From Imbricaverruca yamaguchii (Eukaryota > Arthropoda > Thecostraca > Neoverrucidae), in contig JAOTOL010001641.1 of NCBI GenBank assembly GCA_034440575.1, forward strand, positions 1-64,000: a stretch of DNA of 64,000 nucleotides, in the 5' to 3' direction. A program made the translations under genes and the position numbers. The stretch's first letter is position 1; the number at the start of each line of letters is the position of its first letter. The notes beneath the pieces are model-generated. The model saw only the letters and a list, made by a program, of their open reading frames with translations. It was not told the DNA's origin and ran no database searches. This document shows positions 1-64,000 of this stretch, piece by piece.

Positions 1-1480
1 ATACATCAGACAGCAGACATCAGACAACAGACATCCGGATAACAAACATCAGACAACAGACATCGAACCCAACAAACATCAGACAACATACATCAGACCA
101 ACAGACATCAGACACAGACATCATATAGCAGACAGAAAACATACATCAGGTAACGAGATCGATAACAAACATCAGAAAACAGACATCAGATAAGAGGCAT
201 TTAGATAACAGACATCAGTTAACATACATCAGATAGCAGATATCAGATATCGGGTGGACATCGGACAACAAACACCAGACAACAGACATCAGACAACAAA
301 CATCAGACAACATACAACAGACAACAGACATCAGACAACAGACAGACAACAGACATAGACAACAGACATCAGACAACAGACACATCAGACAACAGACATC
401 AGACAACATACATCAGACAACATACATCAGACAACAGACATCATACAACAGACAACAGACAACAGGCATCAGACAACATACATCAGACAACAGACATCAG
501 ACAACATACATCAGACAACAGACAACAGACATCAGACAACAGACAACAGACAACAGACAACAGACATCAGACATCATATATCAGACAACAGACATCAGAC
601 AACAGACATCAGACAACATACATCAGACAACAGACATCAGACAACAGACATCAGACAACAGACATCAGACAACAGACATCAGACAACATACATCAGACAA
701 CAGACAACATACAACAGACAACAGACAACAGACATCAGACATCATATATCAGACAACAGACATCAGACAACAGACATCATACAACAGACATCAGACAACA
801 GACATCAGATAACAGACAACAGACAACAGACAACAGACATCAGACATCATATATCAGACAACAGACATCAGACAACAGACATCAGACAACAGACATCAGA
901 CAACATACATCAGATAACAGACATCAGACAACAGACATCAGACAACAGACATCAGACAACATACATCAGACAACAGACATCAGACAACAGACATCATATA
1001 GCAGACAGAAAACATACATCAGGTAACAGAGATCAGATAACAGACATCAGAAAACAGACATCAGATAATATGCATTAGATAACAGACATCAGTTAACATA
1101 CATCAGATAGCAGACATCAGATATCAGACATCGGACAACAAAAACCAGACAACAGACATCAGACAACAAACATCAGACAACATACATCAGACAACAGACA
1201 TCAGACAACAGACATCATACAACAGACAACAGACAACAGACAACAGACAACAGACATCAGACAACAGACATCAGACAACATACATCAGACAACAGACAAC
1301 AGACATCAGACAACATACATCAGACAACATACATCAGACAACAGACAACAGACATCGGACAACAAACACCAGACAACATACATCAGACAACAGACATCAG
1401 ACAACATACTTTAGACAGCAGACATCAAACAATAGACATCCGACATCAGTTAACAGACATCTGATAACATGCATCAGTGT
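1..1480. repeat. A/C-rich satellite array (7/14-bp unit)
   Basis: The stretch is an almost uninterrupted tandem array of GACATCA and GACAACA heptamers, usually paired into a 14-bp GACATCAGACAACA unit. Variants such as TACATCA, GATAACA and GAAAACA are scattered through it. The plus strand is very poor in T and G apart from the fixed positions. The array runs off the left edge, so its true length is unknown. It decays into unique sequence between about 1410 and 1480. Short open frames across it only translate the repeat (Cys/Leu/Met/Val-rich on the minus strand) and are not genes. Confidence 0.95.
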
Positions 1481-4400
1481 TAGGGAAACACTTCCTATGT
1501 GGGAAATATCAGCGACACGCCAAATTATTCATTCGGTGTGCCACCTAATGTCTGAGTGATAGACCACTTCAATGTACACTTACACAATATAATTGCTTTG
1601 GAAGTGAGGTACAGACTTTCTCAACTGAAGAGAGCGTGATGATTGCTGGCGCTTGAGATTTTCTGTTGGGTTAGCTACCCACACCAGTGCCGGAATTAAC
1701 ACCGAATCCCGATTTCATGATAGTGTATGAACCGGCAACTCATATGAGCTTGCGAATAATATTTCCATTGATGATGCAATTAGTGCTCCGACCGCTCCCC
1801 CATGTGTTGCAGCATCACGTGTACACTTGGCTATCAAGATGATGGGCTAGGCATGTGTTGGTTGCATCACCTGTACGCTTGGTTAGCCACGTGCTATTTG
1901 CATACTCGCTGTTCGGGTCACTCGTCTGAAATTACACACACCAACAGATAATTCAGTCTTCGGCTATTCGCCTGGGAAAGGCCACAGCAGCGTGTGGCAT
2001 GCACTTAAAATAACGGACTGAGGAAATCTAGACCTACCCATATGGACACAGTGAATGAAATATGCGTCCGGCGACCAGCGAGACAATAGTGAAATGCAAG
2101 TACCGCTTGTGGGGAACGCTACATTAAAAAATGAATTCCCAGAACCTTCCCAATGAAGACACGAGGTACGAAGCAATCGGTATGACGTAAAATATGCCAC
2201 CGCACTAGCAGAACACAGCTGAATTATCAAGACGTAATGGGCCCAGAAGAAACCACGCAAACAGCAGAGACGCAGGAAGTATGACGATTGAGTCGAATGC
2301 GCAAGGTCGGTTTACACGTGCTTAGAAGTTGACGTGGCTGTGACCGAACGCTATGGATTAAAGTGAGCGAAATTGGACGCTCCCAATTTCAGATGGTTTG
2401 TGCAGACTTGATTTGAGCAGTGCGAGTCGATTAATCAAGGGATGCCATTGAGCATTGGGGAGACGTTCGGAATACGGTGGCATTGAACGACTGTGGTAGG
2501 TTGAATCTCTTCTACTGAAGATTGCATTGTCACGGAGGATTTTAACTACAAAATGAAAATGGTCCCCGGTTAAACAATAAATGTCGAACTTCGATGGCAT
2601 TAAACCTCGCGGTTTTATGAAGTAAATGTGTTTAAAATTTGTCTTTTGGTTACCTTGAAATGCAATAATGCCATTGAAATTTTCCAGTTTCCTTTTTTGG
2701 ATTTTTGTCTTCCAGGGGAGGATAGACTAAGTTAAATTTGCATTTTTAGAGCATTACTTTGCATGCTGTTAGCAGGAATGGTGACTGGAAATGTGGACAT
2801 TACTTTGTATGCTGAAAATGTGGACATGATACAGTATTAAATATTCACTATTGCTATATTCATTTTTCACCCAGAACATCATCCCCCAGTTAATTATCAT
2901 CTCATTCTTCTTATCTTGGGTTGAGTGGTATTGCTTGACAATTAACTGCTCTGCTACAAAATGCTTTACTCATTGGCAGCACAAGCAGATTCAGATGTTT
3001 CAGGCTGGAAGAAAAGCATCATTTCCCTTTTACATTACCCCACAACTTCTTGTTCATATTTAGGATTACAAAGCATAAACAGAGCCCTGTGTTAGGAAGG
3101 TAGGTCCTACTTACTTACCTCCCTAGGCACCTACCTACCTGGGTACATACACCTGGTCAGCAGGCATAGCCAGCACAAGACAATAAATGCCTTGCTTGCA
3201 TGGAATTGTCCAGTGAATCACCACACAAAAAACATTAATTACCTGCTCCTGATGATTCGTCATTCGGCACCGGTATGCACCGTCGTTCCCACTTTCCTCC
3301 AACACCGAAGGACATATTTTTTACTCGCAACGGCCCCCCTCCGTGCCTCAACTTATTGTGCCTCTTCATGTTGCGCATTTCTCCTTCATAATTAAAGCTT
3401 TCATAGCCGCAGGTCACCTTCTTCCTTGATGGTGCAGAAGGCGTCGACTTCCCCCAGGGCTCCAGCTACTCTCCAAGTGCAAAAAAAGAGCGCAGAACTG
3501 CTTTTATTCGCACAGAGGCCTGACGAACGAACCAAACGATCTCCCACCTTCATAATATTACGCTTTCTTAGCCCTCACATCCTGGTGGTGGGGAGGGGGA
3601 GGGGGCGAATGTCTCGCCTTTTCCTTTTTCTAGGCCTGTCCATAATTGGGAAGTCGAAAGTTGTTTTGTGAGAAGAGGGACGATAGATTCCCCAGGCATG
3701 TTCTTTGCAATTTACAACATAAAATCCTGGCTTGCATAACACAGCCTATCTCACTCCAAGAAAACAGTTTTCCAATCCCTTGCATAAAAGACGTCCTATG
3801 ACAGTGGTATTAGCAAAGAACTGCTAAAGTAGTTGATGTTAACCCATCTCTATTGCTGTACCCAGAGACGTCTAAGCTTTCCCCTGCACTTACTCTGTCC
3901 CTCCCGACTGTTCCGTGCATTCATCAGTATGCAATGTGCAGTTTAGTGCAAGGGCGGAAATCCCAGGAGTGAATGGGAAGGTTGGAAATCAATGCTGTGT
4001 GCTGGGTCCGTGATCTCTGTTTCTGGGTGAAAAAAAACATGAAGCTGAAAACGTGCAGCTTTCCAAAAATGAGAATCTGGCCATGCAGTGTTGCACGTCA
4101 TGAAGTTTTTAACTCGGTTGGGCTATCCAGAGGGCCCGCTTCTAAACATGGTCCTTACTTTGGCAAGATATCTACATCTAAAGCTTAGCGGACAGTTTAT
4201 GTGTCACATGCCGTGGATGGATAATGCATGAGGGCGCATTGGGCCTAGATACACCTGTTTCATAGCATGCTGGGAGGTCATGTCAACCAATGGTATGGCA
4301 TATCACGATTATGCATACCGTCATCTTTTGGGGGATTGAGATCAATTTAAATGATTTAGTGAATATGTATTTTCTCATCATTGCCTTCGGGAGTATGCTA

Positions 4401-5601
4401 TGGCAATTCGGAAGTCGTTGGAATTGACGGACAAAAATTCGAAGGAACAGATTTAGGAAGTCTGCATTTTTGGCATAATTGACTGCGCATCAGACGGTGT
4501 GATGTTATATTTCTTGAACGGGAATAGAATCGCCAGAGGTCGGTTGAAACGAAATAAAGTCTGCGAACACATGCCAGCTGCTATAAAACTTGCACACACT
4601 TTGCGATACAACGCATACCGACCAATTATGTAAGGGTTGGAATCTTCCATTCTGCTTCTTAACGGATCAGTAGCTGTTTGGAAGAGCTAGGAAACATAGA
4701 AGAAATTAGCTGACAAGCGAAAGCGTTAATACGACAAACTTCCAGACTAACATTGGACTTCTGAGAGGTGCTAGTCAGGCAATCCGAAAGCAAAAAAAAA
4801 AGCATCAGAAAAAAAAAAAAAGCATCAGCATCAGATTATGACATGTTCGTAAAATGTTTAAGAAGGATAAGCATGACATAGAAAGCGAAGAAGCACTAAC
4901 AATATGGTCGTGCCAAAAATTACAAAGGTAGGATCTTGAAGGGTGACGAAGGGTTTTATGAAATACTGTTGTTTGATAAGTTACAACACTTGTTCAATTG
5001 GTCATGAAACGAATTATTTGGAAAAATGCTACTTTTCGTGCATCTTGGAGTCATTTGTATTACTGACGTGCAGGTTTGATGGGGAGTTTACCACAGCCAG
5101 AAATTACCCACATAGTTGATATAGTTTATAAATAAGCGTTATATAGATATCCCTTTGAAATTTGCCAAGTCACTTTTCACACACAACTTCGTCCGACGCG
5201 TTTCGCTTTGTACGCCAATAACGAACAATATTTATAATCGGATTTTTTACGTTGCGTTAAGTCCATTTTTAAGGTCAAGTAAGAAACACATCGAAATGAT
5301 TCTCGGTTTTGAAATATTTAAAAATAACTGTTGAGGGGAGATACCTCCGTATTTCAATGCACATACATGTCAACCCGCGAATGACCCTCCACTCTCTCCG
5401 GAACTGCGAGTTAGGCTTCCCACGATTACAATGAATAAAGCTAGAGATGTGAAGCTTAGCATAGCCTAAGACGGGCTAGTCAGTGATGTTGCACTCATAG
5501 AAGCACAGATGAGCATATATTAGTTTATGCGGTGTCACAGGAACGTGTGCCCAGCCGTTCTCGGGTCCAGTCTAGGATCGGCTGCATCCGGTACCGGGCC
5601 C
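1481..5601. other. AT-rich stretch without a recognisable gene
   Basis: No open frame here has a recognisable domain, a convincing exon boundary or GC-rich codon use. It holds an oligo-A/AGCATC tract at 4790-4830 and a cluster of CTACCT/CTAGG words near 3100-3150. I see nothing else that I can support. Confidence 0.6.
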
Positions 5602-5689
5602 GCACCAAGCGGGCACTACGGCTGCACCGAGCGGGCACCATGGCTGCACCGAGCACGCACCATGACTGCGCCAAACAGGCATCACCGCG
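5602..5689. repeat. 22-bp minisatellite, four units
   Basis: Four consecutive 22-bp units start at 5602, 5624, 5646 and 5668, built around GCACCGAGCGGGCACCATGGCT. The array is much more GC-rich than its surroundings. Short frames read through it on both strands because the unit lacks stops; there is no other sign of coding. Confidence 0.8.
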
Positions 5690-5798
5690 AAACGGGGCGG
5701 CCGTGCATAATGAATGTGGCCTGTCGTGAGTATTCACCAAGGTTGTGCCATGACTGTGTTGGAAATATACGACTGAATATAGCCCGAAAAGCAGACAA

Positions 5799-5866
5799 GA
5801 TAGCCCATGGGTAGAGCGGTGGCCTTTCAACCTAAAGGCTGTGTGTCGTTCTGTCGCTTTTCGCTG
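5799..5866 (+). repeat. tRNA-like (SINE head-like) sequence
   Basis: The segment has an A-box-like GGGTAGAGCGG followed by an anticodon-arm-like CCTTT/AAAGG stem, then a degenerate B-box-like stretch. It lacks a clean acceptor stem and a canonical T-arm, so it is not a functional tRNA. A decayed head of a tRNA-derived SINE is the simplest reading. A chance match is possible. Confidence 0.35.
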
Positions 5867-6549
5867 CCGCTAAACGTCCAGGTGAGCAAGTGCCCGTATA
5901 ACCTGGAATGGGTTTGTGCGTGTGAAAGTTCCAATGAAAAGGGCACGAAATGGAAATAGTTTTCTAAATTGGCGTTGGCTAAGCCCCCCTTCTTGAACGT
6001 CGCATTTAGATTGGTTCTCCTTGTACATTAACATTTTCCACGGATGGTTCAATGAGGGTTCAACGAACCCAGAGAGGGTCCTGACGCTCTTGCCCAGGAT
6101 GCCTTGCTCTTCTGGGTGGCGACGCGCTCTGGTTTAATTTCAGTGTTCAATGATGTTCGAATCACGGGACGGCTGTGGCCAGCTCCCGCTCTTGGCCACC
6201 ATGTGTGATTTGTAAGAAAAGGGTAAATGTAATTGCTTTGTTCAAAAACTGACCCAAATTATATTTGAAATGCCTGACTGTAATATACGAAAGCTGACAA
6301 TGTAAACCATAGGTGACAATGTAAACCCGATAATATAATGGAATTGCTGCGTATTTTTTAAGCCTGCATCTCATGCAGGTTTTTGGGATCGCCTTTGCTA
6401 TCCGCAACCCAAATTAAAATGACGTGTCGGAGCCACTGTGTGCACGCACTATTTGACCACAATCTACACTTCACAAACTCCCTGTGCTGTCGCACCATGT
6501 GTAAAACTATTTAGGTAAAGCTATTCACATGCGTAAGCTTGCCTACGAT

Positions 6550-6594
6550 TAGCTGCATGAACGATGTAGTCGATGCGCCACTAAACTCCTCAAA
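6550..6594 (+). mobile_element. tail-only mini-retroposon, 45 bp, 11-bp TSD
   Basis: This short insertion matches the 3'-terminal hairpin of the LINEs in this window (CTGCAT ... ATGTAG stem, then the conserved TCGATGCGCC), followed by a CTAAACTCC tail. It is flanked by perfect 11-bp direct repeats TTGCCTACGAT at 6539-6549 and 6595-6605. These are a target-site duplication, as expected for target-primed reverse transcription. It is the shortest copy and lacks the outer 5' half of the hairpin. Confidence 0.8.
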
Positions 6595-6744
6595 TTGCCT
6601 ACGATCATTACCCTGGTACGCCAAAGCCGAAACATCGAACATTATGATCGGAATATAACCATATGTGTATGTGCCCTGTTACTGGATTAAGCCAAATTCT
6701 TACCGAACCACACACATATGTTCCGATAATATAACTGCAATACA

Positions 6745-8060
6745 AACTTAAGACAGGAAAAATCTTAAATTCGGCTCCAATTTCCAACCACAAAATCAAA
6801 CGATACTATACGAAAATTGTCGATAGCTTTTCAATTCATCACATAAAGTTTAACAAGATGTACAGTGTGGCTGCATTCTGGAGAACGTTTCTAGTGTTTA
6901 AATGATTAATCCGAGGTGCTTTAGATGTACACAAATACAATCGTACATCATGAGTACTACATGAATAATTATTTCCTTGAGGGTTTGGAACGGTGGTCTA
7001 GCCTGGTCGTCGCTGACCTACAAAAAGCAGTTACTTAGTCCAGCAAGCGCTATCGCGACATAAAACGATTTCAACACCGTGCAAGTAAGAGAGCCAACTC
7101 GTAATGCAACTCGGGTGCACAAGAGGCAGGAGACTATAATTAACTATGGGTAACCAGTTCTCGCGGGTTAATGCACATTTTCATCAATGACACCGTGACG
7201 GTTTCCCAACGCGAACAATCATCGGATTCTAAGCGAAAGAAAAAAAGGTTTAGTCGGAGGAAATTCCGGTCCAAGAAACATTCGGCCGCCAGCGGATTTG
7301 AAAGCAAAACACCCAAAGAAACATACAATTATAGCGGAAACACTACAGCGGATAGGTTGGTATTCAAGATACAGTTTCCATTTGGACAAAATGTGTTGCC
7401 ACGGGAGCTGTGCATCTCATAAACGAAAATGAAGAAAATATGTCATTTTGAATACTCTACATTCGTCCAGTACACTCCACAATTACCCACGTTAATTGAA
7501 TGTAATCGTTAATCTCAAAGAAAGGCTTTCCACAAAAAGTTTCAAATGTTACACAAAAGATGCGACATGGGGGACTTTTCCGCCGGTATTTTTAGATAAT
7601 TGCATATCAATATCAATATTTGCTATGGCAAAATGTTGTTTCCGAGACGCAAACTCCGAATCACCGGCTTGAATTACATTCTTATGGTATTATAATCGGC
7701 ATCGCAGTCACTCAGAAGGTCAGAAAATTCACCGACTTCACTTACTTCACCGACTCAGCAAAAATCAAAATTTTTAGAAGAAAAAAATGGAAGAAAACAT
7801 TCCCAAAACTGTGAGAATTCCTACGTGGCCCACGACCCCTGATCCCATATCCACAAAAAAGTTGGTCAGCGATTTTCCAAACCAAGTTCCAAATCACCCA
7901 CCCTGGGCCAAAACGCCAAGTCTTAAGACAGGAAAAACTTTAAATTCGCCCCCCTTTCCCACCCAAAAATTCTAACTCATAATCACCCACTTAGGCTTCC
8001 CTAACTTTTCTTCATCGACACCGTGACTGTTTCGCGACGCGAACCGTCTACTTTCGCGCC
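6745..8060. repeat. short diverged direct repeats in unique DNA
   Basis: Two short segments recur in direct orientation. Text around 6750-6800 (AAGACAGGAAAAA followed by TTAAATTCG) recurs at about 7918-7975. Text around 7178-7215 (GACACCGTGACGGTTTC) recurs at about 8012-8050. They may belong to one old dispersed repeat present twice. The frames in between have no recognisable product. Confidence 0.35.
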
Positions 8061-8605
8061 ACAGACGCTGCGCTTTCTCCGTTCCTTCCCCCAGGCAGCT
8101 GATCAATGGCGTCACCAGGATATAACTAGCCGGCATATTCGGGGCGAAAAATGCAAATATTGCGCGAGAATCACAATGTATTCACCATTTTCGGTAGCCA
8201 TGAAATCTGATACAAACAGGTATGAGCAGGGTGTTCGTGCTCTGTATCCGCCACTGCGCCGCATATCAGCTTCCCACGGGGCGACAGCCGGTTCCCGACG
8301 TCTGAAAAGCTAAAAATGCGCGCACACAGCAAAAGCGTATTCAACTACACATCCTGCCATCTAGTGAGAAATGTTGTTATCTATACTTCAACGTTCACTC
8401 GCATGACATTCATTCAATATCCGTTGCATAAAGACATAAAGACATAAAAGATTAGTGCAAATATGAGCCACAAGGGCCCTTCTTGGTTGCACTCTGTACA
8501 CTGAACCAGTTGCCCACCAAATCTGTCAATCAGCCCTACCTGTAATACTGAAAAACGAGCCCTCTATTCTTATAATGAATGATCAGGGATACAATATGTT
8601 TTCGT

Positions 8606-11600
8606 ACGTCTGTCAAGACAGCTTCATATTCGGATTCACATTCGGATTTACATTCGAACCCGGACCCCTACGATTTCGCTAAAACTTTGTACACATGTAG
8701 TACTAATAGTACTAATCACAGCGGTGCCAGTTACTTCCCATCACATTAGGAACTTTGACTTCCAGAGGGCAAATTATTTCAAGGTCGTTAACTCGGACCC
8801 CTACGATTTCGACGACAGATTGCACACATGTATCACTATGTGTGCTTATTACAGCGGCAGCATTTATATTCCATCACATTGAGAAGTTTGACCTACAGAG
8901 GCAATCGAATTTCAAGGTCATTCAACCGGACCCCTACGATTTTTGCAAAAACTTGCACATTGATAGAGCAAATAATGCTCATCACAGTGGTACCATTCAT
9001 TTACCGTCACATTGAAAGCCTTGACCTCCAGTGGTCATCGAAGTTCGATATCATCGAACCGGACCCCTGCGATTCTCATGAATCCTTACATACATATAGT
9101 ACTCGACTCGCTGAGTACAGCAGTGGCAGTCATTTCGCATCACATTGGAAACTTTGACCTCCAGAGGTCAAGGACACTGGTTGTTCAGCAAGGACGTTGA
9201 CCCCGGACCCCTACGATTTGGACCAAGATGTGCTATTGTATGCTCTTTAATGCAATGATTTCAATGGTGAAAACCGTTTTGCGTCACATTGAAAAATAAC
9301 CCCTACAGAGCCAAATGTATATCCACCACATTTACCTTCGACCGTTGAGATTCAGATTCGTTAAACACCCGGACCCCTGCGATTCTCATGAATACTTGCA
9401 TACATATAGTACTCGGTTCGCTGATTACAGTAGTGGCAATCATTTCGCATCACATTGAAAACTTTGACCTCCAGAGGTCAAGGACGCTGGTTGTTCAGGA
9501 AGGACGTCGACCCCGGACCCATACGATTTGGACCAAGATGTGCTATTGTATGCTCTTTAATGCGCTGATTTCAATGGTGAAAACCATTTTGCGTCACATT
9601 AAAAAGTAAGCCCTAAAGAGCCAAATGTATTTCCACCATATTTACATTGGATTCAGATTCGTTCAACACCCGGACCCCTGTGATTCTCATGAATCCTTGC
9701 ATACATATAGAACTCGGTTCGCTGATTACAGTAGTGGCAGTCATTTCGCATCACATTGGAAACTTTGACCTCCAGAGGTCAAGGACGCTGGTTGTTTAGC
9801 AAGGACGTTGACCCCGGACCCATACGATTTGGCCTAAAATGTGCTCTGGTATGCTCTTCAATGCGCTAGTTTCAATGGTGAAAACCGTTTTGCGTCACAT
9901 TGAAAAGTAAGCCCTACAGAGCCAAATGTATTTCCACCATATTTACATTCGACCATTGGGATTCAGATTCGTTCAACACCCGGACCCCTGCGATTCTCAT
10001 GAATCCTTGCATACATATAGTACTCGGTTCGCTGATTACAGTAGTGGCAGTCATTTCGCATCACATTGAAAACTTTGACCTCCAGAGGTCAAGGACGCTG
10101 GTTGTTCAAGAAGGACGTTGACCCCGGACCCATACGATTTGGCCTAAAATGTGCTATTGTATGCTCTTCAATGCGCTAATTTCAATGGTGGAAACCGTTT
10201 TGCGTCACATTGAAAAGTAAGCCCTACAGAGCCAAATGTATATCCACCATATTTACATTCGACCGCTGAGATTCAGATTCGTTAAACACCCGGACCCCTG
10301 CGATTCTCATGAATCCTTGCATACATAGTGCCAGTCATTTCGTATCACATTGAAAACTTTGACCTCCAGAGGTTAAGGACGCTGGTTGTTCAGGAAGGAC
10401 GTTGACCCCGGACCCATACGATTTGGCCTAAAATGTGCTCTTGTATGCTCTTCAATGCGCTGATTTCAATGGTGGAAACCGTTTTGCGTCACATTGAAAA
10501 GTAAGCCCTACAGATCCAAATTATTTCCACCTTATTTACATTGAGATTCAGCTTCGTTCAACAGCCGGACCCCTGCGATTCTCATGAATCCTTGCATACA
10601 TATAGCGCTCGGTTCGCTGATTACAGTAGTGGCAGTCATTTCGTATCACATTGAAAACTTCGACCTCCAGAGGTCAAGGACGCTGGTTGTTCAGGAAGGA
10701 CGTTGACCCCGGACCCCTTCGATTTGGACCAAGATGTGCTATTGTATCCTGCTCAGTGCGCTGATTTCAATGGTAAAAAACGTTTTGCGTCACATTAAAC
10801 AATACGCCCTACAGAGCCAAATGTATTTCCACCATATTTACATTCGACCATTGGGATTCAGATTCGTTCAACACCCGGACCCCTGATATTCTCATGAATC
10901 CTTGCATACATATAGTACTCGGTTCGCTGATTACAGTGGTGGCAGTCATTTCGTATCACATTGAAAACTTTGACCTCCAGAGGTCAAGGACGCTGGTTGT
11001 TCAGGAAGGACGTTGACCCCGGACCCCTACGATTTGGACCAAGATGTGCTATTGTATGTTCTTTAATGCGCTGATTTCAATGGTGAAAACCGTTTTGCGT
11101 CACATTGAAAAACAAGCCCTACAGAGCCAAATGTATTTCCACCATATTTACATTGGATTCAGATTCGTTCAACACCCGGACCCCTGTGATGCTCATGAAT
11201 CCTTGCATACATATAGTACTCGACTCGCTGAGTACAGCAGTGGCAGTCATTTCGCATCATATTGGAAACTTTGACCTCCAGAGGTCAAGGACGCTGGTTG
11301 TTTAGCAAGGACGTTGACCCCGGACCCCTACGATTTGGCCTAAAATGTGCTCTGGTATGCTCTTGAATGCGCTGATTTCAATGGGGAAAACCGTTTTGCG
11401 TCACATTAAAAAATAAGCCCTACAGAGCCAAAGGTATCCCCACCATATTTACATTCGACCATTGATTCAGAGTCGTCAAACACCAGGAATCCCAGTTTGG
11501 GTGTACCATTTGGAAATAGAAAGTACTTTGCGCGTTAATCGCAATGGCGGCGTCATTTTCCATCACATTGAAAGCTTTGACCTTCAGAGGTCAAGGACGC
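8606..11600 (+). repeat. left arm: dimeric ~310-bp satellite
   Basis: Monomers of about 125-160 bp each begin with the box CGGACCC(C/A)TACGATT or its TGCGATT variant. The outer monomers (8664, 8787, 8926, 9060, 9205) are diverged. From about 9367 inward, two monomer types alternate as a 300-311 bp higher-order unit, with type-A boxes near 9367, 9669, 9980, 10290, 10566, 10875 and 11177. The unit starting near 10290 is about 35 bp shorter. Every type-A monomer contains the palindrome TTGACCTCCAGAGGTCAA. Frames of 60-110 codons through the array are chance openings. Confidence 0.9.
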
Positions 11601-12441
11601 ATGCTATGATTTCTCAGCATCTATGTACTATCGAAAAAATGTATGATGCTGGAAAGAAGAACTGATGTTACAATGGTTGAAGACAAATTCCTCGGCATCT
11701 GGCCCCGCTCGTAGCACACTTAAGAACACTTCCCAATGCAATTGCCATCCTTACAATGAGCAGCTACCGCAGCACGAACGTAATGCTAATGTCGTAATGT
11801 TGGAGAATGGTTGGTTATCAAAAACGCTATAAACATTATGAGACCTTTGATATTGAAGCTTGACATGAATCTCCATGATCAAGACGGCAAACACGCTCAC
11901 TGATCTGCACTGAATCCCTTTGAAACAAGTACTACTCTCAGCTTCACTCGAGCGACATTTCCAGTCCTCAGGGTGTCCTATTCGCCGTACCAGGCTACAT
12001 GTAGCAACACGTTTTAATCCAGCTACTGTAGGTGAAGATTTAGAGCGAGGCGACGCAAGATCTGGAAAGCTTGTGCGAGTTGTACTCGCTGCTGGCCAGG
12101 ATACGTTGCTTGGCTCAACAGAGGACGACCACTCTCACAGGACGTGGCAGGGAGTGTCCCAGTGGGTGGGAGTCATCGGGTGCACACAATGCCATTGGCC
12201 AGAGTACCGTCAACGCGATGGAATGCTCAAAGCACACAGTTCCGAGGTAATGCTCACAACACTTCAACACGATAAACCTAAATACAACCTCAGACGTTCA
12301 GTCACATCACTCTAATTTATGTCAAACATAAACAAACTAGCCACTAGACTGCTGAGCGCGGAACATATGAACATTGTGAGGGGTTTGGGCAGGTGCAGCA
12401 TGGGCCCTATTCAGTAGAGAGTATATAAATAGTAGTATTTA
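11601..12441. other. foldback spacer, left part, no recognisable gene
   Basis: Unique sequence lies between the left satellite arm and the inserted dispersed repeat. A plus-strand open frame of 131 codons (11920-12315) has no motif that I recognise and no supporting splice sites. If the spacer once encoded a transposase on the minus strand, its C-terminal part would be expected here. I do not see it. Confidence 0.4.
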
Positions 12442-15079
12442 ATGGGCACTATTACTTTTCCACACATGCTTTACACACATTTTGCCTCCATGAACCATAC
12501 AAAGGTATTAGGTTTGGCTAAGTTATGCTATATTTTTTTTTGTTGTTGTAAGTTATCCATTTATCAAATTCCTTTCAGAATCATTCAGGATTATAAAATA
12601 AAGTTTTTGAATTAAAAAAAAACACTCGGGCTACCATAGGCTGTTTGGTTAGAATAGGTCATTTACTTTTAATTTGTTAAAGGAAAAAATTGCTTAGAAA
12701 TTTTTTTATTAAAAAAGGCTTTCTTGCATCCAGTTAGGCTGTAGCTTTTTCTTCCTTTTTAACATCACATTTCATGGTATATTTCCCAACCAAACCCGAG
12801 CAACTTTTTGGTGTCATTTTGCTACCCAACTGCACTTGCCAAAAATGTGAGGTCACATCATGTAAGTACCTACATTATGAACACATTCATAATCATTGCA
12901 CGAAAAATACATTTCAAGAAATCAAATCACCTTAAACTGCAAATTTGTCCATTCAGAAAGTCACAGACCAGAAATGTTAAAAGTATAATGGTATTGAATG
13001 GAGAATGGGGACAGGATGCACCTAATAATTCCTGAACATTTCATGAATGCACAAATAATGCTTGAATGCATGCATATCTATAATATCTGCAGTCAATGTG
13101 CACTGAAGAGGCCAAGCCCCATTTTGAAAGAAAAACATTCACGCTTCAAAATGTGGTAAGTTAAAACAAGATTTTCCAGAAAAAAGCAAAGCAATCAGTT
13201 TTGTTCATTTCTACGCTTGTCGACAAAACATCACAGCAATTAATATTATCATGTCCTGCTCCTTGTATTATCTGAAGATATAAAGGGGTAAGTAGGTAGG
13301 TACCTACATAGTCAAATAATACAACCTCCCATACCTCGAGCCAAACACGCAGTCAATTTCATCCGGATAGCAACAAAGAGCTTTAAAGAAAATCCTTCGG
13401 TGAATAAAAAAAAACACTACGCTCCGCAACCAAATATAGAAATTCACCTTCACCAGCCCCCGACCGCGTTCTTGGATTCAATGAGTTCACCGCTCTCCAT
13501 CTCCCACTCCGGCCGGAGCTATTTGAACCATTGCCACGAAAAGCCATGGATAATGCATTTCTTCTTGGTTCCTTGGAGAATGATATGTTCTGCATCAAAT
13601 GGGATGGATAAAACCGTTCATATTTATATTATTAAGCAGTCAGGAGCGATATACATAAAAGATATCGGAAGGATTTTCCCCATGAAAATTGCCTGAATGG
13701 TACCAAAACGTTCCTAAAACCTGCTAACACTTTGCTCCAAAATGAAGACCCATAGAACCGGAAATTTCACCTTCTTTCGATTTCATGACTTATATTGTTT
13801 CCGAATTTCATCAAAAAGCGGGAATAGTTGTATTCATGCCACTCCGACCGCGAGGTTTCCCCACTCCGGACAAATTCAGATTTACGTGTGTTGACCTAAT
13901 CCTCTACACTCTTATAAGCCTCATTCTGATCCAATGATTAATTTCTTCCCACAGTCCTGATTATTATTATTTGAAAAAAAAAGTTCTCTGTAATTCTCTT
14001 GGCAGTTTTCTCTAACTTATTTTCATTTTTTGGTATTTCATAGCAATCATGGCGCGAAATGAGACGCTAATTTCCGCTCGTCCGTGACGATAGTCTGTTT
14101 TACAGCAGCAATTTGCCCGCCCGTCTAGTCGCTTTTCATCCTTCCAAGGAATTCCTTGCTTCTACTAAACATTCCAGACATGAACTAAAAAGTGCATTGA
14201 AATACATTTAATATTAATAAGGATTGACTTCAATATTTTTTTTCCAGCTTTCTCATTTGAAAAAAGAAAATTTCATCGTGGAGAGAATAAAAGATTTTAG
14301 ACGGATTGTTTTAGTATAACTTTCCTTGAACCATTATATATTCCGAAACCCATATCCCGAAGTAACATTTTAGACCCTCCCATTTTAGACCCAGCGGTGC
14401 ACGAACGTCCTGCTCTCGAGGTATGTTGTGAATTTGTATTAGTTGTGCGGTGTTGGTACCTATGCTAGGAGTGGCAGGTATTGATATATAAACTTGGTTG
14501 ACATCGATTAAGTATACTTTTGTAATCATTTTATCTACCAATGCTCAGGAGGTTGCCTTATAAGTCATTCATGTAACGCGGATGACTTCAGACGACGATG
14601 TGTGGTGGACCCCATCTGGTTGTCTGTGAGACACTAGGATAAGAACCTAACAAATGACTTAAAGGCGTTTTATTCTTGAGGAAGAAGAATTATCGGGTTA
14701 TTTTACGACGCATTCAACCGCAAGGTTGCATAGCGCCGCCACCCTATATCACACCGATTGGTCGTGGGTGGACTCCGCAAATGCCGCCGGCCGCGAGATT
14801 CGAGTTCCACGCTCCACCATCTAAGCTACCGAGGCCCCTGGGTTTTTATTCTTCATTCCAGGAGACATCACTGCATTTTTCAAAATTTATACACTTCGTT
14901 ATATATAAAATGTATATACTCCGTTACTTGGTGCTTCAACATACACCCCATAATTTGGCAAACTGGGAAATTATACACCCCATAACATAGTGCTTCTCAA
15001 GATTATACATTCCATACTTTGGCAAGCCAAAAAATTATACACTCCGAATCCAAGACCGAGAAGTGAAAATCCAACACTG
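12442..15079 (-). repeat. dispersed repeat, copy 1 (2.6 kb)
   Basis: This is the longest copy of a repeat that recurs inverted at 42665-44830 and in part at 21525-21903. One end starts CAGTGTTGGA (15079 reading leftward); the other ends AATAGTGCCCA (12442). Near the CAGTG end are several GGAGTGTATAAT/GGGGTGTATAAT motifs spaced 40-60 bp apart, followed by a tRNA-like module. Copy 1 has about 520 bp at 12620-13150 that copy 2 lacks. No protein domain is visible. It lies exactly inside the transposase-like remnant that ends at 15080, so it is younger than that gene. Confidence 0.85.
14762..14838 (-). repeat. tRNA-like module inside dispersed repeat copy 1
   Basis: On the minus strand the module starts GGGGCCTCGGTAGCTTAG and continues ATGGTGGAGCG, an excellent tRNA A-box context (TAGCTTAGATGG). 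It ends with a degenerate T-arm/B-box (GGAGTCCACCC). The equivalent segments at 42905 and 21813 are conserved. It does not fold as a complete tRNA, so I call it a tRNA-derived module, possibly an internal pol III promoter. Confidence 0.55.
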
Positions 15080-15767
15080 GTCTACATGGATCACAGATGG
15101 CTGTTTTGCAAATTTTTTGAAGAAGTGTTCCCTGTACATGTGCACCGACAGGGGGTTCTTCCCTACCAAGTGAACTCCCCCTGGCAGTTTTTTGCTGACA
15201 ATATCTTCGTCTTGGGATACCCTCATGGTGGTCGCAATATCTTCACACCAGTCCAAGGAATACCTGCCGCTTTGCCGCCGCTCGTATCCCGCCTGGCGAA
15301 GCACTTGAGCAGGTGGTGCCTCCGTAAGGTTGCCTGCTCTCAGTTGATTTTCTGGGGCCTCGTCCAACAGCATACCACGTGCTTGGTATACTCCATGCAC
15401 GTTTACCATATCTGCAGCTGATCTTCGGTCTTTTCCAGTCAGTCGGCGGTGAGAAAAGAAGTCGCCATGCCGTGGTGATCCATATTTAATGACTGTGACA
15501 TCAAGCAGTTTGGACGTTGTCTCTTCCGGATGGTTTTCCATGTGCAGTCGATAAGTGTGGCAGCCAGGGGATTTTACAGCGCGCGCTAGCCGTGAAGAAC
15601 GGTCCAGTGCGTTTGCGCGATTCTTGTTTTTTGACCCGTCGGGTTTTGAAGACAAGGATGCATGCAGGCTTTAGTATCTCCATCAGTTTTCTGTTCATGA
15701 CTTTTGTCCACCCCTCTCTTATTTCTCCGTCATAAATTTCGTTCCAGGTGCGTCTGGAAATAGTCAT
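15080..15767 (-). pseudogene. MULE-like transposase remnant in the foldback spacer
   Basis: Two overlapping minus-strand frames (15767 to about 15640, then 15655 to 15080) read as one diverged protein with a frameshift near 15640-15655. Recognisable blocks in order are a THVHM-like CHTYRLHMENHPEE, RRLTGKDRR, RAGNLTEAPPAQVLR, and PLSVHMY followed by a stretch ending VIHVD. From memory this block order resembles the region just before the DATG motif of a large family of MULE-like transposases found in arthropods. The match stops exactly at 15080, where the dispersed repeat CAGTGTTGG begins, so the catalytic remainder was split off by that insertion. Family assignment is an inference. That this was a coding region is better supported than its exact family. 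Confidence 0.45.
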
Positions 15768-16629
15768 TATGGTGGACTGCGAATGGGCTGATTTACGGTA
15801 GTCGAAATCTCTACTTGATTAATCTCTACTTGATCTCTACTGTAAATCCTAGCACATTTTAGGCCAACTGCACAACATCAAAAAGTTAATGATACGCTAT
15901 TACAAATGATGCTAGGATTTACAGCACCGATAGTTATGTTGCGCTAAAATTATAAGTTACAATAATCTGGTGGTAATATTGGCATATTAACACTGGTGGT
16001 AATATTTGCATATTAACATATGATGTATAATTAAATCAACGCAATGTGATATACATGGAAGATTGATTTGGTGGCCAACCCCACCTACACAGCGAAACCC
16101 TGTACACACCTGGCGGCGAACTTAAGCATACCAATATAAGGAAATCAATCCATGGATATCAACGGTAAACAAAACATGGTCCCTACCGATAGCATATCGC
16201 ACTCACCTTGTCGTGGAGTCTTGGCGTGCACTTAACCGCAGCAAAGACGTATGGCGCGCTCGATCTTTGCAGGCCCACGTTCCGGGCAGCAGTGCGAGTC
16301 TGGGCAGGGTGAGCATGAAGCAAGGGCATTTGCTGCCGAGAGGGTGCGTAACGCCGCCAAGCGGAATATTCAGGAAATAGGCACTCACAACACAGCGGAA
16401 GGGCAGTTTTCGAGAATTAACTAATATTGTTGAGGGAGAATTAACTTCGAAAATACTATACTCATAAAGGTATATTTTATATGCTATTGATGTCAAATTC
16501 GCTGCTTCACTGCTTAATATTCATATCCCTAATGGAAAAATCCCATGGGATTGACCGATCAAATTGCATGGCATTGTTCTCAGGACATGAAACCTTCTCC
16601 ATGAGACAATCGTTTGGGAATCCCATAAG
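15768..16629. other. foldback spacer, right part, no recognisable gene
   Basis: Low-complexity pieces (CTCTACTTGAT repeated near 15808-15840, TGGTGGTAATATT repeated near 15970-16010) are followed by unique sequence. The minus-strand frame at 16203-16496 shows no recognisable domain. I see no gene here. Confidence 0.5.
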
Positions 16630-19600
16630 CGCATTGAAATCAGCGCATTGAAGAGCATACAATAGCATATCTTAATCCAAATCGTAGGGGTCCGGGGTCA
16701 ACGTCCTTGCTGAACAACGAGCGTCCTTGACCTCTGGAGGTCAAAGTTTTCAATGTGGTGCGAAATATCTGCCACTACTGTACTCAGCCAGCCGAGTACC
16801 ATATGTATGCAAGGATTCATGAGAATCGCAGGGGTCCGGGTGTTTAACGAATCCGAATCTCAATGTAAATATGGTGGAGATACATTTGGCTCTGTAGGGC
16901 TTATTCTTCAATATGACGCAAAACGGTTTTCACCATTGAAATCAGCGCATTGGAAGAGCATACAAGATCACATTTTAGTCCAAATCGTAGGGGTCCGGGA
17001 TCGACGTCCTTCCTGAACATCCAGCGTCCTTGACCTCCGGAGGTCAAAGTTTTCAATGTGATGCTAAATGACTGCCACTACTGTAATCAGCGAACCGAGT
17101 ACTATGTGTATGCAAGGATTCATGAGAATCGCAGGGGTCCGGGTGTTTAACGAATCTGAATCTCAGCGGTCGAATGTAAATATGGTGGATATACATTTGG
17201 GTCTTTAGGGCTTACTTTTTAATGTGACGCAAAACGGTTTTCACCATTGAAATCAGCGCATTAAAGAGCATACAATAGCACATCTTGGTCCAAATCGTAG
17301 GGGTCCGGGGTCAACGTCCTTGCTGAACAACGAGCGTCCTTGACCTCTGGAGGTCAAAGTTTCCAATGTGATGCGAAATGACTGCCACTACTGTAATCAG
17401 CGAGTCGAGTACTATATGTATGCAAGTATTCATGAGAATCACAGGGGTCCGGGTGTTGTACGAATCTGAATCCGAATGGTCCAATGTAAATATGGTGGAA
17501 ATACATTTGGCTCTGTAGGGCTTATTTTTCAATGTGACGCAAAACGGTTTCCACCATTGAAATCAGCGCATTGAAGAGCATACAAGAGCACATTTTAGAC
17601 CAAATCGTATGGGTCAGGGGTCAACGTCCTTCCTGAACAACCAGCGTCCTTGACCTCTGGAGGTCAAAGTTTTCAATGTGATGCGAAATGACTGCCACTA
17701 CTGTAATCAGCGAACCGAGTACTATATGTATGCAAGGATTCATGAGAATCGCAGGGGTCCGGGTGTTTAATGAATCTGAATCTCAACGGTCGAATGTAAA
17801 TATGGTGGATATACATTTGGCTCTGTAGGGCTTATTTTTTAATGCGACGCAAAACGGTTTTCACAATCGAAATCAGCGCATTGAAGAACATACAATAGCA
17901 CATCTTAGTCCACATCGTAGGAGTCCGGGGTCAACGTCCTTGCTGAACATTCAGCGTCCTTGACCTCTGGAGGTCAAAGTTTTCAATGTGATGCGATATG
18001 ACTGCCACTACTGTAATCAGCGAACCGAGTTCTATATGTATGCAAGGATTCATGAGAATCACAGGGGTCCGGGTGTAGAACGAATCTGAATCCAATGTAA
18101 ATATGGTGGAAATACATTTGGCTCTGGAGGGCATATTTTTTAATGTGACGCAAAACGGTTTTCACCATTGAAATCAGCGCATTGAAGAGCATACAATAGC
18201 ACATCTTGGTCCAAATCGTAGGGGTCCGGGGTCAACGTCCTTCCTGAACAACCAGCGTCCTTGACCTCTGGAGGTCAAAGTTTCCAATGTGATGCGAAAT
18301 GACTGCCACTGCTGTACTCAGCGAGTCGAATACTATATGTATGCAAGGATTCATGAGAATCGCAGGGGTCCGGCTGTTGAACGAATCTGAATCTCAATGT
18401 AAATAAGGTGGAAATACATTTGGCTCTTTAGGGCTTACTTTTAAATGCGACGCAAAACGGTTTTCACCATTGAAATCAGCGCATTAAGAGCATACAATAG
18501 CACATCTCGGTCCAAATCGTAGGGGTCCGGGGTCAACGTCCTTGCTGAACAACCAGCGTCCTTGACCTCTGGAGGTCAAAGTTTCCAATGTGATGCGAAA
18601 TGACTGCCACTACTGTAATCAGCGAACCGAGTACTATATGTATGCAAGGATTCATGAGAATCGCAGGGGTCCGGGTGTTTAACGAATCTGAATCTCAACG
18701 GTCGAATGTAAATATGGTGGATATACATTTGGCTCTGTAGGGCTTATTTTTCAATGTGACGCAAAACGGTTTTCACCATTGAAATTAGCGCATTGAAGAG
18801 CATACAAGAGCACATTTTAGGCCAAATCGTATGGGTCTGGGGTCAACGTCCTTCCTGAACAACCAGCGTCCTTGACCTCTGGAGGTCAAAGTTTTCAATG
18901 TGATACGAAATGATTGCCACTACTGTAATCAGCGAACCGAGTACTATATGTATGCAAGTATTCATGAGAATCGCAGGGGTCCGGCTGTTGAACGAATCCG
19001 AATCTCAATGTAAATATGGTGGATATACATTTGACTCTGGAGGGCATATTTTTTCATGTGACGCAAAACGGTTTTCACCATTGAAATCAGCGCATTGAAG
19101 AGCATACAATAGCACATTTTGGTCCAAATCGTAGGGGTCCGGGGTCAACGTCCTTCCTGAACAACCAGCGTCCTTGACCTCTGGAGGTCAAAGTTTCCAA
19201 TGTGATGCGAAATGACTGCCACTGCTGTACTCAGCGAGTCGAGTACTATATGTATGCAAGGATTCATGAGAATCGCAGGGGTCCGGTTCGACGATATCGA
19301 ACTTCGATGACCACTGGAGGTCAAGGCTTTCAATGTGACGGTAAATGAATGGTACCACTGTGATGAGCATTATTTGCTCTATCAATGTGCAAGTTTTTGC
19401 AAAAATCGTAGGGGTCCGGTTGAATGACCTTGAAATTCGATTGCCTCTGGAGGTCAAACTTCTCAATGTGATGGAATATAAATGCTGCCGCTGTAATAAG
19501 CACACATAGTGATACATGTGTGCAATCTGTCGTCGAAATCGTGGGGGTCCGAGTTAACGACCTTGAAATAATTTGCCCTCTGGAAGTCAAAGTTCTTAAT

Positions 19601-19739
19601 GTGATTGGAAGTAACTGGCACCGCTGTGATTAGTACTATTAGTACTACATGTGTACAAGGTTTTAGCGAAATCGTAGGGGTCCGGGTTCGAATGTAAATC
19701 CGAATGTGAATCCGAATATGAAGCTGTCTTGACAGACGT
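16630..19739 (-). repeat. right arm: inverted copy of the dimeric satellite
   Basis: This is the same satellite as at 8606-11600 in reverse orientation. Its type-A boxes appear as GGGGTCCGG(G/C)TG near 16828, 17131, 17440, 17749, 18060, 18363, 18664, 18974 and 19275, again spaced 301-311 bp. It carries nine higher-order units against about eight on the left, so the arms have changed copy number independently. The outer diverged monomers (19275-19739) match those of the left arm in inverted order, which shows that the ends are homologous. Confidence 0.9.
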
Positions 19740-19806
19740 CCTAGGTACCCACATAGGCGTCTAGGTACCCACATAGGTGCCTATGTGCCTAGGCACCTAC
19801 CCAGGT
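19740..19806. repeat. CTAGGTACCCACATAGG palindrome-rich cluster
   Basis: Directly outside the right end of the foldback element, CTAGGTACCCACATAGG occurs twice. A mirrored stretch (CCTATGTGCCTAGGCACC) follows and is capable of cruciform folding. Related CTAGGCACCTACCTACC words occur near 3105-3145. It could be a foldback insertion scar or an independent simple repeat. Confidence 0.6.
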
Positions 19807-20393
19807 ACGACGTTGGTGCGTTCTTTGATATCTGGTTTCACATTGGTGCATGTATTCCAAAAGAAGCACCTAATGCCCAAATTGAGAACAGCGTACAGTT
19901 ACGCAAACGTACCCATCTGCCCTAACCGACCCCGACGCGCTCAATCATAAGACTGCGCGTTAAGAAAAAAACAGGGCTGCGAGTGTACGCGGCACGCCAC
20001 CTGTACCTTCCCAAGAAAAGGCACGGGTATCCAAATACTAAGAGAAATAATCCACCTCTTTCACATCCTGGTGTCCGGTCACGTGGTAGTCTCCTAAGTC
20101 TCGGAAGCGACTGTAGTACCAATGTCTACTAAACTTCCGGAAGTTTATTTATATTGCTATAAGGTCATTTTTCTCTTAGCAAATATACCTACTAAATTTT
20201 CTCGATCATGTGTTGACACTCGCATGGAATAGAGACCATATTATAGTAGGCGTTAACGATTTTCAATCATTAATATACTCTTTCTACAGTTCTGAAGTAT
20301 TTTTTTTTTTAATCCACACAAGTAGCTTTCAAATGCCTGGCTATCGGTTTGCTTTTCATCGGCTGCTCTCTTCCCATCACTATATGCTTCAAG
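19807..20393. other. no recognisable gene
   Basis: The only frames are short and without recognisable motifs (for example minus-strand 19922-20122). The last 60 bases are pyrimidine-rich and could serve as the branch and polypyrimidine tract for the candidate exon that follows. Confidence 0.4.
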
Positions 20394-20520
20394 CTGGGGT
20401 TGGTGCAAGGGTTGGTGTCACAAGCGGCAGCAGCTATCTTTGGCGGGGAGCACCCCCAGTCGGGCGATAGTGAGGTGTTCCGACTAGTATGGGATCCCGT
20501 GAATAGGGACTTCCGTCCAG
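20394..20520 (+). CDS. candidate orphan exon of an unidentified gene
   Basis: A GC-rich island of 127 bp sits in AT-rich DNA. A pyrimidine-rich tract ending TTCAAG precedes it and a strong donor CCAG|GTAAGT follows. Between these signals one frame is open and reads like a real protein, including SQAAAAIFGGEHPQSGD and FRLVWDPVNRDFRPG. Start phase is 0 and end phase 1. I do not recognise the protein and see no partner exon nearby on the same strand. It could be a 5' exon of a gene reaching further downstream. It does not resemble the N-terminus I remember for KIAA0232, so I do not join it to that gene. Confidence 0.4.
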
Positions 20521-21016
20521 GTAAGTATTTGAATATGGTAATTTTTTGCTTTGCTGAGGCATCCCGGAGATCCAGAATTAATATATCGTAATTTGTTGTT
20601 CTACCACTCATGGTCTCCTTGTGCGCCATTTTGGAACGTAGGGGATTTCACCCTGTCCTTGTTGGTTTCAGTTCAATGGTGAGAAACTCCGTAACTGGTA
20701 TCCTATGTTTTCAAACACATTACATTTTGCCATGTTATTTCCGATATTCTCTTGAAAACATCTCAGTTTTATTGCATCAGTCATGAACCTTGATTGCTCG
20801 TGATGGGGCTTGCCCTCTCATTCTCAAATTGTAGCGTAGGTAGATGGTAGATTTGTAGTTTAAAATAATTTCTGATCTTTTAATTTATTTTTTAATGCAA
20901 TATTTATGAACTAGCTGAACATAATGTGACCACTCATGTCCTCTGCAAATGCATACTTTTCAGTTGGGAGGCAAAATAAGAACAAAAAAGTTACTCAGGG
21001 GGTGAATTTCAGAGTA

Positions 21017-21145
21017 GGAAACTTACTTTGCTGGTTGGGAGTCCAAGTACATACAGACTTCTTCCAGAGTACATTTTCGTGGACATATTTTATGCACAAA
21101 ATATATTTACCAGTAACTGATTGGAGAAGCATATGTATATAGTAG
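21017..21145 (+). repeat. short dispersed repeat, copy A
   Basis: This segment (GGAAACTTACTTTG through GTATATAGTAG) matches 48354-48490 with scattered differences. The match includes a shared CAGAGTACATTTTCGTGG / CGGAGTACATTTTCGTTGG core. Both copies are in the same orientation. The similarity persists in translation, but neither copy has a plausible gene structure, so I treat it as a dispersed repeat of unknown type. Confidence 0.55.
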
Positions 21146-21524
21146 TCTGTACCTACATACGCATAAGGAATATACATTATCATGATTATCAAGGAATGTA
21201 CAAATATTGTCAGTTACTTTTGGTCACATCAAAGCATAGGAGCAAACAAGAGAACAATGGATGGCACCACAAGGCAGAGACTTGGGTATTTTTGTCTTAA
21301 AGGGTGTTTTGGGAATTTTGTGATTTTTTGTTTGGAATACTATGTTTATGAATGTGATTTGAAAGATATGACCACTTGTTTTCTCGGGAAATGCTTACTT
21401 CTTGGTTTATCATAGTGATAACACTATAATACTCTGCCACACTACTGTTCTTTATGTCATAATTGTTCCATCACTCACCTGACACTATTCGGGCATGACT
21501 AAAGGAAAATTTGACACTCCACAT
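21146..21524. other. no recognisable gene
   Basis: AT-rich sequence with short frames only (for example plus-strand 21182-21415). No motif, splice pair or repeat is apparent. Confidence 0.4.
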
Positions 21525-21903
21525 CAGTGTTGGATTTCCACTTCTTGGTCTTGGATTCAGAGTGTATAATTTTTGGGCTTGTCAAAGTATGGAGTGTATA
21601 CTCTTGAGAAGCACTATGTAATGGAGTGTATAATTTTCTACTTTGCCAAATTGTGGGGTGTATATTGAAGTACCAAGTAATAGTGTATACATTTTATAAA
21701 TAACAAAGTGTATACATTTTATGAATAACAAAGTATACATTTTATAAATAATGAAGTGGATACACTTTGAAAAAATGTAGTGATGCTTCCTGGAATGAAG
21801 AATAAAAACCATGGGGCTTCAGTACCTTAGTTGGTGGAGTGTTCGACTAGAATCTTGCAGCCTGTGCATTCAGAGTCCATAGACAACCAATCAGTGTGAT
21901 ATT
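21525..21903 (+). repeat. dispersed repeat, copy 3 (terminal 380 bp)
   Basis: Starting CAGTGTTGGA, this copy matches the CAGTG-end of the repeats at 15079 and 42665. It has the GGAGTGTATAAT motif series (here expanded with extra TATACATTTTATAAATAAC units) and the tRNA-like module at 21813-21887. Similarity stops at about 21903, so only the terminal part is present. The flank ACAT|CAGTG differs from the other copies, which supports a discrete element end here. Confidence 0.8.
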
Positions 21904-22319
21904 CCTGAGAAAACGAAGAACAACATTGTTTGTTCGAGTGCTACCACTTGAAGTCCATACCTGAAAACAACTAGCAGTTTCAGCAATCCCAGCTTGCCCA
22001 CCATTCAATGTCACTACACATACTTGAAATGCAGTACAAAGCGTACTGAACATGCTTGTCAGTGTTGTGCTAAAACCTGTAAGGGGTCTTGCTAAAACTG
22101 TATGTGCAACTTGTGGCACTTCACAATGCCTGTTCATTGCAAGAAAATCACTTCAAATTTCCTAAAATCCACCACAGAGCAAGCAAGTTCTCAAAGGCGA
22201 TTACACCAAGAAACCAATGCCATTTGTGCACTTGTGATGACTGTCAAAAGTACATAGAGGAACTTTTAATATTCATAAGAATCGTTTTCGGGAATTTTTC
22301 AGCTTTTCCATGCAAAATA
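21904..22319. other. unassigned sequence between repeat copy 3 and a LINE
   Basis: A minus-strand frame (22137-21904 portion) contains VPQVAHTVLARPLTGFSTT and similar residues but has no recognisable domain. Its downstream part merges into repeat copy 3. It may be a remnant of a mobile-element gene. I cannot identify it. Confidence 0.3.
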
Positions 22320-23818
22320 ACTCACTTCACTTTTGACTCACGTCTTAGCTATAAGGAGCATTTGAAAGCACTCCGTGACAAGTGTTCTAAATCGCTCAAC
22401 ATATTAAACTGTGCTTCTTGATCTACCTATGGAGCTGACCGGGAGTCTCTTATTCTGCTTTACCTCTCACTTATACGCGCCAGGTTAGACTACGCCTGTT
22501 TTAGCTATGACGGATCGCGCAACTCCACCAAACGAACTATGGACACTGTTCATCACACCGCTATTCGCATCGCGACCGGAGCATTCCGCACTTCGCCCAC
22601 CGTGAGTCTGTTAGCCGAAGCACACGAGCCGCCTCTCTCTCTCTCTCTACGCAGAGAGAGGCTAGGAATCCGCTACACCTGCAAGCTTCTCCAGTTTCCC
22701 GACCATCCGGCTTTTTCGCACGTCTTTTCGCGTCGACTATTGACATTTTTTTTCAGGGGAACGAAACCTGAGTGTCGCCCCATTCGGTGTTCGAATTCGA
22801 ACACTCCTGCGGGAAAGTTGAGTTAAGCTTCGGGGAATTCGTACAGTCCAGAACATGGAGACCCCTTCATGGGAGATGATTACGCCGGAGGTGGGTGTAT
22901 CCCTTGCGAAGATCAGAAAATCCGATATCCCTCCAGCAGAATTTCGCGCACTGGCTCTTCAACATATTGAAACATTCCAGGAATGGATAGCCACGTATAC
23001 TGACGGCTCTCGAACAGAGGACGGCGTTGGCAGCGCTTTTGTTTATGGATCTGTCTCCCGCTCCTGCGGGATATTGTGAGCCGTCTTACCGATATGGAAC
23101 GCCTTGGACGACGAGTTATTCAATGTTGGCTTCCGAGCCACGTTGGCATTTCCTGTAATGAGTTGGCGGATGCTGCGGCGAAACGAGCGGCAAAGGCACC
23201 GTGCTCTCGAGCACTGCCACTCCCCGCCACTGATCACTACCGAGAGGTATCCACCTTCCTCCTAGACAAGTGGCAGGTTATGTGGGACGCGACGTCGGCG
23301 AACAAACTACGAACCATCAAACAACGTTTACGACCATGGGGCTCGTCCTGTCGCAAACGTCGACAAGAAGAGGTCACATTGTGCCATCTCCGCATTGGGC
23401 ATACTTATGCTATGCATGGGTATTTACTATGCGGTGGCGAAAGTCCTCTGTGCTCGAGATGTTTTGCACCGCTAACAGTTCGCCACGTTTTGATATCTTG
23501 CCCTCATTACGCTGATAAGCGAAGACGTCATTTTGGGTCTCTCCAGGTAGATTCCCTTAGTGATATTCTCTCCGACAACTCGAGCATTGTCCAGTCGGGA
23601 CGATTGATGGACTTCTTATCTGCAGTATCATTCTCCGCAATATATTCTCCTCGCTGATATACATGGCGTGTAAACTTTGTACCACAATAGGACCATTTTG
23701 AAGGTTATGACCGATGTGAAGTTTGACACTGTACTTTGTTAGCTACAAGAGTTATGGGCGCAAAATGACCTTTGTAGTCCATGCGCCCTTAAGCCCAAAT
23801 AATCAGTCAATCAATCAA
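22320..23818 (+). mobile_element. 5'-truncated I-group LINE (LINE3) with RNase H
   Basis: The fragment begins within the end of the reverse transcriptase (LSYKEHLKALRDKC) and continues through STYGADRESL, TAIRIATGAFRTSP, the RNase H start YTDGSRTEDGVG, LGRRVIQCWLPSHVGI, NELADAAAKRAA, and the C-terminal zinc-like CHLRIGHTY...H...C...C module. It is closely related to the 24.7-31.4 kb LINE. A deletion of about 190 bp after VSRS (near 23060) removes the second and third RNase H carboxylates (Glu and Asp) and shifts the frame. There is also an in-frame stop near 22420. It ends with the family's 3' hairpin at 23754-23790 and an AATCAGTCAATCAATC tail. It is inactive. Confidence 0.9.
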
Positions 23819-24668
23819 GCCACTCCAGCAACAATTCGGATTACATTTTTTTATATGTACATTTTGTTCAGCCTTCCGCCTACCTAGCCTCCCTTCAGTT
23901 GAATGCGACTATTGTGTCGAGTCATGAAGGTACAACGCCACACAACCTCCCCCTTCCCCACTCACCTACTTTTGGAATGTCATTTTTCACAATGCTTCAT
24001 AGCGACGACCGCCATTACGCAAATGATGGTAAACAAAGACTAACTTTGGGGACTCAGACACTCATATCAAACTAAGTTGCGACCAGAGTTGCCTGTGTCT
24101 AGCTGAAGTTATTACTGTTAGATACTAGTGAAGTTAAATCTTTTAAGTCACATACTCCTGACTGAAATTAGTATGCAATTGTGGAAGTAACGATTTGTAA
24201 ATGCGATTTACTTCCATTTGATGCACCCCCAAACTCAAAGAACTAAATGCCATTTGCTGAACATTCCATGCCAGTGCATTTCGTAGGCAGTGATTGATGA
24301 TTGTCTGCTTGGCTTCAGTGTGTATTGCTATATAAATAAAGCATATATGAAGGTGGTTTTTACTCCTTTCACAAGTAGTTCGTTTATCAAACAGTTCTCG
24401 AAATGAATATCCAATGTGACTTATGTACATGTTTGCTATGCTTAAGTATTTTGTCGTTTTCGCCATTTAATCAATTTTGACAGACTTAATCCAGAAGGTG
24501 GTAAACATAATTTAAGCTGGCAAAAATACTCACCCCAGGAAATTTACTGAAGCTTATTGATTGCATCATCACCATGGTCGTCACCTCCTGCAGTCAGCAT
24601 GCCTAACCCATATCCTCACAGCAGCAGGTCAGACACGGACCTGCTAATATTGAATTTTTCCCCTCAGG
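23819..24668. other. no recognisable gene
   Basis: AT-rich sequence between two LINEs. The minus-strand frame 24143-24466 has no domain that I recognise. I see no splice sites or repeats that I can support. Confidence 0.4.
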
Positions 24669-25338
24669 GAAGAAGTTCCGTTCCCCCCCCCGATGAGGCA
24701 TCACCTTTCCGTGGAGGGGGGATTGCGTGCCTCAAGGATCCGGCGGCCAGACCACCAGGCGGCCGGGGAGAGGTCAGACTAAGAGTGCCTCACTCGTCCT
24801 TCCATGCATACGCCCCCATTCCAATGCCCATCTCATCCCAATCCATGTCCTTCACCTAGCCCTACAACACTAACTATCCCTACTATGAGCAGGCAGGGCA
24901 ACTTCCCCGGTCCTGCCCACCAGCTCCGTTTTTATCGGGGTAGCCGCGCCCCCTCGGCCCGTCCCCCGGGGTTGACGGAATCCTGGAGGTTGAGGTCCCC
25001 CGTCGCACGGTGCTAGTTGTGACGGGGGACCAACACACCTCTTTGGTCCTGATATCCTGGAGGATCGGGCGGGCCCGTGGGGCCTCACGCGGGTCAAGTG
25101 GCAGGTCGCCTCGGGCTGGGGGCCTGGGTTTCCCAGTGCCTGCCGGCCCGGCCGGCCGGGGTCAAGGGGTGGGCGGCGCTGGATCCTGGTCGGGGTGGTG
25201 AATCTCTCTCTCCCGTCCGTGACAAGGCACCGCCTGCCCCGTATAGCTCCTCGGGCGCCTGGGACCCTCCCGTTCGCGGGACCCCAGTAGGGCCCCTTAG
25301 GAGTGGGGCGCCTGAGGAGCCGAAACCAAGAACAGCGC

Positions 25339-27310
25339 ATGGCATCCAGAACAACAAAAATCATTCCTGGCTCCTCTTATGAGGGCCAGACAAATCGATC
25401 GTCTTCAAACGAGGCATGCCCCCGCATACTCATTTTACGAGCACGTGAAGGCTCTAAGCAGCTAGCGTCCCTATCACCATTTCAACGACGTGACGGGTGT
25501 GACAGATTCGGAGTTATCACCAGTTTTCTGGCTGTGCGTGACGGAGGATTAGAAGTAGAGTTTTCAAGGGGAGAAGATGCGAAGAAAGTGCTCTCAGCTG
25601 CATTTTTAATATGCAGTATGCGAGATGGTAATATCAGTGACCATTCCAATGAGTGCGGAGGCCCACAAGACAAAAACTCGTCCAAGGGCATAATTAACTG
25701 TTTCGACCTGAGAAATGTGTCTGACGCAGAAATATTGGATGGCCTCTCGGAGCTAGGGGTTACAGAGGCTCGTCGTACAAGTACCAGAAAGGGACCGGAG
25801 GTGCGGCCCACCAACAATGTTGTCTTGACCTTCAATACACCCGACCTTCCAGCTACGGTTCTCGTAGGATACATTCGTGTCAAAGTGCGCAGATACATCC
25901 CGAATCCTATGCGATGCTTTCAATATCAGCGTTTCGGGCACACCAAGCATGCATGTCGCAATCGACCCGCATGCGCAAACTGCGCGGCCACTACCCACAC
26001 CGCCGAAAACTGTAGCACCCAGGATCCCTGGTGTCTAAACTGCGGGAGAGGACAATCTCCCCACAATTCTTATGACCGTTCCTGCCCTGTGTACATAAAA
26101 GAAAAGGAGATCCTTTCATTGAAATTTACACACAACATTTCGTTCCGTGAAGTCCGAGACATGTATATTGGCACACATCCTGCAATCTCTTAGGCTGCCA
26201 AGGCAGCAACGCTACCACCGATGAGGAAGCCGCCTACCCATCCGCAGCAGTACGACCAGAGTAGCGCTACTGTGCTGATATGCCAGCTCGTAGCTCTGTT
26301 GCGATCATTTGGAGTCGCATGGCCCACATTATCCCCTATAGCGGCGCCAGGGGTGGCAAATCGCTTTCCTATCACTTCTACAAACCACTCGTTTATAGCT
26401 AGTATTGCAAGCACGGTGTTTGTAGTGCAGAGAGTGATATGGGTATTGTATTATGTTGGTGTACGAATGTTGTTGCGCATCTGCTCCCACTACTGACCAC
26501 AAATCTATCCTTTCTTTGTAAATATCTGTGACCCAGACTGTCCGTAATAGCCACTGCACGTGGAGGGCATGTATTGTTAAATAAATAAATAAATAAATAG
26601 CGACTGGAGAAACCGTGATGGCTGAGGATGAAACACAGGTCGTGGCTCCCAAGCAGGGGTTCCCCCGGAGGATACAGCCACGGCCCCCATCGAGTGTGAT
26701 GGAAACTGGCAGGTAGTACAAAGAAAGAAACGTCAGACTAAACCCACATTATCCTCCCCACCAAAGTCCAGCCAATTACCATCTACAACGACGCTATCCT
26801 CGAAACCACCACATTCCACTGCCCATCCTTCTTCCAACCCTCCCCCAGTCCCCTCACGCACCACCATCACTACCACCTCCAAATCACTTATCCACATCCT
26901 CCCTTCCAGAACCCAACCGCCCTCCCGTGATGCAGGCCTCTACCTCACCATCCACATCTGCATCCGCACCTCCATCGCCTTCACGCAATACCCAGCGACC
27001 AATCCATATATCTGATGCAAGTTTTCACTACCAGGAAGCCGAAAGGCGTGCCCGCGAGGCCAAACGAGCACGACTCGCACAGATGGAGAGAGCCCGGACG
27101 GAAGGACGCCAAGGAAGTGACAAGTCTCTCCCCCCAAGGCCAGCCACCCCATTGCCACGACGGCGCGTGGAGGGACCGGCTCCGTCAGGCAATGAGATGG
27201 GGCCTCCTCCACCCCGGTTGGGGCCCCAGAAGAGGATTGCCGCCGTCGGGTTCCCCACCAGCGAAAGCGTCGCTGCGTTCTCGCCCCAGGACCCAGTCGC
27301 TGGGTCGTAA
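25339..27310 (+). pseudogene. LINE1 ORF1 (Gag-like, CCHC knuckles), broken
   Basis: The N-terminal part (25339-26193) has the conserved block SLSPFQRRDGCDRFG, then KNSSKGIINCFDLRNVS, and NNVVLTFNTPDLP, shared with LINE2. It ends in three zinc knuckles: CFQYQRFGHTKHAC, CANCAATTHTAENC and CLNCG...HNSYDRSC. The second Cys of the first knuckle is replaced by Tyr; LINE2 retains the Cys. The frame stops at 26193 after HPAIS. A Pro/Ser-rich C-terminal part with a charged EAERRAREAKRARLAQMERAR helix resumes at 26927-27310, after a separate retroposon insertion. ORF1 proteins of this group bind element RNA. The product cannot be made intact. Confidence 0.85.
26416..26600 (+). mobile_element. small retroposon-like insertion inside LINE1 ORF1
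   Basis: About 185 bp with no counterpart in LINE2 interrupts ORF1 and ends in TGTTAAATAAATAAATAAATAAATAG. A 3' (AAAT)n tract is typical of another class of non-LTR retroposon, for example CR1-like or a SINE using it. I could not identify a clean target duplication. The 5' limit is approximate. Confidence 0.5.
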
Positions 27311-27499
27311 TCGAAGTGAACCCTCTGAGTTAATAGACTCCGCCCCTGGGTAATAGACTCCCCTCCTAAACGAGGCCTTAATCTCCTACTTCCCCTTCTA
27401 AACGACCATTTATCATGCAACTACCCTTTTATTACAGAAACCAGAACTGTTTATCTGTAAAGTTTCCCGTAGTCTTTTTTAACCTTTAAATCGCCCATC

Positions 27500-28278
27500 A
27501 TGCAAGCCTTCTTACAGTGGAACTGTAGAGGTTTTAGAACTAGTGCCACAGAACTCCAGAGAGTCCTTAATCAACGTTGTCCAGCGGTAGTATGCCAACA
27601 GGAAACTAAGCTTAGACCCGAGCATAAGATATCTATTAAAAGCTACTCTATATTCCGTAAGGATATCCTGTTTGATACCATTGCTCACGGTGGGGTGTTT
27701 CTGGCTCTGCACCATAGCGTTCCCGGTAAAGGGATCGCGTTGGAAACTGACTTGCAGGCGGTGGCTGCGCGTATCCTCCTAAACCGTCGGGCTCTTATTG
27801 TGTGCTCCCTATACCTCCCCCTGGTGTCGTACTGCCAATGAATGATCTGGGGAAGCTCTTGCCCCAGCTCCCGTCTCCACCCCTTTTAGGAGACTTTAAT
27901 TCTCAACACACCATGTGGGGCTGCGTTGATGTTAACCCTCGTGGGCGTCTCCTGGAAAATGTTATTCTACGGACACCTCTTTGCATTTTGAACACTGGCG
28001 CGGGTACCCACATTAGCCTCCCATCAGGTTCTACTTCAGTTTTAGATCTTAGTATCGCAAGCCCGCAGCTGGTGAACAGTTTTGAATGGACCGTTGACGA
28101 GGACCCATTGGGGAGCGACCACTTTCCCATCTGGATCTGGTTACACTGTCAAGGAAGTCCCATATTAGGTCCCCGACCACAACGATGGAACCTTAAAAAA
28201 GCGGATTGGGAAACGTTTGAAGACGATGCACAGCGTGTCTTTGGTTATCACTACAATAAGCCACCAGTCTCAATCTAG
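27500..28278 (+). pseudogene. LINE1 ORF2: APE-type endonuclease
   Basis: ORF2 starts MQAFLQWNCRGF at 27500. Endonuclease motifs are in order: QWNCRG (27515), CQQETKL, HGGVFLALHHSVP, then after a frameshift near 27830 GDFNSQHTMWGC (27888) and GSDHFPIW (28111). This domain nicks the target DNA for target-primed reverse transcription. The catalytic Glu (QET), Asp/Asn (GDFN) and Asp/His (SDH) are all present, so the damage is the frameshift and an in-frame TAG at 28276. A Trp-rich linker (RIPVPWW, 28335) leads into the reverse transcriptase. Confidence 0.88.
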
Positions 28279-28329
28279 ACGTTCACATCTCTCCTCTTAT
28301 AATCTACCACCGAATGTGTCCCTAGAACC

Positions 28330-29866
28330 ATTGGTTCCCCTCGGCGGATACCAGTTCCATGGTGGACACACGAGTGCCGTGATGCCATTCGGACTAGGCG
28401 ACGCGCATTTCGAATTTTCAAACGTGACAGCGCCACCACACATTTAATCAACTTCAAACGTGCTAGGGCTCTCGCGCGCCGTACGATACGAGAGGCAAGG
28501 CGGTCTTCCTGGCGTGAGTATCTAAACTCTTTGAACCAATTTACCCCACATTCTCTGATCTGGTCCCGAATTAAAAGAATCTCCGGTCAATTCAGCACGG
28601 TTCCTCTCCCTGTACTAATCATTGGTGATCGTGAGGTGGTTCACCCATTGGATGTGGCAAATGAATTCGGAACTGCACTTGATGAGAGAAGTCGAACCGG
28701 AACCACTGACAGAAGCTTCCTGCGCTACAAATCCGCCTGCGAAAAGTCGGTGATTGATTTTTATGCGCAACAATATTTTTCATATAACCAACCGTTTACC
28801 GAATCTGAAGTAATGTCGGCCATTTCTTCACTTAAAAGCGCCGCCGAGGGCCCGGATGAGGTGCATAATGAACTGTTGAAGCATTTGCCAGCGGAGGTGA
28901 TCACGTTGCTCTTACGTGCCTTCAACAATTTATGGTAACTTGACCTATTCCCTCCAATGTGGAGGGATGCCACGGTTGTCCCGATACTGAAACCTGGCAA
29001 AACTGGCACTGCCACTTTAGACTACCGACCGATTTCTTTGACGTCTGCTTTGTGCAAGTTATTTGAGAAAACGATATACCCGTCTTTCGTGGTTTCTTGA
29101 AAAGTATGATCTCACGAATTGTCAATGCGGCTTTCGAAAAAAAAACAGAAGTACAATAGACCATATTGTGTCACTAGACACCGAGGTGAGGGTGGCCTTC
29201 CAGAGAAAGCGCCACCTAGGTGCAGTCTTCTTTGACATTCAAAAAGCGTATGACACCACCTGGCGCCACGGAATTCTCCTGAAACTTTTTAAGAAGGGAA
29301 GCCGTGGCCACATGGGCAACTTTTTACAGAACCTTTTGAAAGAACGAAGATTTCGAATACGCATCGGGAAACACCTCTCCCGATGGTTCGTACAAGAAAA
29401 CGGCGTCCCACAGGGAAGCGTACTCGGTGTACCGTTATTCGGCATCATGATAGACGATATAGGTGATTCTATCCCGCCGGCCATGGGACGTTCACTTTTC
29501 GTAGATTATTTTGCTATTTGGACTTACGCCTCAAAAACACCAACCTTGCAAAGACAGCTGCAACTACCAGTTGCAAGCCTGGAAAAGTGGGCGAATAGGA
29601 ATGGATTTTCTTTCTCAGCAACAAAAACTGTCGCCCTCCACTTTTGCCGTCGTCGGTGTTGCCAGGATATGCAAATTAAATTGTATGGTAAGAATTTGCC
29701 TGTCCAGCCCGTCGTGCGATTTTTGGGAGTGGAATTCGACCGACGTCTTACATATAAGCAGCACCTGAAGACCCTGCGTGGAAGGTGTTTTAATGCACTG
29801 AACACATTTAAATGCGTTGCTCGTACTTCTTATGGCGCAGATCGAGATACGCTTATGTTATTATAA
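28330..29866 (+). pseudogene. LINE1 ORF2: reverse transcriptase, mutated
   Basis: Blocks in order are AEGPDEVHNELLKHLP, WRDATVVPILKPGKTG, DYRPISLTSALCKLFEK, CGFRKKNRSTIDHI, FFDIQKAYDT (29227), GVPQGSVLG (29403), then LFVDYFAIW (29495). The family's catalytic box is FVDD; here the second Asp is Tyr (29507-29509), so the polymerase would be dead even if the frame were restored. There is a nonsense TAA at 28936, a frameshift near 29090 and a stop at 29864. The thumb region with SYGADRDTL and the following RSKLDYASF block is intact on either side of that stop. Confidence 0.9.
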
Positions 29867-31252
29867 CGTTCTTTGATACGCTCAAAGCTCGATTACGCCA
29901 GTTTTATCTGTGACGGCACAGCTGCATCCAACAAACGCTCACTGAATACCGTTCATCATGCGGCTATCCGTATAGCAACAGGAGCATTTCGTACCTCACC
30001 ATAGTCAAGTCTTCTAGTCGAGGCGCACGAGCCCCCTCTTTGTCTGCGCAGAGAAAGGCTGGGAATGCTCTACGCCTGCAAGCTTCGCCAGTTCCCCGAT
30101 CACCCCGCTTACTTACATGTTTTCTCGAGACGGTTGTCGACCATTTTCTCCACAGATCGAATGTTGAGTGTTGCTCCGTTCGGTGTGCGCATACGTAAGC
30201 TTTCCAAGAAAGCCAAATTAGACTCCAAGGAATCCGGAAAAATTGAGCACATGGAGACCCCCAATGGGAGTTGGTCGCACCCGAGGTGGATTTTCCCTCG
30301 CTAAGACCAAAAAACTGAAGTCGCTCCAGAAGAGTTCCACTCACTGGCCCTCGAACACATCGAGTCAGTTCATGGATGGGTGACGACGTATACCGATGGT
30401 TCTCGAACGGAGGATGGTGTTGGCGACGCATTTATTTGCGGCTCCGTCACCCGATCATTTTCCTTCCGGAAGCACGCATCTGTGTACTCGTCAGAGCTCG
30501 TCGCCATTTTGAAAGCGCTCTGTTATATTGAAGTGTCAGGGGGTGACCGTCATGTGATTTTCACTGACTCCTTTAGCAGTCTTTTAGCCGTGAACACATT
30601 TTATCCCTCCAACGGACTTGTGCGTGATATCCTAAGGTGTCTCACCGCTGTGCACCGCTTGGGACGGCGAGTTGTTCTGTGTTGGCTTCCTGGCCATGTT
30701 GGAATTGCTTGGAATGAGTTAGCGGACGCTGCGGCGAGGCGAGCAGCGCATGCCGCGTGCACTCGATCGCTACCGCTTCCCGCCACGGATCATTACCGAC
30801 AGATTTCCATCTTTCTCCTCAACAAATGGCAAACAATGTGGGACGCAACCCAAGCGAACAAGCTGAAAGCCATCAAGCCACGTTTGGAACCATGGGGTTC
30901 GTCCAGTCGTATGTTTAGGAAAGAATAGGTGACTTTGTGTCGTCTTCGGATTGGGCACACTTACGCCACACACGGTTACCTGCTGTGCGGTGGCGACAAA
31001 CCCCAGTGCGCCAGATGTCGATCACCACTGACAGTCCACCATGTTCTAATCTCGTGTCCTTTATATGCTGACCAACGCAGACGCTATTTTGGATCTCTCC
31101 GTGTGGCCTCTCTTAGCAGTGTTCTTTCTAACAGCTCTCCCCTTGTCCAATCAGGACAACTGATTGATCTCTTATCCGAAGCGTCGTTTTCAGCTATATA
31201 CACCCGTCACCGATATCAAATCAAATCACGACGTGTATACTTCGTAACAGAT
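29867..31252 (+). pseudogene. LINE1 ORF2: RNase H and C-terminal Cys/His module
   Basis: After AIRIATGAFRTSP and a stop near 30002, the RNase H domain starts at YTDGSRTEDGVG (30389). It keeps all four carboxylates: TDGS, SSELVA, FTDSFSS and NELADAAA. RNase H would degrade the RNA strand of the cDNA hybrid. A stop (30926) separates it from LCRLRIGHTYATHGYLLCGG, CARC, HHVLISCPLY, a C-terminal zinc-binding-like module shared by all LINEs here. The reading ends at 31252. Confidence 0.88.
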
Positions 31253-31318
31253 TAAAAAATGTGTCCGCGTGTTGACGCTGGGTACCGCTTCTAACGGCAC
31301 CACCATGATCATATAAGT

Positions 31319-31377
31319 TATGGGCGCAATATGACCAGAGCAGTCGAAGCGCCCGAAAGCCCAAATAACTAACTAAC
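31319..31377 (+). ncRNA. LINE1 3'-terminal hairpin and tandem tail
   Basis: TGGGCGC pairs with GCGCCC to form the outer stem of a hairpin, followed by GAAAGCCCAAATAACTAACTAAC. The same structure ends LINE2, LINE3 and LINE4 and is the whole content of the mini-retroposons in this window. By analogy with stringent-type LINEs, it is the likely recognition site of the element's reverse transcriptase. Confidence 0.75.
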
Positions 31378-31546
31378 GAAGAAGTTCCATTAATTGATCA
31401 AAAACTGATCAAGGAATGGGATGCCCACATGCTGTTTTATCAATGATGTTGGCTGTGTAGCATATTGCCTGTGTTATCCATGTATGTTCTGGACTTGTGG
31501 TCGGGTGTGCTGTCCTTTCGACTGACCCGATGTTCCGCAGGGCAGC

Positions 31547-31771
31547 ATGTCCGGTCTGACTGTTGTCTCAATGTGCCACAGAACCCCGCGCAGGAGTGGC
31601 CGCGATGTCCCTTCTGACTGTTGTCTCGATGTGCCTCAGAACACCGCCCAGAAGTGGCCGCTATGTCCGTCTGACTATGTGGTCCCGAGGTGCCACAGGA
31701 CAGCTCCACAAGCAGCTGCAATGCCCCGTCTGACTGTGTGGTTTCGATGTGCCACAGGACAGCTCCCATGA
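31547..31771. repeat. ~72-bp minisatellite, about three units
   Basis: The phrase TCTGACTGT(T/G)TG...GATGTGCC(A/T)CAG recurs at about 31555, 31614, 31670 and 31728, with units of 58-73 bp. Both strands stay open through it for lack of stops. I see no coding evidence. Confidence 0.7.
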
Positions 31772-33180
31772 GTCGTGGCACGCGCACCCTCATCACATAA
31801 GCCCCTGAATGACCCGCCCTCCACCCACCATGGCCGAGTGAAATGGCTGGCTTCTTACGTGGCCACCATGCCCGCCTCGGCCGGCCCACCAAGCCTGGGC
31901 AGGAGGAGCAATCGAACGACGCTCCAGTGATGCTCTGTGGTTTCTAAACTTCGAGCGCCAGGTAGGTGGGCGGATTTTGTGGTTAATCTGTTTAACCAAA
32001 ATCAAGATATACCAAAAGGACTGGGCACTGTGCCCAGTTTTTGTGCAGGTTCGCCGTGTCTGGCTTTCATCCTTTAAAAAAATTGGTCAAGTGGTTGAAG
32101 TGGTCGGCTTGCATGGATTTGGCAGACAGTGGGCAGACAGAGTGGTTGTCCTGCGACAACTATGATCAGCTTTTTAACTTTGTGGCATTGTATGCCCATT
32201 CAGCGCCAAACCCTTCCCGGTCGTAAATTATGTGCAGTCGATTTTATACGCTGGGCTTTCTATGTGGTCTTTGATCCCGGTGTGCCTAATCAGCTTCAGC
32301 TTGTGGTGAGACCTCTGCTAGAACCAATACAGCTACTCGTGGTGAAGAAATACCTGGTTTGTTTCAGATAGATAACTGTGTGATGAAGTATCCACAGCTT
32401 GTCTCCACTCCAGCTGTGGTCAAGGTGAGCATTTACCCAACGTTCTCTCCACCTGGTGTGTATTTCCATGGAAGCCTTGCATTTCTCCTGGTCAGGATCC
32501 TCTCAGATATTAATATTTTATATTTGTGCCACGATATACACATAGACGGAAGACTAACGCTTCAGAACCAAAAAAAAAGAATTGTGTGAGTTTGAATACG
32601 GGCGCATAATTATCTTGGTAATTGATGCACCCTTGAGCAACAAATACATATTGTTGGCACATTGCATGTCATTAAAAACATGGTGGCCACTAGCACACCT
32701 GGAGACGAAGTTAGTTTCGTTTCAATGACTGTCCTGGCCTCTGGCTTTGGGTTTGAAAATATCAAAATCTCTTGCCTAGACTTCGGAGTCAGAATCTGAA
32801 CGTTCCGAAATCAGGGCCTAGTTTAGCACGTGTATTTCGGGTGAGGGTCCTCAGTGGTACACAAATGTTTTCATTTTCCGATATAAATTCGTCCATGCCT
32901 ACCAAATCGTTTGTTTTAGTGCTTACTTTGACGCCGTTTTCACCCAATAAGAATACATTTGTGGACCTGCCCTGTCTGAAGCAGATACCCATTGAAACAT
33001 TTGAAGGCCCCCTTGCCTTTCAGATTACATATATAGATGAAGTCTGACGTTACATTTTGAAATTGATCTACTATACAGCATGAAATAACGTACATAGTAC
33101 ACTATAACAATAACGTAATAACATTCTAATGTCCTCCATTATTTTCTTCCGCGTATCCTATTCACGTATCAATTTTGTCT
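31772..33180. other. region with unrecognised short frames
   Basis: Plus-strand frames at 32041-32226, 32359-32589 and 32772-33047 have amino-acid content that could be coding (for example KKLVKWLKWSACMDLADSG), but no family that I recognise and no consistent splice phases. They could be remnants of an old mobile element. I leave them unannotated as genes. Confidence 0.3.
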
Positions 33181-33250
33181 ATGAGTCGTCTTCCTTTTCT
33201 TCCCAGTTATCATCATAATCATCACCATTATCATTATCATCATCATTTAT
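33181..33250. repeat. ATC/ATT microsatellite
   Basis: An imperfect trinucleotide run of ATCATAATCATCACC type spans about 50 bp centred on 33205-33245. The minus-strand reading gives an Asp/Asn-rich tract that is not a gene. Confidence 0.8.
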
Positions 33251-33322
33251 TTTCGAAGCCGGAGGCAACTTGAGCCTGTAAAAGACAACGAAACCACATG
33301 ACATGAACATCTTTCTAGTACA

Positions 33323-33364
33323 TGCGTGGCGTACATGCGCTACAATGCGCATGTACGCCACGCA
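33323..33364. repeat. perfect 18-bp inverted repeat, 6-nt loop
   Basis: The 18 bases from 33323 (TGCGTGGCGTACATGCGC) are exactly complementary to 33347-33364, with loop TACAAT. ACGC/ACGT-rich simple sequence follows. It would fold into a stable hairpin in RNA or a cruciform in DNA. It has no mature-miRNA-like features that I can judge. Confidence 0.85.
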
Positions 33365-34669
33365 CGCACGTACGTATGCACGCACAGAACATACTTGCAT
33401 GAACCTACACTCTGAGCCTATGCTATCCTCTGACATATGCCATCGCATAGCTTCCTGCGCATCCCATGTTGTCTTATGGACGCTGCGTGATCAGTGAAGT
33501 CGTTGCGCCATACAACCCAGATGCATGTTGTCTATCATCGCCCGCACATGCATGACTCCAGACTACTGGCCACTGATAACACTATTCTAATTGGAGAGTG
33601 CTTCAACATTGCGTATGAATGTTCGGCTTTGAACCAATCAAGACCCTTTATTTCGACCTCGACTTCGTGGTATTCGAAAGGTTTGAGCTTCTGCTTGGAG
33701 GCCCAATTTCTGGCTTAGCCACTATTTCTGGTTGCTGGGTGGTATGTCAGACGATTTGTTCATCCCATGCTGTCTTAATGTGGCGTCTGGAAAATTTCGT
33801 GTGCACTTGTAAATACCCACGATCTGCAATCTAGGTGTCGAAAGATATGTGCCATTTTAGTTCAGGGTCTGGCACTGTTTTTAATGATGCTGAAGTAAAA
33901 TGCTATAGTGAACCAACGCAATGACTATCTGGAAGCTTCATAGCCAGCAAATATTGGTCGCTAGTGTCAATTCGAAGTATATCTTAGAGTGGAGTATGTG
34001 TTCTCGTTTAAACTTTTACCATCACCATGTATACAGTCTCTTCGCGGTAAAATGCAGTCTTCAGAAATATGTGGCGACTGTGTAGGTCATTGACCTCTAT
34101 ATATAACTAGACGGCCGACTCACCGCCCGCCGCACGCTCTGCGTCGAGCGAACCGCTCGCTCCCATGCATTTTGTCCCTGGAATGAAATGTCGTAAAATT
34201 GAAAGTTGTGGATATATTTTGATAACAAGCGGTGCAAAATGATGCTGGGTTCATGATGAGCAGGTAGAAACGGGGAAACAACTTGCACAATATTGTAATT
34301 CTTCCTTTGAGGTGTAACTTCTATCATAGTTTCGCCAACCTTGAGCGGTATTCGGCATGTGTACCCCATGTAATTAAGACCCCGGATACTCGATATATAC
34401 CAGCGAAGTAGCGCTTGGAATGTTTGTAGTGGACAGCATATGTGTACTGCGTGTGCACCCTGTAGCCTATCAGGGTCGCTTCAAGGAATTGTCGTAGGAG
34501 AAGGGTATTTGTCTGGGGGCGCCATTTCTTAGGAGGTGCACCATGCGAAAATACCTTAAGGAGTACCTTGGGCCAAAAATTCGTTTAGCAGGGAAGTGGA
34601 ACGTGAACATGAGCACACTGAAGCTTCTGGCTGTAAAATATGAAGGGAGCACTCGAGCCTTTCAGAGGG
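33365..34669. other. no recognisable gene
   Basis: Short frames only. A 25-bp stretch near 34087-34111 (TGACCTCTATATATAACTAG) recurs inverted near 39903-39926, suggesting flanks of an old dispersed element. Confidence 0.4.
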
Positions 34670-35940
34670 GCGCAGGTTCCAAATTCCATGGGGACATGTC
34701 CGTGAATCCGCCGACCATCCCTGAATTAGCACGACCATCCAGCATGGCACGGATTGATGCTCAGGCAGGGGTGTTGCGTTATATACAATCGAGGGGACAA
34801 GTGGCACACCAATGTTGCCCCAGCCAATAATTTCTAGCTTTAACCCGTCCCGTCTCGGGGGGTCTTCAACCGCCTCCTCAGGTTTTTTTTTTAACGGATA
34901 GTGGACGAACGGCGCGCGGTAGCGCGCCCAAATTTGGCATACCTTTTCCCTCATCAATTTGGCATGCTGATTCAAAATTTTGAAGTCAGGTCATCTAGGG
35001 TCAATGAGATAGTCAAGGTCAAGTGAGGTCACCTCCAAAAAAGTTAAACCAGTCGTCACGCTTTAACGGATGCAGATATTTTAATGAAACTTTCAGCGTT
35101 TGTTTATCTTTAGGGATGCAACAAAACGCACGAGTGGAATTTTTGTTTTTTCGTTTTTGACTACATATTAATTTTGCGTGTTTGACAAATTGCAGTTCGA
35201 ATAGAGGATTCTGGCTAAAGTAAACATTTTGTAGTGCAAGTTGACTTCCAACAACGTTTCTCAGTCAGCTTTACCCATTAGAAAAGGAAACTTAAAGCAA
35301 ACTTGAAAACTCAAAATTTTGAATTACAAAAAAAAATATGTATTTGGGGGCCCCAAAAAATTAAAGCCCTGGTCGATTTCACTGTCCCTTTCTCATTCCA
35401 AATACATTTCGTTTTTTCATATACACCAAAATGAACTCCCCAGAGCCAAAAACATAATGTAAGTTATGAAAAGTCGTGAAAATCTGTTGACGTCATTTTG
35501 GGGGGAAATTGTTTTGTGGTGGACTCGCACCCTACTCGTCGAGCGCTTTCCGGTGACACCTCTTTCGTTTCCGTGCGATGCTTTGTTTGGATTTTAGAGT
35601 GGGTTGCTACCCCCCGTCCCGAGACGGGGTGTGAGGATCTGACCGGAAAGGCGGTGCGTGTTAACATGTGACCCTATGGAGTTCGTTCCCCAATCAATTT
35701 GGGCCTGCACGTTGCCTTCATTTATTTTGCCCCCTCCCTTCCCCCGCCGAAATAATTTTCAGAAATCAACATCCGTTCGTTCCGGACTTCCTCTTTAATT
35801 AGTTATTTCTTTCATCCCGAGACCTCTTTCAAGTGTGTAGCCAAGAGGGCAGGCGCGGATCCAGGATTTTTCATGGAATGGGGCATGTCTATAGCCATTG
35901 GATGAGCCCCCAGGGATGCATTTGTAGGGGTGGCGGCTCT
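34670..35940 (+). repeat. dispersed repeat, copy X
   Basis: Two blocks match 38860-39320 in the same orientation and order. One is around GATCAGGC..GGGGTGTT..ATATAC..TCGAGGGG (34750-34815 against 38985-39040). The other starts at CCTATGGA (35672) and runs through AATAATTTTCAGAAATCAACATC and GTAGCCAAGAGGGCAGG to about 35930 (against 39090-39310). Between the blocks copy X has about 800 bp that the other copy lacks. It appears to be a decayed mobile element of unknown class, without protein motifs. Confidence 0.65.
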
Positions 35941-38859
35941 GCCTTCGGTGGGGTGTCCGGGGTGGGTGGAATGTGAGTGGGGTGGGGGTGTATGGGAAAA
36001 GGGTGTGTGTGGAATGTATTCGTGATGTAAACTGTGTGTTAAAATGTAACCTCTAGCGTGTTTTATCTGTTGCTAACCTCACTTAAACTCGACTGAGTGG
36101 TATGGGTGTGTGCAATGTATTTTATATAGTGGGTGTGTGAAAGGGGTGTGGACAATGTATTCTTGATGCAGCCTAAACTCGAATGGAACTGATTGAACTA
36201 CTTGAACTGACTACTAAACTTATTGAGGGCTTGACCTAACTCACCCCTTTGTTCATTGTGCCTGTCAGTGGTATATTATGTTGTTTTTCACCGCCAATTC
36301 CACCACACATCCCCAAACCCCAGCCGTCGTGATGTTGGTTTGAGTTGCCGTCCCTAACACGAATTTATATATGTGCGAGGTCAAAGTTTTGGGAACACCA
36401 TATAGGTAAGTGATAGTCTTTAGCCAGATTATAATTAATACGTTGCATGAGATAATTTATGACAATTAAATTTGTCATTAGTTTGAATGACATGTCCGTG
36501 TTGGGACTTTTTGGACGTTAGCATTAGTATAATTTTGTGCAATGTTCCGCACGAAATAGGTGCCTGTGTTGAGCCCCAAGCGGCTTCCGCTGATCCTTAG
36601 ATCTACCTACTCACGTTCATTCCCTTCATTCACTTCGCATTCGCTCGCCCCATTCATGCTCTCCTTATCAATTAATTAATTAATTGTTTGGTCCCAAAAT
36701 TTAGCTCCCGGCCCCCCCCCCCCCTTTCAGCGGTACACAAACACATAGATCGACAGACCAATGCTCTAATTTTTATGGTATTTCCGGGCCGAACAAGTAA
36801 ACCTTACACGGCCAATCATGGCTGGCCTAGCCATTATTAGCAGCGTTTCTCGCCTGGACAAAGTCTTAACTGCAACGAGGGGCTCATCGTACTGACTCCG
36901 AGGGCTGATACAAGTGCTCTGATGTCTCTGACCGACACACCTAGCCTTAAGTTCGATCGATGCCGCGCCGGGCCTTATTCGTCGTACACTTGCGACCAGG
37001 TCTGACATATCCGACGGGCAGGCACGGATCCTTACCACGTTGGGCACGTACCCGGTCGTCTTATATCCTAGCCAGCCCTACCTCTTTAGCCTGGGGTCTT
37101 ATGGCATGCCAAACCCGTCCATCATGCCCCTCGAACTGTCTGCACCAACCGTGCCCACGTGCAGAGTTCGGGGGTGGACAAACAACCGGGCAATGTTTTG
37201 CCTATACCCTATAGTCCGGCTCCAGACTTCCGGCGAACGCAATGTGGTGGCCCCTTTACCGGCCCCTCCCACATGCATACCATGTTAGCCACCTCACCTG
37301 CACCTCTGGATCGCAGAGGCCAGCGTGATTTTGCGGTCAAAGATCCAGAGCAGGTGAACTAATACCCCCGAAGTGTCCGTTCATCGCACCCTCTGGCAAT
37401 CAGGCCTTAACCAAACGCACGTCATACATATAACAGCAATAATGTTCTAGGCAATTTAACTGGCTTCAACATTCACCACAATCGCTCGGAAACGTTCTGT
37501 CCAGGGGGGTTCTAGGAGGGCGGCTCGCAGATCGGCTGCCTGGCTTATAAATTTACTTTATAGTACAAATTGATATCATGCACATATCCAAGCATAATTG
37601 TGTAAATCATTCCACCTTGTCGGGAAGTACTCATGGCGCTATCTCCGTGTACGGGTCGGCTGTTGATGACCTGGTCAGAGCGAGAAGCGCGGCGGGCACC
37701 CCTCATCACCCGCGGCACGGACGCCATTTCAATTCTGGACGTAAATATCCTCCCCTCCTCGCGCCTGGTCGCTGAGGTATTTACTACGCAGGCACCGTTC
37801 GTTAGGGTCGTAGGTCTGACGTCATCCATTGCTGCACTCTATCTTATTTATCCGGCCCTGCTCTACTGCTCCTCTCCGCCACTGTCGAAATTACACCACC
37901 AGTCTTTGTTGATGCCACTAGAGAATTTATATGCTTACTCTAATATATTTGCCCTTACATACACCGCATCGCATCGCATTAGGCACACACTGCTCATATA
38001 CTTCCCGCCATCTCCCAACATCTCCGTCCACTTCCTCCCCATCCTAAACTTATCCTATTTGGTCCCCCCCCCCCTTATGAGACAGGTCGCTCCCAGCCAT
38101 GCATTTGGTGAGAAGGCTGAAGCTGCGGAAGAGAATTTAGGTTTGTTCGGAAAGGTTTGTAGAAAGAGGATGACATGCCAGAAGTTTAGCACTCACATGT
38201 CCGATGGTGAGTGGCGAGTGGCCTTGGCTGAGTGCTTCTTCTCCTCCATCCGAAAACTCAGCCATCTGGCCACCGCTGGACGGCCCTCAGGCGTCGGTCC
38301 GACGTCCACCGTCGCGCGTGTTCCAGGCCCTTCTCCCTGCGTCTCTCCTTCCTCTCTCGTCTGCTCCGTCCTGTTCTGTTCTGTTCTCTTGAACTTGCTA
38401 TTGCTCCGCCTCTTTTTTGTACCCACTCCCAGGGCTTCGGGGGTGAGTTCGCGCTCCTGATTGGTTTTGGGCTTTTTTCTGGCTTGGGTGGCGACTTCTT
38501 CATGTCCGGGCCACCGACCTCACGGGTCGATGACCCTTCTTCCGGGGTGCTTGCACCACCGGTACCCTCGCGGAGGTGCCGAGCCGTTACTCGGGTTTGC
38601 CCCGGATGTTATTGCCGGGACCGCCCTTTGATCTTGGGCGCCGGCGCAACTAGCATGTGCGTTTGTTGACGGAACCGCCGCTTTGACGTAGGCGCCGGCG
38701 CCACACCCGGGCGCTTTCCGGGCTAAGTGTTTGTGCGGGACGGGTAAGACGGCCAGGATCTGACTGGATGTCTGGCGGCCTGTTCGGATAGGAAAGTATA
38801 CAAATTTTGGTGCCGAAAAATGTAAGCCTCCCTACACATTCAGCTGAAAATTTCGACAG
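35941..38859. other. no recognisable gene; GT-rich and C-run tracts
   Basis: A GTGTGGG-rich tract occupies 35940-36150, C-runs occur near 36710 and 38070, and a GC-rich pair of GGCGCCGGCGC words lies at 38630-38700. The longest plus-strand frame (37633-38460, 275 codons) has no domain that I recognise and includes low-complexity Ser/Leu text, so I regard it as probably spurious. Confidence 0.35.
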
Positions 38860-39320
38860 GGGCGCTCTTGAGGATCGGAAGGGAGACTTCGGGTGAAAAT
38901 TCAGGGGATGCATTCAATGATTCTAAGCAGCACATTTTCATCTGGCCTTTAACTGCAAAGTTAAAAAGGGCTGCATTAGAGCCCCACGGCACAGGTTGAC
39001 GATCAGGCGGCGGTGTTATATATACTTTCGAGGGGCAAGTGCCCAATCAATGATGGCTTTGGCCTCCCCAAACATTTAACATGGGAGCCTATGGAATGTG
39101 CTTCCCCAATCTATTTGGACCTGCCCATTCCTTGATGTATTTTGTCCCTGCCCCAATAATTTTTCGAAATCAACATCAGTGCGCTCAGGCCTCATTAATT
39201 GTATCTCTTTCTATTAACCCGGGGCCCCCTCCAATGGCGTAGCCAAGAGGGCAGGATGGACCCAGGACTTCTCATAGAAGGAGGGTATTCTGGAATCACT
39301 GGATGAGCCCTCAGGTACCC
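38860..39320 (+). repeat. dispersed repeat, copy Y
   Basis: This is the partner of 34670-35940, with the two conserved blocks directly adjacent. Shared words include GTAGCCAAGAGGGCAGGATGG, CAATAATTTTTCGAAATCAACATC and ACTGGATGAGCCCTCAGG. The central 800 bp present in copy X is absent here. Confidence 0.65.
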
Positions 39321-39663
39321 CGAAATTTTCAGATACCTCGTATCTGAAAATTTCAAGAGGGGCACACGCAAAAGTCCTTGAAGAGTGACTTCGGCTGAAA
39401 ATTAAACAGGGGTGCACTCAATGATTATAAGGGGCACATTTTCATCTGGAGGACAAATTTAACTGAACAAAATTAGAAAGGGTTGCATTCCAGCCTAGCT
39501 GGAGGACCACTTTTCTTCGTAAGATGAGCGCCATCTTCCCATGAGCGGACACATGTCCCCTGTGCCATCTGTATTCGTCTCCGCAAGGGGTTGAATGCAG
39601 GGACGCGTCGGGTAGGAATACAGGCTTAATGGGATATGGATGATATGGTTTTTACTTGATATA

Positions 39664-39666
<3 letters not shown>

Positions 39667-39714
<48 letters not shown>
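39667..39714. repeat. (AT)n microsatellite
   Basis: An uninterrupted AT dinucleotide run of about 48 bp. Confidence 0.97.
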
Positions 39715-39717
<3 letters not shown>

Positions 39718-40039
39718 GAGCAAAGTTTGCTTTATACATGAATAAATATATCATTAAAAAATGATGTCATTTTCACCAACTAGAACACCCCACCATCACC
39801 GCTTTATATCCACAACATAATGCGCAGTGCCTACCAGCGCCGCTGTTTTGCCCATATGCGGCGGCGCCGACGGGACCGTCCTGAGAAGTCGAGTTGTCTG
39901 TCTAGTTATATACAGAGGTCATTGGTGTAGATATGTACTTGATGGCGGCGCGTTGCGATGCTGATAGAGGGGTCAGTCGGTGGAACCGTGGACCGTTTCC
40001 TCCCCTTACTCTGTTACCCTGTTTGGATGTTCGCCAGCT

Positions 40040-40771
40040 AAGGGTGGTAATCTTAGTGACGTGACGGATCAGGAGATGATTAGTCGCTCCTTCGCCCTGT
40101 GTCGCTGTCTGTTGGTTGAGGGTTGTAGTGTCGGTGTGGTAATGGGTCAGGGGCGGTAAGCTGTCCCTCCGCTCTGTGTCGGTCTGTTGGTTGAGGGTGG
40201 TAGTGTCAGGGGGTGATGAGTCGCTCCACCCATCTATGTCGCTGTCTGTTGATGGTGGTAGTGTCAGAGCAGTGATGGGTCAGGGGTGATGGGCTCTCCC
40301 TCCCCTGTGTGTCGCTGTTTGCTAGGTGAGGGTGGTAGTGTTGGTGCGATGACGGGTCAGACTGTGGCGGGCCTTTCCTCTCTATTGTGTCGCTGTCTGC
40401 AGGTTGAGCGTGGTAGTGTTAGTGTGAAGGCTGGTCGGGCGACGATGGGCCGTCCCTCCCCTATGTGTCGCTGTCTGCATGTTGAGGGTGGTAGTGTTAA
40501 TGCGAAGGCTGGTTGGACGGCGATGGACCGTCCCTCCCCTATGTGTCGCTGTCTGCATGTTGAGGGTCGTAGTGTTAGTGGGAAGGCTGGTTGGGCGGCG
40601 ATGGGCCGTCCCTCCCCTATGTGTCGCTGTCTGCATGTTGAGGGTCGTAGTGTGCAGACGGGTCGGGCAGCGATAGGCCGTCCCTCCCCTTTTGAGGGTG
40701 GCAGTGCTGATGCCATGGGGGCGGCCGATCGGCCGGCTGATGTGTCTGTGCTATTGCTGTCCGCCGACTGA
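40040..40771. repeat. 78-bp minisatellite just upstream of an exon
   Basis: At least eight units share TGTCGCTGTCTG...GTTGAGGGTGGTAGTGTT. The three best units start about 78 bp apart (near 40468, 40545 and 40621), which is 26 codons, so both strands stay open for 160-180 codons. The outer units are shorter and diverged. The array ends about 20 bp before the 3' splice site at 40791-40792. The openness of both strands and the repeat structure argue against coding. Confidence 0.85.
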
Positions 40772-40792
40772 CTGTTGCATGTGGTGCCGCAG

Positions 40793-40930
40793 GAATGGCT
40801 CGAGGCCGAGCTGGAGTGTCTCGGCATCGACTCGACCGCATACGCGCGCACCGTTCTATCCCTGCTGGCTCGCGACACCATTGACCCGGCTGAGGTCATC
40901 CAGTCTGGCTATGTTCTGATCGCCAATAAG
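40793..40930 (+). CDS. KIAA0232: KIAA0232-like, exon A (N-terminal helical motif)
   Basis: The acceptor GTGGTGCCGCAG precedes GAATGG, and the donor AATAAG|GTACGC follows. The 46 codons read EWLEAELECLGIDSTAYARTV, then LSLLARDTID, then AEVIQSGYVLIANK. The pattern W-L-x-x-E-L-E-x-x-G-I-D-x-x-x-Y-x-R-x-V-L-S-L-L matches what I recall of the KIAA0232 N-terminus almost position by position. The exon is GC-rich with strong third-position G/C, unlike the surrounding intron. It begins and ends in phase 0. The human protein has a Lys-rich segment after this motif, which could be an unrecognised small exon between 40931 and 47698. Confidence 0.75.
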
Positions 40931-41335
40931 GTACGCGTCTGGTTCCGCTTTGACTCGCAGAGTTGAGTGTGACTGGCTTTTCCTCCTTGATTTTCTTGCA
41001 GTCAGCAGTAGCAGGCAACAGAATGAAATGTGTACATTGGGGTGGTCCTCAAAAACTAATGTGAATATTTTCTAGGTGCTTTTCAATATTTATGTTCCAC
41101 TTACATAAATATTGACTTGCGCAAAGTTTCGTTTATTTTAAACGAAACTTATTTATACGTTTAGCACTGTCACGTGACCTTTGTGCCAGCTGACTGAGAC
41201 ATTTGACATTTCCTGTTACTCAGATTATCTCATGTACTGCACATTGTGTGTGGTTTATATTGCTATATACGTTTGTACGCATATTGTACGTGGTTTTTGC
41301 ATGGAAACTAATCATCCATTCGTGATATTTCAAAT

Positions 41336-41825
41336 ATGGTGGCATGTTCGTCCCGAAAACATGCCTATGTGCGGCTGATTGGTTTTCGATCTGGTAAGCT
41401 AAGTGGAAATCGGGTCCCATATTGGTCAGCTATTCTCCAGGTGTACTTCAAGCTGCACCAATGCGTGAAGTTGAAAGTAAGGAGTGTAACAACTCAAGTT
41501 ATTAGTGAGGGAATGTGCATCTGGAAGAAAGCGCGAATCCCTACTGCAGAGAAGCGGAATGTCATCGCGAAGTTAGAAAGTAAGGGGAGCAGTACTGGTC
41601 AATATTGGAGAAGACTCGACGATCTGCACCTGGGATATGAAAGGAAGAAGGGTTTAAAGCGAGCCTCAGTGACTTGTTTGACACTGCGCGTGTCGGGGGA
41701 CACCAGCTGTTTAAGATTTCAGAGGACCGCGAATTCCTCAAGGCACACTGGGATCTGGGGAGGCGGGGTTTCATAGTCGGCGTTGACGAAGTGCCAACAG
41801 AGGAGGAGCGGATCCCTTAACACCG
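41336..41825 (+). pseudogene. N-terminal part of an uncharacterised transposon-like gene
   Basis: One frame reads ISEGMCIWKKARIPTAEKRNV and IAKLESK. After a frameshift near 41665 it continues SLSDLFDTARVGG, KISEDREFLKAHWDLGRRG and FIVGVDEVPTEEERIP, then stops near 41820. From memory, the order K-A-R-I-P-T, L-F-D-x-A, E-D-x-x-F-L, R-R-G-x-x-G-V-D characterises the N-terminal half of a repetitive, uncharacterised protein family in arthropods and cnidarians. The C-terminal half of the same family lies at 45655-46380. It is broken, so no product is expected. Confidence 0.6.
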
Positions 41826-42664
41826 TCAGTTGGTGACCGAAATAATGTGAAGGACAATGAGGAGCAAGCAGCGCGAGAGGAGACCGTTCAATTGACATCA
41901 GACAGCAGCATCAGACAATTCCAACAGCTGGGTCAAAATCGACACCAAACAACGTTGTCCTACATCGCTTTTGATGTCTTTTTCCAGCCACAAATAATCG
42001 TTAAAAATTCATGAATAATTACACTGGTTGCACGACGCGCTGGAGAATAATAATGAACCGTTCAAAAGGTTACCATACCGCGTCAATTGTACTATATGCA
42101 TCCTTCTTTATATGCGACATGATGCCAATGACCCGAGTAGGTAGCACAAAATTATGTCATAGCACAAAACATCAGAAAGAAAGCCGAAGACATTTCCAGA
42201 CTGAAATACCCGTGCTTCGTCGTCACCTAAGAATGCTTACAGTGAGCCTTACCACTCCAGAAATCACGTCGACGCTCCAGAGCATACCTCAAAGATGAAA
42301 TTAGAATGCGAGGGTGACGACATATTTACACTGCACCACATCTTCGACACAGTGCCTTATTATCACCATGGAGTAGGTTATCATACATGACATAAGCATG
42401 ACCAATGAGAAGATGGCATAGCGTCACCTCATCTCGCCTTGTCCTGCGCTATCACGAGGGACACTGACCGAGCGATGGCTAAATTGTGCGTAATTTGTTA
42501 GAAATAAGTGCATCTCAACTCGCTGGCCACTCATTCCTCCAGAAAACCGAAATCCCTAGGTTCCTGGCAAGGATCTGGAATGCTCTTCATGAGTGAGCCT
42601 GTGCTGCCCATCTGGCAGCACCGAATGTTTCTTCATTGCGTATGGTACTAACATGGCTCAGAAT

Positions 42665-44830
42665 CAGTGTTGGATTTTCCCTTCTCGGTCTTGGATTCGG
42701 AGTGTATAATTTTTTGGCTTGCCAAGGTATGGAGTGTATAATCTTGAGAAGCACTATGTTATGGGGTGTATAATTTCCAGTTTGCAAGATTATGGGGTGT
42801 ATGTTGAAGCACCAAGTAATGGAGCATATACATTTTAAATATAACGAAGTGTATAAATTTTGAAAAATGCAGCGATGTCTCCTGGAATGAAGAATAGAAA
42901 CCCAGGGGCCTCGGTAGCTTAGATGGTGGAGCGTGGGACTCGAATCTCGCGGCCGGCGGCATTTGCAGAGTCCACCCACGACTAATCGGTTTGATATAGG
43001 GTGGCGGCGCTATGCAACCTTGCGGTTGAATGCGTCGCAAAATAACCCGATAATTCTTCTTCCTCAAGAACAAAACGCCTTTAAGTCATTTGTTAGGTTC
43101 TTATCCTAGTGTCTCAGACAACCAGATGGGGTGAACCACACATCGTCGTCTGAAGTCATCCACGTTACGTGAATGACTTATAAGGCAACTTCGTGAGCAA
43201 TGGTAGAGAAAATGATCACAAATGTATACTTAATCGATGTCAACCAAGTTTATATATAAATACCTGCCACTCCTAGCATAGGTACCAACACGCACAACTA
43301 ATACAAATTCACAACATACCTCGAGAGCAGGACGTTCGTGGGGTCTAAAATGGGAGGGTCTAAAATGTTACTTCGGGATATGGGTTTCGGAATATATAAT
43401 GGTTCAAGGAAAGTTATCCTAAAACAATCCGTCTAAAATCTTTTATTCTCTCCACGATGAAATTTTTTTTTTCAAATGAGAAAGCTGGAAAAAAAATATT
43501 GAAGTCAATCCTTATTAATATTAAATGTATTTCAATGCACTTTTTAGTTCATGTCTGGAATGTTTAGTAGAAGCAAGGAATTCCTTGGAAGGATGAAAAG
43601 TGACTAGACGGGCGGGCACATTGCTGCTGTAAAACAGACTATCGTCACGGACGAGCGGAAATTAGCGTCTCATTTCGCGCCATGATTGCTATGAAATACC
43701 AAAAAATGAAAATAAGTTAGAGAAAACTGCCAAGAGAATTACAGGGAACTTATTTCTCAATTAATAATAATCAGGACTGTGGGAAGAAATTAATCATTGG
43801 ATCAGAATGAGGCTTAAAAGAGTGTAGAGGATTAGGTCAACACACGTAAATCTGAATTTGTCCGGAGTGGGGAAACCTCGCGGTCGGAGTGGCATGAATA
43901 CAACTATTCCCGCTTGTTGATGAAATTCGGAAACAATATAAGTCATGAAATCGAAAGAAGGTGAAATTTCTGGTTCTATGGGTCTTCATTTTGGAGCAGT
44001 GTTAGCAGGTTTTAGGAACGTTTTGGTACCATTCAGGCAATTTTCATGGGGAAAATCCTTCCGATATCTTTTATGTATATCGCTCCTGACTGCTTAATAA
44101 TATAAATATGAACGGTTTTATCCATTCAATTTGATGCATAACATATCATTCTCCAAGGAACCAAGAAGAAATGCATTATCCATGGCTTTTCGTGGCAATG
44201 ATTCAAATAGCTCCGGCCGGAGTGGGAGATGGAGAGCGGTGAACTCATTGAATCCAAGAACGCGGTCGGGGGCTGGTGAAGGTGAATTCCTATATTTGGT
44301 TAGCGGAGCGTAGTGTTTTTTTTTATTCAACGAAGGATTTTCTTTAAAGCTCTGCTGTTATCCGGATGGAATTGACTGCGTGTTTGGCTGGAGGTATGAG
44401 AGGTTGTATTATCTGACTATGTAGGTACCTACCTACTTACCTATATCAAATATCTTCGCGGTAATTCGAGACATTGACTTGGATAAACCAAAGCTGTAAG
44501 CTTGTGTTGTGTGACGGGATATCTTCAGATAATACAAGGAGCAGGACATAATAATATTAATTGCTGCGATGTTTTGTCGACAAGCGTAGAAATGAACAAA
44601 ACTGATTGCTTTGCTTTTGTCTGGAAAATCTTGTTTTGTGTTTTTTGAGTGTTTTTTTAAATTCAAAAAACTTTATTTGATAATCCTGAATGATTCTGAA
44701 AGGAATTTGATAAATTGATAACTTACAAAAAAAAAATAATCTAGCATAACTTAGCGAAACCTAATACCTTTGTATGGTTCATGGAGGCAAAATGTGTGTA
44801 AAGCATGTATGGAAAAGTAATAGTGCCCAT
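42665..44830 (+). repeat. dispersed repeat, copy 2 (2.2 kb)
   Basis: This is an inverted partner of 12442-15079, starting CAGTGTTGGATTTTCCC and ending AATAGTGCCCA. Most of its length is over about 90 percent identical by eye, including a block with a GTAGGTACCTACCTACTTACC word and an oligo-T/A stretch. The 520 bp found at 12620-13150 in copy 1 are absent. It lies between the two halves of the transposon-like pseudogene, consistent with insertion into it. It also sits in an intron of the KIAA0232-like gene. Confidence 0.88.
42905..42982 (+). repeat. tRNA-like module inside dispersed repeat copy 2
   Basis: GGGGCCTCGGTAGCTTAGAT with GGTGGAGCG gives an A-box context, and GCAGAGTCCACCC occupies the T-arm position. 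It is nearly identical to the module at 14762-14838 on the opposite strand. No intact cloverleaf is formed. Confidence 0.55.
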
Positions 44831-45654
44831 GACAATTCCAATGCTGTAGCAAGACATGGCTCATATCCACCAGTATTTTGGAGATTTGGGGGAAGTGCTA
44901 CACTTTGTGGCTTACCAGTTGTGTGGATGCCACTCTAGCTATTGGTGTTCATCCATACATTCTTCTGGGCACATCTGGACTCTGTTCCGAGGTTTATTCA
45001 CAGATGGAGAACATACACATGAATGCATTGGTGGCTGTTTATTAATTCACCTGCACCTCACCAGAAATTGCACATGCACAAATGGAATGTTATAGAATGA
45101 TATGGAAGATGGGATGTTCAGTGGCATTAAGATCATATTCAGACTGCAGTGATCCATATTTTGTCATCCATTGACATATGTTTTACTTGTGTATGATGCT
45201 AGCAATCTGATATTCTTCCAATCTGGCTGGTATCTCATTTTCGGCTCCACTCCTGCTTCCTCTTGGAATGTGCCTACAGATGACCCGAAATAACAAATGT
45301 GTATTATCCTCAATTATACTGGAAACTTCATGTGGTAGGGGACCCAGTATGACTGAATCTTCCTCTCCACCCAAGTTATCACTATTGTATAATGACATCT
45401 AGCTGTCTTGCTAGTTAAGTATGTCTTCATCCAGCAATGCAAGGAGTGTATTTTTTTCGGAGTGTATAATTCTTTGGATTGCAAAAGTTCCAAAAAAGGG
45501 CCACTTTTCCAACGCTGGACAGCAGCGATGAAGCCAAGCGGTGGTTTGAGAGCGGTGCCACTCCGTCTGCCCCAAAGAGATAGTGTCTTGCAAGGAAAAT
45601 TGCTACACCGGACCTGACTGCAGCACTGGACCGCAACAAACTCAGTGACTGAAT
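44831..45654. other. unassigned intronic sequence
   Basis: Frames at 44856-45095 (plus) and 45314-45664 (minus) have no recognised domain. A small piece at 45457-45488 (TTCGGAGTGTATAATTCTTTG) again matches the GGAGTGTATAAT motif of the dispersed repeat, suggesting a further scrap of that family. Confidence 0.35.
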
Positions 45655-46380
45655 GGCAGTGCATGTACTGTTGGCAGCAGCTTCTGTTCTAGATCACTAC
45701 CACTCAGATTTGGCCATCAACCAGTGGTCACCTTGGCAAACCCAAAGATAGGCTATTTCGGAGGAGATCCCGGAATCATACGGTAGCGACAAGGGCCTGA
45801 TCGTTCACTGGGGTGGAAAACTCCTCCCAGGTGATGGGAAGGAAAAAGGTGATCGTGTTACTGTTACTATCACTGAAAAGAGGAAATGCAAAGCTTCTTG
45901 GTGTACTGAAGTTTCCAGTGGGGATTGGATGAGCAACAGCTACAGCTGTTATGCGAGTACGAGTTACTAGACGAGGTGGTTGGGATGAGCTTTCATGCGT
46001 TTTTCAGTGAAACCAAACCAGCTCTTGGTGCATGCATTATTCTGCAGCAACAGCTGGGACGCCCGCCATTTTACTTTGCATGTCGGCATCATATTCTGGA
46101 ACTGGTAGCATACGCGGCATTCATAACGTGCTTTGGGCAGCCTTCTGTTCATACCATAGCCATCTTCAAACTTTTTCAGTCAAGTTGGAAGTTTATCGAT
46201 CAAAGGAAGTTCGAGTCAATAATGCCTGGTGACCCGGATTCCGAGGTTGATGCGTTTTTCAGTTGCAAGGAACAGGTTGTGGCATTATGCATGCGGAAGC
46301 TAGAATCTGCTCAACCTTGCGAGGACGCGACGAACTTCTTGAGTTGGTCATTATACTGTTTGGTGTGTTCTCCAAGATGA
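45655..46380 (+). pseudogene. C-terminal part of the transposon-like gene
   Basis: Three frames must be read in turn. The first has HSDLAINQWSPWQTQR, a stop near 45752, then SEEIPESYGSDKG and LIVHWGGKLLPGDGKEKGDRV. The second has KLLGVLKFPVGIG. The third has LGACIILQQQLGRPPFYFACRHHILELV, FGQPSVHTIAIFKLFQSSW and KFIDQRKF. The markers H-W-D-G-K-L-L (here H-W-G-G) and A-C-R-H-H-I-x-E-L belong to the same uncharacterised repetitive family as 41336-41825, as I recall it. At least two frameshifts and one stop make it a pseudogene, and the Asp of WDGKL is mutated. The molecular function of the family is unknown to me. A DNA-transposon origin is an inference. Confidence 0.6.
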
Positions 46381-47125
46381 TTCAAGTTTCTCCTGCCAGG
46401 TGCCCTTCATCGTGCAAAGTGGATTGCACGTACTGGTTGTACTGTACTGTACGTACATGCACTATACCTAATATACGTACATGCACTATGCTTGCTGTAG
46501 GTGCTGTACTGGCTAACAATGAAAATCATTGTATTGTTATCTGTGGATTATAAATCAATCTTTTATTTATTGTTTCGTTTATATCTTACTGAAAAGGACT
46601 GACTCTTCCTTTCTTTTCCGTTTTCGTGTCGAAGATCACACTACTGCTATTCATGGGCGCGGAGACTCGAATACAGTAATGCTCACCACACATGTTACAA
46701 TAGTAAATAAACCCGTATAAGAATCATATTTGGTACCAATCATTTTCTGATCAGTACGAGCCATCTTATGAAAAAAAAACGTCAGAAAATTATATTTTAT
46801 GTTTAGGGTTACTATTGACCACCATAGTGTACATTTTAAAGTGGACATTGTGTCTTGTTCGCATCCGCATAGGTTCATAACAATATATCCGAGAGAATGG
46901 ATTATGAATTGCAGCCAAAGTGAATGGATTTATGTCACATGCTTGTAAACATCTCTGGTGGTGTATAACACGACACAAATCTGAAAGGAATGGAATGTAC
47001 ATGGAAGCTCGCACCAGTTGCGTGCACAACTTTATATAATTTATTTTTTAATAACAGACATTGCAGATAGTGTTGTACCCCCGCCCCTCCCGACTAAGAA
47101 TTACACGGACATCACATTGCACCAT
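46381..47125. other. no recognisable gene
   Basis: Intronic AT-rich sequence with a repeated CGTACATGCACTAT word near 46450-46490. I see nothing else that I can support. Confidence 0.4.
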
Positions 47126-47181
47126 TGTTGAGGCAGGGCATGACCAAGGCGGTTGAAGCCCCCGCAGGCCCAAGTAATTAA
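47126..47181 (+). mobile_element. diverged tail-only mini-retroposon
   Basis: GGGCATGACCAAGGCGGTTGAAGC followed by CCAAGTAATTAAC aligns with the LINE 3' hairpin and tail, but with several substitutions and a weakened stem. I could not see a target-site duplication, so this is an older copy. Confidence 0.55.
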
Positions 47182-47532
47182 CTGGGGTTGGGGGTAAGGT
47201 GCCATATACTTTGATGAAAGCGTGCTCAGGAAGATTTTAGTTCCTCGGTGAAGCTTTTCGTTTTCGGGAACGTTCCCACCGTCTACAGCATTTAGCCACT
47301 GGAACACCCAGTGAGGAAAGGGAATATTATTATCATATAGTTGCTGCTATTGGGGTCAATGTTGTCTTGTTGATTGCAAAATGTGTGAGCGAAAATATTT
47401 TTGCAGTGACATGTATGACATAGTTTGTAATTATGTGGCCGCCAAGGTAGCGTGATGAGGCTTTCGGTGATTGCACCGGAGGTCATCGACTGAAGCTTCT
47501 TATAACCCTGCTGATTTTCGTAATTCAAGGGT

Positions 47533-47590
47533 ATGGGCGCTGCATGACCACTACAGTCGATGCGCCCCTAAACCCCAATAAACAAACAAA
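47533..47590 (+). mobile_element. tail-only mini-retroposon, 58 bp, 14-bp TSD
   Basis: The insertion holds only the hairpin (GGGCGC ... GCGCCC outer stem, CTGCATGACCACTACAG core), then CTAAACCCCAATAAACAAACAAA. It is flanked by CGTAATTCA(A/G)GGGT at 47519-47532 and 47591-47604, 14 bp with one mismatch. It lies 108 bp upstream of exon B. Confidence 0.88.
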
Positions 47591-47698
47591 CGTAATTCAG
47601 GGGTGGCTACGTTGTGGTGTTGTGTGCTGTCCATCTGTGGTATTTTGGCTCTGAGTTGCTGGCACTGGCACTGACCCTCTGTGCTCTGTGGGTGCCAG

Positions 47699-47946
47699 TG
47701 CGGCCGCGGTGCCGCCGGGCTCCGCGGCTCGGCGGTGTCGGGCACACGCGGGGACGAACTGAAGCGCGCAGAGGTGATCGAATGTCTGCGCTCGGCCTCG
47801 GAGGATCACTGCGGCATCCAGCTGCTGGTGGACCATCTCATCAGCATGCTGAAGCGGCTACCCACTACCGAGCTGGCGACGGCCGGCGACACCATCTGCC
47901 GATCGATAACAGCTGAGCAGCTGCCAACCGAGGACCCGGTCCTCAG
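47699..47946 (+). CDS. KIAA0232: KIAA0232-like, exon B
   Basis: The acceptor CTGTGGGTGCCAG precedes TGCGGC, and the donor CCTCAG|GTCAGT ends the exon in phase 2. The central segment ELKRAEVIECLRSASED, then GIQLLVDHLISMLKRL, matches the second conserved N-terminal block of KIAA0232 as I recall it, including an identical CLRSAS. The rest (LATAGDTICRSITAEQLPTEDPVL) is less conserved. The first 18 codons are Gly/Arg-rich and could be lineage-specific; no alternative in-frame acceptor is evident. The donor at its end is duplicated by a mini-retroposon and by a minisatellite. Confidence 0.75.
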
Positions 47947-47951
47947 GTCAG

Positions 47952-48009
47952 TTGGACGCTGTACAACCACTGCAGTTGATGTGCCCTAAAACCCAAATAA
48001 CTAGCTAAC
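47952..48009 (+). mobile_element. mini-retroposon inserted at the exon B splice donor
   Basis: This 58-bp copy of the hairpin plus AAATAACTAGCTAAC tail starts 5 bases into the intron. It is flanked by perfect 12-bp repeats TCCTCAGGTCAG at 47940-47951 and 48010-48021. The target-site duplication therefore contains the last exon bases and the GT donor, so the donor CAG|GTCAG now exists on both sides of the insertion. Its hairpin core CTGTACAACCACTGCAG retains pairing through a G-U. The second flanking copy is also the start of the first minisatellite unit, so the minisatellite may predate the insertion. Confidence 0.85.
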
Positions 48010-48010
48010 T

Positions 48011-48335
48011 CCTCAGGTCAGTGATGTATCCCTCCTACCATGACACCGACTCCCACCGTGACACCATCTCCCGACTGACGACCCGGTCCTCAGGTCAGTA
48101 ATGTACCCCTCCTACCATGACACTGACTCCCACCGTGACACCATCTCCCGACTGACGACCCGGTCCTCAGGTCAGTGATGTACCCCTCCTACCATGACAC
48201 TGACTCCCACCGTGATACCATTTCCCGACCTACAACCCGGTCCTCAGGTCAGTGATGCACCCCTCCTACTATGACACCGACTCCTACCGTGATACCATCT
48301 CTCGACCGACGACCCGGTCCTCAGGTCAATGATGT
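48011..48335. repeat. 77-bp minisatellite carrying the exon B splice donor
   Basis: Units start at 48011, 48088, 48165, 48242 and 48319, exactly 77 bp apart. Each begins CCTCAGGTCAGTGATG (last unit GGTCAATG) and ends GACGACCCGGT or a near variant. The unit therefore contains a copy of the exon B end (GACCCGGTCCTCAG) and its GTCAGT donor. Identity between units is about 90 percent or higher. 77 is not a multiple of three, so use of a downstream donor would also shift the frame. Confidence 0.93.
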
Positions 48336-48353
48336 ACCCCTCGTACCACCAAA

Positions 48354-48490
48354 GTTGGGAAGCTTACTTTCCGGGTTTGTGGCCGGAGTGCATGCCGACT
48401 TCTGTCGGAGTACATTTTCGTTGGCGTATTATATTTTTATATATCGAATATGTTTGCTGGTAACAGACAGAAGAAGCCTATGTATTCAGT
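48354..48490 (+). repeat. short dispersed repeat, copy B
   Basis: Partner of 21017-21145 in the same orientation, sharing the GAGTACATTTTCGT core and the following TAACAGACAGAAGAAGC / TAACTGATTGGAGAAGC segment. It lies in intron B, directly after the donor minisatellite. Confidence 0.55.
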
Positions 48491-48916
48491 ACGTAATATG
48501 CACAATAAAGGCTCGTTTCTTGGGAGGGGGCTCCTCTTGTATTCATAACTTGGATATCATTCAGGAAAATGGGAACATGGGTTCCATGATCGAAGTTATG
48601 CTATTTTAGCTCGTCGAGCGTACAAATTGCTTACCTTTTCTTAAACACAGGATGAGGTCCAATAGGCTGCAACACTCAGTGGGGATCCAGTGGTTAATAT
48701 CCTTTTATGGTAGTTTAATTGTGAAGCCACAGGGAACCTTTGGTGTTTAGGAAACTGCTAGTCAAAATTGAACACTGAATGTCCACGACTTGGTCTGTGG
48801 CCGCACACGTCACTGTGATGAATCATACATGCTGAATGGTAATTGTATTAACGGACATGTTACCATGAAAGGCTAATTTTCTTCCTTATACCACTAGCAA
48901 CATACACATACTCCAA

Positions 48917-48975
48917 CAAATTGGCGCTGTATGACCAACGCAGTCGATGCGCCCGTAAGCCAAAATAACCAACCA
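48917..48975 (+). mobile_element. tail-only mini-retroposon, 59 bp, 11-bp TSD
   Basis: Hairpin GGCGC ... GCGCC with core CTGTATGACCAACGCAG, then CGTAAGCCAAAATAACCAACCA. Flanks ACATAC(T/G)CCAA at 48906-48916 and 48976-48986 form an 11-bp target-site duplication with one mismatch. It lies in intron B, in sense orientation. Confidence 0.82.
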
Positions 48976-48986
48976 ACATACGCCAA

Positions 48987-50255
48987 TATAACAGCATTAC
49001 CAATGCATTTCTCGCAAATCCATTCGACATATATTGCTTCGCTACTATCGGGAAGCTTTACCCGAACCAGGGGCGCAGTCAGGGGTCGTCCCCATCCTCT
49101 TAGCGAGCTCTATTTCATGACATTATGTCGATAGGACCCCTCTTTAAAAAGGAACTCCTGGCTGCGTCCCTTCCAAAGTTGTATCGCCTGAAACCCAGAC
49201 CCGTCACAGGTGTCTACATATGAATGACTAAAGTGAAGGTGAACTTAATGAGTGATATCGTAAGTCTAAATGTATAGTCGAAGAAATAATTGCTCCAGAA
49301 ATAGCTATCAGTATATGGGCCGTACACTACACGTCATAAATGATCCACTTCAGGTTGCTAAATATCAAATTTCATGGTTGCACTATACACATGTTCCGAT
49401 ATTATCTACAACCAGTTCTTTTTGCCATATGTGTCCCCAGTCTCTCATTAGATCGATTTACATGACATATGTTTCAGGAATGCAATTATCGTTTTATATG
49501 CATGCACTAATGGAAATTGGAACGTATGAATACTCCAAGACCGTAAAGCACGAAGTAGCCTTAACGTGCTAACTATTTATTACCCAAACTAAGCATGCAT
49601 GGTTGGAAGATTGCAATGAATGCTGGCGACTGCAGACAAGTGTCGTTTTTAATTGCTTTTCCACAACTAACAGATAAAGCCATTTATAACAGGTGGAGCA
49701 TGAGATAGGGCCGGCCAATTTAAATTATTGTTATTTGGGTTTAAGGTTGTCTCGGCCAAAATACATAAATATTTAGAGCCTATTGCTGGCTTAGGTGATG
49801 CTAAACGTACCTTGCTAACATGCGTTTTGCTTGTTCAGTGTTCAGGGTTGGTCAATAGTTCCTACCTGCGGAGAAATTGTCTCCCAACTCGCTACCCCTT
49901 GATCAGGCCAGATTTGATAACCGCATGGCTATTGGATACAATGTCAGACCACCAGTACTATGGCTGTGTGACTGATGAATACCTGTGAGGGAATTTTGGT
50001 CCAAAATAATAATTGCACGATAAAACGATATGAGTTGCAAAATGCGAGTACGTGCTATTTGAACAAAGCAGCACCATATCCTGGAATAAATTAGTTGTCT
50101 AGCCATCAGATTCACATACGGTTTCACCACATAAATGTCGCGTGTCATGACTGTATTGGATATATTTCTGCACAGTGGTCCCTTGTCCCTTATGAACAGC
50201 TTGTTATCTTTCTGTTGATACCTATATGCAAACATTGCAATGAGTTCTTTTCAAC
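48987..50255. other. intron B, no recognisable gene
   Basis: AT-rich sequence with short frames. A pair of imperfect inverted words, GGGGCGCAGTCAGGGG near 49066 and CCTGGCTGCGTCCCTTCC near 49148, could be ends of a small decayed transposon. Nothing else is supported. Confidence 0.35.
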
Positions 50256-50745
50256 ATCAGCACCCCCCCCCGACGAGGCATCACCTTTACGTAGTGGGGG
50301 GATTGCGTGCCTCCAGGATCCGGCGGTCAGACCGCCAGGCAGCCGGGGAGAGGTCAAACGAAGAGTGCCTCACTCGTCCTTCCATCCATACGCTCCCATT
50401 CCAGTGCCCATCTCGTCCCAATCCATGTCCTTCACCTGGCTCTGCAACACCAACTATCCTAGCTATGAGGAGACAGGGCAATTTCCCCGGTCCTGCCCAC
50501 CAGCTCAGTTTTATCGGGGTAGCCGCGCCCCCTCGGCCCGTCCCCCGGGGTTGACGGAGTCCTGGAGGTTGAGGTCCCCGTCGCACGGTGCTAGTTGTGA
50601 CGGGGGACCAACACACCTCTTTGGTCCTGATATCCCGGAGGGGCGGGGGGGCCCGTGGGGCCCCACACGGGCCAAGTGGCTGGTCGCCTCGGGACGGGGG
50701 TCTGGGACACTTCCCAGTGCCAGACCACCTGCTCCGGCGGACGTA

Positions 50746-51495
50746 ACATGTTTTCCCCTGACCCGCGAGTCCTCATTTTTCGAGGGAAAACACAGTCTCT
50801 TGGTTCTTTGTCCCCCTTTCATAGACGTAACGGATGCAACCGGTTTGGAAAAGTTGTCCGTTGTGAGAAGTTGAAGGATGGAGGGTTGGAGGTGGAGTTT
50901 GCTGTGGCTGAGGAAGCGGAGAGAGCGTTGTCGATGACTAGGCTTGTTTATAGTGTGAGAAATGGTGGCAAGAAGGTAGACGAAATTATTCAAATGTACG
51001 TAGAACCCCATAAAACCAAGAACTCGTCGAGAGGTATCATCAATTGTTTTGACTTGAGGGACGTACCGGAGGAAGAGATTGATGAATTTGGAGTGATTGG
51101 AGCGAGAAAGTTGAAAGTGAGGAGAGGTGCAAAGATGGTCACAACCAACAACACCGTACTAACATTTAACACGAGCGATCTTCCTGGTGAGATTCGTGGT
51201 TCCTATTTTCTTTCCCAACTCTGAGGTGTTTTAAATGCCAGAAGTTCGGTCATACAAGCCAGTTTTGTCGTAATCGCCCTGCTTGTAGCAAGTGCGCCTC
51301 CCAAGAGCACGGAACTGAGCATTGCTCCTCCGAGACCACCCGTTGCGCAAACTGTGGCCCAGTACAGGACCCCCACTCGTCGTATGACAGGACTTGCCCG
51401 ATCTACCTGAAGGAGAAGGAAATTATTGCTATTAAACACACACAAAAAGTAACCTTCCGCGAGGCCAGAGATGTGTACACTCACTTCAGTACACA
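50746..51495 (+). pseudogene. LINE2 ORF1 (CCHC knuckles), one frameshift
   Basis: Reading starts near MFSPDPRVLIF (50747) and gives SLGSLSPFHRRNGCNRFG, GLEVEFAVAEEAERAL, KNSSRGIINCFDLRDVP and NNTVLTFNTSDLPGEI. A frameshift near 51215 precedes the zinc knuckles CFKCQKFGHTSQFC, CSKCASQEHGTEHC and CANCG...HSSYDRTC, then KEKEIIAIKHTQKVTFREARD. All knuckle Cys/His residues are present, unlike LINE1. A Pro-rich C-terminal part continues in shifting frames to about 52276. Confidence 0.85.
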
Positions 51496-52336
51496 CTCAC
51501 TCCAGAATCACCTACGCATTAAAAGCCAAAAGTCATACCGTGATCCCACAACATATTCAGCCCGACAAGGTTTCTGAGCTCATCTCCCAAATGACAGCCC
51601 TACTTCGTTCCTTTGGAGTGCCCCTTACGATACCACCAAGTAACAGGCAGCCAACCCAAGACTGCGTTGAGACCACCGAAATGCCACCCACCATAAGTAA
51701 TCCTGCACATGACATAACCGACACGGCAGAGCGCGTTGCTTCGTCGCCAAGGGCCCAGGAAGTCGCAGCTACCCCACCCGTTACAGAGCGAGCTCAAGAA
51801 GAGTGACATCGTGTTCAGCGGACTAAGAAGCCCCCTAAGACCTCCACTAACCTCGAATCCTTACCCGCCATACCCAACGAACCCACTCATATCCAGCCTT
51901 CCAAAACCACGCCAGCTCCCCCACCCCCACCACAACCAACCATCTCAGATCCAAAGCTTGGACATCCTATGGTGCATGTGCGCCCTGGAGCCCCAGATTT
52001 ATGAGCTCAGGGTCGCATCGCCCGACATGTCCCGACCCCTCGACCGCCAAGCATGAGGGCCAGCGCCCACTGGCGACACCTCACTCCACGCCATTACCCG
52101 CAGCGGCCAGGAGACCGCCGGAGACACCTTCCCGTCGAACCCTGCACCGCCCAATATCCTCCCAATCCACAAATTGCGCTATGAAGCGTGCTCTTCCCGG
52201 TGCGGTGTCGCCAAGTGAGTTTGGGAGCCCGCGTTCACGCCCACGAAGCCCAGACCCCCCGACTACAGGACCATGACTTAGTCACTCTTGGCCTTTTACG
52301 CTCTTAGCTTAGGACTTCTTTCACTTACTGACAAAC

Positions 52337-52440
52337 GAGTAATATTCTACAGTGGAACTGTAGAGGTGTGAGAACTAGCATTAACGAATTCCTTCCAGTC
52401 CGATGTCGAGGAAAGACTCGGCGAGTGCTCCAAAGGATTG
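52337..52440 (+). pseudogene. LINE2 endonuclease stub with internal deletion
   Basis: The endonuclease starts normally (ILQWNCRGVRTSINEF, motif QWNCRG at 52350) but runs within about 70 bp into the linker that precedes TPRRVPVPWW (52509). In LINE1 these two points are about 820 bp apart, against 160 bp here. About 660 bp encoding GDFN, SDH and the rest of the nuclease are missing. Confidence 0.82.
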
Positions 52441-54422
52441 GTTTCCATAGAGATGTTTGCGACCACAACGTTACAAAGTGCTCGGCAATATATTCCTCGT
52501 TCGTCGGGCACGCCACGCCGTGTACCAGTCCCCTGGTGGTCTGATAAATGCCGAGATGCATTGCGTGCTAGAAAGAAGGCATTCCGTATTTTCAATCGTG
52601 ACAGCTGCATGACGAATCTCGTAGCTTTCCGCAAGGCAAGGGCTCACGTGAGGCGCACAATTGCCGACTCCAAGCGACAATCCTGGAAAGCTTATGTCAA
52701 CACGTTCAACCGTTCCACCTCACTGTCATCGGTGTGGTGCCGCATCAAAAGTATCAGACAAACTTACCGGTACTCCACTCCCCACATTGCACATAAATGG
52801 ACAAGATATTATTAATCCGAAGGATGTCGCAAACGAGATTGGATGGGCCTTCTTCGAACGATCGAAAAATAAAAACAGCCGACGTTTCTCGGAGTACAAA
52901 GCCCGGTGCGAAGCACTAACGCTTGATTTTACAACAACAGATTCTATCCATTACAACAGTCCATTTTCTATTTCCGAACTGACTGCTGCTGTAGCAGTCA
53001 GTGCCCTTAGGAACGTAGCAGAAGGACCCGACACCTTACACAATGATATTATTAAACATCTGCCGATTACAGCTTTAAACACACTTCTGCAAGTGTTCAA
53101 CAGAATGTGGGAAAGGTTAACATTTCCATTGACATGGCGGAGGGCGCTTGTCGTCCCTATCTGCAAGCCAAACAAAACTGGAAAGGACCCACTTCATTAT
53201 CGACCCATATCATGGACCTGTTCTCGAACATTTCCATTGACATGGCGTAGGGCGCTTGTCGTCCCTATCTGCAAGCCAAACAAAACTGGAAAGGACCCAC
53301 TTCATTATCGACCCATATCATGGACCTGTTCTCTTTGCAAATTGTTTGAAAAATGGTGAACTTGCGACTCATGTGGTTTTTAGAACACAACCATGTACTC
53401 ACCTCGTTACAGAGTGGCTTTCGCAGACATCGTAGCACATTTTACCATATTTTAGCTCTCGATTGCGTTGTACGCCGGAGTTTCATGAAACGATGTCATA
53501 CCGCTGCCATATTTTTTGACGTTGACAGCGCTTATGATACCGCATGGCGTCATGGTATCCTCATGAAGTTGCACCAAATAGGCATAAGAGGCCCGATGGG
53601 GTTTTTCTTGACGAATTGTTTAACAAACAGGACATTTCGGGTCAGAATAGGTGGCTACCTCTCTGACACCTTCCAACTTCCAACAGATTGATGGGGTTCC
53701 TGAGGGAAGTATATTGAGTGTGACTCTGTTCGCCATTGCTATAGATGGTGTGGGTGATGCACTGCTAACATCGGTAGGACGAGCGCTATTCGTGGATGAT
53801 TTTACAGTATGGTTCTCGTACGGTGCGGACGGTGGAAAGCCAGCTCCATTTAACTGTAGTGAAATTGATGGAGTGGTGTGATAGAACTGGGTTCACTTTA
53901 TCCACCTCAAAGACTACCGCTGTTCACTTCTGTCGGAAACGCCGTTGCACAAACCCAACGATAAGGATGAACGGTCACCTCATACCTTTCGGATCTGCAG
54001 TCAAGTTTCTGGGTGTGTGGATGGATCGCCATGTTACGTATAAAACTCACACCACTGACCTTATCAACAAATGTACAAAAGATCTCCAGGTAATCAGCAC
54101 CGTTTCTATGTGTTCATATGGAGCTGACGGATCAGTTTTACTTGTCATGTACCGATCGCTCGTGCGTTCTAAAATTGACTATGTATCCTTTATTTATGAT
54201 GAAGCGAGTGCCACATCCAAGCGCTGTCTTCATGTGATCCACAATCCAACCCTTCGCATCGTTACTGGAGCCTTCCGCACCTCACCGGCTGCTAGTGTAA
54301 TGGTAGAAGTAGACGAGCCACCTCTTGCACTACGCCGTAAGTTATTGGGCGCGAGATATGCATGCAAAGTTGCTCAAAACCGGAACCATCCAGCCTATCG
54401 GTGGATTTTCTCAGGGACGTGA
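52441..54422 (+). pseudogene. LINE2 reverse transcriptase
   Basis: Blocks are VPVPWWSDKCRDALRARKKAF, AEGPDTLHNDIIKHLP, WRRALVVPICKPNKTGKDP, DYRPIS-like HYRPISWTCS, SGFRRHRSTFYHI, FFDVDSAYDT, GVPEGSIL (usual GVPQG, Gln to Glu) and FVDDF (53789). Both catalytic Asp are present, unlike LINE1. Frame changes occur near 52780, 53350, 53690 and 53850. A 108-bp in-frame tandem duplication lies at 53120-53335. Confidence 0.88.
53120..53335 (+). repeat. in-frame 108-bp tandem duplication in LINE2 RT
   Basis: 53120-53227 and 53228-53335 are almost identical (one difference, GCGG/GCGT in an Arg codon). They encode the same 36 residues, from TFPLTWRRALVVP through HYRPISWTCS. The frame is preserved across both copies. 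LINE1 has the block once. Confidence 0.93.
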
Positions 54423-54659
54423 AGTGCACGTCACATTACTCAGCGTGGATTACTGTTTTCCACTCGTATGTCCCCGATTCTTCGAGAATGTAATATCCGG
54501 CCGCGTTCCGTAGCACGTGTAATCATTCCGAGCACTCCCCCTTAGCATGTTGTCCCAGTGAAAACTGACATGACTCTAACCTGCTCAAAGAAAGGGCAGG
54601 TAAGCCCGGAGGAACTCCGCATGTTAGCATTGGAAAAAAATACACGAATATCACGACTT

Positions 54660-55500
54660 TTCACGCATTTACACAGACGGCTCCAATGTGGCCTCTGCTG
54701 TCGGGTGTGCTTTCGTAAGTAGACAATGTGTTCGATCTTTTTGTTTACCCACGCAAACATCGATTTTTACTGCCGAACTGTATGCCATTCTGCAAGCCCT
54801 CTATTTTATACAGAAAGACCGGTCCACAAAACACGTGGTTTTCACAGACTCTTTGATCAGTCTCCTGGCACTGAACACCTTTAACCTGGATAACCGACTT
54901 GTTAGGAAGATTACCAAAGTCGTAAAATCCCTAGATGACATCGGCAGAAATAATATCGTATTCTGTTGGATTCCCAACCGTGTTGGACTCGCGGGAAACG
55001 AAGCTGCCGACATTACCGCCAAACACACCATTGGTAATGGCGGTGTGGTCCGTCTACGGCTCTCTCCAAGGGATCTATACCCAACTATGTTATCAAATAT
55101 ACGGTCAGAATGGCAACGAACCTGGAATTTCAACTGTAGTAAGCTCAGAGTTTTAAAACCGACACTAGGAAAGTGGCTGTCCTCTCACCGAACCAAACGC
55201 CGGGAAGAAGTAATACTCTGCCGATTAAGAATAGGTCATGCATTCGCAACACACAGTTACATGCTTACCGGTGACGACCGACCTCTATGTCCGCGCTGCT
55301 CTTACCCGCTTACCGTCTACCATGTTTTAGTTGGCTGTACAATATTTGATCCTCTACGACGCCAGATTTTAGGGCGGTTGAATACCGACTCCTCTTTACG
55401 TATGCTTATAGGGAACGACTCTGAGGTCGTGGCGTCTGGGAATATTTTTACGTTCATTCTACAAGCTCGCCTTGACGTGATATGCCGTGAAGATAGATAG
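54660..55500 (+). CDS. LINE2 RNase H domain and Cys/His module, open
   Basis: From YTDGSNVASAVG (54669) the frame is open for about 275 codons to a stop at 55500. RNase H carboxylates are TDGS, TAELYAIL, FTDSLISL and NEAADITA, all present, with VFCWIPNRVGLAG between. Then come LCRLRIGHAFATHSYMLTG, CPRC and YHVLVGCTIF. It is the only long LINE domain in this window without a break, though separated from the reverse transcriptase by frame changes. Confidence 0.85.
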
Positions 55501-55549
55501 CAAGATATGATAGCAGCACCGTAGAGTGATTAAAATTTAGTTATAGGCG

Positions 55550-55661
55550 CAAAGTGACCCTTGATGTCGATGCGCCCCTAAACTCCAATCCACCACCACC
55601 AGTTATGAGCGCAAAATTACAATAGATGTCGACGCACCCCTAAACTCCAATCCACCACCAA
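55550..55661 (+). ncRNA. LINE2 double 3' hairpin tail
   Basis: Two tandem copies of the terminal hairpin occur: TTATAGGCGC...GATGCGCCCCTAAACTCCAATCC(ACC)n at 55550-55600 and TTATGAGCGC...GACGCACCCCTAAACTCCAATCC(ACC)n at 55601-55661. The distal copy is 61 bp, about the size of the free mini-retroposons. It may be one of them inserted into the tail, or a product of template jumping. Confidence 0.78.
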
Positions 55662-55684
55662 CAAAATCAGCACCAAATAATCAG

Positions 55685-56065
55685 ATAACTGCTTCCCTTG
55701 CTTGCCAAGAAAGCTGAATTAATTTGCATGGTGACTATGGAAATGTTTGACTTAGTTTGTTTCGCTTTGATTAATTTACATGTTTAGACCTTCAGTTCGA
55801 ATTCTTCGTGATATGGCTTCATTCTTGCCCGGCAAGGCACCAGCTCTCATAGACATCGCCAGTTGCAGACATGACGCATTGTCGCAGATTAAAAACCTCA
55901 CAAGCCAGGCTATTGGCGTCACATGGCCTAGTCGCCGCGCCCTTAAAAGGCGACTCACCTCAAACACACGTGGTGAATGTGTATCGGTTTGTGCAGGTAC
56001 GAGGCAGCGTTTCCACCTCTCAGCGGTCGCAGCTCGCCTAGTGTCATTCCGCTGACCTTCTTCAG
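55685..56065. other. end of intron B, no recognised gene
   Basis: The frames here (55780-56055) run into exon C but precede its acceptor, TGACCTTCTTCAG ending at 56065. I see no element. Confidence 0.45.
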
Positions 56066-57130
56066 CAAGATGTCTGCGAAGCCGAGCGGTGCGACACTGA
56101 CAGGCTGGCTGCCGGTTGGCCACCGGGAGGCTGCGCTGCCGTCCGCAGCTGACTGGCCTGCATCACTCGACCTCAGTGTGTTGCTGCAGCCGGCGGCGGC
56201 CTGCCACCGGCTGTCGGCGCTTCAGCTGACCGCATCACCACTGGAGCTGACCGCTCTGCCTGCCGACCCGCCGCCACCCAAGCCGCCCGAACCGTCAGCC
56301 GACACACACTTTCAGCCGATCCGACGCGTCAGTGGCGGCGACTGCCAGCCGCCGGCCACCTTCGACGCCCGTCTGTACACTCGCTCCGACAGCGGCGGCC
56401 TCTACCTGGAGGACGAGCCGGCTCCTGGCATCGACGACCGACCGCAAAAGTACATGGTCTATCAGGAGCCGGTGGCCGGCTCCTCCACCTCCGTGGCCGT
56501 CGTCTCTACCGCGGCGAGTTTCGCGCCAAAGTTCAAGCTGCGCGCCAACGAGAAGTACTGTCAGACGGACGAGGCGGAGCCGGCGGACGCGGCCCGCGAC
56601 CGAGACCTGCTCCAAATATTGGTTTCCGGAGAGCAGGCGATCGTGTCGCGCGGCGCGGCGTTGACTGTGGACGACGACGTCGAGGACGACTCGAGCTACG
56701 AGGTGCTCTCCAGCCTGCAGGCGACGCTCAACAACATCTACGAAGACGGCAGCGAGTCGGACACGTCGGCCGCCGAGCGTGAGCGGCGCCGGTCGGCGTT
56801 CGCGCGCGTGAGCCGCGCGCCGACTGGCCACCGTCCGCTGTACCTGCGCGGCGGTGGCGCCGACTCGTTGCTGGCGGCTGTATACACTGGCGGCGTGTGG
56901 TCGCCGGTGGCCGGCTCGTCAGCCGAGCCCGACCACCGACCACTGTATGCTCGCCAGCCGTGCTCGACGGCGCCGGCCGGGTACGCCGAGCTGTGCCATC
57001 TCAGCTCGGGCCGCATCAGCGGCGCCGTTTACCGGCAGGGACCCACCGAGTACCCGGCGCTGCGCTACCAGCTGGCTGGCCGCGACCTGCCCGAAGTCAC
57101 CTTCTGTCAGCTCGCCAACAACGCCACCAG
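56066..57130 (+). CDS. KIAA0232: KIAA0232-like, exon C (acidic, low-complexity)
   Basis: The acceptor CTTCTTCAG precedes CAAGATGTCTGCG; the first base completes the Ser codon begun at 47945-47946. The 355 codons have strong G/C at third positions. Notable stretches are a Pro-rich PPPPKPPEPS, THFQPIRRVSGG, KYMVYQEPVAG, FAPKFKLRANEKYCQTDE, an acidic DDDVEDDSSYEVLSSLQATL, three H-R-P-L-Y motifs (TGHRPLYLR, PDHRPLYAR, and related SGAVYRQG), and FCQLANNATR at the donor ACCAG|GTCAGT (phase 2). HF(R/Q)PI and GHR-x-L-type motifs also occur in KIAA0232 as I recall it. The product is probably largely disordered. The minus-strand frame over this exon is a compositional shadow. Confidence 0.75.
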
Positions 57131-57642
57131 GTCAGTGGTGCACTCGTACATGAGGCCCGTCCTGGGTGGCACTGTCGGAGAGCGTGTTTTGCCACGTCGG
57201 TCATTGCTCGTTTACAAAATCTATGTCATTTTGGTGGCGTGTAATCTTCTGTCGGGTTGTTTTTAATGCTGAATAATTGAAGCTCATCGGCGAGTTGGCA
57301 TGGTCATTCCATGCCAATTTAATTGGTGGACAATATAATTTAACACCCCATCTCATCCCGTCAGATGTTGTTTCCATGTTTCAAGAGTGAATGTGTATAT
57401 GGCCCCGGATGCGATTCGAAGCTGGCCTCAGAACATCGGTTTGTCCTTTATGGCGACATTAAAATATGACGTACCACGAATTATGTTTTTAATCTGAAAT
57501 GTCTCCGGAATGTGGGCGGATGAGTTGGATCCGAAAACTGTTGCGGCGTCGCAAGATAGAGTACTTTGACGTGAATGTATCAGGGTATTTTTGCAATGTT
57601 TTCAATAACTTGTATCCAAAGTATGGCGTACAAATTATATTT

Positions 57643-57701
57643 CGATGGTGCTACATGACCAATGTAGTCGATGCGCCATAAAGCCCTAATAACTAACTAA
57701 T
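57643..57701 (+). mobile_element. tail-only mini-retroposon, 59 bp, 11-bp TSD
   Basis: The hairpin has outer stem GGTGC/GCGCC and a perfect 6-bp inner stem CTACAT-GACCA-ATGTAG, then CATAAAGCCCTAATAACTAACTAA. Perfect 11-bp flanks AAATTATATTT lie at 57632-57642 and 57702-57712. Its sequence is almost identical to the copy at 58844. Confidence 0.9.
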
Positions 57702-58843
57702 AAATTATATTTGTGAAGAACGTCCCAATCGATGTTCTTTATACGTAGATTTTCGAATGTTGGGCTTGATGAACAATGATCCTAGGATCATTGTTAAATA
57801 GAGTGAGATCTCAGCTCCAGCAATGTGCAAAAAAATCCGTGAGCACTGACCCGCGGGTGTGATGAACACTGACGTGGAGGTGCGGCGCAGCGGCGGTCGA
57901 CGTCGGGGAGACGGGCAACCGCCTCAAGCTTAGCTGCTTCCCATTCTGGGTAGGGTCCTCAAACATTGGACATTTAAGCCGTTTGATCTAATTTAGCCTA
58001 TGAAATCCCACTATACAGTCCCTGCACTTTCTCTCCAATGTTTACGTTTTAACTGGAAGGTTGTTCATCACCTTGTGTGGTGTGCGACCCGAAATGTCGG
58101 AGACCGTACACTCGAGTTTCTCCGCCTGAACGAGTGATAGCTCCTTGAACCTGTCGTCTTTCTGGTAGCCGACTAGACGCATTTTCTGGGTGTGATGGCC
58201 GTTCGGTCGATGTGTTTTCCTTTGATGTAACTGAACTGGATTCCCGGTTGGAAGATGCACAAACTAACTTTAAACCAGAATCATGTTTCAGAAAAGGAGT
58301 GAAATGATCTCAATTATCGTGACATTTAATTGGTACAGCAAAATGTATTGCTCATGAAGTATTTATTTACATTTTCGCTTCCAATGGCAGACAAGGGGAA
58401 GAAGTAATTACAACAGTTGGCCCACACTAGCTTGTTCGCTGGTGGTGGCAAGGATTGAACTTCCCATACTTTTGAGCAGCTGACCCCCAACCGCCCCGAT
58501 GTTGCTCAAGTTTATCATGGAGTTGTAACGTTCACTGCAAGTATTTGGACGAGAACGTATTTTGCCAGTACCTCCTCCCCAACTTATTTTGATAATATTC
58601 CATCCTGACTGGTCGGACAGTTTATCAGTAACTTTGCAAACATATATGCCAATTATCAAAGAACCACTGCAGCAGTTACATCTGCTATAATATAACGTGT
58701 CTAAATACTCAAAGCAGTGTGCAGATTTCAGGTAGTTACGTGAGTGGAACATCTCCCATTATTTACCAGTGCATCAGTGGAAATTTATCATCCAACTCTT
58801 ATGTTTATGTGTCTTCGATACGCATTCTTGACTTTCACATTTT

Positions 58844-58899
58844 GGACGCTACATGACCAATGTAGTCGATGCACCCTAAAGCCCTAATAACTAGCTAAC
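58844..58899 (+). mobile_element. tail-only mini-retroposon, about 56 bp
   Basis: GGACGCTACATGACCAATGTAG with the same perfect inner stem as 57643, followed by CACCCTAAAGCCCTAATAACTAGCTAAC. I do not see a convincing target-site duplication, so the limits are approximate. Confidence 0.75.
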
Positions 58900-59358
58900 A
58901 ACCCTTTTACAACATAGCATATGGTAACCATTAATAGTAATCAACAACGTGTGTATCCATTCACCCAGTGTAGACATCCAGCAGAACTCGAGCATGTGCC
59001 GTGGGCTTTAAAAGCCGGTTCGATTTGGGCAACTGCAGACGGGCGCGTGTAGTGAGTCGCCTCACAGGGTCCTGTGCCGTGACAGCTGGCGAAAAAGTGA
59101 GGAAATCAGCAGCGTCCCTACTGCCTTTGATCCCTGCCAGTGCCTCCGCCAGAACGGCGTAACATTTATGAGCGGCGACCCTAACGTGATTTGACCGAGC
59201 CTGCTCTGGCTTCGTCTCGCAATGTCGGCGCTTGTATGGAAAATCTGCTGTTGCTGGTAGCCATGTACTGACCTCGCCTCACAGTGCGACCTCCAGGTCC
59301 GAGGAGCCGTTGTGGACTGCCACCCGGACCTGACCTGACCCGGCCCGACCCTCCCCAG

Positions 59359-60202
59359 TGCGTCCGCTAAGGAGGATCTGCTGTCAGCGGATGAGGCGGC
59401 TGTCTGGGAATGTGACTCTGAGCGCGATCGCAGCTCTCAAGAGCCGAGCATGTGCGACGACGCTACCTGGCAGACGGCAATGGACGCGTGCGTCTGGGAG
59501 ACGAATGACGACCACACGGCCGACATGCTGCTCTGGGAGGCCGGTGGCGATCGCCAGCCGCTCGGCGACACTGTGCTCTGGGAGGCGCGTGACCACTCAC
59601 GCGACAAGTCCATCGATAAGTCTATCTGGGAGGAGCGTGTCGGTGCCGGCCGTCGGCCGTCGGCCGATAAGTGTGTCTGGGAGCCACTCGACGACTTGCC
59701 AGAGCAGGCTGGAGACACCGAGGTGTGGAAGGTGATGGAGAGCGCGGCAAGGCCCGATATATATGTCGACGAGGTGTGGAGGTCTGGGGATGGTCCAACG
59801 CAGCGCAACCAGGTCGGTGACGACAATGTCTGGGAGTCGGGCGGCGTGCTGCGGCCGAGCGAGGCGACGGAGGAGAGCCGCTGGCAGGCACGGGACCAGC
59901 CGCTGCCGGCCGACAAGCTGGTCAACGACGCCGTGTGGGAGGCGCCGAGCACCGTGGTCGGCCGCGACAAGACGGCGGCCCGCCACCTGTGGCCGCCGCC
60001 GGCGCATCCGCTCAAGCTGGATAAGTCGATCGACAAGACGCTGTGGGACTCGCTGGACGACGCGTCGCAGCACGACAGGTCGGCCGACGAGGCCCTGGAG
60101 GAGTTGCGCGCCGGCGCGTTACCGCCCCGCCGAGCATCCACCGAGCGCAGTCTGTGGAGCTCGCGCTCCAAGCTGGACGACACGCTCTGGGAATCCGGCA
60201 CC

Positions 60203-60234
<32 letters not shown>

Positions 60235-60529
60235 CTGGAAGCCGGTGGCGGCCGTGTGGCTGTCGGGCGACGCGCCCTCTTGGGACGGTGACCTGGTGCG
60301 GCCCGCCGAGCACATCTGGCGGCGCGGTGAGCCCACCTCAGCTTGGGCGGGGCCGGCATCGCCCGAGGGGGCCGCCACTCAGGAGAAGGTGTGCCGCCTG
60401 CTGTGGCAGCTGGGCGGTGACGACGTGCTAACGCAGACGGGCCTCTACCCGGCCGACGAGCTCGCCGGACGTGCCAGGAGCTGGGAGTTTATTGACGAGA
60501 ACAACGTCAAAAACAAGATAGATAAAAAC
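59359..60529 (+). CDS. KIAA0232: KIAA0232-like, exon D (Trp-acidic repeats)
   Basis: The acceptor CCTCCCCAG precedes TGCGTCC; the first base completes the Ser codon opened in exon C. The 390 codons end at donor AAAAC|GTGAGT in phase 0. The exon is dominated by about 15 degenerate repeats of roughly 20 residues centred on a hydrophobic residue, Trp and usually Glu or Asp: AAVWECDSE, DACVWETND, MLLWEAGG, TVLWEARD, KSIWEERV, KCVWEPLD, DEVWRSGD, DNVWESGG, DAVWEAPS, KTLWDSLD and DTLWESGT. An EPEPEPEPEP run follows. It is probably disordered with many short binding motifs. Third-position G/C is high, consistent with exons A-C. The long minus-strand frames over it are shadows. Confidence 0.75.
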
Positions 60530-61878
60530 GTGAGTTGTGTCATGGTGAGAACGCTTCGGGTGGAGCTGCGGTGTGGTGACAGAATGTTCCCTGCCGCTTT
60601 CATTTTGTTCACTGCTTTGACCATTTTTAACGTTGTTAATTTAATTTTGCTTGCTATCTGGAGATAAATGAATAGGGATTCACCACCGTTTTCGAAGTCA
60701 CTGTATTGCAGATGAGATTACGAGTCTCAGCTGAATTGCCTTACTTGGTGTTATGTGGGTGAGAATGGCAACAAGCCTGGAATTCGATGTGTAGTAAGCT
60801 GAGGGTTTTAAAGTCGGAACTAGGACAGTAGCGATCCTTACATCGAATCAAATGACTGGAAGACGAAATAATTTGCCGATTGAGGATAGATCATACCTTC
60901 GCGACACATAGCTACATACCGGCTGATGGTGACCAGCCTTTATGCCCACACTTCTCTGGCCCGCTATCACGTTTTGGTAGGTCCTGTAGTGTTGGAACGG
61001 CTATGACGCAAGATTTTAAGATGGCTGAACGCCGACACTTCTTTATGTACGCTAATAGGGAGTGAGGTCGTGGCGTCAGATAACATGTTTACCTACCTCC
61101 GACATGCAGGCTTTGGGGTGATTGCCGCCGCCCGTGATGATTAACAGCAGGCAACTATACCAACATTGTAGATTGTAATGCAGTTATGTGCTCAAAATGA
61201 CCCTGGTAGCCGGTAGCACGCCCATAAACTCCAGCTCATCATCATACTTCGTGCTGGAAACTCTTTACAGACAGCACTGTAATGTGTGGTAACTTGGTCA
61301 TCGAAACCTGGCCTATATTCCTATACGCCATTGCCGTACTGCCTCGGCCACGGGAACAGAGCTGAATAGTATTGTGTATCCGTGTGTGCCGGTGTGCCCA
61401 GAGGACCCTGTGTATCTTGTGTTTCAGTTTCTGTTCGCGGAACTTACATGCTCTACAGCCCACATGTCTAAGCCAACATTTAAGCATGAAGTGCAGGAAC
61501 AGCCATTGTGCCGAATTGTATCCATTTGCTGATTCATTTAGTAACCCATCTCGGTTTTTCTGCGCTACTCTTTTGTACTCTTTCTGCCTACCATTTGGTT
61601 CCATCTAAAAACAGCACAACACAGCATAACGCCACAATGACATGATGGAACGCCAGCTGATCACTGGAGAAGTTGTTTCTTGTGTGTTGTTTGGTACGGG
61701 TGTGTCCACAAGTTCGTCCACAAATTTGATTGAATTCGACATTATTAGCAGCTCTTAAGTCGAATGGTGCGTGCGTGATGCCCTGGTCGATGCTCTTGAA
61801 TGCGATCAGATCACCAGCTGTGGGTGTTGTGACGGCGGCGGGTGGTCTCCCAGCTAACGGTCGCCTGACTTTGCTCAG
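60530..61878 (+). other. intron D of the KIAA0232-like gene
   Basis: A 1.35-kb intron holding a truncated LINE (60753-61245). The remainder shows no recognisable feature. The acceptor is TTTGCTCAG. Confidence 0.65.
60753..61245 (+). mobile_element. 5'-truncated LINE fragment (LINE4)
   Basis: This matches the last 740 bp of LINE2 with gaps: AGAATGGCAAC(A/G)A(G/A)CCTGGAAT, a CSKLRVLK-like reading, then CRLRIDHTFATHSYIPADGDQPLCP. It ends in the family hairpin (TATGTGCTC...GCACGCCCATAAACTCC) with a CATCATCAT tail at 61183-61245. ACTT(G/C)GTG(T/C)T at 60743-60752 and 61246-61255 may be an imperfect target-site duplication. Stops and deletions make it inactive. It lies in sense in intron D. Confidence 0.8.
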
Positions 61879-62090
61879 GACGCCGACGACTCGGGTCCGC
61901 TGGCGTCGGAGCTGGCCAATGAGGTGGCGGGCTGGCGCATGCTGCCGGCACTACGTCAACTCTCCGAGAGCCTCGGTCTGACCGAGAGACATCCACTGCC
62001 TGATGGTGTGGCGCTCAAGGCGTGGACGCTGGAGGAGCAGTGGCGTCGCGACGATGGTCCGCCCAAGGCCTCTCGAGACCGTCGGTCTAG
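61879..62090 (+). CDS. KIAA0232: KIAA0232-like, exon E
   Basis: The acceptor GACTTTGCTCAG precedes GACGCC (phase 0, matching exon D). The 70 complete codons read DADDSGPLASELANEVAG, WRMLPALRQLSESLGL, ERHPLPDGVALKAWTLEEQW, then RDDGPPKASRDRRS, ending at TCTAG|GTCAGT in phase 2. Codon use matches the other exons. I recognise no domain in it. The next exon is not visible in the remaining 1.9 kb, so the gene continues beyond the window. Confidence 0.7.
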
Positions 62091-62600
62091 GTCAGTCCTT
62101 CGTCCCGAGATCATGGATCCAGATCCATCCCTTGCGTCAAGACCGTCGGTTCAGATGAATTATTATAGGGATTGTGGGTGTCAGTCCAATGAACTGCGTG
62201 TCCAGAGCAGTCAGTCCCAAAGGCTGTTCGTCCAGCTAGGTCTCATGAATCACGGGTCCAGGCCACTCCAGTGAACTGCGAGTCCAGGTCAGTCCCAATC
62301 TGGTATCGTTAGCCCAGGTGAATCCCAAGGAATGCCTTGCCAGGTTATTCCAATGTTCGGCGGGTTCATGATGGTTCTAGAAGCGATTGATTCAGGTTGG
62401 TCCCATGATGGCGTGTCAAAGCCCATCATGTAAACTATGTTCAGTCATGTTCCATGGATCGCGGGTCCGGGTTGTTCTTAGAAGCTGCAGGTCTAGGTCA
62501 CCATCAGGTGCTGCGTGCCCTGCGAAGTCCCATACATCGCGAGTCCGGGTCAGTCCTATAAGGAGTGGGCCCAAGTGAGTCCCAACTGGACCCGTGTCTC
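62091..62600. repeat. degenerate tandem repeat after the exon E donor
   Basis: About ten diverged copies of a roughly 40-bp phrase, approximately GCGGGTCCAGGTCAGTCCCA, fill the first 500 bp of the intron. Examples start near 62087, 62192, 62248, 62285, 62462 and 62536. The phrase resembles the exon E junction itself (TCTAGGTCAGTCC), as at the exon B donor, but is much older. Confidence 0.6.
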
Positions 62601-63149
62601 CAATTCAGTACGAGCGTGCCCTATATTGGTCTGTGTGTACAGCTGCAATGCTGGTTGTAGTGTTGGAAGGTGCTCTGCGGGATTTCTGTAGAGGTTTTTC
62701 CACCTGCTGCTGCATATGCTCGCAAAAGCTCGCTTCCTATAATGCGTATGGCTAAGTACTGCTGAGGCGGCTGGCACAAAACAAAATTGTCCACAGTGGT
62801 CAAAGATTGTGGCATTCGCCTCCACCGTGCGAAGAGATGCAACTTATAGTAGCCACATTCTCAGCATGCTGGAGCATGGTTGGCTAGCACCCTTTACCTG
62901 AATTCTCATCATCTAACACTGTATCTTCGTCAGGAAAGTACCTCGTTTTGTTTGCCGAAACAATGAAATGGTGCCGCTTAGCAGAATCAGAAACAAAGGC
63001 ATGCTCGCAATGTGATGTCACAACATTTTCCCTCTCCAAATCCAACATTACAAAGCATGAGCTCGGCCCCGACTCGGACGTTCTTTCCTGCTTCGGCATG
63101 GACCTGGCCATTGTATCGTGATAGGAGGCACGGTTTAATTCGTATTAAA
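62601..63149. other. no recognisable gene
   Basis: Likely intron of the KIAA0232-like gene. Short frames on both strands have no recognised domain or junctions. Confidence 0.4.
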
Positions 63150-63157
63150 TGTTTACC

Positions 63158-63218
63158 GTTCTGGGCGTTGCATGGCCTCTGCAGTCGATGCGCCTCTAAA
63201 CCCCCAATGACCAACCAC
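63158..63218 (+). mobile_element. tail-only mini-retroposon, 61 bp, 8-bp TSD
   Basis: TGGGCG with core TTGCATGGCCTCTGCAG and GATGCGCCTCTAAACCCCCAATGACCAACCA. Flanks TGTTTACC at 63150-63157 and 63219-63226 form an 8-bp target-site duplication. The core stem is kept by a G-U pair. Confidence 0.8.
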
Positions 63219-63226
63219 TGTTTACC

Positions 63227-64000
63227 ATGCATTGTCGCGCAAGGATTTCAATGTAGTGGCAAAAACATTATACGGTTTAAGAGAAGTGCACTATCTAGAA
63301 CAACATTTTTGTCCGGTTCGAAAAAGTCCCTTGAGTGTTTCAGCACCTAAAATTGATAGCATTCCGACTGTTAATGCTTTACCTGTTAATCCAATGAGTA
63401 GTAAATCATCTGTATTTGTAGGCACTGTGAGACACATCAGCTATGTCCACTTATCATGCAGATTGTTCATATTTTCTAAGAAGATATGCTGTAAACTGCA
63501 TTGTATTGTGCAGGTTTTCCTTCAATTTTCCACCCCAGCACCAGCAGCCGAAGTCGGAAATTCAAGTACGACTTTTACTTGACCTTTTGGGTTTTCCCTT
63601 TCGCTGATTAAATATTTTGTATTGCCGTCTCTACAAAACGACATGCGGCATATACTGCACGGTGCACATATGTCTGGATTCATATGTGAACTCCCTAATT
63701 CTAGCATCGTGAGCCCCCACCGCCCCTCCCCCTTCCACTTGAGATCGCCTGAGATGAAGGACTAGCTTAGCGTAAGTGGTGATAGCCGGGTCTGGATTTT
63801 CCTATTCCGATTCTGATTCCGAGTCTGGACCTCAAATGCTGGGGTAACATTGAACCAAAAATAATGGAGCGCTTGAATATTGACAGTATTTCTTTCAAAC
63901 TCTAGATTTGTTCTCATATTAAATAGACAAATACCCGTTGTGTCAAGGTGTTGAAAAATGAGCCGCGGAATTCCTTTGTCTAAAGGTATTATCACAAGAA
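63227..64000. other. no recognisable gene at the right edge
   Basis: AT-rich sequence, probably intronic. The frames at 63232-63582 and 63762-63995 carry no recognisable motif. Confidence 0.35.

Follow-up and report, generated by a model that had tools for sequence, protein, structure and literature searches.

Short retroposons consisting of a LINE 3′ hairpin and tail in the genome of Imbricaverruca yamaguchii

The window analysed here, a 64-kb stretch of DNA, carries LINEs and LINE ends that close with a 3′ hairpin and a short tandem tail, all in the same orientation:

22188..23815, + strand: LINE remains with matches to reverse transcriptase (RT) and RNase H, ending in a hairpin at 23756
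25291..31376, + strand: long LINE with ORF1, endonuclease, RT and RNase H; hairpin at 31322
50631..55600, + strand: long LINE with RNase H; hairpin at 55545
55601..55660, + strand: another unit of hairpin and tail, arranged in tandem after the hairpin of the preceding LINE
60758..61250, + strand: LINE end of about 0.5 kb with a CATCAT tail; its diverged hairpin, at 61188, scored below the profile cut-off

A microsatellite primer from the barnacle Neoverruca has CTATACTGGTCGATGCGCC next to (ATC)10 (PMC4159855), and this primer sequence resembles the CATCAT-tailed LINE ends at 61188 of the window and at locus L097.

In addition, the window harbours eight copies that consist of the hairpin and tail only. 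Six of these had been recognised in the initial annotation and were recovered here, and those at 33475 and 58840 were added (TSD, target-site duplication):

6550..6594, + strand: hairpin-only insert of 45 bp, 5′ end inside the 5′ arm; TSD 6539-6549 / 6595-6605, 11 bp
33475..33523, + strand: hairpin-only insert of 49 bp with a short tail; TSD 33465-33474 / 33524-33533, 10 bp, perfect
47533..47590, + strand: hairpin-only insert of 58 bp; TSD 47519-47532 / 47591-47604, 14 bp, one mismatch
47953..48009, + strand: hairpin-only insert of 57 bp; TSD 47940-47952 / 48010-48022, 13 bp
48917..48975, + strand: hairpin-only insert of 59 bp; TSD 11 bp, one mismatch
57643..57701, + strand: hairpin-only insert of 59 bp; TSD 57632-57642 / 57702-57712, 11 bp
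about 58840..58903, + strand: hairpin-only copy, similar to the 57643 insert (54 bp, 93%); no significant TSD
63158..63218, + strand: hairpin-only insert of 61 bp; TSD 8 bp, perfect

TSDs flank seven of the eight inserts, one of the seven being weak. Comparison with 6,000 positions drawn at random from the window, excluding tandem arrays and known hairpins, gave p-values of 0.0002 (47953), 0.0048 (47533 and 57643), 0.007 (6550 and 33475), 0.0385 (48917), 0.11 (63158) and 0.70 (58840). The initial annotation had reported TSDs at all six of its inserts; all are present, the one at 47953 measuring 13 bp rather than 12, but the insert at 63158 is weak taken alone because of its p-value. When the 5′ flank of one window insert was combined with the 3′ flank of another, none of the 56 pairs scored above 7. 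The insert at 47953 adjoins a 77-bp tandem array whose units display the uninterrupted site, that is, an empty site, and the insert at 47533 is two edits away from the LINE end L055. The uniform size claimed initially holds for five of the six inserts (57–61 bp) and agrees with the genome samples described below, the exception being the 45-bp insert at 6550, in which the beginning of the hairpin is missing. Locus L051 is a second copy of the 6550 locus and carries the same insertion; further duplicated loci, judged by eye, are L129/L138, L160/L161 and L140/L162.

A hairpin profile run over both strands of the window yielded 14 matches scoring more than 10 bits, each on the + strand, as compared to a best score of 5.3 for the reversed sequence. 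Twelve of the 14 had themselves built the profile, and one of the other two is doubtful (47131, 11.9 bits). Over 12 rows, 89.7% of cells are paired, a value reached by 76 of 500 shuffles, and covariation is weak, with two compensatory cells and a score reached by 23 of 500 shuffles.

Genome-wide, the 3′ core of the hairpin occurs in 16,660 exact copies in 767 Mb, as compared to 155 for the reversed pattern. Among 10,708 intact hairpins, 9,648 have the T of the LINE at position -1, and just 1,398 are directly preceded by its GTTAT. Scans of viral contigs yielded no loci, and scans of genome contigs one bacterial match. To locate 5′ ends, we used 91 copies chosen by the exact 3′ core alone among the matches listed, all on small contigs (C6-C151; lengths shown 20–59 kb). 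A TSD score of at least 10 was obtained for 44 of them, and 35 of these 44 start at -10 to +7 of the hairpin base, with none in the swapped-flank control, in keeping with the 5′ ends near the hairpin base noted in the initial annotation. Three start deeper inside the hairpin (control: two, so that this group is not above control) and six within the 400 nt upstream (control: six). At the stricter score of at least 11, the upstream stretch gave six versus two in the control, but four of the six upstream cases (L069, L074, L087 and L104) match local repeats, and for these four a match resembling a TSD is also present at the hairpin base.

Two other samples agree with this picture. In the second sample of 40 copies, 24 had a TSD score of at least 9 (three of these 24 being duplicated loci, judged by eye) versus 3 of 200 swapped controls, and the inserts measured 57.2 ± 2.4 bp. 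This sample excludes places fetched earlier, LINE-attached ones included, and is therefore uninformative on the LINE share. In the earlier, profile-based sample, 48 of 94 copies reached a score of at least 9 versus 4.4% of 564 control windows; three of the 48 were tandem-hairpin artefacts and one was a duplicated locus. The remaining tandem artefacts and the duplicate were removed from the set of 44 short inserts used for base and tail analysis. Profile-based sampling misses copies without the 5′ half, which make up 17 of the 91 exact cores; the 91-copy test includes all of them. Hairpin-only copies outnumber LINE-attached hairpins by 46 to 14 among 76 copies, likewise sampled by profile, with 16 left unassigned. 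The initial annotation had named two outcomes that would speak against its view, a smooth spectrum of truncation lengths and the lack of TSDs in most copies; the genome samples revealed a length peak instead of the former and did not show the latter.

The insertions can also be seen from their targets. The inserts at L021, L047 and L102 interrupt LINE reading frames, and in each case the protein match improves once the insert and one TSD are removed. TSDs of the genomic short inserts range from 9 to 18 bp (18 being the search maximum) and come after a variable repeat tail. Inside the inserts, the base of the LINE is kept in 23 of 26 cases at -1, 10 of 18 at -2, 2 of 10 at -3, 4 of 7 at -4 and 2 of 5 at -5. 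Since the T of the LINE at -3 is present in 19 of the 40 copies of the second sample, the insert edge is not one fixed base. A full tail is found in 29 of 32 short inserts starting at or before +1 versus 3 of 12 starting at +2 or later (p = 5e-5), a comparison in which the second class is small and the tail cut-off of 49 nt was picked after inspecting the data. L036 starts inside the hairpin and has a normal tail and a perfect 14-bp TSD.

The short inserts do not represent a single family, as had been assumed initially. Thirteen of 53 match the 3′ ends of LINEs from five families without any difference over 46 nt, and LINE coding sequence was found upstream in all five. Because of these identities, we conclude that short inserts have been generated again and again. 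Overall, 27 of the 53 lie within two edits and 38 within four edits of the nearest sampled LINE end, and 15 differ by more than four edits from every one. The comparison list of 34 ends includes L109, L117 and L121, which were picked by GTTAT alone and have no LINE sequence seen directly upstream or a doubtful context; the partners of the 13 identical inserts are all other ends. Hairpin columns 15–18 read T[GA][CT][AG] in all eight short inserts of the window and are A-rich in its LINEs. A separate lineage suggested by these columns was ruled out, as T-type LINE families identical to short inserts exist.

The thousands of near-uniform inserts suggest that, as a regular event, LINEs integrate just a short terminal piece of their RNA rather than the whole. 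The initial annotation considered that the RT might stop at the hairpin. Taken literally, this does not fit, since the hairpin is complete in most inserts; the stop, or the end of the template, falls 0–3 nt beyond it. On balance, we lean towards a model in which LINEs with RNase H repeatedly insert their last ~57 nt via target-primed reverse transcription, probably from a protected RNA fragment. That is, the LINE protein would bind the 3′ hairpin, and the remaining LINE RNA would be lost by trimming or cleavage as far as the protected hairpin, most often leaving an end 0–3 nt outside its base. The protected ~57-nt fragment, comprising hairpin and short tandem tail, would then act as template. 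In stringent-type LINEs, the part of the protein between endonuclease and RT mediates binding to the 3′ stem-loop (PMC4176376). Occasional further trimming might account for inserts of 31–45 bp that have lost some of the 5′ arm and, in most cases, the tail as well; such coupled loss is expected from an RNA fragment trimmed at both ends. A more far-reaching version, which we offer tentatively as falling a little short of probable, holds that this stable, protein-protected 3′ fragment of several families, beginning 0–3 nt before the hairpin, is the main substrate by copy number, a minimal natural template and possibly a precursor stage of SINEs, which would arise from it by promoter gain.

The data thereby bear on two open questions, namely how little RNA a LINE requires and how SINEs originate. 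They indicate that a hairpin and tail of ~57 nt suffice for LINE insertion in vivo, which has probably happened thousands of times and for several LINE families at once. If repeat annotation ignores such short matches, a large load of retroposition can escape it. No previous report of hairpin-only LINE inserts was found in the literature searched.

Abortive reverse transcription is the main alternative to the protected fragment, possible albeit less likely. Here, full-length LINE RNA would be copied through tail and hairpin, and the enzyme would then fall off or jump to the target just past the unwound hairpin, with the protein bound there. This requires no separate RNA, accommodates a 5′ peak common to several LINE families and explains L036 at least as well as the fragment model does. 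However, it leaves the usual loss of the tail in inserts without 5′ arm unexplained, and it predicts longer products, which in the upstream 400 nt did not exceed the control at the score of at least 10 and at the stricter score mostly match local repeats.

It is improbable that the short inserts are minimal SINEs with source genes of their own, transcribed from flanking promoters. Some are indeed nearer to each other than to any sampled LINE end: L079 and L102 are one edit apart versus eight to a LINE end, L021 and the window insert at 47954 three versus seven and ten, and 33 full-tail inserts average 2.73 edits to the nearest short insert versus 3.45 to the nearest LINE end. Yet the identity to LINE ends of five families speaks against one source-copy lineage, some subfamilies being without a sampled LINE partner. 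A head derived from tRNA, 7SL or 5S RNA with a pol III promoter is lacking, as the inserts start at the hairpin base. In line with the initial annotation, which saw no such promoter, a tRNA search of the window found none, and an Rfam scan of 47400-49100, which holds three inserts, gave no match at E<=1; A- and B-boxes in the insert were considered by eye and dropped. SIDER and TSIDER of trypanosomatids are far longer than 57 bp. They too are short, non-autonomous, degenerate retroposons, TSIDER1 being related to the ingi clade (PMC3820030, PMC2323293, PMC11520807), but unlike the inserts they contain a 79-bp signature shared by retroposons of trypanosomatids (PMC2323293). Some SINEs end in the same 3′ stem-loop tail as a LINE, a subject of work on the LINEs UnaL2 and ZfL2, and like the inserts they have the hairpin and tail of the LINE that serve recognition by its protein (PMC4176376, PMC3747384, PMC5135761), whereas the inserts have neither a head nor a body and belong to several lineages. 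The tick SINE Ruka is likewise an abundant short retroposon of an arthropod but measures about 180–195 bp and has a pol III promoter and a tRNA-like fold (PMC3160391).

Ordinary random 5′ truncation, very improbable in general and refuted as the sole explanation by the 5′-end distribution of the 91 copies, does occur: truncated LINE ends lie at 60758 and 22188 of the window, L123 from the GTTAT-selected set is 109 bp long with a 13-bp TSD, and the similarity of L084 and L111 to their relatives L082 and L113 stops ~670–730 bp upstream. Truncated copies, which arise by incomplete reverse transcription, share the LINE 3′ end, repeat tail and TSDs with the inserts (PMC2881922). Their lengths are scattered, whereas the inserts form a sharp size class that outnumbers LINE-attached hairpins, with 35 TSD-defined ends within 18 nt as compared to a control-level six spread over ~400 nt. 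Finally, a short DNA transposon (MITE) or a duplicated-segment artefact is scarcely credible, since, even though the hairpin is an inverted repeat and some loci are duplicated copies, the duplicates are few and the TSDs vary in length and lie behind the tail, around element and tail as in LINE-mobilised retroposons, rather than being of fixed length at the ends of the hairpin.

Scanning of both strands of the window with a hairpin profile returned 14 places above 10 bits, the best score in the reversed sequence being 5.3. Two of these, 33475 and 58840, are short copies additional to the six hairpin-plus-tail inserts described in the initial annotation, all of which are present with target-site duplications (TSDs) as stated to within a base. 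The hairpin-only inserts, made of a LINE 3' hairpin with its tail (typically ~57 bp), are as follows, all on the forward strand:

6550, hairpin-only insert
33475, hairpin-only insert
47533, hairpin-only insert
47953, hairpin-only insert
48917, hairpin-only insert
57643, hairpin-only insert
58840, hairpin-only insert
63158, hairpin-only insert

As controls for TSDs in the window, we drew 6,000 positions at random and paired flanks of different inserts in 56 combinations. TSD scores reached at least 8 in six of the eight inserts as compared to a maximum of 7 in mismatched pairs; the same test gave 7 for 63158 and 5 for 58840. At the hairpins of the four window LINE ends and of the doubtful place 32600, it detected no TSD. 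For the 47953 insert, units of a 77-bp array (48010-48348) display the site as it is without the insertion. Elsewhere in the genome, short inserts interrupt LINE reading frames at loci L021, L047 and L102, and removal of the insert plus one TSD improved the protein match in each case, that is from two segments (1e-32 and 8e-13) to a single one (1e-50) in L047, from 5e-32 to 3e-36 in L102 and from 3e-23 to 1e-26 in L021.

The cleanest test of the 5' ends used 91 copies picked by the 3' core only, the 5' TSD copy being free to end anywhere in ~420 nt; in the control, 3' flanks were exchanged between loci, with one random partner each. TSD scores of at least 10 were obtained for 44 of the 91 copies.

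Start positions relative to the hairpin base (minus, upstream): core-selected copies/swapped control
TSD score; -2..+1; -10..-3; +2..+7; deeper in hairpin; upstream
at least 9; 18/0; 9/0; 12/1; 6/2; 11/10
at least 10; 16/0; 8/0; 11/0; 3/2; 6/6
at least 11; 14/0; 8/0; 8/0; 3/1; 6/2

An earlier version with 76 profile-selected copies (46 short with TSD of at least 8, 14 still LINE-attached, 16 in neither class) placed 32 starts close to the hairpin base and 5 upstream of it (0 and 1, respectively, in the control). Of the 40 copies in a second sample, 24 had TSDs of at least 9 versus 3 of 200 controls, with insert lengths averaging 57.2 bp (sd 2.4); by eye, three of the 24 (L138, L161, L162) are second copies of a locus. 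Sampled loci come mostly from small contigs. The inserted base equals the LINE base in 23 of 26 cases at -1, 10 of 18 at -2, 2 of 10 at -3, 4 of 7 at -4 and 2 of 5 at -5, and the LINE bases T, A, T, T, G at -1 to -5 are present in 32, 25, 19, 8 and 8 of the 40 copies of the second sample. The insert edge therefore lies 0-3 nt outside the hairpin.

Genome-wide, the 11-base core GTCGATGCGCC occurs 8,435 + 8,225 times (reversed pattern, 75 + 80). These counts are balanced between strands; all 14 window matches above 10 bits lie on the forward strand. The intact hairpin GGGCGCTNNATGACC occurs 10,708 times (control, 4), preceded by T in 9,648 copies and by GTTAT, the LINE bases upstream of the hairpin, in 1,398. 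Among the LINE-attached copies of the 76-copy sample, 13 had been classed on grounds other than GTTAT; of these, 10 have GTTAT before the hairpin and two have GTTGT. From these counts we infer that roughly 80-87% of intact hairpins have no LINE sequence upstream.

To trace parents, 53 full-tail inserts with TSDs of at least 9 were compared over 46 nt to sampled LINE 3' ends. Identity was found for 13, at most two edits for 27 and at most four for 38; the remaining 15 could be old or derive from LINEs outside the sample. The identical LINE ends are L124 (4 inserts), L059 (1), L084 (3), L112 (3), L030 (1) and L111 (1). Judged by sequence, the identical inserts trace to five LINE families, because L059 and L124 are one family. 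The L030, L124, L084 and L111 families are 6-9 edits apart from each other, and the L112 type, compared through L109 only, is 12-14 edits from the others. All five have LINE coding sequence upstream, seen in:

L035, L059 and L124
L056, L083 and L119, whose upstream sequence L030 matches for ~24 nt only
L112, together with L116 and L118
L084 with its relative L082, and L111 with its relative L113 (in sequence retrieved from further upstream)

The lower stem GGGCGC/GCGCCC and inner stem TGAC/GTCG are preserved in both short inserts and LINEs. As shuffles attain the 89.7% paired cells of the hairpin alignment in 76 of 500 cases, the fold is plausible, short of proof by covariation. Window LINEs encode endonuclease, RT and RNase H domains, and PMC4176376 describes a 3' stem-loop of this kind as bound by stringent-type LINE proteins. 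At 55545-55660, the 3' hairpin-tail unit of a LINE is doubled in tandem with 62-bp spacing; the doubling may have arisen by insertion into the tail, by template jumping or by duplication at the DNA level.

Because most inserts hold the whole hairpin, either the end of the template or the point at which copying stopped lay just beyond it. We prefer the first reading, in which the template would be a LINE RNA fragment ending just beyond the hairpin and presumably trimmed at both ends before insertion. The full tail is present in 29 of 32 inserts with an intact 5' arm end versus 3 of 12 with part of the arm lost, and this usual coupling of 5'-arm and tail loss, pointing to two-sided RNA trimming, favours such a fragment over abortive copying of LINE RNA by RT. 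The latter is possible and would fit L036, which starts inside the hairpin and has a 14-bp TSD and normal tail. The RT stop proposed initially, if understood as a stall on meeting the hairpin, does not fit the whole hairpins, since such a stall would yield hardly more than the tail. At L101, two hairpins joined head to tail apparently share one TSD pair (9 bp). A jump between short templates should produce such a dimer, but so would tandem duplication of the DNA. A review (PMC2881922) cites end-to-end template jumping by the R2 enzyme. A class of hairpin-only LINE inserts was not found in the literature searched, whose coverage left out most subscription papers.

Among the shorter inserts (37-45 bp), L002, L022, L033 and L039 carry C runs where an AACT-type tail is usual. 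In the L094 insert at position 460, an inverted piece of the insert's own stem (TTTAGGGCGC) lies within the tail, as if formed by cDNA snap-back.

The window holds further repeats. Two ~310-bp tandem-repeat arrays (9059-11488 and 16632-19286), by eye inverted relative to each other, enclose ~5 kb in a layout like that of a foldback element with tandem-repeat arms. A 1.8-kb segment forms an inverted repeat of 96% identity, one copy (13287-15079) lying between these arrays and the other (42665-44441) beside a minus-strand LINE fragment (42254-42658). The 7-bp repeat ACATCAG forms a 1.46-kb array at 3-1461.
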